A stretch of DNA of 55,998 nt. Origin: Rickettsiales bacterium (GTDB lineage Bacteria > Pseudomonadota > Alphaproteobacteria > Methylaequorales > Methylaequoraceae). The stretch spans positions 1 to 55,998 of the forward strand of contig NZHE01000021.1 in NCBI GenBank assembly GCA_002691145.1. The letters run 5' to 3'. Position 1 is the stretch's first letter, and each line of letters starts with the position of its first letter. This document shows, in pieces, positions 1-55,998 of this stretch. The position numbers and the translations under genes are program-made. Below the pieces are notes generated by a model. It worked only from the letters and a program-made list of their open reading frames with translations. It did not search any database and had not been told where the DNA came from.

Positions 1-376
1 TTAATGAAGAAAAATAAAGTTATGATAGTGAAATAGACAAAATCAAAAACAATAAAAAATCTTCTTATTATATCCGACATCAATCAATACGTTGAGTATT
101 ATAATGACCTTCAAAAGTACGATTTAATCCACATATGTTTTCTTGTTTTAATTTCATAACGAAATCCACAAAGATCCGAATACAAGAATATCTATTAAAA
201 TCACTATTGTAAAATCCCTCATAAACCCTCCATGACTTTCCCTATTTCTCTTCATCAGTTATTAAAATTACTTAATACTCCCTTATAAACTCACAATTAT
301 TATTATAAAACATTAATACTCTATTGTTACTCTAACTACTATTGACTATTTTTGTTATAAATTTAAGACATCAGAC
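1..376. other. Gene-free left edge with degraded coding fragment
   Basis: No intact gene is visible here. On the minus strand one frame is open from 241 to 80 (about 53 codons) but lacks a usable start near its beginning; the only ATG in it is at 157, giving a 25-residue peptide starting MKLKQENICG. The fragment contains Y-N-S-D-F, which recalls the Y-N-K-D-F of the neighbouring remnant at 377-730. A second short frame, ATG at about 222 behind a good GGAGG, gives only a 22-residue hydrophobic peptide. I read the stretch as decayed sequence downstream of glmS, not as a functional gene. Confidence 0.4.
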
Positions 377-730
377 TCACTTAAGTTCATAATAGAAGTT
401 ACTTAGTTTTACTTCGTAGTTATTTTGTCCCCTCTTCTTTCTTATCTGATTTTTTTTAATTATTTGTGATACAAGATTGGGTGTAAATTGTTTTCCTCTT
501 GAGGATTTTAGTCCACTTTCATTTAAGTATCTACTTATTCTTCTCCACGAATACTCTTGGTTTCGAAGTCTATAGATAATTCTTAATAAGAACTCTTGAT
601 ACTTTGAAAGAGGATAGTTTGAAAGATATAAGTTTGTAATTTTTTGGGTGAATCTTAAGTGAATTTCTGAAAAATCTTTGTTATAGTGGTCATTCCAAAC
701 TACTCCACAGTAACAGATTTTGCCAAATTT
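377..730 (-). pseudogene. Remnant of small recombinase-like (HTH) protein
   Basis: A minus-strand frame is open from 730 down to a TGA at 377-379. Its translation includes EYSWRRISRYLNESGLKSS, then RGKQFTPNLVSQIIKKNQIR. This is the helix-turn-helix layout seen in the 'recombinase' domain after serine recombinase catalytic domains and in small stand-alone relatives in marine Alphaproteobacteria. The N-terminal part reads NDHYNKDFSEIH. No ATG, GTG or TTG occurs in frame, and the open frame runs into the glmS coding end at 700. The ATG at 695 in the next frame stops after 12 codons, so one indel or substitution probably removed the start. The family assignment comes from pattern only. Confidence 0.45.
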
Positions 731-2520
731 CTAGGCTGATCAACATCTGTCCCTTTTAGGATTGCAGTGAAATATGCTAGTAGTTGAACCGGAACGCAAT
801 AGAGTATTGGCAAAACAAAATTATTAACTTTAGGTATACTAATAACTTGATCACTCAAGTTTTTAAGTTCTTCGGCTCCGGAATAATCAGTGAGCAAGAA
901 AACTTTTCCTCCTCTCGCCACGATCTCTTGAGTATTGGACATATTTTTATCAAAAAGTTCATCTTTAGGAGCAATAATTATAACCGGCATGTTTTTATCA
1001 ATTAAAGCTATTGGACCATGTTTCATCTCACCAGACGCATAGCCTTCGGCGTGGATATATGAAATCTCTTTTAATTTTAGCGCTCCTTCCATTGCAATCG
1101 GGAAGCAAGAGCCTCTCCCCAAAAAAATTGCACTGGACGAATTAACTATTTTTTTTGCTATTGTTTTAATCTGTTCAACATTTTTTAAAATTTCTGTAAT
1201 TTTAGACGGAAGTTCAATTAAACTAGTAGTCATATCTTGTTCTTTATTTACTGATAATAACTTTCTTTTCTTTGAAATAATAATGGTTAAACACGCCAAA
1301 ATAGAAAGCTGAGCTGTTAAAGCTTTTGTTGATGCCACACCAATTTCAGGTCCAGCTGCAATTAATATAAACTCATCAGATTCCCTTGCCATACTACTCT
1401 CTTTAGAGTTTACGATACTTAATACTCTCATTTTTTTTGATTTAATGTATCTTAGTGCGGCCAAACTATCTGCAGTTTCACCAGATTGAGAAATAAATAT
1501 CGTTAATTTATTCTTGTTGAAAATAGCTTCTTTATATCTGAATTCAGATGCTAATTCTGCATGACACGAGATCCCAGTATACTTTTGAAACCAATAAGTT
1601 GCTGTTAAACATGCATAAAATGAGGTCCCGCAAGCAACGAGATCTATTTGATTAATTTCTTGCCAACTAATTTTTAAGCTCTCCATATTTATAGTTTTTT
1701 TAATAGGATCTATAAATCTTGATAAGGAATCACCAAGAACTGATGGTTGTTCAAAAATTTCCTTTTGCATATAATGATTAAAATTCCCTTTTCCAATTCC
1801 CTCACCACTATACGAAGTAAAAGTTATCCCTCTTGTAACTTTTTTATTATTTTGATCATAAATCTGAGAAGTTTTCTCTTTAATTACAATCCAATCGCCT
1901 TCTTCTAAAAAACAAACTTTTTGAGTAAATGGAGCCAAAGCAAGCGAATCAGAGCCTAGATAGAATTTATTGTCCGTAATACCAAATGCTAAAGGGCTTC
2001 CTTTTCTGGCACCAATTAAAATATTATATCCTTGAAAAATAACGGCAACTGCAAAAGCACCCTCAAGCTCTGGTAAAGTCTTCTTTACTGATTCCTCTGG
2101 AGACAATCCTTTTTTTAAGTAATCTGTAATTAAATGCGCAATTACTTCACTATCAGTTTGTGAGCTAAAATTATAACCTTTGTTATATAACCTAGTTTTT
2201 AAATCTAAAAAATTTTCAATTATTCCATTATGAACAATACTCACATTTTCAGTAGAATGAGGATGCGCATTTTTTTCAGACGGAATACCATGTGTAGCCC
2301 ACCTTGTATGACCTATAGCAATTTTTCCCTTTAATACTTTGTTTTGAATGTTTTTCTTTAAATTTATGAGTTTGCCCTGTGCTCTGTATGTATGAATTGT
2401 ATTATTGTCTATATATGATAAACCTGAAGAATCGTAGCCTCTATATTCTAATTTTGAGAGACCCAAAACAACCTCTTCAACAACAGAATCTCTTCCTATT
2501 ACTCCAAAAATTCCACACAT
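700..2520 (-). CDS. glmS: Glutamine--fructose-6-phosphate aminotransferase
   Basis: Makes glucosamine-6-phosphate from fructose-6-phosphate and glutamine, the entry step to UDP-GlcNAc for peptidoglycan and lipid A. The protein is 606 aa, the normal family length. The N-terminal class II glutaminase domain begins MCGIFGV with Cys2 as nucleophile and carries the HTRWATHG motif. Two SIS sugar-isomerase domains follow (about 290-420 and 455-600), including ACGTSFYA and SQSGETADS. The C-terminus ends DQPRNLAKSVTVE, the conserved tail. It lies 4 nt downstream of glmU, so the two are probably cotranscribed and serve consecutive steps. Its 3' end is the classic Tn7 attachment target, and decayed sequence lies immediately beyond it. 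Confidence 0.98.
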   Translation of the reverse strand: MCGIFGVIGRDSVVEEVVLGLSKLEYRGYDSSGLSYIDNNTIHTYRAQGKLINLKKNIQNKVLKGKIAIGHTRWATHGIPSEKNAHPHSTENVSIVHNGIIENFLDLKTRLYNKGYNFSSQTDSEVIAHLITDYLKKGLSPEESVKKTLPELEGAFAVAVIFQGYNILIGARKGSPLAFGITDNKFYLGSDSLALAPFTQKVCFLEEGDWIVIKEKTSQIYDQNNKKVTRGITFTSYSGEGIGKGNFNHYMQKEIFEQPSVLGDSLSRFIDPIKKTINMESLKISWQEINQIDLVACGTSFYACLTATYWFQKYTGISCHAELASEFRYKEAIFNKNKLTIFISQSGETADSLAALRYIKSKKMRVLSIVNSKESSMARESDEFILIAAGPEIGVASTKALTAQLSILACLTIIISKKRKLLSVNKEQDMTTSLIELPSKITEILKNVEQIKTIAKKIVNSSSAIFLGRGSCFPIAMEGALKLKEISYIHAEGYASGEMKHGPIALIDKNMPVIIIAPKDELFDKNMSNTQEIVARGGKVFLLTDYSGAEELKNLSDQVISIPKVNNFVLPILYCVPVQLLAYFTAILKGTDVDQPRNLAKSVTVE

Positions 2521-2524
2521 AATT

Positions 2525-3826
2525 TTAAACTTTACCTTTTTTTTTATTTACTAATTCTGATCTTCTAAAAACTGTACTATTGCTCTCAATGTTTCTTTTT
2601 ACTACCGTACCCGCGCCAACAATCGAATTTTTCTTTACTTCTATTGGAGCTATTAATGAGGTGTTTGAACCAATAAAACAATTATCACCTATAATTGTTT
2701 TATGCTTTTTTAATCCGTCAAAATTGCATGTTATTGAACCAGCACCAATATTAGTATTTTTACCAATAGTCGCATCCCCTATGTATGATAAATGAGAAAG
2801 TTTTGTATTTTTCTTTATTTTTGAATGCTTGATTTCAACAAAGTTTCCAACTTTGACGTCCTCCTCGATGTTTGTATTAGGGCGTATTCTTGCAAAAGGT
2901 CCTATTTCACAATTTTTATTGATATATGTTCCCTCTAAATGTGAAAAGCTTTTAATCTTTACATTATCACCTACATATACTTTTGGTCCAAAATAAACAT
3001 TTGGGTAAATTACTGAATCTTTTCCAATTTTAGTATCATAACTTAAATAAATTGAGTTTGGGTCTAATAATGAAACTCCGTTTGACTTTATCTTTTCTTT
3101 GAGATTTCTTTGAAAAAATTTTTCAACCTTTTGCAAGTCGTCTCTATCATTTATTCCAAGAGTTTCTTCATATTCACACTGTAGATGTGTGACTAACAAA
3201 TTTTGAATATTGAATAGCTCAATAAGATCGGTTAAGTAAAATTCTTTTTTTTTATTTTCATTTTTTACTTTAATAATGTTCTGATTTAAAAGTTTTGTAT
3301 CAACAGCCATCACTCCAGAATTACAAAGTTTTATTTTCTTTTCATTTTTAGATGCATCAACATCTTCGACAATTTTTATAACTTTATTATTTCCTAGTGT
3401 TAAAACTCTTCCATAACTTTTTGGGTTGTTTGCAATCATTGACAATATTGATAATTTTGAGTTAGCTTTTACTTCGCTAATTAATTTTTTTAAGGTGGAA
3501 GCTTTAATTAGTGGTGTGTCTGCATATAATATCAAGGTAATATCTCCATCTTTTTTTTTAACCGCTTTAACAGCATCTGCTGTCCCTTTTTGTTCCTGTT
3601 GAATAGAATATTTTATTTCAGGAAATAAAAAACTTATTTCATCTTGATATTTTTTTAATTCTTCTGAAATAACAAGATTAACAGTCTTAGGATTAAGTTT
3701 TTTTATGGAGCTTAAAACATGAAAAAGTATTGGATAATTTGCTACTTCGTGCAATACTTTTGGTTTTAAAGATTTCATCCTTTCACCTTTACCAGCAGCC
3801 AGAATTATTATGGATAGTGTTTTCAA
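2525..3826 (-). CDS. glmU: Bifunctional GlmU: GlcN-1-P acetyltransferase / UDP-GlcNAc pyrophosphorylase
   Basis: Acetylates glucosamine-1-phosphate and transfers UMP to give UDP-GlcNAc in the cytoplasm. The 433-aa protein has an N-terminal nucleotidyltransferase domain with the signature LAAGKGERMKSLKPKVLHE (about 10-28) and a C-terminal left-handed beta-helix of hexapeptide repeats (about 250-415) with IGDATIGKNTNIGAGSITCN. The start is a TTG at 3826: an in-frame stop lies a short way upstream and there is no in-frame ATG between, while the ATG at 3840 is out of frame. It precedes glmS in a two-gene unit and is divergent from gph across a 74-nt spacer. Confidence 0.97.
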   Translation of the reverse strand: MKTLSIIILAAGKGERMKSLKPKVLHEVANYPILFHVLSSIKKLNPKTVNLVISEELKKYQDEISFLFPEIKYSIQQEQKGTADAVKAVKKKDGDITLILYADTPLIKASTLKKLISEVKANSKLSILSMIANNPKSYGRVLTLGNNKVIKIVEDVDASKNEKKIKLCNSGVMAVDTKLLNQNIIKVKNENKKKEFYLTDLIELFNIQNLLVTHLQCEYEETLGINDRDDLQKVEKFFQRNLKEKIKSNGVSLLDPNSIYLSYDTKIGKDSVIYPNVYFGPKVYVGDNVKIKSFSHLEGTYINKNCEIGPFARIRPNTNIEEDVKVGNFVEIKHSKIKKNTKLSHLSYIGDATIGKNTNIGAGSITCNFDGLKKHKTIIGDNCFIGSNTSLIAPIEVKKNSIVGAGTVVKRNIESNSTVFRRSELVNKKKGKV

Positions 3827-3900
3827 TTTAATTTTTTCATAACGTTAATGATTCTTACATTATATATTATAAATAATTATTAAAGCACTATAACAAAATT

Positions 3901-4566
3901 ATGAAAAAAGTTAGATGTTATATTTTTGATTTAGATGGTACAATTTTAAATTCTGGACCAGATTTATTGGACGCATTAAATTTTGTGCTTCAAAAAAATG
4001 GCATATCAAAAGTTCCTGAAGAAATGATAGGTAATCTTGTTGGGGGTGGTGCTGAGGCAATGATTAGAAAAGCATTTGAATATTATGAGATGGAAATAAA
4101 AAGTCGAAAACTTAAAAAATTAATTACGCAATTCATTTCTTACTATGAAAATAACTGTTCAAATAAATCTTCACTTTACAAAAATGTTTTAGAAACCTTA
4201 CAATACTTGCGCTCTAAAAAAATTAATTTAGTTATATGTACAAATAAAATGAAGTATCTTGCAATTAAAATTTTAAAAGAATTTAATATTCACCAGTATT
4301 TTAAGTTAATAGTTGGCTCAGAACAAAATATAAAACTCAAACCAGATACTGAAATGCTATTACAAATTCTTAGAAAACTTCAACTTAATTCTAAAGAAGC
4401 TATAATGATTGGTGATAGTAGCAAAGATATAATTCCAGCCAAAAAATTAAAGATGAAAAGTATTTTTGTGAATTATGGATACGGAAAAATCAAGGATGAA
4501 TATAAAGCTGATTTTATGGTAGATGATATATTGCAAATAAAAAGCATTTATACGAAATTATCATAA
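3901..4566 (+). CDS. gph: HAD-family phosphatase, phosphoglycolate phosphatase-like
   Basis: A haloacid dehalogenase-superfamily hydrolase of 221 aa. Motif I is FDLDGTILNS (about 9-18), with the nucleophilic Asp and acid/base Asp. Motif II is ICTNK near 115, and the motif III/IV region is MIGDSSKDI near 165-173. The alpha-helical cap between motifs I and II fits subclass I, as in phosphoglycolate phosphatase, which removes 2-phosphoglycolate formed in DNA repair or oxygenase reactions. HAD substrates are hard to assign from sequence, so gph is the best guess. It is divergent from glmU and converges on a tiny membrane ORF whose stop codon directly adjoins its own. Confidence 0.8.
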   Translation: MKKVRCYIFDLDGTILNSGPDLLDALNFVLQKNGISKVPEEMIGNLVGGGAEAMIRKAFEYYEMEIKSRKLKKLITQFISYYENNCSNKSSLYKNVLETLQYLRSKKINLVICTNKMKYLAIKILKEFNIHQYFKLIVGSEQNIKLKPDTEMLLQILRKLQLNSKEAIMIGDSSKDIIPAKKLKMKSIFVNYGYGKIKDEYKADFMVDDILQIKSIYTKLS

Positions 4567-4692
4567 CTATATTTTTATTTTTTCTGTAAAAAAACTATTT
4601 ATTTCTGATAATACTGAATATATTGTTATCAAGGCTATTATTACAGCAATAGTTCCGATTAAATACAAATACTTTTGAAAATTATTATCCAT
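4567..4692 (-). CDS. Possible 41-aa single-pass membrane protein
   Basis: A short ORF fills the gap between gph and sua5 on the opposite strand. It starts at an ATG (4692) with GAGA-type purines about 15 nt upstream and stops exactly against the gph stop codon. The peptide starts MDNNFQKYLYLIGT and contains one hydrophobic segment (about 8-28), then a charged tail (FFTEKIKI). Length and hydrophobicity suggest a small inner-membrane protein. I do not recognise it. In such an AT-rich genome a short hydrophobic ORF could arise by chance, so conservation in relatives is the deciding evidence. Confidence 0.42.
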   Translation of the reverse strand: MDNNFQKYLYLIGTIAVIIALITIYSVLSEINSFFTEKIKI

Positions 4693-4824
4693 ATTTCAAT
4701 ATATCTCTCATTCAAGTTGTAATCAAAGTAATTTAGATATGGCTTTTAATAAGAAATTTATATTAAAAATAGTAAAAATATATTAAACATTTGTTATTTT
4801 TAAATTTAGATTTTGGAGAAAACA

Positions 4825-5775
4825 TTGAGTTTACAAAAAGAATCAGTTTTATCAATTAAATCCGCGCTTGAATTTTTAGCGAAAGGTCAACTGATCTCAG
4901 TAGCTACTGAGACAGTATATGGTTTGGTAGGAGATAGTTCAAATTCTGAATCTATTAATAAGATATATAAATTAAAAAAGAGGCCTACAAATAATCCACT
5001 TATAATACATGTTAATTCAATCGAAATGGCAAAAAAAATTTCTCATTTTAATAGGGATGCTGTTACGCTTGCGAAATGTTTTTGGCCGGGACCCTTAACG
5101 TTGATTCTAAATGTTAAAAAAAATAAACTCGTGTGCAGTAAAGCCATAGCAAATTTAAGAACCATAGCTGTAAGAATGCCACAAAAAAAAATTTTTTTAG
5201 AGATCATAAAAAGATTTAATAAACCATTAGCAGCACCAAGCGCAAATATGAGTGGTTATATTTCACCCACTAAAGCCGAACATGTTAATGATTCCTTTAA
5301 AAATAATTTAGGAGTAATTATTGATTCTGGGAAGTGCAAATATGGACTAGAATCAACAATAGTTAACTTAGCAAAAAAACCTTACAAAATTGAGAGAATT
5401 GGTATTATTGATGAACATAATATCTTTTCAAAAACTAAATTAAATGTAAAAGGATTTAAAAAGAGTAAATTATTAATTTCTCCAGGACAACTCAAACATC
5501 ATTATTCACCAAACACACCTATAGAACTGAATGTAAAAATACCAGTAAAAGATACTGCATTTCTATCCTTTGGATTAGATTACGATTCATCAATCGAAAA
5601 TTCATTAAACTTGTCCAGGAAAGGAAGCTTAAGCGAAGCTGCATTTAATTTATTTGATTATATGAGAAGGTTGGATAAACTAAATCTAAAAAAAATTTTA
5701 GTTTCTCCGATTCCAAACAAGGGAATAGGTATTGTAATTAATGAAAAATTAAAAAAAGCAAGTTTTAAAAAATGA
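4825..5775 (+). CDS. sua5: Threonylcarbamoyl-AMP synthase, Sua5 type
   Basis: Makes threonylcarbamoyl-AMP from threonine, bicarbonate and ATP for the t6A37 modification of ANN-decoding tRNAs. The YrdC domain (about 1-200) has YKLKKRPTNNPLIIHV and the APSANMSG motif near 140. The extra C-terminal Sua5 domain (to residue 316) begins after the SPGQLKHHYSP linker, which marks Sua5 over the shorter TsaC. I choose the TTG at 4825 because a GGAG lies 6 nt upstream of it. An earlier TTG at 4813 is in frame but overlaps that GGAG. The stop overlaps the next gene's start as ATGA, implying translational coupling. Confidence 0.92.
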   Translation: MSLQKESVLSIKSALEFLAKGQLISVATETVYGLVGDSSNSESINKIYKLKKRPTNNPLIIHVNSIEMAKKISHFNRDAVTLAKCFWPGPLTLILNVKKNKLVCSKAIANLRTIAVRMPQKKIFLEIIKRFNKPLAAPSANMSGYISPTKAEHVNDSFKNNLGVIIDSGKCKYGLESTIVNLAKKPYKIERIGIIDEHNIFSKTKLNVKGFKKSKLLISPGQLKHHYSPNTPIELNVKIPVKDTAFLSFGLDYDSSIENSLNLSRKGSLSEAAFNLFDYMRRLDKLNLKKILVSPIPNKGIGIVINEKLKKASFKK

Positions 5776-7175
5776 ATATTCTAAAAAAATACAAAAGTTT
5801 AATATCTATTTTAGAAGATAATGAATACTCTATTGACAAACAAATTGTTAGTAAATATTGCATTGATTGGAGAAAAGATTATGAAGGAACATCTGAGATT
5901 ATTTTATTTCCAAAGTCAGTAGAAAAAATATCAAAAATAGTTTCTATTTGTTCTAAAAAAAAAATTCCTATAGTTCCACAAGGGGGAAATACAGGATTAG
6001 TTGGAGGTTCAGTTCCTAGAAAAAATAAAGGAGAAATTATTTTAAATCTTAAAAATCTTAATAAGATTAGAAACCTAAGTTCACTTGATTATTCATTAAT
6101 AGTAGAAAGCGGTTGCATACTGCAGTCAATTCATGACCACTTAAAAAAAAAGAGCTTACTTTTTCCTGTCTCCATGGGATCACGAGGTAGTTGTCAAATT
6201 GGAGGGAACATCGCTACAAATGCAGGGGGAGTGAATGTAATCAAATTTGGCTCATTGAGATCAAACATTATTGGTTTGGAAGCCGTAATGAACAATGGCC
6301 AAATTTTCTCACAATTAAATAATATAAAGAAAAATAATACTGGGTATGACTTAAAACAACTTTTAATTGGTTCAGAGGGGACACTTGGGATTATCACTGC
6401 AGCAAATTTTAAGATTTATCCTTCATCTTTAAACAATAAAGTAATTTTTGCCAGCTTTAAATGTTTCAACTCATTAATGGATTTTTATTTTAATATCACT
6501 AAAACTTTTAGCTCTTCAATTTCAAGTTTTGAATACATTAATCAAGAATCTATGAATATTGTTTTAAAACATTACCCAAAATTAGGAAAAATTTTTAATG
6601 AGCAAAATTGTTATTGTTTAATTGAGGTTTCAAATTACAATGCAATCCCAAACTTTGATAATTATGTAATTTGCAACGTTCATAAATTTTCTTCGATTGC
6701 TGAAGACATTATCATTTCTAAATCAGAGAGTGAAAATATTAAAATTTGGCAATATAGAGAGCTGATTCCTCTAGCTGAGACCAAAGAGGGATTTTGTATA
6801 AAACATGATATATCAATTCCTTTAGAAAGTATGGAAAAATTCATTGATAAAACAATGTTTGAAATAAAAAAAATTGAACAAAATGTTAGATTAGTTAATT
6901 TTGGTCACCTAGGAGATAATAATCTTCATTTCAATATTATGTATATAACAAAAGAAAATTCGAAGAAATTAATTAAAAACTCAAGAAAAATTAATAATAT
7001 AATTTATGAAAAAGTAAAACAATATCAAGGAAGTTTTAGTGCAGAACATGGAATAGGACAGCTTAAGAAAAAACAACTAAAAATTTATAAAAGTAAGCTT
7101 GAGTATTCAAAAATGAAAGCAATAAAAAAAATTTTTGACCCAAATAATATTTTTAACCCAGGAAAAGTTATTTAA
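5772..7175 (+). CDS. FAD-linked D-2-hydroxyacid dehydrogenase (GlcD/D2HGDH type)
   Basis: A 467-aa flavoprotein of the vanillyl-alcohol-oxidase/GlcD family. The FAD-binding PCMH domain carries PQGGNTGLVGGSVP (about 73-86) and GNIATNAGGVNVIKFG (about 145-160). The C-terminal half has NFGHLGDNNLHFN and the terminal SAEHGIGQLKK motif of D-lactate, D-2-hydroxyglutarate and glycolate dehydrogenases. It oxidises a D-2-hydroxy acid and passes electrons to an acceptor. The closest match by pattern is D-2-hydroxyglutarate dehydrogenase, but the substrate cannot be fixed by reading. It is coupled to sua5 by a 4-nt overlap and converges on the glycosyltransferase gene with an 8-nt overlap. Confidence 0.85.
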   Translation: MNILKKYKSLISILEDNEYSIDKQIVSKYCIDWRKDYEGTSEIILFPKSVEKISKIVSICSKKKIPIVPQGGNTGLVGGSVPRKNKGEIILNLKNLNKIRNLSSLDYSLIVESGCILQSIHDHLKKKSLLFPVSMGSRGSCQIGGNIATNAGGVNVIKFGSLRSNIIGLEAVMNNGQIFSQLNNIKKNNTGYDLKQLLIGSEGTLGIITAANFKIYPSSLNNKVIFASFKCFNSLMDFYFNITKTFSSSISSFEYINQESMNIVLKHYPKLGKIFNEQNCYCLIEVSNYNAIPNFDNYVICNVHKFSSIAEDIIISKSESENIKIWQYRELIPLAETKEGFCIKHDISIPLESMEKFIDKTMFEIKKIEQNVRLVNFGHLGDNNLHFNIMYITKENSKKLIKNSRKINNIIYEKVKQYQGSFSAEHGIGQLKKKQLKIYKSKLEYSKMKAIKKIFDPNNIFNPGKVI

Positions 7176-8079
7176 TTAAAAATTTTTCGTAAATCTTATT
7201 AACGTTCTCACATAATTTTAGATGATCGACTGTCAAGCCAGTTAGACCAATTATGTAAAATTTCAACCATTTAGAAAAAAAACTACAGTTAGCTTCTCTT
7301 CTTGAGAATCTATATGCTCTCCCAGTTAACCTTCTAATAGCAAATCTTTTATATTTTTTATCTAATGAATGATTATCCTTTAAAAAAAGTTCTAGAGCTT
7401 TTGAAACTCTATAAATTTGATTAATCTTTTTTTCAGAAATTTGACCAGGAGCATTTTCTGGAAGTATTGCAATATATTCATTTAATTTATAAAATCCGCC
7501 ATATAGAGAAAGTCTTAGTGTTAAAGAGTACTCTTGAGAAAACTTTATCCTCTCATCACAACCTCCAGATTGTTTGCAAATTTTTGTGTTTACCAAAAAT
7601 TGTGACGGATTAAACATCGAATTTCTCATTGCTAGCTTAATTGGATCTTTTATTATTAGGTATTTATTGGAATTAACTTTGATATCCAATTTTAAATTAG
7701 ATAAATCCTCTACTTTACGTTGCAATCCATACACAAGATTACATTTTTTATTTTTTTGTATGATATTTAATAAAGTTTCAGTAGCTGAATTTATGATCAC
7801 ATCATCGGCATCAAGAAACTTTATAAATTGATGTTTAGCCTTTTTTATTCCAAAGTTTGTAGCATTTGCGGAACCTTTATTTTCCTGATTAAAAATATAA
7901 CAATTTTTTAAATCTTTTGTTTCAGATTTTAAAACTGATAACGACTTATCAGTCGAACCGTCGTTGACAAAAATAAATTCTCTCTCAAAATTTCCAGTCT
8001 GATTTCTAAGAGAATCGATTACATATTTTAGATATTTTTGCTTGTTGTAAACTGGGATTATGAATGAAACTGAGCTCAT
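7168..8079 (-). CDS. Family 2 glycosyltransferase
   Basis: A 303-aa GT-A fold enzyme of family GT2. The N-terminus SFIIPVYNKQKYLKYVI with FVNDGSTDKS (near 38-47) is the nucleotide-sugar binding part. FLDADDV (near 91-97) supplies the DXD metal-binding motif, and the acceptor-side segment follows. No membrane helix is evident, so it is probably a cytosolic or peripheral enzyme decorating a surface polysaccharide. It lies 2 nt downstream of the lipoprotein gene at 8082-8786, hence in the same transcript. The acceptor and donor sugar cannot be read from sequence. Confidence 0.85.
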   Translation of the reverse strand: MSSVSFIIPVYNKQKYLKYVIDSLRNQTGNFEREFIFVNDGSTDKSLSVLKSETKDLKNCYIFNQENKGSANATNFGIKKAKHQFIKFLDADDVIINSATETLLNIIQKNKKCNLVYGLQRKVEDLSNLKLDIKVNSNKYLIIKDPIKLAMRNSMFNPSQFLVNTKICKQSGGCDERIKFSQEYSLTLRLSLYGGFYKLNEYIAILPENAPGQISEKKINQIYRVSKALELFLKDNHSLDKKYKRFAIRRLTGRAYRFSRREANCSFFSKWLKFYIIGLTGLTVDHLKLCENVNKIYEKFLIK

Positions 8080-8081
8080 AA

Positions 8082-8786
8082 CTATTTTTCAAAACTTATA
8101 AGTTCCTTATAATATTCTTTTGTCCCAAAGGCTGAAGCTTTAGTAGACTCAATCCTTTTTTCTTTTACTAAACCAACATTATCGCATATCCATTCTTCAG
8201 ATATAATTTTAACTTTAATAGGTCCAGTTCTAGTATCAGCAATAAAATCAGCGTCTCCTTTACCTATAATGTGATTGCAATCATCAAACTCATTTTTATT
8301 TAATTTAATTTTCAAGTTTTTTGAAATCAATTTATATTTCATTTCAAAAACTGCTGATGGTTTAAAATCTCTTAAAGGTGGTTGATAACCTTTAGCGATG
8401 AAAAGCTGTGATATAGATACCCATTCTTTATTTTTAAAATCTAAAGATGGTATGATGACTTTATTTACGGGCTCATCAAACCCATTGTCAAAATTTAATC
8501 GTGCACCAATTCTTTGAAGGTTTTTTTCTTGTTTATTTTTAAAAAAAATAAAAATATTCCCATTTGAATAAATTTTAGTGTATTTAATGCCATCTTTTTT
8601 TTTATGAAGCTCGGTATTAGTTATTGTTAATCTTTTTTCTTCAGTGTTACCCGTATAATCAGAACTTATCAAAATTTTATAGTTCCATATTGATCCTAGT
8701 GAATGAGGAAAATAATTCTTTTCCTCACCCTTATTACAGGCACTTAAAAGAAAACAAAAAAAGAAGAAAAAAGACTTTTGATACAT
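8082..8786 (-). CDS. Predicted lipoprotein, paralogue of the lipoprotein at 33677
   Basis: A 234-aa predicted lipoprotein. From the ATG at 8786 the protein begins MYQKSFFFFFCFLLSAC, a signal peptide ending in a lipobox with Cys17. A longer frame to 8828 would run into tRNA-Phe and bury the signal, so I reject it. The mature part starts with NYFPHSLGSIWNYKI and has a conserved C-terminal region: CNHIIGKGDADFI, SEEWICDNVGLVKEKRIE and FGTKEYYKEL. The same pattern recurs in the lipoprotein at 33677-34384 (YFPL, W.Y.I, C..V.G.G, DWYAPNVGLIKS, LFGT). The start codon is only 9 nt after the CCA end of tRNA-Phe, so both probably share a transcript. Function unknown. Confidence 0.75.
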   Translation of the reverse strand: MYQKSFFFFFCFLLSACNKGEEKNYFPHSLGSIWNYKILISSDYTGNTEEKRLTITNTELHKKKDGIKYTKIYSNGNIFIFFKNKQEKNLQRIGARLNFDNGFDEPVNKVIIPSLDFKNKEWVSISQLFIAKGYQPPLRDFKPSAVFEMKYKLISKNLKIKLNKNEFDDCNHIIGKGDADFIADTRTGPIKVKIISEEWICDNVGLVKEKRIESTKASAFGTKEYYKELISFEK

Positions 8787-8795
8787 TTTGCTACG

Positions 8796-8871
8796 TGGTG
8801 CCCAAGGGAGGAATTGAACCACCGACACAGCGATTTTCAGTCGCTTGCTCTACCAACTGAGCTACTTGGGC
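8796..8871 (-). tRNA. tRNA-Phe (GAA)
   Basis: A full cloverleaf can be drawn on the minus strand. Acceptor GCCCAAG (8871-8865) pairs with CTTGGGC (8806-8800). The D-arm contains AGCTCAGTTGGTAGAGC, the anticodon loop is CTGAAAA with anticodon GAA at 8838-8836, and the T-loop is TTCAATT. Discriminator A is followed by an encoded CCA (8798-8796). It lies between maf and the lipoprotein gene, all on one strand, with the lipoprotein start codon 9 nt beyond the CCA. Confidence 0.97.
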
Positions 8872-8928
8872 AGAAAATAATTGTTTGTAATTTATCATAT
8901 TTTTATATTTAAAAAAAATAAAAAGCAA

Positions 8929-9524
8929 CTAATCATTGCTACTTTTTTTCCATCCTAAACCACTTAGCATATTATTAACATCATATAATGATAAACCTAC
9001 AACATTTGTGTAAGAACCTTTAATCTTTTTAACAAACATAACACCGAAAGATTGGATGGCATAACCACCTGATTTAAGAATACCGTCTCGAAGAAAAGTG
9101 TTATTATTTAATTCTTCCTTTGAAATTCTTTTAAAAAAAACTTCAGTTTTTACTAATCTTGTAACAATTTTTTTTTTGGTGATACTATGCATATACTGCC
9201 ATACACAAAATGTTTTTTTCCTGATAATTCATTTAAATATAATTTTATTTTATCTAATTCGTTTGTTTTTTTATAAATTTTTCCAGCTCTACAAACTACT
9301 GTATCTGCTGCAATTATAAAATGATTCTTGCAAACTTTGTCATTTATTACACTCAATGCTTTAAGTTTTGCAATATTTTTAAAGTTGTCATTTTCATTTT
9401 TAAAGTGTGATTCTTCATCATAATTATGTTCAATAATATGATCAGGTTTTATTCCAATCTGCTTAAGTAGGTCTAACCTTCTTTTGGAGGAGGAGGCTAA
9501 TATAATTTTACTTTTAAGAGCCAA
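8929..9524 (-). pseudogene. maf: maf nucleotide pyrophosphatase, frameshifted in a poly-A run
   Basis: Maf-family nucleoside triphosphate pyrophosphatases hydrolyse non-canonical or modified NTPs. The N-terminal part (9524 to about 9180) starts at a TTG, reads ILASSSKRRLDLLKQIGI, the family signature, and contains the catalytic IIAADTVV. It then shifts after SICIVSPKKK and stops at 9153. The rest continues in another frame (IVTRLVKTEVFFKRIS ... GGYAIQSFG ... VVGLSLYDV) to 8929. The join lies in a run of ten A's (T's at 9168-9177 on the + strand); one more A restores a full protein of about 197 aa. This may be a real mutation, slippage-dependent expression or a homopolymer error. It follows infA by 7 nt. 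Confidence 0.85.
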
Positions 9525-9531
9525 AGCTAAC

Positions 9532-9750
9532 TTATTTAAACCTAAAGGTTATTCTTCCTTTTGTTAAATCATAAGGGGTCATTTCTACGGTTACCCTATC
9601 TCCAGCTAGTACTCTAATTCTGAACTTTCTCATTTTTCCTGCAGTATGAGCTATAATTTCATGATCATTATCAAGCAGAACTCTGAACATTGCATTAGGC
9701 AACAATTCTTTTACTGTTCCATTGAATTCCATCACTTCTTCTTTTGCCAT
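9532..9750 (-). CDS. infA: Translation initiation factor IF-1
   Basis: A 72-aa IF-1, a single S1/OB-fold protein that sits in the ribosomal A site during initiation. It begins [19 protein letters not shown], with [16 protein letters not shown] and [15 protein letters not shown] at the end, all diagnostic. I take the ATG at 9750, preceded by AAGGGGAT, rather than the in-frame ATG 21 nt upstream, because 72 aa and the MAKEE start are the family norm. The gene sits downstream of hisD and upstream of maf; infA-maf order is common in Alphaproteobacteria. Confidence 0.97.
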
Positions 9751-9801
9751 AAAATCCCCTTTTACATTCAATATTATTATTTAATCAATAAATCAAGGTA
9801 T

Positions 9802-11103
9802 TTATTCCTTATTTTCAATCCGGGTTCTTATAGAAAGGGCATGAGCTCCAAGTCCTTCTTCCTCAGCAAGGTTGATTGCATCAGGACCTATTTTCTTCAA
9901 ACTATTAAAACTACATTTTACTAAAGACGTTCTTTTCATAAAATCAAGAACGTTTAAACCGGATGAGAATCTAGAGGTTTTATTTGTGGGTAGAACGTGG
10001 TTTGGTCCGGCTATATAGTCCCCAATTGCCTCAGGTGTATATTTTCCAATGAATATAGCTCCTGCATTATTTATTTTTTTTAGAAATCTTTCACAATTCT
10101 TAAAACTCAGTTCTAAATGTTCTGGAGATATCTCATTTATGAGTTGAATTGAATCACGTATATTTTGCACTAGAATAATTGCCCCAAAATTTTTGCAACT
10201 TGCCTCTGCTATCCTCCGTCTTTCAAGTTTTTTTAATTCTTCATTAAGACATTTGTTTACACTGTTAGCAAAATTTATGTCATCAGTTATTAATATTGAC
10301 TGTGCTAGTTCATCATGTTCGGCCTGAGATAGTAGGTCAATAGCAATATGTTTTGGATTATTATATTTGTCAGCAACCACTAAAATTTCTGAGGGTCCAG
10401 CAATCATATCTATTCCGACAGTTCCAAAAACTTGTTTTTTTGCTGAAGCTACGTACGCATTTCCTGGACCACAAATTTTATCTACTTTTTTTATAAACTT
10501 TGTTCCATACGCTAAAGCTGCTACTGCTTGTGCACCCCCGATTTTGTAGATTTCTTTAATTTTTAAAAGTTTAGCCGCTGCCAAAATTGTAGGATTAACA
10601 AAGCCACTTGGAGTTGGAACAACCATTACTATTCTTTTAACACCTGCAACTTGTGCTGGTATTACGTTCATAAGTACAGATGATGGATAAGACGCTTTTC
10701 CACCTGGAACATAGCAACCTACAGAACTGACGGGGTGCCATTGTACGCCTAAAGAGACCCCTTCATTGTCAGTATATAGTTCATTTTTTGGCAGCTGTCT
10801 TTTATGATAATTCCTTATTCTTGACATTGCATGTCTTAAAGCCTTTAATACTTTTCTATCAGTAATTTTAAAAGCTTGTTCTATCTCTTTAGTGCTCACA
10901 ACTAAATTATCAAATTTTTTTATTTTAAAATTATCAAACTTTATTGTGTAATCAACTATTGCATTATCTGATTTTTTTTTTACATTTTCAATGATTTCTC
11001 TTGATATACTGTCTATATTTTTCCCCGTAGATTCCCTATTTTTGAATATTTTTAAGAAATCCTGTTTAAAACTTTTTTTATTTTTATCTATTATTTTAAG
11101 CAT
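9802..11103 (-). CDS. hisD: Histidinol dehydrogenase
   Basis: Catalyses the last two steps of histidine synthesis, oxidising L-histidinol to L-histidine with NAD+ and Zn2+. The 433-aa protein has the usual length and conserved blocks: VPGGKASYPSSVLM, GGAQAVAALAYGT, KICGPGNAYV, GPSEILVVAD, SQAEHDELAQS and the C-terminal PEHLEL and AGPNHVLPTN. Histidine and acidic residues in SQAEHDE and in the AGPNH segment correspond to zinc and catalytic ligands. Its start overlaps the end of hisG by 8 nt. The operon order murA-hisG-hisD-infA matches that seen in many Alphaproteobacteria. Confidence 0.98.
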   Translation of the reverse strand: MLKIIDKNKKSFKQDFLKIFKNRESTGKNIDSISREIIENVKKKSDNAIVDYTIKFDNFKIKKFDNLVVSTKEIEQAFKITDRKVLKALRHAMSRIRNYHKRQLPKNELYTDNEGVSLGVQWHPVSSVGCYVPGGKASYPSSVLMNVIPAQVAGVKRIVMVVPTPSGFVNPTILAAAKLLKIKEIYKIGGAQAVAALAYGTKFIKKVDKICGPGNAYVASAKKQVFGTVGIDMIAGPSEILVVADKYNNPKHIAIDLLSQAEHDELAQSILITDDINFANSVNKCLNEELKKLERRRIAEASCKNFGAIILVQNIRDSIQLINEISPEHLELSFKNCERFLKKINNAGAIFIGKYTPEAIGDYIAGPNHVLPTNKTSRFSSGLNVLDFMKRTSLVKCSFNSLKKIGPDAINLAEEEGLGAHALSIRTRIENKE

Positions 11104-11746
11104 AAATTACTTTCTCAAATTTCTTTATCCATTTTGAAATTTCTTTATTCATTACTTTATAAGCAACTTTATTTACTATTAGTTTAGAAGTAATATTCAT
11201 TAAAACCTCTGTCTCTTCAAGCTCATTTTCTTTAAGAGTATTCCCACTAGAAACCAAATCAGCTATTACCGAACACATGTTTAGTTTTGGAGCGAGTTCA
11301 ATCGCTCCATTCAATTTGATACATTCAGCTCTTATTCCTTTATTAGCATAAAAATTTGTGATTATACTTTTATACTTTGTGGCAACCATAATATGACCAA
11401 TTTTAGAGTTTTTGTCATAATTTTCTCCTTTTCTTTTAGCGATCGATAATCTACATTTCCCAATTTTTAAATCTAAGACAGAATAAATTTGTTCATAATT
11501 AAATTCGCTTAATACATCGTTTCCAACGACACCTATCTGAGCAGCTCCAAAAGCTACAAATGTAGCTACGTCAAAGGCTCTAACTCTTATCAGTTTGAGA
11601 TTATTATAATTTGTATTAAAAAATAATTTTCTAGAATCTTCATTGAAAAATTCTTTCTCTGCATTGATTTTAGCTTCTTTCAGAATTGGTATCAATTCAT
11701 CTGATATTCTGCCTTTAGGTAAAGCAATAATGATTTTATTTTTCAT
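11096..11746 (-). CDS. hisG: ATP phosphoribosyltransferase, short form
   Basis: First enzyme of histidine synthesis, condensing ATP with PRPP. At 216 aa it is the short form (HisG-S), lacking the C-terminal ACT-like regulatory domain. Recognisable segments are IALPKGRISDELIPIL at the N-terminus, FGAAQIGVVGNDVL, and ADLVSSGNTLKENEL near 164-178, the PRPP-binding loop. Short forms need the HisRS-like regulatory partner HisZ for activity, and no hisZ lies in this window, so it must be elsewhere. Located 1 nt after murA and overlapping hisD by 8 nt. Confidence 0.97.
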   Translation of the reverse strand: MKNKIIIALPKGRISDELIPILKEAKINAEKEFFNEDSRKLFFNTNYNNLKLIRVRAFDVATFVAFGAAQIGVVGNDVLSEFNYEQIYSVLDLKIGKCRLSIAKRKGENYDKNSKIGHIMVATKYKSIITNFYANKGIRAECIKLNGAIELAPKLNMCSVIADLVSSGNTLKENELEETEVLMNITSKLIVNKVAYKVMNKEISKWIKKFEKVIYA

Positions 11747-11747
11747 C

Positions 11748-13013
11748 CTAACTCTTTAATCTTTTAATTTGAGCATTACAATTAGATAATTTTTTTTCAA
11801 GATTTTCATATCCTCTATCCAAATGATAAACCCTTCTTATTATGGTTTCGCCTCTAGCCATCAGACCTGCTATCACTAGTGAAGAAGATGCTCTTAAATC
11901 CGTTGCCATCACCGGTGCTCCATAAATATTTTTTTTACCACGTATATAAACTTTCGAACCTTTAATATTTATATCTGCTCCCATTCGATTTAATTCTGAA
12001 ACATGCATGAATCTATTTTCAAATATTGTTTCCTCTATAACCGAAAGACCCTTGGATCTTGAAAGTACCGCCGTTAATTGGGCTTGAAGATCAGTTGGGA
12101 ATTCTGGAAAAGGCCCAGTCTTAATATTTACTTTATCCAGAAGTATATTTTTTGATTCTACAAGCAGCGAATTATTATTTTCATATTTAAATTGTAAATT
12201 AGTAAAAAGTTCAAGAGTTTTTTTTAAATTTTGAATTACTGAATTATTTAGTTTTTTTATTTTTAAGCTACCAGAACATCCTAATAAAGCTAAAATATAA
12301 GTTCCAGCCTCAATTCGGTCTGGCATAACAGAAAAATTACATCCTGTTAATTTTTTTTTTCCAAAAATCTCTAATTTTCTAGAACCAACTCCTTTTATTT
12401 CTGCTCCCATTTTATTTAAACAATTACATAAATCCTCTACCTCAGGTTCCATCGCAGCATTTTTAATTATAGTTTTTCCTGTAGCCAATGTGGCTGCCAT
12501 TAATATATTTTCGGTAGCGCCCACTGAAGAGAACGGCAAATCTATTTCAGTTCCAAATAATCCTTTTTTAACGTTTCCTTTAACATACCCACCCTCAATC
12601 TCGAAATTTGCTCCTAGTTTCTCTAATCCAACTAAATGCATATTTATTGGTCTTGAACCTATTGCACATCCTCCTGGCAAAGATACTTTAGCACTTCCAT
12701 ACCGAGCTAGCAAAGGTCCAAGTACAAGAAAAGAAGCTCTCATTTTTCTTACAAGATTATAATCTGCAAAGATATTTTTTGGTTTTTTACTTATAATCTT
12801 TATTTCATTTTCAGAGAAAGAATATTCTGAGTTTAATGATTTTAATAAGCTTAACATTGACGTTACATCTGAGAGCTTTGGGACATTTGATAAACACATT
12901 TGGTCATCTGTTAATAAAGTGCAAGCTAATATAGGCAGAGCTGAATTTTTCGAACCACTTATGCTTATTTCACCTTGCAAGGGTTTACCACCTTTGATTT
13001 GAATTTGATCCAT
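11748..13013 (-). CDS. murA: UDP-N-acetylglucosamine 1-carboxyvinyltransferase
   Basis: First committed step of peptidoglycan synthesis, adding enolpyruvate from PEP to UDP-GlcNAc. The 421-aa protein has the EPSP-synthase-like double fold. Landmarks are the SGSKNSALPILA start (about 19-30), MRASFLVLGPLLARYG, LPGGCAIGSRPINMHL with the PEP-binding Cys (GGCAIG, the fosfomycin target position), and the C-terminal ATDLRASSSLVIAGLMA. It lies 3 nt after dcd and 1 nt before hisG. Together with glmSU and the mre cluster it shows a normal peptidoglycan wall. Confidence 0.98.
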   Translation of the reverse strand: MDQIQIKGGKPLQGEISISGSKNSALPILACTLLTDDQMCLSNVPKLSDVTSMLSLLKSLNSEYSFSENEIKIISKKPKNIFADYNLVRKMRASFLVLGPLLARYGSAKVSLPGGCAIGSRPINMHLVGLEKLGANFEIEGGYVKGNVKKGLFGTEIDLPFSSVGATENILMAATLATGKTIIKNAAMEPEVEDLCNCLNKMGAEIKGVGSRKLEIFGKKKLTGCNFSVMPDRIEAGTYILALLGCSGSLKIKKLNNSVIQNLKKTLELFTNLQFKYENNNSLLVESKNILLDKVNIKTGPFPEFPTDLQAQLTAVLSRSKGLSVIEETIFENRFMHVSELNRMGADINIKGSKVYIRGKKNIYGAPVMATDLRASSSLVIAGLMARGETIIRRVYHLDRGYENLEKKLSNCNAQIKRLKS

Positions 13014-13016
13014 TAA

Positions 13017-13571
13017 CTATAATTTTGGAAGAGTTACACCAGTCTGATTCATATATTTGCCTTTTCTATCAGCATAAGAATTCTTGCACTCTTTATCACT
13101 TTTAAAAAAAAGAAACTGAGCGGCTCCTTCGTTAGCATAAATTTTAGCAGGTAGGGGAGTAGTATTTGAAAATTCCAATGTTACTTGTCCTTCCCATTCA
13201 GGTTCTAGGGGTGTAACATTTACTATTATACCACATCTAGCATAGGTTGATTTACCAACACAAATTACAAGCACATTACGAGGAATTCTGAAATATTCAA
13301 CAGTTCTTGCTAAAACAAAACTATTTGGCGGTATTATGCAATAGTCAGCCTCTTTGTCCACAAAACTTTCACTTAAAAAATTTTTTGGATCTACAGTGAC
13401 TGAGTCAATGTTGGTAAAAACTTTAAATTTATTGGAAACCCTTGCATCATAACCATAAGAAGAAAGACCATAGGATAGCACACCATCTTTCTTTAGACTA
13501 TCTTCAAAAGGTTCTATCATATTTTTGGAAATCACTTGTTGTTTTATCCAATGATCAGGCATTATAGACAT
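13017..13571 (-). CDS. dcd: dCTP deaminase
   Basis: Deaminates dCTP to dUTP, feeding dTMP synthesis through ThyX. The 184-aa trimeric dUTPase-fold protein begins [12 protein letters not shown], with [14 protein letters not shown] and the active-site region [32 protein letters not shown], part of which carries the catalytic Glu and the nucleotide-binding Arg. The C-terminal end is [14 protein letters not shown]. Its ATG shares a base with the stop of the tiny ORF upstream (TAATG), which suggests coupled translation. It heads the murA-his unit together with that tiny ORF. Confidence 0.97.
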
Positions 13572-13675
13572 TATTTTTTACCTTTTTTTCTTCTGTAGAG
13601 ATTTTCTCTAAGTTGTTTTATTCTGTCTTCAATAGTTTTACTCGATTTTTTTTTTTTGAAATTTTCTGTATTCAT
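13571..13675 (-). CDS. Tiny basic protein upstream of dcd
   Basis: A 34-aa ORF starts at an ATG (13675) and stops in TAATG, sharing one base with the dcd start. The product is highly basic: it opens [14 protein letters not shown] and continues [19 protein letters not shown]. The LRENL.RRK motif resembles the tiny Arg/Lys-rich proteins with LRxNLxRRKxQ found beside conserved operons in other Alphaproteobacteria (recalled, not checked). The tight junction to dcd and the fit between dcd and the dCTPase-like gene support it as real. Function unknown; an RNA- or ribosome-associated role would fit its charge but is speculation. Confidence 0.55.
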
Positions 13676-13712
13676 TTTATATTCTAATTAAGTATTTAAG
13701 AAAAGAGAATTA

Positions 13713-14051
13713 TCACAGTTCATTATATTTTTTTGAAACACCTTTGCATAATTTCACTGGATACTTTTTTTCATTCTTTTTTATTTTGTTTAAACACGCA
13801 ACTTCGAGATTTATATTTGCAATATCGGCAAACCTTATCAAATAAAGTAATATATCTGCAACTTCGTCTGATATTCTTTCGAATGTTTTTTCATCTGTTA
13901 TTTTTTTATTATTTTCCCATTGAAAGATTTCAAGTAATTCTGATGCCTCTACCGATAGGGCACAAGCTAGATTTTTAAGATTATGAAATTTATCCCAATC
14001 TCTATTTTTTGAAAATTTTCTCAGTAAAAGCTTTATTTTTTTCTCATTCAT
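13713..14051 (-). CDS. MazG-like nucleotide pyrophosphohydrolase (dCTPase-like)
   Basis: A 112-aa all-alpha NTP pyrophosphatase. The metal-binding pattern is visible: VEASELLEIFQW (about 33-44) supplies E-x-x-E, and DEVADILLYLIRFAD (about 62-76) supplies E-x-x-D. This layout and length match the dCTP pyrophosphatase 1/MazG-like branch that removes dCTP or modified dCTP. RDWDKFHNLKNLACAL at the start is also typical. It lies upstream of dcd on the same strand, so two neighbouring genes act on the dCTP pool. Divergent from the unknown gene at 14168. Confidence 0.85.
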   Translation of the reverse strand: MNEKKIKLLLRKFSKNRDWDKFHNLKNLACALSVEASELLEIFQWENNKKITDEKTFERISDEVADILLYLIRFADIANINLEVACLNKIKKNEKKYPVKLCKGVSKKYNEL

Positions 14052-14167
14052 TCATGTATGATAAATTAATAATAACTATAAGTCATAAATATCTATTTTT
14101 TTTTATAGAAAACTAAATTTGCGTTTTTTCAAATTTAATATAGTTTAAATAAAAAAGGATTTATTTT

Positions 14168-14674
14168 TTGAGTGAAAAACTATATTGCCCAAAATGGATT
14201 TTCGATATAGCAGTTGTGGATACAGCTAATAATTATCTTTTAAAAGATATTTCCATAGATATTTCAGCAAAAAAATATGTAAGAGGGTTAAATGCACATT
14301 ATCAAGAAATAAAACTTTTAGAAATAAAATATGGAGCAGAAGCTATTATTTCTTTTTTAGGTCAAATAAAAAAACCATTGTTTGAGCCTTGCGAAGGTTT
14401 GAGGCAGTTCCTATATTTTACTTTGAAATTTGAAAAGAGATTTTTTTTCTCAAGAAAAAGATTTAAAAAGCTAATAGGTTCTCCTTTCGATGGAACTAAG
14501 AAAAAAGAGTACAACGAGGATAAAACACTTGCTGACTTTAAAAAATATATATATTCATTGAGAGCTGATCTAGTAGAAAAAGCTCCAATGAGTTGGACTA
14601 TTGCTGATGATGAGGAGGAGGACTTGCAATTTTTAAAGCCTTTGTTAACAGATAACCTTTTAGATTCAATTTAA
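14168..14674 (+). CDS. Conserved-looking protein of unknown function
   Basis: A 168-aa protein that I do not recognise. It starts at a TTG (14168) behind an AAGGA about 8 nt upstream; no in-frame ATG follows near the start. The sequence opens MSEKLYCPKWIFDIAVVDTA. It is soluble in character, with a basic middle (FFFSRKRFKKLIGSPFDGTKKK) and an acidic stretch (ADDEEEDLQFL) near the C-terminus. No signal peptide, membrane helix or catalytic motif stands out. It ends 5 nt before tRNA-Thr, so the tRNA probably lies in its transcript, followed by a small membrane protein and a symporter. Confidence 0.7.
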   Translation: MSEKLYCPKWIFDIAVVDTANNYLLKDISIDISAKKYVRGLNAHYQEIKLLEIKYGAEAIISFLGQIKKPLFEPCEGLRQFLYFTLKFEKRFFFSRKRFKKLIGSPFDGTKKKEYNEDKTLADFKKYIYSLRADLVEKAPMSWTIADDEEEDLQFLKPLLTDNLLDSI

Positions 14675-14679
14675 ATTGT

Positions 14680-14753
14680 GCCCTTATAGTTTAATGGTAA
14701 AATACGGTCTTGGTAAGACTGAGCTTCCTGGTCAGTACAGGGTAAGGGCACCA
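14680..14753 (+). tRNA. tRNA-Thr (GGT)
   Basis: A complete cloverleaf of 74 nt. Acceptor GCCCTTA pairs with TAAGGGC; the D-arm is GTTT/AAAT with GG in the loop; the anticodon stem CGGTC/GACTG encloses loop TTGGTAA with anticodon GGT at 14712-14714; and CCA is encoded. The T-stem TCCTG/CAGGG is intact, but the T-loop reads GTCAGTA instead of the usual TTCRANN, so positions 54 and 58 are both G. The gene lies 5 nt after an unknown CDS and 11 nt before the next start codon. Confidence 0.88.
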
Positions 14754-14764
14754 AAATAAAAATT

Positions 14765-15007
14765 ATGAGAAAAAGAAAAATTGATTATTGGAGATGGTTG
14801 GGGTTTTTATTGGCAGTTATTGGTGCGATAATTTTAGGAAACGCCAACATTAACTCGCAATGGCTGGGTTGGACTATTTGTTGTTTATCCTGTATGATTT
14901 GGATTAGTATGGGAATAAAAGATAAAGACGTTCCAAGGACTTTGATGGAAGTTATGTACTTTTTTTTAGGTCTAAGAGCAACAGTAAGTTGGTTAAATTA
15001 CATATAG
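14765..15007 (+). CDS. Small membrane protein, three hydrophobic segments
   Basis: An 80-aa protein with hydrophobic segments at about 11-25 (GFLLAVIGAIILGNA), 32-48 (WLGWTICCLSCMIWISM) and 60-78. It begins MRKRKIDYWRWLG, and the basic N-terminus suggests it stays in the cytoplasm. I do not recognise the family with confidence. Its start lies 11 nt after the CCA of tRNA-Thr, with no clear Shine-Dalgarno in that AT-only spacer, so the mRNA would have a very short leader after tRNA processing. It ends 2 nt before the symporter gene and may be cotranslated with it. Confidence 0.7.
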   Translation: MRKRKIDYWRWLGFLLAVIGAIILGNANINSQWLGWTICCLSCMIWISMGIKDKDVPRTLMEVMYFFLGLRATVSWLNYI

Positions 15008-15009
15008 CA

Positions 15010-16233
15010 ATGAATAATAAAAATCTTACTAGAAATATTTTTTTAGCTTTTGTATTTGGTATTATTGTTGGAATAACTTTTAATTTTTCAAAAAATATTT
15101 TTCCTAATATATTTGAAATTGGAACTGAAAGTTTTTTTAACCTAGGTGGTTTAATATTCCTAAAACTTTTGAAAATGTTAGTAGTACCTATAGTTTTTTG
15201 TTCTTTAATTTGTGGAGTTTGTAATCTAAACGATTTCTCAAGTTTGGGGAGAATCAGCGTTAAGACTATTATTTTGTATATTTTTACGACCTCTGTTGCA
15301 ATTACTCTTGCTTTAGTAATAGCATCGTTCTTGAATCCAGGTCTTAGTAATAATAGTTCAATATCAGAACAAATAGTCGAACTTTCAAATGCCCCAAAAC
15401 TATCTGAGGTTTTTATAAATATTATTCCGCAAAATCCTTTTAAAGCACTAGTAGACGGAAATATGCTTCAAGTGATTTTTTTTGCTTTACTACTAGGTAG
15501 TGCTATTTCTTTATGTAAACAAAAAGGGAGTATAATTGCGAATTTTTTTATTAGTCTTAACGATGTAGTGCTTAAAAGTTTAAGTATAATAATGTTTTTT
15601 GCACCAATCGGCATTTTCTGTTTAATTGCAAACACATTTTCAACTCAAGGTTTTGAAATGATAATAGAATTAAGTAAATATTTTTTTACAGTTGTTCTTG
15701 TTTTATTTTTGCACATGTTTTTTTTTTATGGTTCATTAGTAAAAATTTTAGGTAAATTGTCCCCTATTGTTTTCTTTTTTAAGATGAAAGAGGCGATTTT
15801 TTTTGCTTTCTCAACTTCTAGTAGTAGCGCAACAATCCCCATAACTTTGAAAAATGTAAAAGAGAATCTTGGTGTAAAAAATAAAGTAGCATCTTTTACC
15901 ATACCTCTTGGTTCAACAATTAATATGGATGGAACTGCAATTATGCAGGGCGTAGCTACTATATTTATAGCAAACATCTATTCACAAAATTTATTCTTTA
16001 CAGATTTCTTGATGATAATTGTTACAGCAACACTAGCATCCATCGGAACAGCTGGTGTTCCTGGTGTAGGATTAATAATGCTAGGAATGGTATTAAGTCA
16101 AGTAGGATTACCGCTTGAAGGCATAGCAATAGTGATGGGTGTAGACAGATTTCTTGATATGTTAAGAACATCGGTTAACGTCTCTGGAGATGCAATGGTA
16201 AGTTTAGTAATAAATAATTCAGAAAAAACATAA
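15010..16233 (+). CDS. Dicarboxylate/amino acid:cation symporter (DAACS family)
   Basis: A 407-aa inner-membrane carrier of the GltP/DctA family that takes up C4-dicarboxylates or acidic amino acids with Na+ or H+. The hallmark re-entrant loop HP1 is visible as FSTSSSSATIPITLKNV (about 270-290), and TM7 carries NMDGTAIMQG (about 312-321). Between them and around them about eight hydrophobic segments can be read. The ATG at 15010 is preferred over an in-frame TTG at 14989, which would overlap the upstream gene and add no hydrophobic segment. Substrate cannot be decided from sequence alone. Confidence 0.92.
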   Translation: MNNKNLTRNIFLAFVFGIIVGITFNFSKNIFPNIFEIGTESFFNLGGLIFLKLLKMLVVPIVFCSLICGVCNLNDFSSLGRISVKTIILYIFTTSVAITLALVIASFLNPGLSNNSSISEQIVELSNAPKLSEVFINIIPQNPFKALVDGNMLQVIFFALLLGSAISLCKQKGSIIANFFISLNDVVLKSLSIIMFFAPIGIFCLIANTFSTQGFEMIIELSKYFFTVVLVLFLHMFFFYGSLVKILGKLSPIVFFFKMKEAIFFAFSTSSSSATIPITLKNVKENLGVKNKVASFTIPLGSTINMDGTAIMQGVATIFIANIYSQNLFFTDFLMIIVTATLASIGTAGVPGVGLIMLGMVLSQVGLPLEGIAIVMGVDRFLDMLRTSVNVSGDAMVSLVINNSEKT

Positions 16234-16238
16234 GTTAA

Positions 16239-16409
16239 ATGTGGTTTACAGTAGAAGCTGAGGTATTTTTATTTGGAAAAGAAATAGAGTATGTGGATGC
16301 AGACTGCAAAGAAACTGCTGAAATTATTGTATCTCAAAGATTAAAAAAAAGATTCAATTATTCTGATGGACAAGTACAAATAATCTCATGCAAAAAATTT
16401 GAAAATTAG
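16239..16409 (+). CDS. Small 56-aa protein behind the symporter
   Basis: A 56-aa ORF starts with ATG 5 nt after the symporter stop and overlaps the end of the convergent dihydroorotase gene by 4 nt. It opens MWFTVEAEVFLFGKEIEYV and continues DADCKETAEIIVSQRLKKRF, with balanced charged and hydrophobic residues and no signal or membrane segment, which reads like a small folded alpha/beta protein. The amino-acid content is far less skewed to Lys/Asn/Ile/Phe than chance ORFs in this DNA. No family recognised. Probably cotranscribed with the symporter. Confidence 0.68.
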   Translation: MWFTVEAEVFLFGKEIEYVDADCKETAEIIVSQRLKKRFNYSDGQVQIISCKKFEN

Positions 16410-17752
16410 ATATTTTGAGTATCTTGAAAAATAAATTTTTTACCACAAGGTTTTCCCACTATTTTGTTTTGAAACATAACTACCTTACCCCTTATAATAG
16501 TTATCACTGGCCATCCTTTTACTTTTATACCATCGTATGGTGTCCAACCTGATTTACTTTGAATCCATTTATTTTCAATCTTACGTTCTTTTTTTAGATC
16601 TACAATAGTAAAGTCTGCATCATAATTTTTTTCAATTTTTCCTTTACCTAATATTTTGTAAATTTTAACAGGATTTTCACAAACTAATCTGACCATATCG
16701 ACTAATGAAAACTTTTTTTGGTTTACAAAATTCAAGAGAATAGGAATCATTGTTTGTACACCTGTCATGCCTGAGGGAGAGTTTGGATACATTTTTTTTT
16801 TCTCCTCAAAAGTATGAGGGGCATGATCAGAACCTATAATATCTATAGTCCTATCATTAATTGCCTTCCATAAAGCCTTTTTATGTTCAATATTTCTTAT
16901 TGGAGGATTCATTTGAGCAAGTGAACCTAGTCTTTGATAGCAATCAGGAGAGTGAAAAAATAAGTGTTGCGGAGTTGCCTCACATGTTAAAAATTTCTTA
17001 TTTTTTTTTATTAAATTTAATTCATCAATAGTAGAAATATGGAGTATGTGTACATTTTTGTTATCGATATGCTTAACCATATTTAAAATTCTTTTAGTAC
17101 TTTGAAAAGCTGTTTTTTCATCTCTCCATTTTTCATGAAAATAAATATTAATTTTTTCATCTTTCAAGATTTTCTTTCTTTCAGCTAAACGATACTCATC
17201 TTCACTATGAATTGCTATCTTTCTACTTGAGTTCTTCATAATTTTTTTTAAATTATTATCATCTTCAACTAATAGGTCACCTGTAGATGACCCCATAAAA
17301 ATTTTAACACCACAACATCCGGGCATTTTTTCTAATTCATTGATTTTTTCGATATTTTCTTTTGCCGCACCAATATAAAAACCATACTCACAAAAGGAAT
17401 TTGACTCTGCTAATGCAATTTTTTTTTCAAATTCTATTCTATTAATAGTAGGAGGTTTTGTGTTCGGCATTTCAAAAATACCAGTAATACCACCCATTAT
17501 TGCTCCCTTTGTGCCATGTAAAATATCTTCTTTATGAGTCAGACCAGGTTCTCTAAAATGTACTTGAGTATCAATACACCCTGGTAAAACGTGCAGATTT
17601 TTAACATCGATATTTGTTTTTGCTTTTAAATTTGATGAATTTCCAAGATAAGATATTTTTGAATTTTTTATACCTAGATTTATTTTTTCTATTTTTCCTG
17701 ACGGCAGAAAAACATTTCCATTAATTAAAGCTAAATCTAAAGTTTCACTCAT
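16406..17752 (-). CDS. pyrC: Dihydroorotase (amidohydrolase, alphaproteobacterial type)
   Basis: An amidohydrolase-superfamily enzyme of 448 aa, most likely dihydroorotase of pyrimidine synthesis. Features are PGCIDTQVHFREPGLTHKE (about 58-76), MGGITGIFEMPNT, KIFMGSS with the Lys expected to be carbamylated, AIHSEDE, HILHIST, and the late GSDHAPHTFEEK. The usual H-x-H of the metal site reads Q-x-H here. I recall the same DTQVHFREPG form in many alphaproteobacterial dihydroorotases, so it is a subtype rather than a defect. The ATG at 17752 is chosen over an in-frame GTG one codon earlier that overlaps the asnB stop. Confidence 0.85.
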   Translation of the reverse strand: MSETLDLALINGNVFLPSGKIEKINLGIKNSKISYLGNSSNLKAKTNIDVKNLHVLPGCIDTQVHFREPGLTHKEDILHGTKGAIMGGITGIFEMPNTKPPTINRIEFEKKIALAESNSFCEYGFYIGAAKENIEKINELEKMPGCCGVKIFMGSSTGDLLVEDDNNLKKIMKNSSRKIAIHSEDEYRLAERKKILKDEKINIYFHEKWRDEKTAFQSTKRILNMVKHIDNKNVHILHISTIDELNLIKKNKKFLTCEATPQHLFFHSPDCYQRLGSLAQMNPPIRNIEHKKALWKAINDRTIDIIGSDHAPHTFEEKKKMYPNSPSGMTGVQTMIPILLNFVNQKKFSLVDMVRLVCENPVKIYKILGKGKIEKNYDADFTIVDLKKERKIENKWIQSKSGWTPYDGIKVKGWPVITIIRGKVVMFQNKIVGKPCGKKFIFQDTQNI

Positions 17753-17754
17753 CA

Positions 17755-19491
17755 CTAATTCATATTACTTAAAGTTACCAAAATATCAAAAGTATTACCC
17801 TTTGCTACATTATAACCAACATTTGCATCATGCCAAAGAGCAAAGAAAATCAATCTCCAAATAACGGTAATTGAGTTTTTATTCTTCCCCAAACTTAAAC
17901 ATAAGTTTTTAATTTCATGTTCAGGAAAAATAGTGTTCAAACATTTAATTTTAGGTAATATTTCTGAAAAAAAAATTTTATACTTTGGGAGCCATAAAGT
18001 TATAGGAACTGTGAAACCTGCTTTTTTCTCGAATGAATTAAAAAAGCTTAAATTTTCCTTTAAAAAATTTCTAATATATAATTTACCAATTCCATTATTA
18101 ATTTTTATTTTATCATCTACAAGAAAAAGATTCTTAAACATATCAATATCAACAAATGGTGTTCTACCTTCAATGCCGTGTGCCATCAAACATCTATCTA
18201 GTTTGATTAATAAGTCGTTTGGTAACCATTCTTCGAAATCAAAAAATTGAGCCTTTTGTAGTTTAGTTAACTTTTTATTCTTTATGTTTTCTTTAACGAA
18301 CTCAATTGAAAAGTTCCAACCACATAAATATTTTTGTAATCTATTTAATTTATTAAAAGTTCCTTTAGAAAGAAAATCTTTTGTTTTATTTCTATACCTT
18401 CCGTACCCCCCAAAAAGTTCATCTCCTCCTTCACCTGTTAATACAACTTTTACTTCATTTTTTGCAATACTAGCAAGCTTATATGTCGGTACACTTGCAT
18501 AGTCAATAATCGGATCATCCATAATATTAGCTACTTTGGGTAAATAATCCCAAAAATCTTTTTCTGAAAAATCAACAATTGTTAATTCAGAATTAAATTT
18601 TTTACATAATTTTTTTAAATATTCACTTTGTTTTTTATTTTCCTTAAAAGATATTGAATATGACTTAATAGGTTTTGAATTCATTTTTGACATAAAATAT
18701 AAAATTAAAGAGGAATCGATTCCACCTGAAAAAAAAGCACCATAGGGAACATCGCTTCTTTGATGAAGATTTATAGTTTCTCTTATTTTTTTTGATACAG
18801 AACTTTTTTTATAATTAAATTTTTTAAGATGACTTAATTTGTTAAATATTTCACTTTTTATTATTTTATTATTTTTTACGATAATAATCTCACCTGGTCT
18901 TAATCTGTAAATTGAATGAAATATTGTTTCTCTACCAGTACAAAATTGAAATTCTAATAGCTCATTTCTTTTTCTTTCTTTGATTCTTGGTTTAGCAAAT
19001 GTAGATTTTGTAATAGCTTGAATTTCTGAACTAAATAAAAACCCATTATTCAAGCAACAAAAATATAAGGGCTTAATTCCAAAAGGGTCTCTTCCAAGAA
19101 TTAAAATATCTTCTTTCAAACTATAAATTGCAAAAGCATACATTCCTCTTAATCTTTGAAAACCAGAAGTGCCAAATCTTTTGTAAACAGCTAGAATAGA
19201 TTCTGAATCAGATTTAGTTTTATAGTTATAAATTTGCTCATTTTTTCTAAGTTCTGGATCATTATAAATTTCACCATTGGCAACTAATACTAATTCGTTA
19301 TTTCTTATTGGTTGATTTCCTCCAGATATATCTATTATTGATAATCTTTTGTGAAACATTATCACTTTATCACTCTTGAATATACCCGAACCATCTGGGC
19401 CTCTGTGTGATAGTAGTCTGTCCATATGTTTTGCTTTTTTTAAATCAAACTGGTTCAAACTTGTTTTCATAAGTCCGCTAATACCGCACAT
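17755..19491 (-). CDS. asnB: Asparagine synthetase-like glutamine amidotransferase
   Basis: A 578-aa class II amidotransferase. The N-terminal glutaminase domain starts MCGISGLMKT with Cys2 as nucleophile and has SHRGPDGSGIF and LVANGEIYN. The synthetase half has the PP-loop FFSGGIDSSLILYFMS (about 255-270), LTGEGGDELFGGYGRY and the EGRTPFVD motif. It could make asparagine, but its position at the 3' end of a glycosyltransferase run suggests it may instead amidate a uronic acid in a surface glycan, as many AsnB paralogues in LPS loci do. Its ATG shares one base with the upstream GT stop (TAATG). Confidence 0.88.
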   Translation of the reverse strand: MCGISGLMKTSLNQFDLKKAKHMDRLLSHRGPDGSGIFKSDKVIMFHKRLSIIDISGGNQPIRNNELVLVANGEIYNDPELRKNEQIYNYKTKSDSESILAVYKRFGTSGFQRLRGMYAFAIYSLKEDILILGRDPFGIKPLYFCCLNNGFLFSSEIQAITKSTFAKPRIKERKRNELLEFQFCTGRETIFHSIYRLRPGEIIIVKNNKIIKSEIFNKLSHLKKFNYKKSSVSKKIRETINLHQRSDVPYGAFFSGGIDSSLILYFMSKMNSKPIKSYSISFKENKKQSEYLKKLCKKFNSELTIVDFSEKDFWDYLPKVANIMDDPIIDYASVPTYKLASIAKNEVKVVLTGEGGDELFGGYGRYRNKTKDFLSKGTFNKLNRLQKYLCGWNFSIEFVKENIKNKKLTKLQKAQFFDFEEWLPNDLLIKLDRCLMAHGIEGRTPFVDIDMFKNLFLVDDKIKINNGIGKLYIRNFLKENLSFFNSFEKKAGFTVPITLWLPKYKIFFSEILPKIKCLNTIFPEHEIKNLCLSLGKNKNSITVIWRLIFFALWHDANVGYNVAKGNTFDILVTLSNMN

Positions 19492-20546
19492 TATTTCATT
19501 ACTCCTTTGAAGAAATTTAAATATTTTCTAGATATTACTTCCTCTGAATATTTTCTTTTAAACTCATTATATCCATTCTTTATAATATTTGACCTTAATT
19601 TATGATTTTCCTCAATCATTCGAATACATTTTAAAAACTCCTCTAAATTATTATGATTATATTTTAGTCCATTTTTTTTGTGCGTTATTAATTCTTTTGG
19701 TCCCATTACATTTGATGCTAGAACTGGAATTTGATGAGCCCATCCTTCTAATATTACATTTCCTAATGGTTCAATTTTTGAAGAACAAACAAGAAAATCA
19801 GCGGTATTATAAAATTTCGATACATCATTTGACCAATTAATTAACTTTAATTTGTGCTGTACGTTATATTTTTTTGAAATTTTCAAATATTCCCTTTTAA
19901 GGGTTCCGCTTCCAACTAACCATAAGATATAATTATCACTTAAAAAGTTTAATGATTTTATTAAAAAATCAAAACTTTTATTTTCATGAAATCTGCCTAA
20001 GCCAAGCAAAATTTTTTTATTTTTTGGAGTACAAAATGAATTTTTTTCAATTATAGTATTACTATTTTTTTTTACGAAGTTAGGAAGAAATTTAACTTTT
20101 TGTTTATCCCATCCCTGATCAATCAAATAATTTCTTATGCCTGAAGTATTTGCAATAAGATAATCACAGTTAAGGTAATTTTTAATTTTATAGTATCCTC
20201 CAAGTCTCCCTATAAAGATTGAGGAACCATTTACATTTTCGGGTAAACTTTTCGATGCTCTATTCATCCAGGTTAAAACAATATTAGGTTGAAAATCATT
20301 TAAAATTTTTTTTATTTTTTCTTTTGTATATGCTGTGAGAAGGTTTATAAAAAATAATTGTTCAACTTCAATTTTATTTTTTTTTAAAAGAAAAAAACGC
20401 TTTTCATTTTTTTTAATAATCACTTTTAATTTGATGTTATCTCTTTTTTTTAAGGATATTGATAATCTCTCAAAAAAACTCTCTGCACCACCATTCTCAG
20501 AACCAGAAATTATATTTAAAATTCTTAATTGATTATCTTCTTCCAT
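19491..20546 (-). CDS. Family 4 glycosyltransferase (a)
   Basis: A 351-aa GT-B fold enzyme. The acceptor half begins LRILNIISGSENGGAESFF, with the glycine-rich turn typical of GT4. The donor half shows KKILLGLGRFHENKSFDFLI (about 180-200), VGSGTLKREYL, and KIEPLGNVILEGWAHQIPV, the E-x7-E nucleotide-sugar motif. No membrane segment. It overlaps the next GT by 22 nt upstream and touches asnB downstream, so it is part of a coupled operon building a surface oligosaccharide, probably LPS core. Confidence 0.87.
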   Translation of the reverse strand: MEEDNQLRILNIISGSENGGAESFFERLSISLKKRDNIKLKVIIKKNEKRFFLLKKNKIEVEQLFFINLLTAYTKEKIKKILNDFQPNIVLTWMNRASKSLPENVNGSSIFIGRLGGYYKIKNYLNCDYLIANTSGIRNYLIDQGWDKQKVKFLPNFVKKNSNTIIEKNSFCTPKNKKILLGLGRFHENKSFDFLIKSLNFLSDNYILWLVGSGTLKREYLKISKKYNVQHKLKLINWSNDVSKFYNTADFLVCSSKIEPLGNVILEGWAHQIPVLASNVMGPKELITHKKNGLKYNHNNLEEFLKCIRMIEENHKLRSNIIKNGYNEFKRKYSEEVISRKYLNFFKGVMK

Positions 20547-21562
20547 AATATAGCTATATCACCCCAAGATTTGATAAGTTTATTGTTTTTATAAATATTA
20601 CCACTTATTTGTTTACATAAATTTTTATTCTTAAGTAGTTCCACTGTTTTATCACTAAATGAAAGATTGTTTTTACAGACAAATCCTGTAACTTTGTTTT
20701 TAACCCTCTCATTCATGCATCCATAATCACAGACTACTGCAGGTATACCTAGAGCCTGTGCCTCTGCAACAGCCATACAAAATGTTTCTTCCTTACTGCC
20801 TTGATATAAAAAAATTTGTGCTTTTAAGATTTTTTTTTTCAAATTAACTCTATTAAGTGGCTTAAATAAACGTACTCCCATATTTCTTAATCTTTTTGCT
20901 CTATCAAGAATATATTTAATTTTATCTGCATGCTTAATTCCAAATTTACCATAAGTTTCTGCACCCGAGTATATGTGTAATTCAGCCTTAGGGACTTTTT
21001 TAAATACATCATATTCCCATCTATCAAGTAACCAGTTAAGCCCTCTAAGTGGATTAGATGTAAAAATTGCAATAGGTCTTTTGGGAACAACTACTTTCGG
21101 ACTTTTTATAAAAGCATTATCGATTCCATACGGAATTACGTGTCTATTTTTTGAAGGTGCCCACTTAGGATATGTTTTTAAGTGATAATTACTTGAAAAT
21201 ACAATTTTTGTAGGATTTAAAAATAATTTTGAAAGATACCTAAATTTAAGTAAATAGTCAGCAGGATTGTGTATCCAAAAAATTCTGTTACTACATTCTT
21301 TTCTAAAATTTAAAAATTTATCTCCTCTATTTAAAATAAGCACATCAAATTTTTCATTTTTTATTTTTGGCGTCAATTTCTCCCAAAAAACTCCATAATG
21401 ATAACCAATATTTCTACAATTATTATAAACTTTAATTTCGTAAAACTTTGCTAGTGATTCAACCATTGATACAAAGGCATTTTCTGCACCTCCTGAAGGA
21501 TTTTTTCTGACAGTAATCGAATCAAATTCAATTCCATCGTCAATAATAAGAATTTTTTTCAT
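20525..21562 (-). CDS. Family 4 glycosyltransferase (b)
   Basis: A 345-aa GT-B enzyme that differs from its neighbour (a). The N-terminus reads MKKILIIDDGIEFDS, followed by a PSGGAENAFVSMV glycine turn. The donor-side domain has FTSNPLRGLNWLL and KEETFCMAVAEAQALGIPAV, with the E-x7-E-like motif, then VTGFVCKN. It lacks any signal or membrane helix. Its 3' end overlaps gene (a) by 22 nt and its 5' end overlaps the GT2 gene by 23 nt, indicating one translationally coupled block. Sugar specificity is not readable. Confidence 0.85.
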   Translation of the reverse strand: MKKILIIDDGIEFDSITVRKNPSGGAENAFVSMVESLAKFYEIKVYNNCRNIGYHYGVFWEKLTPKIKNEKFDVLILNRGDKFLNFRKECSNRIFWIHNPADYLLKFRYLSKLFLNPTKIVFSSNYHLKTYPKWAPSKNRHVIPYGIDNAFIKSPKVVVPKRPIAIFTSNPLRGLNWLLDRWEYDVFKKVPKAELHIYSGAETYGKFGIKHADKIKYILDRAKRLRNMGVRLFKPLNRVNLKKKILKAQIFLYQGSKEETFCMAVAEAQALGIPAVVCDYGCMNERVKNKVTGFVCKNNLSFSDKTVELLKNKNLCKQISGNIYKNNKLIKSWGDIAILWKKIIN

Positions 21563-22313
21563 TTCTTTTCAAATTTTTATATTTTATATAAGATATTAAG
21601 GGATATAAAGATGCCATTAAAGCTATCATAAAACCAATTTTATTTTCTTTGTATCCATTTCTTCGAATATAACTTTTCCAAAATCTTGAGAAAAGTCTTC
21701 TGATATTTCTAGTAAGAGAATCATCAATTTTGTTGAAAAATAAATCTTCAGATCTTGCTGTAGAGTAACTATCTAGCTTGACAATCATATCTGAAACACT
21801 TTTACAATAAAAATGGTTTATTGGATTATTTAAAATATGACCTTTGGTTCCCAACAATTCAATTTTAGGGTGGACTCTTTCATTACCCCAAATTTTCATT
21901 TTATTTCGAAATAATCCTGGATAAGCTGACTTTCCGAAATATGCGCCCCAGCCAAATTTTACAAGTTTTTTTCCGATAAAGTTATTTACAGGAATTAAAT
22001 GATAATCAAACTCACTATTTGTTACACAAGTAATTATTTCATTTTGCAACAACTTTGGAACTCTTTCGTCTGCATCAATTTCTAAAATCCATTCCGCACT
22101 ACATTTTTTTATTCCGAAATTTCTTCTTCCACCCTCAAGCATCCATGAACCTTTAAAAATTTTGTCAGTGAATTTTCTTGCAATTTTTTCAGAATTATCA
22201 GTACATTTATCAAGAATTACGACAATTTCGTCAGAAAATTTTAAAGTCTGCAAACAATCATATAATTGTTTTTCTTCATCATTTATAACAACCAGTGCGG
22301 AAATTTTTTTCAT
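21540..22313 (-). CDS. Family 2 glycosyltransferase, WaaE/KdtX-like
   Basis: A 257-aa GT2 enzyme of the short WaaE/KdtX (lipopolysaccharide core) type. It begins MKKISALVVINDEEKQLYDCL and has FSDEIVVILDKCTDNS, GRRNFGIKKCSAEWILEID with the DAD motif (about 98-100), and NERVHPKIEL. A hydrophobic C-terminal patch (about 228-245) may tether it to the membrane. The GRRN/EWILEIDADER combination is characteristic of the enzymes that add a glucose or galactose to the first heptose. It starts exactly where the GT9 gene ends, in a TAATG-like junction. Confidence 0.85.
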   Translation of the reverse strand: MKKISALVVINDEEKQLYDCLQTLKFSDEIVVILDKCTDNSEKIARKFTDKIFKGSWMLEGGRRNFGIKKCSAEWILEIDADERVPKLLQNEIITCVTNSEFDYHLIPVNNFIGKKLVKFGWGAYFGKSAYPGLFRNKMKIWGNERVHPKIELLGTKGHILNNPINHFYCKSVSDMIVKLDSYSTARSEDLFFNKIDDSLTRNIRRLFSRFWKSYIRRNGYKENKIGFMIALMASLYPLISYIKYKNLKRNEKNSYY

Positions 22314-23281
22314 TATACCTTACTTATTTTTTTATAAAATGCTACGAAAGTATTCTCAACCTTAGCAACCTCAAGCCCCAACATTAAACTTTTTGAGTAG
22401 CTATAATGAAAATTTCTTTCATTCATCAATTCTTCTGGCTTTTTTGGTGTTGAGATTGTAATATTTTTTTTACCCCATGGATGATATTGCTCTACTGAAC
22501 TTGGGCCAAAAAGTCCTACTGTTGGGACTCCTATAGCTGCTGCAAGATGCATTAATCCCGAATCGTTTCCAATAAAACAATCACATTTTTTTAGAAAATA
22601 ACAAATTTCATAAAGTTCTAGAGCCCCAGAAAAATTTTTAACTTCAGAATTTTTGAATTTATCTGAAATTTCTTTTAATTCATGATTTTCTTCTCTTGAT
22701 CCTAATAATATAAAAATTACGTTTGTGAATAACTTAAGTTTTTTTAAGTTTTTTATTAATTTAACAAAATATTCTTTTGGCCATTTTTTTCCAATCCAAT
22801 TAGCAGAGGCTCCAACTGCAATAATTTTTTTTTTTTTTTGAAGCTCTATTAAATTTTTAAACTCCGCTGACTTTTTTATAATCTTATTATCAAAATCTAT
22901 GTAAGGAGTAATTATTTTATTTCCTAATAGATTTGATATAGATTCTACCTTATGAATTTTTTTATTTTTGTTTGAATAAATTTTTTTGCTTTTAGAAAAT
23001 AAAAAATAACTTATTCCCGTGCCTCGTAAATCAACAATTAAATCCCAAAAATTAAAAAAAACTTTTTTCCAAAGAAAAAACCAATGAAGCGAAAACTTCT
23101 TTTTATTTAATTTTATCAAACAAGAAATGTTTTTAAAAAATTTAAATAATTCAAAAGGTATCTCGCCACAAACGAATGTTATTTTTACTTCTGGATGTTT
23201 CTTTTTATAAAAATTAGGTATTCCTGAAGATAAAATTGAATCGCCTAAACGATTTGATGATATTATTAAAATTTTTTTCAT
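22313..23281 (-). CDS. Family 9 glycosyltransferase (heptosyltransferase-like)
   Basis: A 322-aa GT9 enzyme. The start at ATG 23281 gives MKKILIISSNRLGDSILSSG, the family's N-terminal signature. An upstream in-frame extension to 23404 is hydrophobic, would run into the divergent ygfZ gene and is rejected. The donor domain contains VGASANWIGKKWP and IGNDSGLMHLAAAIGVPTVG, then LFGPSSVEQYHPWG. Such enzymes add heptose to lipid A-Kdo in the LPS inner core. This is the first gene of the glycosyltransferase run and is divergent from ygfZ across only 49 nt. Confidence 0.88.
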   Translation of the reverse strand: MKKILIISSNRLGDSILSSGIPNFYKKKHPEVKITFVCGEIPFELFKFFKNISCLIKLNKKKFSLHWFFLWKKVFFNFWDLIVDLRGTGISYFLFSKSKKIYSNKNKKIHKVESISNLLGNKIITPYIDFDNKIIKKSAEFKNLIELQKKKKIIAVGASANWIGKKWPKEYFVKLIKNLKKLKLFTNVIFILLGSREENHELKEISDKFKNSEVKNFSGALELYEICYFLKKCDCFIGNDSGLMHLAAAIGVPTVGLFGPSSVEQYHPWGKKNITISTPKKPEELMNERNFHYSYSKSLMLGLEVAKVENTFVAFYKKISKV

Positions 23282-23330
23282 AAAATACTTAACTATTGAA
23301 CTAGAGTATATAAAAATTATTATAATAAAT

Positions 23331-24200
23331 ATGATAAAAGAAAATAAATATTTTAAGTTTGATAAAAATACTTTTATTAAAATTGATGGAGAGGATTCGT
23401 ACAAGTTTATTCAAGGTTTAATTACAAATGATATTTATAAGTTAAATGAAGAAAGTATTTACACTTGTCTACTTAGTCCACAAGGAAAATTTCTTTGTGA
23501 TTTTTTTATATCAAGTTATGATAAATGTTTATTGTTGGAAAGTGATTCAAACAATCAAGAATTTATTCTAAATAAATTAGATATTTTTCGGCTCAGGTCA
23601 AAAGTTTCTCTTAATAAATACAACAAATTTAAAAGTATAGTAATTAATGAAAAGTATTTAGAGAAACTTTCTAAAATTTCAGAGGAAATAGATTTTATAT
23701 ATTTTAAAGACCCCAGAAAAAAATTTCCAATTATTAAAATTTACGCAGACTCAAAAAACCTAGACCAAATTTTAAAACAACTTAACCTCACAAGTTTGAG
23801 TTACGAAGAATATGATAATATAAGACTAGAAAAATCAATTCCTGACTTCACAATAGATATTGAAGCTGGCAAATCCCTGCTTTTAGAAATTGGTTTTGAT
23901 AAACTCGATGGGATAGATTGGGAAAAAGGCTGTTATATGGGACAAGAATTAACTGCGAGAACAAAATATAGAGGAAATTTAAAAAAAAAAATTTTTGGGT
24001 TTTTAGTCAGTGGTAAAGTTAAAAACAAGAATATTTTTTTTGAAAATAAAGAAATAGGTTTTTTAACAAGTTATAATTCAAACTACGCAATAGGAATAGT
24101 TAAAATTAATGAAACAAATTTTTGTATTAATTCTAAAGCCTTTATGAATTGTGATGGAGCAAAGCTTATACCCTTTATTCCTGAATGGATGAAAGATTGA
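23331..24200 (+). CDS. ygfZ: Folate-binding Fe-S cluster repair protein YgfZ (GcvT-like)
   Basis: A 289-aa protein of the YgfZ/COG0354 branch of the GcvT fold. It uses folate in maintaining certain iron-sulfur enzymes. The signature KGCYMGQE lies at 199-206, with the conserved Cys201. The N-terminal half matches the family layout: a DSYKFIQGLITNDI segment and LLSPQGKFLCDFF. Its length and the absence of glycine-cleavage partners argue against GcvT itself. It is a single gene between divergent GT9 and convergent meaB, whose stop lies 2 nt away. Confidence 0.9.
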   Translation: MIKENKYFKFDKNTFIKIDGEDSYKFIQGLITNDIYKLNEESIYTCLLSPQGKFLCDFFISSYDKCLLLESDSNNQEFILNKLDIFRLRSKVSLNKYNKFKSIVINEKYLEKLSKISEEIDFIYFKDPRKKFPIIKIYADSKNLDQILKQLNLTSLSYEEYDNIRLEKSIPDFTIDIEAGKSLLLEIGFDKLDGIDWEKGCYMGQELTARTKYRGNLKKKIFGFLVSGKVKNKNIFFENKEIGFLTSYNSNYAIGIVKINETNFCINSKAFMNCDGAKLIPFIPEWMKD

Positions 24201-24202
24201 AA

Positions 24203-25120
24203 CTATTTTAATGTTATATTTATTTTTTTTTTTAATTTTTCCAAAGTTTTGAAAGGTTCAGATGTGTAATGAATAAAATTTTGTAGTTTAGTAAATCCTG
24301 AGAAACCATACTCATTTTTAAGACTTTTGTTAATCCATTTTATATCTTGTGATTTTCGAATACTTAATAGATCATCACCTTTATTTAACCACTTCCATCT
24401 AACATCTAGATTCTTTCTTAAGTTATCAAAACCCGTATTCAAGTGAGATGAAACAGAACATATTTTTATATCCCACTCTGATGAATTATTAAAATAGGAC
24501 TTACTTTGATTTAAATCAGACAAAGTAATATTACTTAATTCTTTTAAATCACCTTTTGTAACAACTATTAAATCAGGAATTTCAATAATACCGGATTTCA
24601 TGAACTGAAGAATATCACCGCTTCCTGGTTGTACACAATATACAACGGTATCAACAACGTTTTCAATACTCACCTCTGATTGACCAACTCCTACGGTTTC
24701 AATTATCAAAACATCAAAAATAGATCGCATCACTATAGTTGACGGATAAGTAAGTTCAGCAATACCTCCTAAAAAATCTTTTGCAGCCATTGATCTAACA
24801 AATACTTTATGATCTTTGGGATCAATATCAAACCTTGCTCTATCACCCAATAAGGCTCCACCAGACCTCATAGAAGAGGGATCAACAGCAATAACTCCCA
24901 CGGAAAAGTTTTTTTTTCGAAGGGTCAAAATCAAATTATTAATTAGTGACGATTTTCCAACACCTGGAGGGCCTGTTATTCCTATTACGTGACTCCTTGC
25001 GTTCTTATGGTATGAGTCAAGTTTTTTTATCACTGATAATGAGTTGCTCTGAACTTCGATTAATTCTAAAATTCTAGATAATTCAATCTTCTTTTTCAGG
25101 GAAAAGTAATTATTCATCAT
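24203..25120 (-). CDS. meaB: MeaB/ArgK-type G3E GTPase
   Basis: A 305-aa P-loop GTPase of the MeaB group that protects and reloads adenosylcobalamin-dependent mutases, chiefly methylmalonyl-CoA mutase. The Walker A is GPPGVGKS (50-57). VDPSSMRSGGALLGDRAR is the conserved switch region, ETVGVGQSEV is the Walker B/switch II segment, and VVTKGDL is the base-recognition motif (NKxD-type). No mutase gene is in the window. The start overlaps the end of glyS by 11 nt, so it is in the glyQS transcript. Family membership is clear; the mutase partner is inferred. Confidence 0.92.
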   Translation of the reverse strand: MMNNYFSLKKKIELSRILELIEVQSNSLSVIKKLDSYHKNARSHVIGITGPPGVGKSSLINNLILTLRKKNFSVGVIAVDPSSMRSGGALLGDRARFDIDPKDHKVFVRSMAAKDFLGGIAELTYPSTIVMRSIFDVLIIETVGVGQSEVSIENVVDTVVYCVQPGSGDILQFMKSGIIEIPDLIVVTKGDLKELSNITLSDLNQSKSYFNNSSEWDIKICSVSSHLNTGFDNLRKNLDVRWKWLNKGDDLLSIRKSQDIKWINKSLKNEYGFSGFTKLQNFIHYTSEPFKTLEKLKKKINITLK

Positions 25121-27155
25121 TGTTCTTTTTTAGAAGTGAAAATAAACATTTACTCTCAATTATCTCTCTACTAAATTTTAGTAGATTATATCTATTGTCA
25201 CTAATATTATTCTCATCGCAGTTTACTTTGACTTTTTCGAAAAATAGATTAATTGGGTTTGTTAAGGAGGTTAAGTTTGATAAGTAAGATTCAAATCCGT
25301 TACTATTTTCAAATTTTTCTTTAATATTTAAAACTTTTTTTAATAAATTTTTTTCTTCTTTAACTATCAGAAATTGTTTATTAATTTTCGTTGTAGACTT
25401 TTTAGATTTATCAACAAACGAATTAAGTCTATGAAATGATATGATAAATTTGATGCCATTATTAGATTTAAGGAAATTTGATAGTAATTTACAGTTTTTA
25501 AAAATTTGAAAAGGATTTAAAACATTCCTATTTAGAAAAGAATTGATGATGTCTTCTCTAAACCCTAATTCCTTCATATAAATAAAAAGTCTTGTATTAA
25601 TAAAATTTCTTATTTCTAAAATAGTTAAGTTATCTTTTTTTTTTTCAAATTTAAAAAAAGATAAGCTTTTATAAATCAGACCATTTAATTCAATATCAAT
25701 TTTATTATCGATTAATATTCGAATTAAACCAAGGGAAGCTCTTCGAATTCCATAAGGATCTTTTGAACCTGAAGGTTTTTTATTGCTTAAAAAAGTTGAA
25801 ATAATTTTATCAATTTTTTCTGCTACTGCCAAACAAATTGAAAAAATTAATGTTGGTACTTTTTCGTTAAATCCGGGTCTATATTGTTCAATTAAAGCTA
25901 GTGAACTTTTTTTTGAAAAACCCTCTTTATTTGCATAAAAATTTCCTACGTATCCCTGCAGATTTGGAAACTCATTTACCATCTCAGTAGTAAGATCACA
26001 CAAACAAAAGCTTGATATAAGATCTTGTTCTTTAGTAAAAGTAAAATTCATTAGTTTACCAACATATTTAGAAATTTTAGAAATTCTATTTGATTTTTGT
26101 CTCAAATTACCTAGTTTTTCAAAATATATAATTTCCTCTAACATTTTAATTCTATCAACTAATTTAATTTTAGAATCCTCTTTAATAAAAAATAAGGCAT
26201 CATTAAAACGGGCTCTTAAAAGTCTTTCATGTCCTTTTTTTATTTGATTTGTTTTGTCAATTTTGTGATTTGTAACAAAAGCGAATAAATTGCTTAAATT
26301 ACCTTTATTGTCTTTAAATGAAAAATATTTTTGCTGTCCAGAAACAATTGAAATAATAAAATTTTCGGGCATCGTGAAAAATTCCTTATCAAACCGACCA
26401 TACATTATATTAGGATTCTCAACTAATCTCGAATTTTCACTAATTAACTTATCGTCTGGTTCAAAATATAAATTATATTTTTTGCAAATAATTTTTAATT
26501 TAGATTTTATGATTTTTTCTCTATTTTCTTGCTCAAGAATAACATTATTTTTTTTTAAAAAAATATTATAATCTAAAAATGTTTTACACTTTACGTGATT
26601 ATTATTGAGCACATAATTACCATAAATTACATTATTTGAATTAATGCCGGCAAAAGAAAAAATCACTACTTTTCTATTAAATATGCAAAAGATAGATTTT
26701 ATTGGTCTTGCCCACTTTTCACTCAGTGACGACCACCTCATTGATTTTCTCCATTTAACTTCTTTCAGTAAAATAGGGATCGAACTTTGAAAAATATCAA
26801 ACACACTTTGTTCTGGAACTTCTTTTTCATAAAAGTAATACTCTTTATCATTTACATTTTTTATCATTAAGTTTTTTTTTAAAATGTTATTAGATTTTAA
26901 AAAACCTAATACAGCTGTTTCTTTTGAATTCACCATAGGGCCTCTGATTGATTTTAAAACCTTTTTTTTCTTCTCAGGTAGATTTGAAATAAAAATAAAA
27001 AATCTTCGAGATGTAGTAAGAATTTTTATATTTGCAAAAGAAATGTTTTGGATTTTTAAAAAAGTTTCAAAAACTGATTGTAATTTTTTTTCTCCTTCAA
27101 TCTGAGAATTAGGCGGCAAATCCTCACAAAATATTTCAAGTAATAAATCAGGCAT
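25110..27155 (-). CDS. glyS: Glycyl-tRNA synthetase beta subunit
   Basis: Beta subunit of the bacterial alpha2beta2 glycyl-tRNA synthetase, supplying tRNA binding and HD-like domains. The 681-aa length is normal. It begins [15 protein letters not shown], the family start, and has [28 protein letters not shown], a KSMRWS segment and [11 protein letters not shown] ... [20 protein letters not shown], the diagnostic block around residues 465-485. It overlaps glyQ by 8 nt upstream and meaB by 11 nt downstream. Confidence 0.96.
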
Positions 27156-28002
27156 TTTTTGAAACTTTCAGGAAGTTCTCACAGCATAATTTAGACAAGT
27201 TTCTTATCTTAAGAATATATGATTGTCTTTCAGAGACAGAAACTAAACCTCTTGAATCAAGTAAGTTAAAGATATGGCTAGCTCTTATACAATATTCATA
27301 TGCTGGCAAATGTAAATTTTTCAATAAAAGTTCTTCGCAAGTCGACTCATAGTTACTAAAACTTACTAATAATAGGTTTTTTGAAGCTTGGTTAAAGTTA
27401 AAATCTGAAAATTGCTCTTCGTTTGATAAAAATAATTCTCTATATTTTATACCTTCTTTATTCCACGTTATATCAAAAACATTTTCGACTTGTTGTACAA
27501 ACATTGCAATTCTCTCTAACCCATAGGTAAACTCTACGCTTACAGGCTTGCAATCAAAACCACCTATTTGTTGAAAGTAGGTATATTGAGAAATTTCCAT
27601 TCCATTACATTGAATTTCCCAACCCAGTCCAGCAGCGCCCAAAGTTGGACTTTCCCAGTCGTCCTCAATAAATTTTATATCATTTAATTTTGGATTTATT
27701 CCTATAAACTTCAAACTTTCTAAAAATAAATCTTGAGCATTTTTTGGAGAAGGTTTAAGTAAAACTTGAAGCTGATAATAATGTTGTAGTCTATTTGGAT
27801 TTTTACCATATCTTCCATCGCTTGGGCGTCGACAGGGTTGAACATATACTGTCTTCCATGGTTTTTCTCCTAAACTTCTTAAACAAGTTGCAGGATGAAA
27901 AGTAGCTGCACCCATTTCCAAATCATATGGTTGAATCACAACACATTCGTTTTCTGACCAAAATTTTTGTAGTTTAAACACTAGATCTTGAAATGTTAAC
28001 AT
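27148..28002 (-). CDS. glyQ: Glycyl-tRNA synthetase alpha subunit
   Basis: Catalytic alpha subunit of tetrameric glycyl-tRNA synthetase, 284 aa. The protein begins [15 protein letters not shown], with [15 protein letters not shown], the motif 2-like [32 protein letters not shown], and [11 protein letters not shown] close to motif 3. These are all standard. Translation of glyS overlaps its end by 8 nt. It is first in the glyQ-glyS-meaB unit and divergent from the prenyl synthase gene across 77 nt, which must hold both promoters. Confidence 0.97.
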
Positions 28003-28079
28003 TAATTTTTTTAACTCAAACTATTGAAAAATATTATTATAAGCGAATATATTTAAAACTACATTATAAAAATACACAA

Positions 28080-29096
28080 ATGGTAAAACTAAAAATAATT
28101 AAAAATGATATCAATAAGTCTGCATCTATTGATAAAATAATAAAATGGTTACATACTGATATTTCTAAAGTTAATAAGACAATCCTAGAAGGCATGTCTA
28201 GTAATATACCTTTAATTCCGGAGTTAGCTGGATACATAATTACTTCTGGAGGTAAAAGGATTAGACCAATTCTTACTCTTGCATGTTCGAGACTATGCAA
28301 ATATTCTGGTGAAAGGCATGTAAACCTTGCAGCTGGAATAGAATTTATTCATACTGCAACCCTTCTACATGATGATGTTGTTGACGAAAGTAATCAAAGA
28401 AGAGGTAAGAAAAGTGCTAACTTAGTATGGGGTAACAAATCAAGTATCTTAGTTGGAGATTTTTTACTTAGCAAAGCATTTAGGCTTATAATTGAAGACG
28501 GTTCAAATCAATGTCTTGATATTTTATCAAAAGCTTCACTAGAAATTTCTCAAGGAGAAGTCCTTCAACTTTTAACTAATAATAATGTCCAAACAACAGA
28601 ATCTAAATACCTAGAAGTTATAAATGCAAAGACTGCTGAATTATTTGCAGCCGCTTGTAGCCTTGGTGGGGTGGTATCTGAATGTGGAAAAGAAAAAATA
28701 GAGGCCCTATTTGATTTTGGGAGATATCTTGGTATAGCTTTTCAAATCATAGACGATGCACTAGATTATGACCATAAGAATAAAAAGTTTGGGAAAAATA
28801 TTGGTGACGATTTTAAAGAAGGTAAAGTTTCTTTGCCCATTATACTTGCTTACACGAGAGGCAACAAAAAAGAAAAAGATTTTTTAATTAAAGTAATTAA
28901 TAAAAATCAACAAGATAAAACTGACTTAGCTAAAGTTTTAAAAATAATTGATAATTATGATATAATTAGAGATTGTGTGAAAAAAGCTAAACATTTTTCA
29001 ACAATGGCGCAGGATTCGTTGGGTCCTTTTGAAGAATCGTTTGAAAAGAATATGTTACATGAACTTGCAACTTTTGCTTCAAGCAGAACCTACTAA
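28080..29096 (+). CDS. ispB: Polyprenyl diphosphate synthase (ubiquinone side chain)
   Basis: A trans-isoprenyl diphosphate synthase of 338 aa that makes the long side chain of ubiquinone. The first aspartate-rich motif is LLHDDVVDESNQRRG (D98, D99, D102), the second is IIDDALDY near 225, and GGKRIRPILTLA (57-68) binds the substrate diphosphate. The start at ATG 28080 is preferred; an extended frame to 27993 would overlap glyQ. It is followed by a UbiB kinase and a convergent COQ9-like gene, a grouping that supports a ubiquinone role, though the product chain length is not readable. Confidence 0.9.
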   Translation: MVKLKIIKNDINKSASIDKIIKWLHTDISKVNKTILEGMSSNIPLIPELAGYIITSGGKRIRPILTLACSRLCKYSGERHVNLAAGIEFIHTATLLHDDVVDESNQRRGKKSANLVWGNKSSILVGDFLLSKAFRLIIEDGSNQCLDILSKASLEISQGEVLQLLTNNNVQTTESKYLEVINAKTAELFAAACSLGGVVSECGKEKIEALFDFGRYLGIAFQIIDDALDYDHKNKKFGKNIGDDFKEGKVSLPIILAYTRGNKKEKDFLIKVINKNQQDKTDLAKVLKIIDNYDIIRDCVKKAKHFSTMAQDSLGPFEESFEKNMLHELATFASSRTY

Positions 29097-29133
29097 GTAT
29101 ATTTGCATGGAATAAGAATTGCACTTACAGATT

Positions 29134-29253
29134 ATGTATAAAATTATTATAGAAAAACATATAGATTACATTATAATAAAAATTTTAGAGTTTTTCTCAA
29201 AAAATTATTTCCTTTTTTTGATAGTTTTTTGTTTGGCTCTTTTTTTAATTTAA
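29134..29253 (+). CDS. Possible 39-aa membrane peptide
   Basis: A short ORF lies in the 182-nt gap between ispB and ubiB. It begins MYKIIIEKHIDYIIIKILEF and ends with a hydrophobic segment FLFLIVFCLALFLI. There is no clear ribosome-binding site, and such AT-rich DNA easily gives hydrophobic ORFs. Apart from this the gap holds only A/T-rich sequence without an obvious hairpin. Confidence 0.22.
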   Translation: MYKIIIEKHIDYIIIKILEFFSKNYFLFLIVFCLALFLI

Positions 29254-29278
29254 AATAATTGTTTCATAAATTAATTTA

Positions 29279-30619
29279 TTGACTAAATTTATATTTATGA
29301 ATGAAAACAATCGGTTATCTAAAAGATTAAAGAGATACACTAACTTGGGAACATCTGCCGGATTGCTAGCTTTTAAAGTTGCTTCTTCGAAGATTTTTAG
29401 CAATCAGTCAAAAGCAGCCAATGATCTAGCAAATATACTTGGAGATTTGAAAGGACCAATTATGAAAATTGGTCAATTATTGTCCACTGTACCTGATTTA
29501 CTGCCTCCTGAATATACTAACGCACTTACACAGTTACAATCTAATGCTCCACCTATGGGATGGAATTTTGTTAGAAGGAGAATGAGAACTGAACTGGGTT
29601 CTGATTGGGGAAAAAAATTTAAATCTTTTGAAAAAGAGCCATTTGCTGCAGCATCCTTAGGCCAAGTTCATAAAGCTATGAATTTGAGTGGTCATAAAAT
29701 AGTTTGTAAATTACAATATCCTGATATGAATTCCATTGTTGAAGCTGATTTAGTACAGTTAAAACTAATTTTTTCAATATATAAAAGTATAGACCCTAGT
29801 ATAAATACTTCTAACATTCAAAAAGAAATATCTTCCAGAGTTAGAGAAGAACTTGATTATAAAAGAGAAGGTAAAAACTTACTTTTATACTTTAATGTTT
29901 TAAAAAATATTGATGGGGTTAAAGTTCCACAAATTATACAAAATTTATCTACTGATAAACTTTTATGTATGGAATATTTAGATGGAAAAAAACTATTGAA
30001 TTTTAAAAAAGAAAACCACGATATAAGAAAAGCAATTGCTATTAATATGTTTAAAACTTGGTATTACCCATTCTATAAATCTGCAATTATTCATGGTGAT
30101 CCACATTTAGGGAACTACTCCGTTGATAAAAATTTAAACATTAATCTTTTAGATTTTGGCTGCGTCAGAATCTTTAGTGCCACTTTTGTAAAAGGAGTAA
30201 TTGATTTATATTTTGCTATTTTAAACGATAATCAAGAATTAGCTGTTCATGCATATGAAAGTTGGGGGTTTGAAAATATATCAAAAAAGTTAATTGAAAT
30301 TTTAAATATTTGGGCAAAGTTTCTTTATTCACCTCTACTAGATGATAAAATCAGGAAAATGGAAGATACTAATTCTACTGCATATGGGGCAGAAACTGCA
30401 TCAAAAGTACATAAAGAGTTAAAAAAAATTGGAGGAGTTAAACCTCCCAGTGAATTTGTTTTTATGGATAGAGCAGCAATCGGGCTAGGGTCAGTTTTTC
30501 TACATTTGAATGCAGAAATTAATTGGTATCAACTTTTTCATGAAATGATAGGTGAATTTGATACAGAGAAAGTTAAAAAGTATCAATTTAATCAACTCAA
30601 GAAAGTTGGAATCAAATAA
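29279..30619 (+). CDS. ubiB: UbiB/ADCK (ABC1) family atypical kinase
   Basis: A 446-aa ABC1/UbiB protein-kinase-like protein, ADCK3/COQ8 type, required for ubiquinone synthesis. KIGQ at 63-66 is the family's KxGQ motif; AAASLGQVHKA is the alanine-rich loop that replaces the glycine loop; VCKLQYP holds the conserved Lys; and HGDPHLGNYSV and LLDFGC are the catalytic and metal loops. Unlike E. coli UbiB there are no C-terminal membrane helices, which fits the COQ8-like branch. The start may be TTG 29279 or the ATG 18 nt later; neither has a strong Shine-Dalgarno. Confidence 0.88.
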   Translation: MTKFIFMNENNRLSKRLKRYTNLGTSAGLLAFKVASSKIFSNQSKAANDLANILGDLKGPIMKIGQLLSTVPDLLPPEYTNALTQLQSNAPPMGWNFVRRRMRTELGSDWGKKFKSFEKEPFAAASLGQVHKAMNLSGHKIVCKLQYPDMNSIVEADLVQLKLIFSIYKSIDPSINTSNIQKEISSRVREELDYKREGKNLLLYFNVLKNIDGVKVPQIIQNLSTDKLLCMEYLDGKKLLNFKKENHDIRKAIAINMFKTWYYPFYKSAIIHGDPHLGNYSVDKNLNINLLDFGCVRIFSATFVKGVIDLYFAILNDNQELAVHAYESWGFENISKKLIEILNIWAKFLYSPLLDDKIRKMEDTNSTAYGAETASKVHKELKKIGGVKPPSEFVFMDRAAIGLGSVFLHLNAEINWYQLFHEMIGEFDTEKVKKYQFNQLKKVGIK

Positions 30620-31193
30620 AACTTTTTAATTTTTCAACTAGATTTTCTGATTTGGACAACCATTTATCTACCTCCGCCATCGTCGAACTCATTTCTTTTG
30701 AACTATCATTCAACCATACTTGAAAACTTTTAAAGTATATAAAAAATAATATAGGTGCTTTAAGAAAATCATAAACGTCTTTACTTTTACCATTAGAAAT
30801 AGTTATGAATAAATCAAATGATTTAATTAGGGAAAATAATATAGATTGCAATTCTCTATGCTCAAACTTAATTTCCTGTACCAAATTTGACAAACATTTT
30901 TTATAGGGCTCTAATTTTTCAAATCTAAGCATGACTAATTCAAATAAATTATCTTTAACAGAATTATTTTTGAATTCTTCAATATCAATTTCTGAAACAA
31001 CTTCTTCATCAATCATTTTTGAAAAGTCTTTAATAATATCTAGTTTATTATTAAATAAAAACTCAAGATTTTTTAGCTCAATTTTTTTTTCTTCAGAAAG
31101 TTTTCTGATTGAAAATCTTTTCCAGCCATTTTTCTCAATTAATTGAAAAGCTTGCTTAATAATTTCATTCTTTTTATTTTGCTTTTTGTTCAT
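30612..31193 (-). CDS. COQ9/TetR-like protein
   Basis: A 193-aa, mostly helical protein. The N-terminus resembles a TetR DNA-binding domain (EIIKQAFQLIEKNGWKRFSI, then RKLSEEK), but it lacks the usual strong turn. The second half shows LFELVMLRFEKLEPYKKCL and VWLNDSSKEMSSTMAEVDKW, the pattern I associate with COQ9-related proteins of Alphaproteobacteria, where it reads VWLDDDSPDL.RTMA.LD. COQ9 is a TetR-fold lipid-binding partner in ubiquinone synthesis. It converges on ubiB with an 8-nt overlap. The ATG at 31193 is preferred to an in-frame TTG at 31208. A plain TetR regulator is the alternative. Confidence 0.7.
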   Translation of the reverse strand: MNKKQNKKNEIIKQAFQLIEKNGWKRFSIRKLSEEKKIELKNLEFLFNNKLDIIKDFSKMIDEEVVSEIDIEEFKNNSVKDNLFELVMLRFEKLEPYKKCLSNLVQEIKFEHRELQSILFSLIKSFDLFITISNGKSKDVYDFLKAPILFFIYFKSFQVWLNDSSKEMSSTMAEVDKWLSKSENLVEKLKSFI

Positions 31194-31272
31194 TGTAAAA
31201 AAAATCAAGTTGTAAATAAAAATAATATATATAGTATATTCATATAGGAAAGTAGATAAATGTTTAATTTAG

Positions 31273-31302
31273 TTTACTTAAATTAACTCCAACTTATATA
31301 AT
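31273..31302 (+). promoter_or_regulatory. Candidate promoter for the apt operon
   Basis: TTTACT (31273-31278) and TATAAT (31297-31302) are separated by 18 nt and lie about 10 nt upstream of the apt start codon, so the leader would be very short. Read by eye only; the DNA here is so AT-rich that chance matches are frequent. Confidence 0.35.
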
Positions 31303-31312
31303 TACAAAAATA

Positions 31313-31825
31313 ATGGATCTCAATGAATTAGAATCAATTATTACTAAGATTCCGGACTATCCAAAACCTGGAATACTGTTTTACGACATTTCGCCTGTTA
31401 TTAATAATGCTGAAGCCTTTTCTTTTACTATAAATAAGATAAAAGAAAAAATTGTTAGTTATAAAATAGATAAAATTGCAGCTATTGATGCACGAGGATT
31501 TATATTTGGAGCTGCCGTTGCACAGAAGATGAATCTTGGACTTACCTTAATTAGAAAAATTGGAAAACTTCCTGGAAAGGTACTAAAAAAAAAATATGAT
31601 TTAGAATATGGAACTAATACTTTAGAAGCAAACCCTTTATATTTAAATGGGAGAGTTGCACTTATTGACGATTTATTAGCTACTGGCGGGACAGCAAAGG
31701 CTTCAATCGAACTAATAAGAGAGTCAGGTGCAGAAGTTACTTGCTTTTGCACATTTATTGAACTTGAATTTTTATCTGGTAAAGATAATTTAGATGTACC
31801 ATATGAATCAATAATTAAATATTAA
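31313..31825 (+). CDS. apt: Adenine phosphoribosyltransferase
   Basis: Salvages adenine by transferring phosphoribose from PRPP to give AMP. The 170-aa length is standard. The protein begins MDLNELESIITKIPDYPKPG, with the phosphate-side loop AAIDARGFIFGAAVA and the PRPP signature VALIDDLLATGGTAK (115-129). The acidic pair DD in the PRPP loop is intact. Only 1 nt separates its stop from the start of the MotA/ExbB-like channel gene, so it heads an operon with four membrane or secreted proteins; a functional link to them is not obvious. Confidence 0.96.
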   Translation: MDLNELESIITKIPDYPKPGILFYDISPVINNAEAFSFTINKIKEKIVSYKIDKIAAIDARGFIFGAAVAQKMNLGLTLIRKIGKLPGKVLKKKYDLEYGTNTLEANPLYLNGRVALIDDLLATGGTAKASIELIRESGAEVTCFCTFIELEFLSGKDNLDVPYESIIKY

Positions 31826-31826
31826 A

Positions 31827-32537
31827 ATGACAAGAGATCACAAATTATTTTTAAAATGGTTGCTTCAGTTTAGTCTAATTTTCTTTTTCTTTTATTTTAT
31901 CTGGGATCAAGGTTTAATAGGTGAACTTATATCGAAAGATAGAAGTTACATAACAAGCACTATATTAATAATTTTTTTGATAATATGTTGCCATTGTGCT
32001 TATGCAACATTTCTGATTTCTTCAGAACTGAACAAAGCGCATGTCATTAAAAAAAATTTACTTCGACCTAATGTAAAGTTAAAAGTAATAGACAACAATC
32101 TTATATTATCTTCAAAAGGTGTTGTATCTGAAGGAATTGTATCAGATTATTTTAAAGATTTATTGGATTTAAAAAAAAATGGTATCAATGGTCACAGTCA
32201 AATTTTAGATACTTATGTTAAAAAAACTAATGGTTATTATGAATTAGGATGGTTTAGTGCTGATTTAATGCTTAAATTAGGATTGATTGGTACAGTAATT
32301 GGATTCATAATAATGTTAGGTTCATTATCAGATATTACAACATTTGACGTAACTTTGTTACAAGGAGTGCTTACAACTATGGGAAGCGGAATGGGTGTGG
32401 CCTTATATACAACACTGTCTGCTTTAGTTACAGGGGTACTTATTGCTCTTCAATATTTTAATTTAGAAAGTGGTTGTGAGGAATTGTTTTCAGTACTCAA
32501 TCAAATTTCTGAAGTTAGTATTAACAAAAGTTTTTAG
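31827..32537 (+). CDS. MotA/TolQ/ExbB-type proton channel subunit
   Basis: A 236-aa inner-membrane protein with four hydrophobic segments: about 10-29, 40-64, 148-170 and 182-208. The third and fourth, LKLGLIGTVIGFIIMLGSL and GVLTTMGSGMGVALYTTLSA, are the MotA/TolQ/ExbB channel domain, with conserved GLIGTV.G and the Gly/Ala/Thr-rich pore helix. A cytoplasmic loop of about 80 residues lies between TM2 and TM3. Such subunits form a proton- or sodium-driven motor with an ExbD/TolR/MotB partner, and the next gene looks like that partner. No tolA, tonB or flagellar gene is near. Confidence 0.82.
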   Translation: MTRDHKLFLKWLLQFSLIFFFFYFIWDQGLIGELISKDRSYITSTILIIFLIICCHCAYATFLISSELNKAHVIKKNLLRPNVKLKVIDNNLILSSKGVVSEGIVSDYFKDLLDLKKNGINGHSQILDTYVKKTNGYYELGWFSADLMLKLGLIGTVIGFIIMLGSLSDITTFDVTLLQGVLTTMGSGMGVALYTTLSALVTGVLIALQYFNLESGCEELFSVLNQISEVSINKSF

Positions 32538-33134
32538 ATGGCTTATTCAAGTAGAAGAATAAAGGCTGATCCATTTACTGATTTATTATTTAATGTTTTG
32601 CTTGCATTTACATTGTTAATGTTTCTTGCGATCATATTCATGAACCCTATTCCAAAAACAGGAGTAATTAATCCGAAAGCTGAATATATAATTACAATTA
32701 GTTGGAAAGATAATAGTCCTGATGATATTGATACCTATGTGCAAAGTCCAACTGGAGAATTAGTGTGGTTTAGAGGAACCGAGGCAGGTTTTGTTCATCT
32801 GGATAGAGATGACAGGGGATTATTAAATGATACCATAGAGGTTAATGGTAAAAAGATACAAAATCCCCTTAATCAAGAAGTAGTTACAATTAGAGCAGTG
32901 GTGCCAGGAGAGTATATAGTTAACGTTCACTACTATGCCACAAAAACCAACCAACCAGTAGATGTTAATGTGAAAGTTGAAAAAGTTAATCCACAACTTG
33001 AAGTAATTTATTATGGTACAATTCCACTTGAAAAAAAAGGCGTAGAAAAAACTGCTACAAGATTTAATATATCTCAAGGTGGAAAAGTTAATGTAAGTGG
33101 AAATTTATTTAAAAAATTAGTTCCAGAAAGTTAA
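32538..33134 (+). CDS. ExbD/TolR-like protein with DUF2135-like periplasmic domain
   Basis: A 198-aa protein starting directly after the channel gene's stop codon. A short cytoplasmic N-terminus leads into a single TM (about 17-37) with DPFTDLLFNVLLAFTLLMF. Asp15 sits where ExbD and TolR carry their proton-carrying Asp (PFxD). The periplasmic part is a beta-rich domain with SWKDNSPDDIDTYVQSPTGE and VPGEYIVNVHYYA, a pattern I recall from DUF2135-type sandwich domains, instead of the usual ExbD fold or peptidoglycan-binding OmpA domain. It is probably the stator partner of the preceding channel. Assignment is by pattern. Confidence 0.72.
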   Translation: MAYSSRRIKADPFTDLLFNVLLAFTLLMFLAIIFMNPIPKTGVINPKAEYIITISWKDNSPDDIDTYVQSPTGELVWFRGTEAGFVHLDRDDRGLLNDTIEVNGKKIQNPLNQEVVTIRAVVPGEYIVNVHYYATKTNQPVDVNVKVEKVNPQLEVIYYGTIPLEKKGVEKTATRFNISQGGKVNVSGNLFKKLVPES

Positions 33135-33152
33135 TAATTAGGAGGAGAAATT

Positions 33153-33677
33153 ATGGATTCAACAGTTTTATCAATAGTAGTAAGTTATACAGTACTTGCT
33201 TTTCTTTTGTTAATATTCAATTTAAGAACATCTTATCATTGGTTATTAAAATCTTTATTAATCGCATCCGTAACCTTATTTTACATACTTACTTATAATT
33301 CTTTTAAGGAAATTCTTGGATGGCCAACCAAAGAAACTTTACCCGATCGCTTCAGACTCGTTTCAGCTCAAATTTACGAACCGAATGTTATAACAAATTC
33401 TGAGGGATCAATTTATATTTGGATAACTGATATGAATGATAAATCAGGTTTGGGTATTCCAAGATCTCATGAATTACCATACTCAAAAGAAGTTCATGAA
33501 CAGGTTTCAAAAGCGTCCATTAATTTAAAGAATGGTGTTCCTCAAATGGGAGAATTACAGGTTGAAGAGGAAAAAGTAGGACTTATTACAAAGGTACTTG
33601 AGAAAAAAAAGACAATAGCTACAAGTACAAATTTAAAGTTTTTTGATATGCCAAATCAATTATTACCTGAAAAATAA
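33153..33677 (+). CDS. Two-TM membrane protein of the channel module
   Basis: A 174-aa protein with two N-terminal hydrophobic segments (about 4-22 and 29-48) followed by a 125-residue soluble domain, probably periplasmic. The soluble part has PTKETLPDRFRLVSAQIYEP, YIWITDMNDKSG and PRSHELPYSKEVHEQVS. No known catalytic motif is recognised. A strong Shine-Dalgarno AGGAGG lies at 33141-33146, 7-8 nt before its ATG, much better than those of its neighbours, so it may be translated at higher level. It shares one base with the lipoprotein gene that follows (TAATG). Confidence 0.7.
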   Translation: MDSTVLSIVVSYTVLAFLLLIFNLRTSYHWLLKSLLIASVTLFYILTYNSFKEILGWPTKETLPDRFRLVSAQIYEPNVITNSEGSIYIWITDMNDKSGLGIPRSHELPYSKEVHEQVSKASINLKNGVPQMGELQVEEEKVGLITKVLEKKKTIATSTNLKFFDMPNQLLPEK

Positions 33678-34384
33678 TGAATTTTATTCTTACCTGTGCT
33701 TTTGTCCTTTTATCTTTTCTGGCTATAAGTTGCGGTGAAAATAGAACCGACTATTTTCCCTTAAAAAATAAAAAGCTATGGGCTTACAATATTCAAATTA
33801 TTCCAAGTGAGGAAGATAAAATTAACTATAAGAAAACTAACTTCTCACTAGAAAAGCAAATTATTGAGCGAGGTAAAACCAAAATTGATGTTTATCCAGT
33901 AATTCGAGAAAATGAAACTGTATATTATTACTCTAGGAATAAAGACGGTATTTTCAGAGAAGCAGTACAATTTAAGCAAAGCAAACCTTTAAGTTTGGAA
34001 GAAAAAAAGAAAACAGTTTTAAAATTTCCACTGCAAGTCGGAAACAAATGGTCCGCTCCTAGCAAAACTTATTTAATTTTAAGAAGGTATGCATACTTTG
34101 ACTACAGAGCAAATACAAATTTTTTACTAAACCTTGAATTAACTAGTAATACTGCAACAGTAAAAGTTCCAGCTGGAACATTTAGAAATTGTTTAAAGGT
34201 GGAGGGATACGGAGAAACAACTTTTATTGGTGATAGAGAAATTGGTTCAATAAAAATTACAATAAAGACCTCAGATTGGTATGCACCAAATGTTGGCTTA
34301 ATAAAAAGTGTAAGAGTAGAAGGTACTGATAGTGATTTATTTGGTACAAGTGAAATGATACAAGAATTAGAAGATTTTAAGTAA
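33677..34384 (+). CDS. Predicted lipoprotein of the channel module
   Basis: A 235-aa lipoprotein: the signal peptide MNFILTCAFVLLSFLAISC ends in a lipobox with Cys19. The mature part begins ENRTDYFPLKNKKLWAYNI and ends with VPAGTFRNCLKVEGYGETTF, DWYAPNVGLIKSVRVE and LFGTSEMIQELEDF. This layout repeats that of the lipoprotein at 8082-8786, so the two are paralogues. The region resembles lipoproteins that cap a beta-sheet with the motif 'C..V.G.G ... W.....VGL.K' (seen here, not looked up). It is the fourth gene of the block and likely sits in the outer membrane facing the periplasmic domains of its neighbours. Confidence 0.75.
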   Translation: MNFILTCAFVLLSFLAISCGENRTDYFPLKNKKLWAYNIQIIPSEEDKINYKKTNFSLEKQIIERGKTKIDVYPVIRENETVYYYSRNKDGIFREAVQFKQSKPLSLEEKKKTVLKFPLQVGNKWSAPSKTYLILRRYAYFDYRANTNFLLNLELTSNTATVKVPAGTFRNCLKVEGYGETTFIGDREIGSIKITIKTSDWYAPNVGLIKSVRVEGTDSDLFGTSEMIQELEDFK

Positions 34385-34388
34385 TTTC

Positions 34389-35405
34389 ATGATTTTTAAA
34401 AATTTAGATATTTATTTTTCATTAATTATTATATTTGTGATTTTATATTTTGGAAAGTTTTTACTCCTTCCATTATTCTTTTCCATTTTTATATTCATAA
34501 TATTGAAATCCTTTTCAAAAAAAATTTCAAAAATCAATTTTTACGTATTTAAAATTGGATATGGTTCTGCTTTTGTAATCTCATCTCTTTTTTTATTGTC
34601 TTTAATATACTTTTTTGGAATATTGCTTAATGAGAATTTATCGAATGTGATATTTAATTCAGAGTTATACCAATCTAACTTAACATTCATATTTAATAAA
34701 TTTAAAGATTTTAGTGAGAGAAATGTGCCATTTCTGACTAATAAATTTGTTTTTGATCTTGATTTTACAAATCTATTTACCAAAGTTTTAAATTCTTTTA
34801 CTAATCTAGCCAGTAACTTTTCTATCATAATTTTGTATTTAATTTTCATAATTATTGAGGAAAAATTTTTCAAAATAAAAATTCAAAATTTTTTTTCTAC
34901 TACTTCTACAAAAAAGATAATTGAAAAAATAAATTTAGAGATCTTTAATTACTTTCAAATTAAAACGTTTACAAGTCTATTAACTGGTTTATCCACTTTT
35001 TTTATTATGAAATTATTTAATAGCGATCTAGCAGTTTTTTTTGGAATATTGTCATTCATTTTAAATTTTATACCCTTTTTAGGATCACTGTTGTCTGTAA
35101 TTTTGCCTTTTATTTTTTCATTAATACAATTTCTTAATCCTTTTGAGTCCTCATTAATAATAGCTTTTCTTTTAATTATTCAGATAAGCGTTGGTAATTT
35201 TATCGAACCAAAACTTATGAGCAAATCACTAAATTTAAGCCCGATGATTATGCTAATTTTTTTAAGTTTAATGGGAAAATTATGGGGGATAGGCGGTATG
35301 TTTTTAAGTGTGCCTTTTTTAGTAATTTTACTAATAGTATTTAGTAACATTAAGTCTACTAAAAAAATTGCTATATTTTTATCTGAAAAAGGACAAATTA
35401 GTTAA
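34389..35405 (+). CDS. AI-2E/PerM family membrane permease
   Basis: A 338-aa polytopic membrane protein of the AI-2E transporter (PerM/YhhT/TqsA) family. Conserved C-terminal motifs are visible: FILNFIPFLGSLLSVILP, FIEPKLMSKSLNLSPMIML and GKLWGIGGMFLSVPF, with about eight hydrophobic segments. These proteins include exporters of small molecules and Na+/H+ antiporters, and substrate prediction is unreliable. It begins 4 nt after the lipoprotein gene and overlaps the convergent rodA by 27 nt, so it is the last gene of the apt operon. Confidence 0.87.
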   Translation: MIFKNLDIYFSLIIIFVILYFGKFLLLPLFFSIFIFIILKSFSKKISKINFYVFKIGYGSAFVISSLFLLSLIYFFGILLNENLSNVIFNSELYQSNLTFIFNKFKDFSERNVPFLTNKFVFDLDFTNLFTKVLNSFTNLASNFSIIILYLIFIIIEEKFFKIKIQNFFSTTSTKKIIEKINLEIFNYFQIKTFTSLLTGLSTFFIMKLFNSDLAVFFGILSFILNFIPFLGSLLSVILPFIFSLIQFLNPFESSLIIAFLLIIQISVGNFIEPKLMSKSLNLSPMIMLIFLSLMGKLWGIGGMFLSVPFLVILLIVFSNIKSTKKIAIFLSEKGQIS

Positions 35406-36515
35406 ATTTAAATTATCTTCTCTGTACAATTTTTGACTTAAATCTGTAGAAAGAATTAAACCAAAACCAAAAAAATATGTAATCATTGAGGAACCTCCGA
35501 ATGAGACAAGCGGAAGAGGTATTCCCACTACAGGGGTCAGTCCCATTACCATTGCCATATTTAAAGCTCCTGCAATAAAAAAATTTGTAATTATTGCTAC
35601 ACCTATTATTTTTGAAAAAAAAATTTTTTCATTTGCAATACTGATTATATAACCGATACAACAAATTAAAATAAACAGACCAATTACAGATATTGTTCCT
35701 AAAAATCCAAATTCTTCTCCTAACATAGAAAAAATGAAATCTGTTTTTTTTTCTGGTAAAAAGTCTAGGTGTGATTGAGTACCTTTTAGCCATCCTTTCC
35801 CTAAAAAACCTCCGGATCCTATTGCGATTTGAGATTGAATTATATGATATCCTGTACCTAATGGATCCTTGTAAGGATCGAAGAATGTTAATAATCTTTG
35901 TTTTTGATATAAATGTAATGAATTCCAAAAAATAGGCGATAATAAAAAGAAACCCGCAAGGCAGGAAAAGAAAAATTTAATATTAATTCCAACAATAAAG
36001 AAAACAACAGTACCAATAAAAAGTAATATTAATGAGGTTCCTAAATCTGGCTGATTCAATACAATAAAAAAAGGAATAAAAATCAATGTAATTGGAAAAA
36101 CCAAAAATAAATAATCTCTAAAATTATCAATTTTTTTTTCGTCAAAAAATTTCGCAAGCGCTAAAATTAAAAAAATTTTCATTATTTCAGAGGGTTGAAT
36201 ATTTATGCCTAAAACATTAATCCATCTTCTAGACCCCTTGCCAATGTAACCATAAAAAGTTGCATAAATTAGTATAATTACACCTACCAAATATAAAATA
36301 AATGAATATTTTTGCCAGAAATTTATATTTATCAAACCTACAGACAACATAATAAAAAAACCAAAAAGAAATTTTAAAATTTGAGAATAGGTAAAACCTA
36401 AACCATCAGATTTTGTTGCACTAAAAATCATAATAATTCCTACACTTGATAACGAACATATTAAAAATATTAATGTCCAATGTAGGTTTTTAAACTTAAA
36501 AAAAAATTCACTCAT
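35379..36515 (-). CDS. rodA: Rod shape-determining SEDS glycosyltransferase RodA
   Basis: A 378-aa SEDS-family peptidoglycan polymerase that works with PBP2 in elongation. About ten hydrophobic segments; conserved pieces are GSRRWINVLGINIQPSEIMK, LNQPDLGTSLILL, the extracellular KTDFIFSMLGEEFGFLG and GLTPVVGIPLPLVSFGGSS, with the essential Asp in QPDLGT. Its start overlaps the end of mrdA by 4 nt, matching the usual mrdA-rodA coupling. Its 3' end overlaps the convergent permease gene. Confidence 0.96.
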   Translation of the reverse strand: MSEFFFKFKNLHWTLIFLICSLSSVGIIMIFSATKSDGLGFTYSQILKFLFGFFIMLSVGLININFWQKYSFILYLVGVIILIYATFYGYIGKGSRRWINVLGINIQPSEIMKIFLILALAKFFDEKKIDNFRDYLFLVFPITLIFIPFFIVLNQPDLGTSLILLFIGTVVFFIVGINIKFFFSCLAGFFLLSPIFWNSLHLYQKQRLLTFFDPYKDPLGTGYHIIQSQIAIGSGGFLGKGWLKGTQSHLDFLPEKKTDFIFSMLGEEFGFLGTISVIGLFILICCIGYIISIANEKIFFSKIIGVAIITNFFIAGALNMAMVMGLTPVVGIPLPLVSFGGSSMITYFFGFGLILSTDLSQKLYREDNLNLTNLSFFR

Positions 36516-38298
36516 GATTTTTTCTTAAAAGTAAAATCTAAAATATCTCTAGCCATTGGTGCCGCAACCTTTGAACCACTCCCATGATGTTCTACTATAA
36601 CCGAGATAACATATTCCGGTTTTTCATAAGGAGCAAATCCAGTGAATATTGAATGATCTCTTAATTTGTATGGTAATTCTTTATTTTCTAGAACACCACT
36701 CTCTCTCTCTAGCAAGCTGATTCTTCTAACTTGTGATGTTCCGGTTTTACCTGCCATTTGAATAGCGTTATTTTTTAACTTTGATGAAAATGCAGTTCCG
36801 TTGTATTTATTCACAACATCAAACATTGATTTTTTTATAATTTCAAATGATTTTTTTGGGAAATTAAGTTGCTCAAATTCTATTTTTTTTTTGTCTGACA
36901 ATATTCTAGGTATTATTTTCTTACCTGTAGCAATCCTTGCAGTCATCGTAGCTATTTGAAGTGGGGTGGAAAGTGTAAAGCCTTGTCCAATAACTGCATT
37001 GTAGGTCTCTCCTAAATGCCATGAATCTCCCTTATTTCTTTTTTTCCAATTTTCGTCTGGCATAATTCCTTTAGATTCTCCAGGAAGATCAATGTTAGTT
37101 TTCATTCCAATTGAAAAATTTTTAGCTACACTTGCTAACTCGTTTATGCCTAGAGTGTTAGCAAGAGAGTAAAAATAACAATCACATGATTCTTTAATAG
37201 CTTTATTTAAATCAACATACCCGTGACCCTTTCTCTTCCAACAATGAAAGGTGTGATTACCCAAAGGTTGTTTTCCACTACAAAAATATTTATGTTTAAT
37301 ATCAAAATCTTTCCTTTCCAAAATCGCCATCCCAACAACTAATTTAAATGTTGAGCCTGGAGAATACAAACCTGAAATGGTTCTATTTAAAAGAGGATTT
37401 AAAGGATCTGATTGTAAAGATCTCCAAGTACTATTTTTTACTCCATAACTAAACTCATTAATATCGAAAGATGGTGATGAAACCATGGCTATTATAGCCC
37501 CTGAATTGCAATTCATAAGTATTATACTTCCAGCTTTATCTCTAAGTTTATTAAATGAAAATTCTTGAATTTTAGAGTCTATATTAACTTCAATATTATT
37601 TCCAGAAATACTATTTTTAGAATTTAAATTTCTAACAACTTTTCCAGAAGAGTTAGATTCAACTTTCTGCCATCCTTCTTTTCCTATTAATACTTTATTA
37701 TAAATTTTTTCTATTCCTGTTTTACCAACTTTTAGTTCTGGTAACTGCCTTTTTTTGCTTTTTTTTGTGAATCGTAACCAACGTATCCAATTACATGTGA
37801 ATAAGCATAATTATCTTTATATGAACGTACCTTTTTTTTATTAATATCTAATAATGGAAATCTATGAGAAAAATGTGAAAATATCTCAAGCTCATCCCAT
37901 GAAAGGTTTTTTTTAATAGTTAGATAATCATCTAGTGAGTTTCTAGAACTATTCTTTTTAAAATCCTTAACATCTTCTTCGGAAATAAGAATAATTTTTC
38001 TTAGATCAGTAACAATTTTGTTCATTTGATCTTTTTTATCTTTCAGTAAAATAATTTGATAATCATTTCTATTTTCAGCAATTTTGTTTTTGTTTTGATC
38101 AAAAATAATACCTCTCTGGGGATATATAACTTTTATTTTAATTCTATTTATTTCTGATAGTTCTCCAAATTTTGATTTATTTACAATCTGTAAATAGTAT
38201 AGTTTACCCACTAACAAAGTTGTAAAAAGTCCTTTACCCAGTCCAAGCAGGAATAATCTTCTTTGAAACTTTTTTAAATCATCAAATTCTTTACTCAT
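36512..38298 (-). pseudogene. mrdA: Penicillin-binding protein 2, frameshifted in a poly-A run
   Basis: Elongation-specific transpeptidase PBP2, partner of RodA. The N-terminal part (38298-37732, 188 aa) has one TM (about 17-35) and the dimerisation region, reading YPQRGIIFDQNKNKIAENR and SHVIGYVGYDS. It shifts after QKKAKKG. The other frame continues LPELKVGKTGIEKIYNK and on to the catalytic part, with SPGSTFKLVVGMA (SxxK), the SCD motif and MAGKTGTSQ (KTG). Adding one A in either the A8 or A7 run at about 37750-37768 restores a single ORF of about 595 aa. The transpeptidase motifs are intact, so the break looks recent, bypassed or technical. Confidence 0.88.
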
Positions 38299-38809
38299 CT
38301 CTAAATTTTAGTTCATTGTTTAAAAGATTAATTGCCCAAAATAATAGTGGAAACATAAGTCCGGTTAAAGCTATTGAAAACACAATATTTAAAAAATCAA
38401 AATAAACTATTTTAAATACTATCTTATGAATAAGTACGACAAAAATGAAGTAGAATACAAAAAAAAACATGAATCTTATCCATATTTTCAGAATGGACTC
38501 AGAAAATAAAAACTCTGAGTTTTTTCTTTGTATTAAAAAAATTACAAACATAAATACTGAGGTAAGTCCAAAAATTAGGTTTGATAAAATATCAATTAAT
38601 ACTGACAGCAATAAAATAAAAAAAGGTCTAATTCTTTCATGGTCTATTATAACCCAGATATATAAAACACAAAAACCAAAAAAACTTGTAAATGAACTTA
38701 TTCCAAAATGTTTTGGAATGGAATCTAAAAAAATTAGTATAACAGATGTAACAATTGGAGATATTTTGAGAAGGAATTCGGTCGTAAGTTCTAAAAAACT
38801 TTTATTCAT
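38291..38809 (-). CDS. mreD: Rod shape-determining protein MreD
   Basis: A 172-aa polytopic inner-membrane protein, small and hydrophobic with five or six segments, placed where mreD always lies between mreC and mrdA. The opening MNKSFLELTTEFLLKISPIV and the segment PFFILLLSVLIDILSNLIFG, with an Asp/Gly-containing TM, fit the MreD family. ATG at 38809 is used; a longer frame would overlap mreC by 38 nt with no signal. It overlaps mreC by 8 nt and mrdA by 8 nt. Confidence 0.82.
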   Translation of the reverse strand: MNKSFLELTTEFLLKISPIVTSVILIFLDSIPKHFGISSFTSFFGFCVLYIWVIIDHERIRPFFILLLSVLIDILSNLIFGLTSVFMFVIFLIQRKNSEFLFSESILKIWIRFMFFFVFYFIFVVLIHKIVFKIVYFDFLNIVFSIALTGLMFPLLFWAINLLNNELKFRDE

Positions 38810-39656
38810 TTTTATTAAAATTAGGGTGTTCTTTTTCAAAATTATAAACTAAAATCTTCACATATGTTGAATCATTTTTGTCAGAAAAAGGGGAAATTAT
38901 AATTTTCTCTTTATTTTTTTTAACTTTACCGACTCTTATGCCCTCTTTGAAATATCCGGAAGAACTTGTCGTTAGTACCAATTCACCATCAATAAGTAAA
39001 TCAGGTTCGTCTAAGTGCAAAATTTCCAGAAAATCACCTTTACCTTTAGCAAAAAAATTTTTTTTACTTTCTATAGAATAAACTGGTAAAATCGATTGAT
39101 TATTACTTATTAAGAGTACCTCAGAAATATTATTTTTTGCAGAGATAACTCTTCCTATTAAACCATTTTTGTTAAAAACAGGATTATTAATCTTTACACC
39201 TTCTTTTTCTCCAACATCAATAAAAACATTTGGAGATATTGATGAAGAAGTATCAAATATAATTCTAGCTGATATTTTTCTTGATGTGGGTGGAGCTTCT
39301 AAATTTAATAATTCTTTTAATTGATAGTTTTCAATCTGTAAATGATACATTTCTGACAGTTTTACTTCATATTCTGAGATTTGATTTTGTAATTCCTGAT
39401 TTAAAGCTTTTGTATGAAATATAAGATTTATGTTTGTAATATATTCATTAATTTTTGTAGTTGGATAAATAATGGCTTTTGCAAAAGGATTCAAAAATTC
39501 CAAAAAAGACTTTTTAATTTCTTTACTACGTTCTTGGTAATAAATTGAATATAAAATGATTAAAAAAGAACATAATATTGAAAAGATAATTTCAATAAAA
39601 TAATAATTAAACAGTGATGGTTTTAAAAATTTTGAAAATGATGATTTTTGCCCCAT
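38802..39656 (-). CDS. mreC: Rod shape-determining protein MreC
   Basis: A 284-aa bitopic protein linking MreB to the periplasmic elongation machinery. One TM (about 20-42), a predicted coiled coil (about 70-115, FHTKALNQELQNQISEYEVK), then a beta-rich periplasmic domain with VFIDVGEKEGVKINNPV, GLIGRVISA and LLISNNQSILPVYSI, all typical of MreC. It follows mreB by 11 nt and overlaps mreD by 8 nt. Confidence 0.95.
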   Translation of the reverse strand: MGQKSSFSKFLKPSLFNYYFIEIIFSILCSFLIILYSIYYQERSKEIKKSFLEFLNPFAKAIIYPTTKINEYITNINLIFHTKALNQELQNQISEYEVKLSEMYHLQIENYQLKELLNLEAPPTSRKISARIIFDTSSSISPNVFIDVGEKEGVKINNPVFNKNGLIGRVISAKNNISEVLLISNNQSILPVYSIESKKNFFAKGKGDFLEILHLDEPDLLIDGELVLTTSSSGYFKEGIRVGKVKKNKEKIIISPFSDKNDSTYVKILVYNFEKEHPNFNKNE

Positions 39657-39667
39657 CTTTTATCAAA

Positions 39668-40717
<1,050 letters not shown>

Positions 40718-40771
40718 TTATAACTATTAGATAACTTATAAAATACTTTTTGAACAAATCAAAACAAAAAA

Positions 40772-42367
40772 TTATATAGCGTGCTTATCAATAATATCAC
40801 TTACTTTACTCCATTTAACTGAAGATTTAGAAATTCTTTCTCTTTTATTAATAAGCTTATTCAAAGCACTAATATAAGACTTTGCTGAAGCGACCATTGT
40901 ATCAATATCTTTACCATGACCAAGAACAGTTATTCCATTCTCCTCTAGTCTAACGCTCACATCTGCCTGTGCATCAACGCCTTTTGTGAGAGCATTTACT
41001 TGATAAAGAATCAGTTGTGATTCATTAGGTACCAGTTTTTTAATGGATTTAAATATGGCGTCAATCGGTCCCTCTCCTAGAGATTCAGCAGATAGTTTTT
41101 TTTCAAATACGATTAGATTGATTTTAGCTGAAGCCTTTAATTTATTGCCACAACTGACCTTTAAGTCAACTAACTGAATTAAATTTTGATTTGAGACTGA
41201 TTGTTCATCCATCAGTGCGTAAATATCCTCCTCAAATATTTGCTTTTTCTTATCAGCTAAATCTTTAAATTTTTTGAAAACTAATTTAAGTTCACTCTCA
41301 TTTAAATTAAACCCCAATTCATTTAATTTAACCTTAAAAGCATGTCTACCTGAATGTTTCCCCAGAACTAACTCTGAAGAAGAAAGCCCTACTGATTCTG
41401 GTTTCATAATTTCATAAGTATCTGAGTGTTTCAACATTCCATCTTGATGTATACCTGACTCATGAGCAAAAGCATTCTTACCTACAATCGCTTTATTAGG
41501 CTGAACATTGAATCCAGTTGTTGCGGCAACTATATTTGAAGCTTTTATAATTTTAGTTGCATCAATATCAGTGTAAAAGTTTAAAAAATCATCTCTAGTT
41601 TTTAAACACATTACAATTTCTTCTAGTGCTGCATTTCCAGCTCTTTCTCCAATTCCGTTAATAGTGCACTCAACTTGTCTTGCTCCATCAACTATAGCAC
41701 TGAGCGAATTTGAAACGGCTAATCCTAAATCATTATGGCAATGTACAGAAATAGTAGCCTTGTCAATGTTTGAGACATTGTTCTTGATTCCACATATTAA
41801 GTTACCAAATTCCGAGGGAATAGAATATCCAACTGTATCTGGAATATTTATAGTACTTGCACCACTCTCAATGGCTAATTGTATGGTTTTATATAAAAAA
41901 TCGATATTCGTTCTTGATGCATCTTCAGGAGACCATTCTATATCATCTGTAAACTTGGATGCCCTTTGTATACTTTTCTTAATTGCTTCAAGCACGTCAT
42001 TTTTATTCATTTTAAGTTTATATTTCATATGCAAATCACTAGTTGAAATAAATGTGTGAATTCTGAATCTTTTAGAATTTTTCATTGCTTCACCCGCAAT
42101 ATCAATATCTGAATACTGTGCTCTTGCAAGACCACAAACTATAGAATTTTTTAAAACTTGAGAGATTCTTTTAACAGATTCATAATCACCTTTTGAGGCA
42201 AATGGAAATCCTGCCTCCACTATATCTACTCTCATATCATCAAGTATTTCTGCAATTTTTAATTTATCTTCAACTGACATTGATGCACCCGCAGATTGTT
42301 CACCATCACGAAGAGTGGTATCAAAAATATAAATTTTATCTTTATTTTTTGATAATTTTTTATTCAT
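40772..42367 (-). CDS. leuA: 2-isopropylmalate synthase
   Basis: First step of leucine synthesis: acetyl-CoA plus 2-ketoisovalerate gives 2-isopropylmalate. The 531-aa protein has the TIM barrel with IFDTTLRDGEQSAGASM (about 14-30; metal-binding Asp in DTTLRDGEQ), SVHCHNDLGLAVSN with the metal-binding HxH type motif, and GINGIGERAGNAALEEI-like sequence. The C-terminal LeuA regulatory domain (about 400-520) follows, so leucine feedback is expected. It lies 1 nt after ilvC on the same strand; the ketoisovalerate comes from the adjacent Ilv enzymes. Confidence 0.97.
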   Translation of the reverse strand: MNKKLSKNKDKIYIFDTTLRDGEQSAGASMSVEDKLKIAEILDDMRVDIVEAGFPFASKGDYESVKRISQVLKNSIVCGLARAQYSDIDIAGEAMKNSKRFRIHTFISTSDLHMKYKLKMNKNDVLEAIKKSIQRASKFTDDIEWSPEDASRTNIDFLYKTIQLAIESGASTINIPDTVGYSIPSEFGNLICGIKNNVSNIDKATISVHCHNDLGLAVSNSLSAIVDGARQVECTINGIGERAGNAALEEIVMCLKTRDDFLNFYTDIDATKIIKASNIVAATTGFNVQPNKAIVGKNAFAHESGIHQDGMLKHSDTYEIMKPESVGLSSSELVLGKHSGRHAFKVKLNELGFNLNESELKLVFKKFKDLADKKKQIFEEDIYALMDEQSVSNQNLIQLVDLKVSCGNKLKASAKINLIVFEKKLSAESLGEGPIDAIFKSIKKLVPNESQLILYQVNALTKGVDAQADVSVRLEENGITVLGHGKDIDTMVASAKSYISALNKLINKRERISKSSVKWSKVSDIIDKHAI

Positions 42368-42368
42368 A

Positions 42369-43912
<1,544 letters not shown>

Positions 43913-43922
43913 TTTGTAAAAA

Positions 43923-45680
43923 TTACACTAAAACCATTCCATCTTCAGCAATATCACTATCACACTCATCATCAGAACTTAATAACATTTGATCATGTGT
44001 TGCTCCAGAAGGAATCATTGGAAAACAATTCTCTGTCTCATCAACACATACATCAAAGATCACAGGGCCTTTGATCTTGATCATCTCTAAGATCATATCA
44101 TCTAACTCATCTGGTTTCGTTGCTCTTAAACCATGTGCTCCAAATGATTCGGCTAATTTAACAAAATCTGGCAAAGAATCCATGTATGACTCAGATAATC
44201 TGTTCCCATGCATAAGTTCTTGCCACTGACGAACCATACCCATATAATGATTATTAAGTATAAATATTTTAACAGGTAATCTATATTGTTTCAATGTAGA
44301 CATTTCCTGTATATTCATAAGAATTGAGGCTTCTCCTGCCACATCAATTACTAAACTTTTTGGGTGTGCTAACTGAACTCCCATAGCAGCAGGCAAACCA
44401 TACCCCATTGTTCCCAATCCTCCAGAAGTCATCCAATGCTTTGGTTTATTGAATGCTAAGTATTGGGCAGCCCACATTTGGTGTTGTCCAACTTCGGTTG
44501 TAAAAAAAGGATTTTTGCTTAGCGTTAATGCATTCAGCCTTTCTAAAGCGTATTGAGGTTTTATTATCTTTTTATCATTTTTATAACTTAAACATTTTTT
44601 CTTTCTCCAAGATTCAATCTTAATCCACCATGATTCATATTTTTTTTGCGGAAATTTAAAATTTTTGAGCTTAATAATTTTATTTATTCTTAATAGTACT
44701 TTTTCTATATCTCCCTGAATCGTATGGTCAACCGTAACACTTTTATTGAATGAGGAGGCATCTATATCTATGTGAATCTTTTTAGATTTAGGCGAGAAAC
44801 CTGAGACCTTTCCAGTAATTCTATCATCAAATCTAGCACCAACACAAATAATTAGATCAGCATTGTACATTGCTAAATTAGCCTCGTAAGTTCCGTGCAT
44901 ACCGAGCATTCCAAGAAATTGTTTGTCAGATGTTGGAAAAGCACCGAGTCCCATCAGAGTTTGGGTACACGGAAATCCTGTTTTTTTAATTAATTTATAT
45001 AATTGCGAAGATGCCTTATTACCTGAGTTTATTACACCTCCTCCTACATAAAAAATAGGTTTTTTAGCAATTTTAATCATATCAACAAATTTATTAACTG
45101 ATTCCTTGTCTGGATTAAGAACAGGAGTGTAATATGTCACTTTTTTTGTGCGTTTTTTTCCGTTATATAAAGTTTTAAACGTTTGGATATCCTTAGGTAT
45201 ATCAACTAGAACAGGACCAGGTCTTCCATTTGATGCTATATAGAATGCAGAATGAATTGAACCTGCAAGATTATCTACATCCTTTACTAAATAATTGTGT
45301 TTTGTGCATGGTCTAGTTATCCCAACAATATCTGCTTCTTGAAATGCGTCATTTCCAATCATATGAGTCGGCACCTGTCCAGTAATACATACTAATGGAA
45401 CTGAATCCATCATAGCATCAGCCAAACCTGTGACTGTATTAGTCGCACCTGGTCCTGACGTAACAAGAACCACACCTGTTTTTCCTGTTGAACGAGCGTA
45501 TCCTTCTGCAGCATGAACAGCTGCTTGCTCGTGACGAACTAAGATATGCCTTATTTTTTTTTGTTTAAATAATTCATCATAAATAGGTAAAACAGCTCCA
45601 CCCGGATAACCAAAGATAATCTCAACATTCTCCTCTATGAGGGCATCAACAACTAATTTTGCTCCAGTAATTTTTTTCAT
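43923..45680 (-). CDS. ilvB: Acetolactate synthase large subunit
   Basis: ThDP-dependent catalytic subunit of acetohydroxyacid synthase, 585 aa. The N-terminus has GAKLVVDALIEENVEIIFGY then PGGAVLPIYD, with LVRHEQAAVHAAEGYARSTG holding the catalytic Glu. The C-terminal ThDP motif is visible around VIDVAGEASILMNIQEM. The sequence there reads DVAGEAS where most enzymes have DGDGSF; D and the downstream N (ILMN) occur in the expected positions. The 51-nt spacer before its start separates it from miaA, so the ilv-leu unit may have its own promoter. Confidence 0.97.
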   Translation of the reverse strand: MKKITGAKLVVDALIEENVEIIFGYPGGAVLPIYDELFKQKKIRHILVRHEQAAVHAAEGYARSTGKTGVVLVTSGPGATNTVTGLADAMMDSVPLVCITGQVPTHMIGNDAFQEADIVGITRPCTKHNYLVKDVDNLAGSIHSAFYIASNGRPGPVLVDIPKDIQTFKTLYNGKKRTKKVTYYTPVLNPDKESVNKFVDMIKIAKKPIFYVGGGVINSGNKASSQLYKLIKKTGFPCTQTLMGLGAFPTSDKQFLGMLGMHGTYEANLAMYNADLIICVGARFDDRITGKVSGFSPKSKKIHIDIDASSFNKSVTVDHTIQGDIEKVLLRINKIIKLKNFKFPQKKYESWWIKIESWRKKKCLSYKNDKKIIKPQYALERLNALTLSKNPFFTTEVGQHQMWAAQYLAFNKPKHWMTSGGLGTMGYGLPAAMGVQLAHPKSLVIDVAGEASILMNIQEMSTLKQYRLPVKIFILNNHYMGMVRQWQELMHGNRLSESYMDSLPDFVKLAESFGAHGLRATKPDELDDMILEMIKIKGPVIFDVCVDETENCFPMIPSGATHDQMLLSSDDECDSDIAEDGMVLV

Positions 45681-45731
45681 ATTAATAAAATAAACTAAAT
45701 AGACTTTTTAAACATCTAAAATTTTATTTTT

Positions 45732-46652
45732 TTATAAATAATCATCTAACTTTTTTAAAATAAAATTTTCTGCCACTTTATAATCTAAATAAATGGGGTT
45801 TATTGGTTGATGTTTGAACCAAGTTAATTGTCGTTTTGCATAGTTTCTAGTATCTTTTTTACAAAGTTCGATGGCTTTTTCTAGTTCTAAACTGCCTTTG
45901 ATATAACTTTTAATATGTCTTAAACCTATCACTTTATTAATTGGATGAGAGCTTACCAACTCCATTCTTAAAAAATTTTTTACTTCATCTAATAGTCCAT
46001 CTTTGATCATCAAATCAAATCTTTTATCTATTGAGTTATATAAATCCTCTCTTTTTTTACTAACGATAAAAAATAAATAATTTTTTAGATAATTTATTTT
46101 AGATTTGCGCCTAGATTGCCAAAAACTTAGTGTTTTTCCTGATGAAATCCTAACTTCAATTGCTCTAATTAATCTTTGAGTATCGTTTACGCTTATTTTT
46201 TGTGCTAGTTTTGGGTCAATCTTTTGTAATTTCTTATAAAAAAATAAATTTCCATATTTTTTGTGAATTTTTAAAACTTTATTTTTAATTCGATTCTTTA
46301 CTTCCGGAATCTCAGAAATATTATTCTCTAAACTTCCAATATACATGCCAGTTCCGCCAACAAAAATTGGTAACTGTTTAATTTTTTTTGAATTTAGAAT
46401 TTCCTTTTTTGCATTTTTCATCCACCAGCCAACGTCTGCTTTTTTATTTGAATTTAAGACACCGTAGAGCTTATAAGAAATCTTTTTATTTTCAGAGATA
46501 TTTGGTCGGTTAGTTAAAATTTTTAAATGATCATATAATTGCATACTATCAGCATTTATTATTGTTGAAGGGATTTTTTTTGCTATTTTTTCAGCAAGAT
46601 CAGATTTTCCAACGGCTGTAGGGCCGGCTATTATTATAAAATCCAGGCTCAA
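45732..46652 (-). CDS. miaA: tRNA dimethylallyltransferase
   Basis: Adds the dimethylallyl group to A37 of tRNAs reading UNN codons. The 306-aa protein has the P-loop IIAGPTAVGKSDLA (G10-S17), NADSMQLYDHLKILTNRP, GGTGMYI, and AIEVRISSGKTLS. Its start is a TTG at 46652 embedded in the degP stop (ATTGA), so the two genes overlap by 4 nt and translation is probably coupled. No in-frame ATG offers a better start. Confidence 0.95.
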   Translation of the reverse strand: MSLDFIIIAGPTAVGKSDLAEKIAKKIPSTIINADSMQLYDHLKILTNRPNISENKKISYKLYGVLNSNKKADVGWWMKNAKKEILNSKKIKQLPIFVGGTGMYIGSLENNISEIPEVKNRIKNKVLKIHKKYGNLFFYKKLQKIDPKLAQKISVNDTQRLIRAIEVRISSGKTLSFWQSRRKSKINYLKNYLFFIVSKKREDLYNSIDKRFDLMIKDGLLDEVKNFLRMELVSSHPINKVIGLRHIKSYIKGSLELEKAIELCKKDTRNYAKRQLTWFKHQPINPIYLDYKVAENFILKKLDDYL

Positions 46653-48124
46653 TTTAAATTGAAAAGAACAAAGCGTGGAAAACCATTTTGAAAAACTTGC
46701 ATAAGTACAGAATCTCTTTTCTCCTCAAGAGCATCATTTAAAATCTTTTCAGCCTGTGATGCCTTATCAATATTTATTTGAGATATCTGAGCTATAACGT
46801 TTCCTACAGATAACCCTACTTTGGAAGAAGGAGATTCTGTTTTAATTCCTGTGACAACTACACCAGTTTGATTTTCAGCGATGTTATACTGTTTTCTCAA
46901 ATTGTCATTAATATTCTTAAATCTTAAGCCTAGTTTATCTATCTCAAATTCTTTATCAGTTGTAGGTTTATTATTTTGCTTATTATTCTCAGCCAAACTA
47001 TTAAATTTCTCTAATTCCCCAACCTTGACCTTATATTTTTTCTTCTTTTTATTGCGCCATACAGTCACATTAACCGAACTTGCAACAGTTGAGTCTGCTA
47101 CAGTTCTTTGAAGTTCTTTAACATTTTTTACTTTTTTGTTATTAAATTCAAGTATAACATCACCTGCTTGCATACCTGCTTTTTCTGCAGGTTCACCTGG
47201 ATTAACCATTGCAATCAAAACACCATCTTCATTTTTTAAGCCGAGACTTTTAGCAATCTCAGGTGTGACTTCTTGTATTCGTACGCCGAGCCAACCTCTC
47301 TGTGTTTTTCCAAATTTTCGCAACTGCGCAACTATTGGTTTAGCTAAATTTGAAGGTATAGAGAATCCAATTCCTACGCTACCTCCAGTTGGAGAAAAGA
47401 TAGCGGAATTAATTCCAATAACTTCACCATCTAGATTAAATAGCGGACCTCCTGAATTTCCTTTATTAATGGATGCATCAGTTTGAATGAAACTATCGTA
47501 AGGACCAGAATTAATATCTCTGTTAAAGGCAGAGATAATTCCAGAAGTTACCGTGCCACCTAGTCCAAAAGGATTACCAATGGCAATAACAGAATGTCCA
47601 ACCCTCGCAGAATCAGAATCTGCAAAATTCACAAATTTAAGATCTTTCTTTGGATTAACTTTTAAAAGAGCTAGATCTGTAAGTTTATCTTGACCAATCA
47701 ATTCTGCAACAAGTTCTGAATCATCTTGAAATTTCACCTTGATTTCATTTGCTTGAGCAATAACATGCTGATTAGTAACAATATAGCCTGTTTTATCAAT
47801 CACAAAACCTGAGCCTAGAGCTTGAGGTGCATTTCTGTTATTCGGGTTATTTTGAGGTGGTGGCCCAAAGGGAAAACCTGGCGGTAAATTTTCAAAAAAA
47901 TCTTTGAACTGGGGCGGCACATTTTCAAATGGATTAGGGTTTTTTGATTCTTGTTCTTTATTATTCTGGGTAGTAAAGACGTTTACAACAGCTGGAGATA
48001 AACTTTGAACTAAATCAGCGGTTTCATCTGACAATGGATGAGAATATAATTTAAAAAAAATTAAACAATTGGAAAGTATTAAATATGTAATAAATAGATT
48101 AAATCTTTTGATACTAATATGCAT
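46649..48124 (-). CDS. degP: Periplasmic serine protease DegP/HtrA (Do family)
   Basis: A 491-aa periplasmic HtrA protease/chaperone. Residues 1-28 form a signal peptide. The trypsin-like domain has the catalytic triad His120 (TNQHV), Asp150 (LTDLALL) and Ser224 (KGNSGGP). A Pro/Asn/Phe-rich loop (about 62-98) precedes the catalytic domain. PDZ1 (about 275-370, RGWLGVRIQ) and PDZ2 (about 405-490) follow. It lies 20 nt after hflC, in a protein quality-control group hflK-hflC-degP, which is a common alphaproteobacterial arrangement. Confidence 0.96.
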   Translation of the reverse strand: MHISIKRFNLFITYLILSNCLIFFKLYSHPLSDETADLVQSLSPAVVNVFTTQNNKEQESKNPNPFENVPPQFKDFFENLPPGFPFGPPPQNNPNNRNAPQALGSGFVIDKTGYIVTNQHVIAQANEIKVKFQDDSELVAELIGQDKLTDLALLKVNPKKDLKFVNFADSDSARVGHSVIAIGNPFGLGGTVTSGIISAFNRDINSGPYDSFIQTDASINKGNSGGPLFNLDGEVIGINSAIFSPTGGSVGIGFSIPSNLAKPIVAQLRKFGKTQRGWLGVRIQEVTPEIAKSLGLKNEDGVLIAMVNPGEPAEKAGMQAGDVILEFNNKKVKNVKELQRTVADSTVASSVNVTVWRNKKKKKYKVKVGELEKFNSLAENNKQNNKPTTDKEFEIDKLGLRFKNINDNLRKQYNIAENQTGVVVTGIKTESPSSKVGLSVGNVIAQISQINIDKASQAEKILNDALEEKRDSVLMQVFQNGFPRFVLFNLN

Positions 48125-48144
48125 ATGAAATCATTTGTTAAAGT

Positions 48145-49008
48145 TTATTCACCCTTTGAATTATTAAAAAACTTTAAAAATTCACTATCTGGTGATAAAA
48201 GCATTGTTGTACCAGATTCACCTAAAACTTGTGAATAAGCTTGCATAGAGCGATAAAATGAATAAAAACTTGGGTCTCTTTCAAAGGCATTAGAATAAAT
48301 GGATATTGCTTCTGAATCACCCTCTCCTCTCAAAATCTCACTTTTTCTTGAAGCTTCCGCTAGTATTACTGTTTTATCTTTATCTGCTTCAGCCCTAATT
48401 CTCTGAGCTTCCTCAGCTCCTTTAGCTCTGAACTCTTTTGCTTCTCTTGTTCTTTCACTAATCATTCGCTCAAAAATGGCCTGACTATTAGCTTCAGGTA
48501 AATCAGCCCGACGAATCCTTACGTCAACGACCTCAATACCAAATCTTTTTGCTTCATCATTAACTTCGACTTTTATCCTATCCATTATATTACTTCTTTC
48601 CTCAGATAATAACTCATCGAGAGTTACAGTACCTACAACTCTTCTTAAGGATGAGATAACATTTGAATTGAGTCTGTTTCTTACATTGGTTTCATTAACC
48701 ACTGTTTTATAGAATTCAAGAGGGTCAACTATTTTAAATCTAGCAAATGAATCCACTAACATTCTTTTTTTATCAACTGCAATAACTTCCTCAATAGGTA
48801 GATTATATTCTAAAATTCTTTTGTCGTATTTAACTACGTTTTGAATAAATGGTATTTTTATATGTAACCCTGCTGTTTGAATTACTCTTTTGGGCTCTCC
48901 AAATTGTAGAACCAAACCCTGTTGTCTTTCATTCATTATAATGAAAAATCCAGATGATAAAAATGCTAAAAATATAATTAACGACGTTAAAAAAATTGTC
49001 TTGTTCAT
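48145..49008 (-). CDS. hflC: HflC, FtsH-associated membrane protein
   Basis: A 287-aa SPFH/band 7 protein anchored by one N-terminal TM (about 7-24) with the domain in the periplasm. It opens MNKTIFLTSLIIFLAFLSSG and has NERQQGLVLQFGEP and GLHIKIPFIQNVVKYDKRIL, then a long helical region rich in Ala/Glu/Arg (about 190-235). With HflK it forms the cage around FtsH and modulates degradation of membrane proteins. It starts directly after the hflK stop. Confidence 0.96.
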   Translation of the reverse strand: MNKTIFLTSLIIFLAFLSSGFFIIMNERQQGLVLQFGEPKRVIQTAGLHIKIPFIQNVVKYDKRILEYNLPIEEVIAVDKKRMLVDSFARFKIVDPLEFYKTVVNETNVRNRLNSNVISSLRRVVGTVTLDELLSEERSNIMDRIKVEVNDEAKRFGIEVVDVRIRRADLPEANSQAIFERMISERTREAKEFRAKGAEEAQRIRAEADKDKTVILAEASRKSEILRGEGDSEAISIYSNAFERDPSFYSFYRSMQAYSQVLGESGTTMLLSPDSEFLKFFNNSKGE

Positions 49009-50121
49009 TTAGTTATTTCCTGTTGTTTGAGCTTGAGTACTTTTTTTCTTGATTTCTGGAAGAGGTAAATATGGAACAACACTTCCTGATGCATCTTTAT
49101 CAATTATAATTTTATTAATATTGCCTAATGCCTTTTCAAGCGTCTCAAGATAAATTCTCTCCCTTGTAACATCTTTTCCTAGTTTATATGAATTATACAC
49201 TGATATGAATCTCTCAGCTTCACCCTTTGATTTTGCAATCACTTGTTGTTTGTATCCGTCGGCTTCTTGTATTAGCTTCTCAGCCTCACCCCTTGCCCTG
49301 GGTATAATATCATTCCTGTATGCTTCTGCTTCATTCTTCAGTCTTTGTTCGTCTGTTTTTGCCCTTTGAACGTCTCTATATGATTCAATAACTAATTCAG
49401 GTGGGTCGGCCTTTTGAAGTTGAACTTGTGTAATTAGAATACCAGATTGGTAGTAATCTAAAACTTCTTGTAATTTAATTTTTGCATTTTCTTCAACAAT
49501 TGACTTTCCCTCAGATAAAATTGGATCAATAGGTGTTTGTCCAATTTTTTCTCTCATTACACTTTCAGCAATGCTTTTGATGGTTATTTCAGGATTTCTA
49601 ACATTAAATAAAAACTCTTTAGCATTATTTATAACCCAAAATACTGTGAAATTTAAATCTACTATATTTTCATCACCAGTCAACATCAAAGCCTCTTCGG
49701 GAACTTGTCTTACTTGAACGTTTTGACTAAATTGCGTTTGAGAAGTTCGAAAACCTACTTCAATTCTGTTTACCCTTGTTACTTTTGGCTTAGTTACAGT
49801 TTCTATTGGATAGGGTAAGTGATAATGTAATCCAGGCTCTGAAGTCCTTACATATTCCCCAAATCTTGTAATTACACCTTGTTCATCCGTACCAACTCTA
49901 TAAAAACCACTTAAGGCCCAGATGCCAATAATAATAGCAAGTAAAAGTGATAAGGAAGCAGGATTTTTATTAGGGAAAAAGGATTTAAATTTATCCTGGA
50001 ACTTTTTTAAATAGTCATCATAGTCATTATAACTACTATATGAATTGTTTTTATCAGAACTCTTTCTTTTTTTTCCCCCGCCCCAAGGGCTTTGGCCATC
50101 GTCGTCTGGTGTCCATGACAT
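49009..50121 (-). CDS. hflK: HflK, FtsH-associated membrane protein
   Basis: A 370-aa SPFH protein and partner of HflC. The N-terminus is cytoplasmic, low-complexity and Gly/Asp/Ser/Tyr-rich, beginning MSWTPDDDGQSPWGGGKKR, the HflK style. One TM follows (about 56-74), then YRVGTDEQGVITRFGEY and GLHYHLPYPIE. The band 7 domain leads to a helical stretch and ends with a Gln/Thr/Lys tail. It heads the hflK-hflC-degP-miaA unit and is divergent from mrp. Confidence 0.96.
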   Translation of the reverse strand: MSWTPDDDGQSPWGGGKKRKSSDKNNSYSSYNDYDDYLKKFQDKFKSFFPNKNPASLSLLLAIIIGIWALSGFYRVGTDEQGVITRFGEYVRTSEPGLHYHLPYPIETVTKPKVTRVNRIEVGFRTSQTQFSQNVQVRQVPEEALMLTGDENIVDLNFTVFWVINNAKEFLFNVRNPEITIKSIAESVMREKIGQTPIDPILSEGKSIVEENAKIKLQEVLDYYQSGILITQVQLQKADPPELVIESYRDVQRAKTDEQRLKNEAEAYRNDIIPRARGEAEKLIQEADGYKQQVIAKSKGEAERFISVYNSYKLGKDVTRERIYLETLEKALGNINKIIIDKDASGSVVPYLPLPEIKKKSTQAQTTGNN

Positions 50122-50181
50122 AGTATCTATTTACCTTATATATAAATTAGTAGTTCATTATATATAAGAATTGTTTTAATC

Positions 50182-50211
50182 TTGCAAAGGATAATTTGTA
50201 ATAATTACAAT
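50182..50211 (+). promoter_or_regulatory. Candidate promoter for mrp
   Basis: TTGCAA (50182-50187) and TACAAT (50206-50211) with an 18-nt spacer lie 28 nt upstream of the mrp start, in the spacer divergent to hflK. Read by eye; modest confidence because of the AT content. Confidence 0.35.
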
Positions 50212-50239
50212 ATATTGTATCATAATCTAAGAGTATAAA

Positions 50240-51022
50240 ATGAGTATTAACCATATAATTGCAGTCAGTTCTGGTAAGGGAGGAGTTGGAAAATCAACTG
50301 TGTCTGTAAATCTGTCTATCTCTCTTTCAAAAAAAGGATTTAAAATAGGCCTGCTAGATGCAGATATTTATGGACCTTCTATCCATAAGATGATGGGAGA
50401 GGAAAAAAAACCAAACGTGTCAAAAGAAAAAAAAATCTTACCTTTTGAAAAGTTCGATATTAAGTTTATGTCGATAGGGAATATAATTCCAGCATCAAAA
50501 CCAGTAATATGGAGAGGTACGATGGTGGTTAATGCTTTAAGACAGTTACTTAAAGATATAGTTTGGGGAGATTTGGATTTTCTAATTATAGATTTACCTC
50601 CAGGCACTGGAGATGTTCAATTATCTTTAAGTCAAAATCTTAATCTTTCAGGTGCGGTTGTTGTTTCTACACCTCAGGAAATCTCTTTAATCGATGTTAG
50701 AAGATCAATTGGTATGTTCAGGAGAGTTAATGTAAATATATTAGGCCTAATTCAAAACATGAGCTACTATGAAAATATTAGTGAAAATAAAAAAGATTAT
50801 ATATTTGGTAAAGATGGAGTCAAAAACGAAGCATTAAAAGAAAACATAAATTTTCTTGGAGAAATTCCAATATTAAGTTCATTGTCTCACAATTTAGATG
50901 TTGGAAATCCTAAATGTTACGACAATACATCCGAAGAATACAAAATTTTTGGGAGAATCACAGAAAATTTTGTAAATTCAATTAAAGGCCTCAAAAAAAC
51001 AAGTATTGAAATTGAGGATTAA
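50240..51022 (+). CDS. mrp: Mrp/ApbC-type iron-sulfur carrier ATPase
   Basis: A 260-aa P-loop ATPase of the Mrp/NBP35/ApbC family that carries and delivers Fe-S clusters. The deviant Walker A is [16 protein letters not shown] (about 11-26); [17 protein letters not shown] and [17 protein letters not shown] follow. The protein lacks the N-terminal DUF59/MIP18 domain of E. coli Mrp. The C-terminal part normally carries a CxxC; here I see QNMSYYENI without a CxxC, so the cluster-binding pair seems absent, which is unusual. It is divergent from hflK and overlaps the thyX stop by 4 nt. Confidence 0.88.
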
Positions 51023-51954
51023 AATTTAAGTGAAAATTTTTCTTTAATCTCATTTTCTTCTCTTTTTGAAATTTTAATATCACTTGTATTCTCTCCATCA
51101 ATTAATTTTTTTATGTATCTAACGCCATCCTCTGAAATTGAAAAACCTTTCATTCTGTGTCTCATAAAGGCATCATAAGTCAACGGAACCCACTTCTTCA
51201 TAATCTTTAAAATTTCCTCAGCATATACTCTAATTTCATACTGTGCATGTGAATCAAATCTCAATGATAAAAAATGCATTAAATTATGTAAATCTATTTT
51301 CCAATACCATTGTGTGTATGTATTTAGAGGTAACACTGTTCTAGCCAGTTCCCTAGCTAACCCCTCATTTTTTTCATTTAAAGTATTCCCAAATTCATCT
51401 TCGTTTAAAAGATATGAATAATTCAAAAAACTATCTTCAGAATTTGTTTTTAAAATTTGTAATGCTTTTTTGATATTATCTTTCTGAAGTTTTTCTTCTC
51501 TTCCTTGATTATTTGTTTTTGACTGCGCTTTAATATTTTCATGATGAGGTATGTAAAATTCTTTATCTAGTACAGAATATCTAGCTGAATATTCATTTAC
51601 ATTAGCTGTCCTATGTCTTATCCATTGCCTAGCAATAAATATTGGCAATTTTATATGCAATTTTATTTCGTTCATTTCAAAAGGAGTAGAGTGTTTATAT
51701 TTTAATAAATAATTTATCAGATTTTTATCTTGATTAACTTTCTTTGTGCCTTTGCCATAAGAAACTCTAGCCGCTTGAACAATAGAGGAATCATCACCCA
51801 TGTAGTCAATTAGTCTTACAAATCCTTTGTCGAGCACTTTAAATTTTTTGTAAATTAAGCTTTCTAGCCTTTGGACTGTTACTCTTCGAGTAGAAAATGT
51901 ATTTTTTCTAAGTTTACTTATATCTGATTCGGGTTTATTTTTAGTCTTATTCAT
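51019..51954 (-). CDS. thyX: Flavin-dependent thymidylate synthase
   Basis: Makes dTMP from dUMP using methylene-THF and FAD/NADPH. The 311-aa protein has the ThyX motif [14 protein letters not shown] at 113-126 (pattern RHRxxSxNExSxRY with Ala in place of the first Ser), the substrate-side [10 protein letters not shown], and a helical C-terminal part ending [13 protein letters not shown]. ThyX is used instead of ThyA in many Alphaproteobacteria. The dcd gene in this window supplies its dUTP-derived substrate. It converges on mrp with a 4-nt overlap. Confidence 0.95.
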
Positions 51955-52059
51955 TGTTATAAAATTGAAATTAAAACTCTATATTTACAAAAAAATAATT
52001 AAAATAATATTCTTTAATTATTTTTATTTTTTTTATACAATTTAAACGCTTTATAAGCT

Positions 52060-52340
52060 ATGGCGATAAATGTTTGAATTGTGATCTGAGACGGACCCGG
52101 GGGCAGTGCCCGGCGCCTCCACCAAAATCATTTTGGGGGCGAAACAGGATCGACGTGCATGGGAATCTTCAAAACTTTGCTCGGTGTAGTTCCACCGTTA
52201 TCGGACTAATACTAAATAAGTGCTAACGATAATGAAATGGCACTCGCTGCTTAATAATATTAAGTAAGCGCTGCAATGAGACGCGGGGCAACAGAAGTCT
52301 CATCGGCAAGGGCGGGCGATTGTTCGCCCTTGTTTGTTTT
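52060..52340 (+). ncRNA. ssrA: Transfer-messenger RNA, permuted two-piece alphaproteobacterial type
   Basis: The gene is circularly permuted. The acceptor piece comes first and ends with the encoded CCA at 52122-52124 (GCGCCTCCACCA). A 10-nt spacer (52125-52134) follows, and the coding piece begins GGGGGCGAAACAGGATCGAC at 52135. Its GGGGGCG pairs with CGCCTCC of the acceptor piece to form the acceptor stem. The tag reading frame, 52222-52254, encodes ANDNEMALAA and a stop. A stem ATGAGAC/GTCTCAT lies after the tag. Outer ends are estimates: the 5' end from the run of sequence before the T-arm, and the 3' end from the final hairpin. An ORF overlapping this region is not a gene. Confidence 0.93.
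52308..52340 (+). terminator. Hairpin and T-rich tail at the end of ssrA
   Basis: AAGGGCG (52308-52314) and CGCCCTT (52325-52331) form a GC-rich stem with a 10-nt loop, followed by GTTTGTTTT. It is the strongest hairpin seen in the region and probably either ends ssrA transcription or is the terminal helix of the coding piece. Confidence 0.6.
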
Positions 52341-52410
52341 AAGCACAGTCACAAAGGGTTTCAGAGGGTTCACTCTTCAACAAATAAGGGAAAACATCGT
52401 GGTCGTTGTT

Positions 52411-52432
52411 GCATATACTTTGCATATACTTT
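52411..52432 (+). repeat. Perfect 11-bp tandem direct repeat
   Basis: GCATATACTTT occurs twice head to tail, 52411-52421 and 52422-52432, about 95 nt upstream of the first methyltransferase start and about 70 nt after the ssrA hairpin. Tandem repeats at this spot can bind a regulator or mark a recombination junction. Which, if either, applies is unknown. Confidence 0.75.
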
Positions 52433-52527
52433 TGAATCGACTAAAGAAGAGAAAGAAAAAATTATATAAATAAATTTTACGAAATGTTTTGGGTTGATAA
52501 AGTAAAATTTAAAATTTTGAAATAAAT

Positions 52528-53448
52528 ATGAATATTCTTAGTTTATTTGATGGAATAAGTGGAGCAATGCTTGCATTGAAACAAAGCAATATAAAAGTAA
52601 AAAGATATTTTGCTTCAGAGATCGATAAATATTGTATAGATGTCTCAAAAAAGAAATTTCCAGAAATAATTCAACTTGGAGATGTTAAAAACATTAATTT
52701 AAGAGAACTACCTAAGATTGATCTACTTATTGGTGGAAGTCCCTGTCAAGATTTAAGCAACGCTTATAAAGGAGATGGTTTGGAAGGAATAAGATCATCT
52801 CTCTTTTTTGATTTTATTAAAATTAGGAAAATTATTAATCCTAAATATTTTGTACTAGAAAATGTAAAAAATAAGTGGAAAAAAATCATGGATGATTATG
52901 TAGGAGAAGAAGGAATCACAATAAATTCTCAATCATTTACTTCACAATTTAGACCAAGGTGCTACTGGAGTAACATTCCAATTGACCCAATAACAATAAA
53001 TAGTAATTTGAAAATATTAGACATTTTAGAAAAAAAACCTGTAGATCAAAGATTTTATTTTCCAATTCAGTTTTTAAATGGTTTTAATATTGTTAAATTT
53101 CAAAATACGGAAAAAAAAGGAATCATTAAAATATACGACATCCCAAGAAACTTATTAAAAGATAATGAAAGACAAAGAAGAGTTTATTCAGTGTATGGAA
53201 AGTCACCAACACTCCTTGCAAGATCTGATACGCCAAAAATTTATTTTCAAAAAAAACTTAGAAAATTAACGCCTCTTGAATGCGAAAGACTTCAGGGGAT
53301 AACTGATAATCATACCCTAAATTTAAGTAATACCCAAAGATACAAAGCAATTGGGAATTCTTTTACTATTCCAGTGATATCTCATATTTTGAAGAACATT
53401 GGAAAAAAAAAAAAAACACAAATGAGAATTTTTGATGAGATTTATTGA
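52528..53448 (+). CDS. DNA (cytosine-5-)-methyltransferase, first of the block
   Basis: A 306-aa C5-cytosine methyltransferase. Motif I is LSLFDGISGAMLAL (4-17), motif IV is IGGSPCQDLS with the catalytic Cys73, motif VI is VLENVKNK, motif VIII is FRPRCYW, IX is LTPLECERLQG and X is AIGNSFTIPVI. The target-recognition region (about 150-245) is short. The FDGISGA and SPCQDLS versions of the motifs are those of phage-like and Dnmt3-like enzymes and differ from the neighbour. It overlaps the second methyltransferase by 14 nt. Recognition sequence unknown. Probably the protective arm of a restriction-modification system. Confidence 0.93.
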   Translation: MNILSLFDGISGAMLALKQSNIKVKRYFASEIDKYCIDVSKKKFPEIIQLGDVKNINLRELPKIDLLIGGSPCQDLSNAYKGDGLEGIRSSLFFDFIKIRKIINPKYFVLENVKNKWKKIMDDYVGEEGITINSQSFTSQFRPRCYWSNIPIDPITINSNLKILDILEKKPVDQRFYFPIQFLNGFNIVKFQNTEKKGIIKIYDIPRNLLKDNERQRRVYSVYGKSPTLLARSDTPKIYFQKKLRKLTPLECERLQGITDNHTLNLSNTQRYKAIGNSFTIPVISHILKNIGKKKKTQMRIFDEIY

Positions 53449-54400
53449 TTTATTCTCTGGAATGGGAGGATTTAGAGTTGCTTTAGAAAAAAAAAATCTA
53501 GAGTGCGTATTCAGTGCTGACAATGACAAATTTGCCTGTGAAACATATTTTTTAAATTTTGGTGAAAATCCAAATATTGATATCACTAATCATAGTGAAA
53601 AAGCAGTTCCTGATCATGAAATATTATGTGCTGGTTTCCCATGTCAACCTTTCAGTATCGCAGGTTATAGGAGAGGGTTCAGAGATATAAGAGGTACATT
53701 ATTTTTTGATATTGTGAGAATTCTTAAAGAAAAAAAACCAATGATTTTCATTTTAGAAAATGTAAAAGGAATTTTGAGTCATGACAGTGGAAAAACCTTT
53801 AACACAATCATTGATTTTTTAGCAACAAAATTAAATGGAAAAGAATATAAAACAAAAAATTCAGAGAATCTGGGATATAATGTTTTTTGGCAAACACTAA
53901 ATACAAGAGATTATAATCTTCCACAAAATAGAGAAAGAGTTTTTATTATTGGACTCAAAGATCATAATATTAACTTTAAATTCCCTTCACCACAAAGAAG
54001 AGAAATAACCCTGAGAGACATACTAGATAAGAATCCTGAAAAAAAAAAAATATCTTTTCAGTCACAAGAATATATTGATTTCTATTTAAAAAAGCATAAG
54101 GATTTTGAATATTTAAAAACATTAGATTATTTGGTTGCCTATGAAATTAGAAAGTCTAGAGTGGCATTCAGATATGATAATAATTCACCTTGCTTAACCA
54201 CAAAAATGGGTACTGGAGGGAATAATGTTCCCTATCTTGTAAAGCAAAAAAGATTTTTCTCAATTAATGAATGTCTGAAGTTACAGGGATTTCCAAAAAA
54301 ATTTAAAATAACAAATAGTTACAGCGCTTCATTAAGACAAATTGGAAACTCTGTCTCTGTTCCTGTTGTAGAAAGTATTATAAAAGAAATTTTAAGTTAG
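53435..54400 (+). CDS. DNA (cytosine-5-)-methyltransferase, second of the block
   Basis: A 321-aa C5 methyltransferase of the classic M.HhaI/M.HaeIII style. Motif I is FIDLFSGMGGFRVAL (3-17), IV is CAGFPCQPFSIAGYR with Cys70, VI is FILENVKGI, VIII is LPQNRERVFIIG, IX is FSINECLKLQGFP and X is RQIGNSVSVPV. The recognition domain spans about 190-270. I use the ATG at 53435 rather than the TTG one codon earlier. It overlaps the upstream methyltransferase, and its stop abuts the stop of the convergent candidate nuclease with no gap. Two unlike C5 enzymes side by side suggest an asymmetric target or two stacked systems. Confidence 0.94.
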   Translation: MRFIDLFSGMGGFRVALEKKNLECVFSADNDKFACETYFLNFGENPNIDITNHSEKAVPDHEILCAGFPCQPFSIAGYRRGFRDIRGTLFFDIVRILKEKKPMIFILENVKGILSHDSGKTFNTIIDFLATKLNGKEYKTKNSENLGYNVFWQTLNTRDYNLPQNRERVFIIGLKDHNINFKFPSPQRREITLRDILDKNPEKKKISFQSQEYIDFYLKKHKDFEYLKTLDYLVAYEIRKSRVAFRYDNNSPCLTTKMGTGGNNVPYLVKQKRFFSINECLKLQGFPKKFKITNSYSASLRQIGNSVSVPVVESIIKEILS

Positions 54401-55186
54401 TTATTTTGGTTTTATTACTATTGTAGGTTTATTTACCCTTCCACTTCCTTGAGAAACATAAAAGTCACTAAATTCATACTCTTTAAGATTCCCGTTAATA
54501 AAACTAAAAGATGCACCAAATGGTTCTTCAAAATCATCTTTTCCTGTAAAAATACTTGTCTTAATAGTTTTTGAATTATTTATAACAGTTTTAATTTCTT
54601 TAAGACAAAAACTACTTATCTGTTGTAAACTATTTTTATCATTTATTTTTAAATCTGAATTATCTAACTTTTTTTTAAAAAAATTATAAAATTTTTCTTC
54701 AGGAATTTTCCAGTTATTTTCTATTATATGTTTGTTTTTAGAAAAATCTCTTTCATTTTTTTGATATATCATTGCACCTGCACCAATAAAATTATCTTTA
54801 AACAATTTATAGAAAGAAGAAGGAGTGAATTTGTGAATTTGGTAGTTTTTAGAATCTTTTCTTTTAATTGAAATTCCAGAATTTTCAATATATTCAACAC
54901 TATGTTCATTTTTTTTTAAATAATCTAAATCGTCTTCATTAAGATAAAAATTCTTTTCTTTTAAAAAAAAATCTAAAGAAATTTTTGTTCTTATCAAAAA
55001 AATGTCAGACTTTGGGGGTACATTCCTACCTGACAATTTCGAGAATTTATTCTTTGTTACTCTTGAACAATAAATAAATTTTCTGGTGGTAAAATGCTGG
55101 TAAAGAAAAGTATCATAATAACCCTTATTTATTTCACAGACTAAGTTTTTTTCTTCTTCTGTTCCTTCTAAAGTTCCTTTATTCAT
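54401..55186 (-). CDS. Candidate type II restriction endonuclease subunit (b)
   Basis: A 261-aa protein with no family I can name. The layout suggests a PD-(D/E)XK nuclease core: an acidic helix (LEGTEEEKNLVCEIN), PPKSDIFLI with D61, and SGISIKRKDSK with I105-S106-I107-K108 as a possible terminal x-x-K, then QIHKFTPSSFYKLF. The C-terminus has GSGRVNKPTIVIKPK. The acidic residue of D/E-x-K is replaced by Ser, as in the neighbour. It overlaps the upstream candidate nuclease by 4 nt (ATGA) and faces the methyltransferases tail to tail. Context is the main argument for the call. Confidence 0.5.
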   Translation of the reverse strand: MNKGTLEGTEEEKNLVCEINKGYYDTFLYQHFTTRKFIYCSRVTKNKFSKLSGRNVPPKSDIFLIRTKISLDFFLKEKNFYLNEDDLDYLKKNEHSVEYIENSGISIKRKDSKNYQIHKFTPSSFYKLFKDNFIGAGAMIYQKNERDFSKNKHIIENNWKIPEEKFYNFFKKKLDNSDLKINDKNSLQQISSFCLKEIKTVINNSKTIKTSIFTGKDDFEEPFGASFSFINGNLKEYEFSDFYVSQGSGRVNKPTIVIKPK

Positions 55187-55938
55187 AAAAAAAAGTTTTT
55201 AATATCTTTTGATTTAAATTGAACATCGTTTCTGTGTTTGAGTGATTTAGGTTTTAAATCTTGTCCTTTAAGACAAGCATTCCAATTTTGAATTGTCAAC
55301 AGACCTATATCACCTCTTTTTTCCTTGTAGTTCATGTGTGCATCAAGAAGATCACTAAAATTTATAACTTTTGGTGAATGTATTTCATTTATATTGGTAA
55401 TATAAATTAGATAATCAGGAGTATTTTTACTACCACCCAACCAAGTTCTCAAAAATATATCTTTTTTATATCTCCTCAGTATTGTTATGTATTTAGTAAA
55501 ATTTGTTGGATGCAAATTTGCATAAATATTTTTACGTTTTCTATCTTTCACCAAACCTGTATTATCAGTACTACCATCACACCAATGAAATTCCTTAATC
55601 AAATCCTTCTCGATAATTTTAAGTTGCGAAACTGAATCTAAAAATTCTAAAAAAGAGTTGAATTTCTCTTGATGGACTGAATTTGCAGATCCAGATTTTA
55701 CACTTATATTAAGTCTTTGATTTTCTAACTCAAAGATTAAATCAGTTTTTTTTTCTAGACCAATTCCCTCTTCTTTAAAGCATCTAACTATTGGATTGCG
55801 ACTATGAGATAAGTCAAACATTTTTTTTATCAAAACTTTGTAATTCAAATTTATTTCGTTAAAAAGTTTTTTATTAACATAATCAATTATTTTTTTTTCT
55901 ATTTTGAAACCTTTATTTTGACCAACTACTTTTATCAT
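55183..55938 (-). CDS. Candidate type II restriction endonuclease (a)
   Basis: A 251-aa protein with a better nuclease-like core. EEGIGLEKKTDLIFELEN places D66 in the KTD motif, and RLNISVKSGSANSVHQE gives K81 in the S-V-K position followed by a Gln/Glu, a layout typical of PD-(D/E)XK restriction enzymes that read K-T-D, then S-x-K, then a Q on the next helix. No signal or membrane segment. It is first of two coupled minus-strand genes (4-nt ATGA overlap) and is separated from the window edge by 60 nt of AT-rich DNA. No homologue recognised by name. Confidence 0.58.
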   Translation of the reverse strand: MIKVVGQNKGFKIEKKIIDYVNKKLFNEINLNYKVLIKKMFDLSHSRNPIVRCFKEEGIGLEKKTDLIFELENQRLNISVKSGSANSVHQEKFNSFLEFLDSVSQLKIIEKDLIKEFHWCDGSTDNTGLVKDRKRKNIYANLHPTNFTKYITILRRYKKDIFLRTWLGGSKNTPDYLIYITNINEIHSPKVINFSDLLDAHMNYKEKRGDIGLLTIQNWNACLKGQDLKPKSLKHRNDVQFKSKDIKNFFL

Positions 55939-55998
55939 AAAAATATTTTAGAAATTTCAAATAAAGTCTTTATAAAAAAATTAATTTTTTTAATTCAT

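Follow-up and report, generated by a model that had tools for sequence, protein, structure and literature searches.

The 55,998-nucleotide window, by which we mean the whole stretch of DNA that was analysed, carries four nearly abutting open reading frames on the + strand: g1 (31827..32537, 236 aa), g2 (32538..33134, 198 aa), g3 (33153..33677, 174 aa) and g4 (33677..34384, 235 aa). There is no gap between g1 and g2, g2 and g3 are separated by 18 nt, and g3 and g4 overlap by 1 nt. The original prediction had read these genes as an envelope module consisting of an ExbB-like channel protein, a protein with an ExbD-like Asp helix and a DUF2135-type periplasmic domain, a protein with two transmembrane (TM) helices and a lipoprotein, and this gene-by-gene assignment was borne out as described below. 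The tight spacing runs past both ends of g1–g4: an apt-like phosphoribosyltransferase gene (31313..31825, +) lies 1 nt upstream of g1 and an AI-2E-family transporter gene (34389..35405, +) lies 4 nt downstream of g4, both co-directional with the module. The apt-g1-g2-g3-g4-AI-2E block is kept only in the HIMB59-like family, where it was found wherever the contig was long enough, and the two outer genes are neighbours specific to this family that lie outside the module. Within the family g2 is the best-conserved gene of the block (median identity 88.6%, range 86–92%), and the median identities of the others are 75.7% for g1, 61.5% for g3, 52.9% for apt and 48.2% for g4.

The host assembly consists of 2.03 Mb in 29 contigs, and its nearest named relatives are uncultured Alphaproteobacteria, one of which is labelled HIMB59. 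Three further MotA_ExbB genes were found in this genome. Elsewhere it contains a tolQ-tolR-tolA-tolB-pal-type cluster and an exbB-exbD-exbD cluster that includes a TonB-like gene; motA-motB are located on a contig with fliR and flhB. Since motAB, tolQR-AB-pal and exbBDD are encoded elsewhere in the genome, the module represents a fourth, separate system. As had been stated before, no tonB, tolA, tolB or pal adjoins the module; the genome has such systems on other contigs.

The g1 protein passed the cut-off of the Pfam family MotA_ExbB (PF01618; 29.7 versus 22.9 bits) and thus contains the channel domain of the MotA/TolQ/ExbB type. Hydropathy analysis gave four TM helices at about residues 7–25, 46–64, 147–165 and 190–208, and the cytoplasmic loop is predicted to sit between TM2 and TM3. 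The conserved polar positions T156 and T196 are located in the last two helices. In an alignment of 34 homologue rows, T196 was invariant and T156 was present in at least 90%, with Lys in its place in two betaproteobacterial-type rows. When the profile of these 34 homologues was searched against the PDB, MotA structures were retrieved first (E=8e-7), followed by PomA, TolQ and ZorA. In an unrooted tree of the core domain, which included only 13 TolQ, ExbB and MotA proteins as known members, all module g1 proteins fell on one side of a 96/90 branch and TolQ, ExbB and MotA on the other.

In the g2 protein, a single TM helix was detected by hydropathy (residues 16–34), with D15 of the motif DPFTDLLFN just before it. 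A profile built from 50 bacterial g2 sequences was aligned to an ExbD set and a DUF2135/YfaP set gathered here. Against ExbD only the TM segment aligned, RIKADPFTDLLFNVLLAF with EINVTPFVDVMLVLLIIF, Asp over Asp. This match is not significant alone, but its register agrees with the proposal that the Asp of g2 is placed as in ExbD. D15 was invariant in the first 11 homologues and, in the wider set, was kept in 41 of the 48 bacterial homologues readable at that column, as well as in 70/70 intact viral g2 proteins. It is replaced by Val or Ala in a family with large genomes that is probably Bradyrhizobium-like and in a few others (G343, G338, G367), so the expected conservation of this residue applies to bacterial and viral g2 in general but not to these members. 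It follows that members with Val or Ala at this position are not driven through D15. In g2 proteins without D15, D11, which is one helical turn off, is usually still there and may act as a substitute.

The periplasmic part of g2 is an all-beta domain of ~150 aa. In the profile comparison it matched YfaP-type DUF2135 (hhalign Prob 90.7, E=1.2e-6, 77 columns), and the alignment took in the DxD strand and the G-Y-x-V strand, whereas the comparison with ExbD gave no match in the periplasmic part. AlphaFold predicted nothing but strands after the TM helix, in a weak model (mean pLDDT 64). Both results support the earlier view that this domain is DUF2135-like and not ExbD/TolR-like. With Pfam itself, the score of g2 for DUF2135 (PF09906) was under the cut-off (15.6 versus 22 bits, E=0.018), and 9 of 39 g2 homologues matched this family weakly (best E=0.007). 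Pfam gave no match of g2 to ExbD (PF02472) or to an OmpA-type peptidoglycan-binding family, and the AlphaFold model contains no helix after the TM helix. The identification of g2 as ExbD/TolR or MotB was ruled out by the Pfam and profile-profile comparisons. A PDB sequence search with g2 returned nothing significant. When the models of g2 and g3 were used as structural queries, nothing in the PDB matched at E<=0.001, and viral models yielded only loose beta-sandwich similarities; these were not used because the g2 model is weak. In the wider set W56, D63, D65, L88, R90, D91, G94, E114, G124, E170 and F176 of g2 are invariant, and judging from these residues the acidic cluster is a possible site for a divalent or trivalent metal.

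The g3 protein has two N-terminal helices according to AlphaFold, of which hydropathy found the first one only, followed by a small periplasmic domain. It carries the motifs LGWP and G-IYLW...PRAY, matched no Pfam family and no known fold in our searches, and represents a new two-TM protein family. The g4 protein has an N-terminal signal/TM segment by hydropathy and scored 29.0 bits against Pfam DUF3108_like (cut-off 27). Its lipobox-type Cys19 was invariant in six homologues, in agreement with a lipoprotein. The gene occurs in the HIMB59-like family and a few others, and a paralogue of g4 is present elsewhere within the window.

Homologues of g2 were found in 29/32 genomes of the family, 56/385 genomes of the class and 16/398 genomes of the phylum sample. 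Around 88 bacterial g2 loci, g1 was present in 83, g3 in 80, both in 79 and g4 in 34. Among the nine loci without both g1 and g3, four represent additional g2 copies that stand alone, in two genomes belonging to one family, and some of the nine are cut by contig ends or are too divergent to score. Loci with a distant form of the module likewise have g1 and g3 next to g2, and one locus (L125) has the order g1-g3-g2. The gene order is conserved far beyond the genus, in support of the original prediction, and the togetherness of g1, g2 and g3, seen in 79/88 bacterial loci and in 83/86 of the viral loci described below, is not due to chance. In contrast, the expectation that the four genes always occur together was not upheld, since g4 lies near g2 in only 34/88 bacterial loci and in none of the viral loci. 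Since g1 and g3 are near-constant, the conserved module consists of three genes; we dropped the four-gene unit on the basis of these locus counts and regard g4 as an optional accessory outside the core. On the same counts, and in view of the paralogue, an outer-membrane lipoprotein as part of the output of the system is not supported. The cassette is present across Alphaproteobacteria and in some Beta- and Gammaproteobacteria. Its further neighbours include mreBCD/PBP2/rodA in the HIMB59-like family and an L,D-transpeptidase-like gene in Gammaproteobacteria. A plasmid search found distant Azospirillum copies only, on unannotated records.

The 5:2-type motors known so far power flagella, gliding, Ton/Tol transport and Zorya defence. 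The module resembles ExbBD and TolQR in having a MotA_ExbB-family channel subunit and an adjoining single-TM subunit with an Asp at the same helix position. It differs from them in its DUF2135-like beta-sandwich, in its third subunit g3, in the lack of TonB, TolA, TolB and Pal, and in its g1, which has four predicted TM helices and clusters apart. Since Pfam puts g1 in the same superfamily, the module could be taken as an ordinary TolQR or ExbBD pair whose similarity has worn beyond recognition. This is very improbable: the genome also encodes canonical tolQR-AB-pal, exbBDD and motAB, the profile of the g2 periplasmic part matches DUF2135 instead of ExbD, g1 is on a separate branch, and neither Tol nor Ton has an equivalent of g3. 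The flagellar stators MotAB and PomAB are the nearest among solved structures by the profile search and also have four TM helices in the channel subunit, but g2 lacks their plug/linker and OmpA-type peptidoglycan-binding domain.

A 2025 survey of non-flagellar stator relatives noted, in the part of the text available to us, many uncharacterised variants of ‘generic ion transporters’ (GIT) with added domains, including DUF3450 and DUF2341 in the A subunits and, in the B subunits, a compact peptidoglycan-binding fold (PMC12505986). According to the same part of the survey, GITs share with the module the adjacent A and B genes, the short cytoplasmic domain and the absence of a plug, whereas a DUF2135-type B subunit, a g3-like subunit and phage carriage go unmentioned there (PMC12505986). 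ZorAB of the Zorya anti-phage defence is likewise an ion-driven MotA/MotB-like pair; the module, however, has no cytoplasmic tail domain or effector genes and is carried by phages themselves. A search with PADLOC gave no match at E<=0.1, and NCBIfam ZorA_2 was matched at only E=0.44; Zorya or another defence system was ruled out by the PADLOC result. Thus, the module is a member of the superfamily by its g1 but is without the defining periplasmic feature of ExbD/TolR, MotB or Zorya.

In this family of machines, the axle consists of two helices inside five channel subunits, and its stepping is driven by protonation of the axle Asp (PMC9389320). Because of the conserved Asp, the conserved Thr residues and the gene pairing, the same mechanism is suggested for g1–g2, and from this likeness we infer 5:2 stoichiometry, ion flow and rotation for g1-g2-g3. 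Most likely, a ring of g1, by analogy pentameric, would make up the channel and enclose two copies of g2. Relative rotation or gating would then result when D15 in the helix of g2 is protonated, and g2 would put its DUF2135/YfaP-like beta-sandwich into the periplasm in place of the TonB/TolA-coupled ExbD/TolR fold or an OmpA-type anchor. The g3 protein may cap or couple g2 with a second small periplasmic domain, and g4 may serve as an optional outer-membrane or periplasmic accessory. We consider it probable that g1-g2-g3 form an ion-driven complex and, with slightly less confidence, that the core mechanism is that of an ion-driven machine of the MotA/TolQ/ExbB class that sits in the inner membrane and is complete in itself. 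This retains the motor part of the original prediction, which agrees with the ExbB/MotA-type g1, the Asp-TM g2 and the absence of a linked transducer, but not the lipoprotein as an output part.

A different reading of the same proteins is that g1–g2 form a gated channel which serves as a passive or regulated leak for protons or cations, or as a sensor of the proton-motive force, rather than a motor, and that g2 and g3 sense the periplasm. It would account for the absence of a TonB/TolA transducer and of a peptidoglycan anchor encoded alongside, and for the g2 sandwich beginning no more than about 15 residues from the TM helix without the long linker typical of motors. The combination of an Asp in a single-TM subunit with Thr in the channel helices is, however, the pattern of the rotary 5:2 family, in which conduction and rotation are coupled. 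We therefore regard a leak or sensor as improbable and continue with an ion-driven motor. If this is true, the module would be another widespread 5:2-type motor, in which a DUF2135-type output subunit, a new type of B subunit, is combined with a new third subunit of unknown family and which is in part virus-borne.

In several families of Alphaproteobacteria, genes for PQQ-dependent methanol/ethanol dehydrogenases and an associated ABC system surround the module. The protein families near the module are TIGR03075, TIGR03861 (PedC permease), TIGR03863 (binding protein), TIGR03864 (ATPase) and TIGR03866 (beta-propeller). PedA1A2BC is needed for lanthanide-dependent growth of Pseudomonas putida at low concentration (PMC6839425). 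In the 385-genome class sample, a PQQ dehydrogenase was found in 27/31 genomes with the close form of the module versus 73/354 without it, and PedC in 19/31 versus 38/354. Counted by family, a PQQ dehydrogenase was present in 13/14 families with the module versus 37 of about 157 without it (p ~4e-7; the family total is approximate). The close form lies within 15 kb of a PQQ-dehydrogenase or PedC gene in 15/31 genomes from eight families. Since genomes are not independent, the family-level and physical counts outweigh the raw p-values. For the distant form the link is weak (10/25 versus 90/360 genomes, p=0.1). The host genome has a cluster with a XoxF-like dehydrogenase, pqq genes and PedABC-type genes on contig C8, which is another contig than that of the module. 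The PQQ link is a statistical association. The likeliest job of the module in bacteria, although we hold this with considerable doubt, would be to support periplasmic PQQ-dependent, often lanthanide-linked, alcohol oxidation. In that case, PQQ/lanthanide-dependent alcohol oxidation would have an energised component that has so far escaped notice. Both the PQQ link and the phage carriage go beyond the content of the original prediction.

Tailed phages carry the cassette in complete form. In a protein search of 50,697 GenBank phage records, relatives of g2 were found in 27 records, all of rhizobial phages. In five rhizobial phage records that were examined, a short g1 (113–148 aa) and g3 adjoin g2, and both were identified with the profiles made from bacteria. 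When IMG/VR was scanned with the alignment of g2, 150 encoding stretches were obtained, of which 80 were kept, giving at least 80 viral contigs of up to 328 kb. The genes g1, g2 and g3 occur in this order in 83 of 86 viral loci, which include a few near-duplicates, and the other three end at a contig edge before g1; g4 was found in none of them. A T4-type major capsid gene was detected in 12/34 tested viral records, among them three phage isolates. The channel residues are retained in viral g1, with T156 kept in 65/67 and the T196 position occupied by Thr in 62, Asn in 4 and Ser in 3. Near the viral copies, we recognised no gene for a PQQ dehydrogenase. The phage cassette must therefore work without PQQ genes, which favours an action at the level of the envelope or a function that is needed while the host is shut down. 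Literature searches for phage together with MotA/TolQ/ExbB returned no relevant paper, which is weak evidence as the literature cover was partial.

In our preferred reading, the cassette probably acts as an autonomous unit and passes between bacteria and phages. It may also be, with a likelihood a little short of even, that T4-like, very large marine and rhizobial phages use a working motor to reshape or guard the host envelope, while bacteria use it to support periplasmic PQQ/lanthanide-dependent oxidation. Alternatively, the cassette may be a membrane machine that serves viruses in the first place, for instance in superinfection exclusion, in the timing of lysis or in protecting the envelope during infection, with bacterial copies that are domesticated or envelope-protective and with a secondary PQQ link. 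The g2 tree is consistent with such an origin, since viral g2 proteins are more diverse than the close bacterial form, which forms one clade (100/100) amid them. Moreover, one bacterial copy is nested inside a viral group, and the copy of phage 16-3 pairs with that of G581, which is probably prophage-borne. The tree is unrooted, however, and leaves the direction of transfer unsettled.

The surroundings of the viral copies can be read both ways. The triad was the only gene set common to four or more of 17 viral loci compared, so that the cassette has no constant company across phage surroundings that differ widely. One T4-like group has it next to a lysis-like cluster with a GH108 endolysin and a spanin-looking pair of a small lipoprotein and a one-TM protein. 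On the other hand, the neighbours differ among phage groups, with SbmA/BacA, GDP-mannose dehydratase and DnaK/ClpS among them, and there is no consistent link to lysis. The strong conservation of g2 in the bacterial family also points to a host function. A primarily viral device thus appears unlikely, and we keep to the reading of a machine that phages and bacteria share. A phage-encoded motor raises the testable question of what a virus gains from consuming or steering the proton-motive force.

The periplasmic domain of g2 is homologous to that of the YfaP/DUF2135 proteins of the Mag (YfaS) macroglobulin operon, in which MagD is bound by Mag proteins in the periplasm (PMC5764988). In contrast to g2, proteins of the YfaP type carry a signal peptide and lack the Asp-bearing TM helix. 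The MG2 macroglobulin was absent from the window genome and from 13/18 other module-bearing genomes tested, and a macroglobulin partner was ruled out by its absence from the genome. Searches of the literature for DUF2135 by that name and for TTHA1873 gave nothing relevant, again weak evidence from partial cover. With the module, DUF2135 would gain a membrane-motor context in addition to the macroglobulin one, which is seen in a Pseudomonas-like genome where YfaP/DUF2135 genes flank an MG2 macroglobulin gene.

The aspartate D15 in the transmembrane (TM) segment of g2, the single-TM subunit with a DUF2135-type periplasmic domain, was replaced by Val or Ala at L078-L087, L106, L107, and L070, with the rest being kept. 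The conserved Thr residues of the channel subunit g1 (T156 and T196) were retained at these loci. The modules lacking D15 are possibly uncoupled versions or versions driven by D11, which lies one helical turn away. In the betaproteobacterial-type g1 of L075 and L076, the T156 position was occupied by Lys (GKVIGF).

Extra copies of g2, either solitary or in tandem, were found without g1 or the two-TM protein g3 at L095 (3114-4215), L123 (9489-10040), and L124 (594-1142). These copies belong to two genomes of one family, and one of the tandem copies was missing most of the Asp-bearing TM stretch.

At L204 (genome G459, about 2530-12842), an MG2 macroglobulin gene was located between two DUF2135 genes in one operon. 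Since this operon agreed with the published mag operon in both gene number and MagB size, MagA and MagF are suggested to be DUF2135 proteins.

The g1-g2-g3 triad was also present in a T4-like phage group, as in L303 (9954-13923 of an IMG/VR contig of 199,810 bases). In this group (L303, L228, L239, and L255), the two genes directly preceding the triad encode a protein with one TM segment and a small lipoprotein, which together resemble spanins; L303 also has a GH108 endolysin gene immediately before this pair. On very large viral contigs, genes for SbmA/BacA-family transporters adjoined the module (L307, L311, and related viral loci), as did genes for a full-length DnaK and a ClpS-like protein in L307.

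The window encodes a second lipoprotein related to g4 (8082-8828, minus strand; 27% identity over 223 aa, E=2e-19), which brings the members of the g4 family in the window to two or more. PBP2 (mrdA) was split into two ORFs of 334 and 188 aa (36512-38298, minus strand), whereas it is one ORF of about 595 aa in relatives; the split may reflect a frameshift, a gap, or an assembly error. Elsewhere in the same genome, a cluster on contig C8 (L213, 157000-176500) contained genes for an XoxF-like PQQ dehydrogenase, cytochrome c, and an ABC system of the PedABC type, together with pqq biosynthesis genes.
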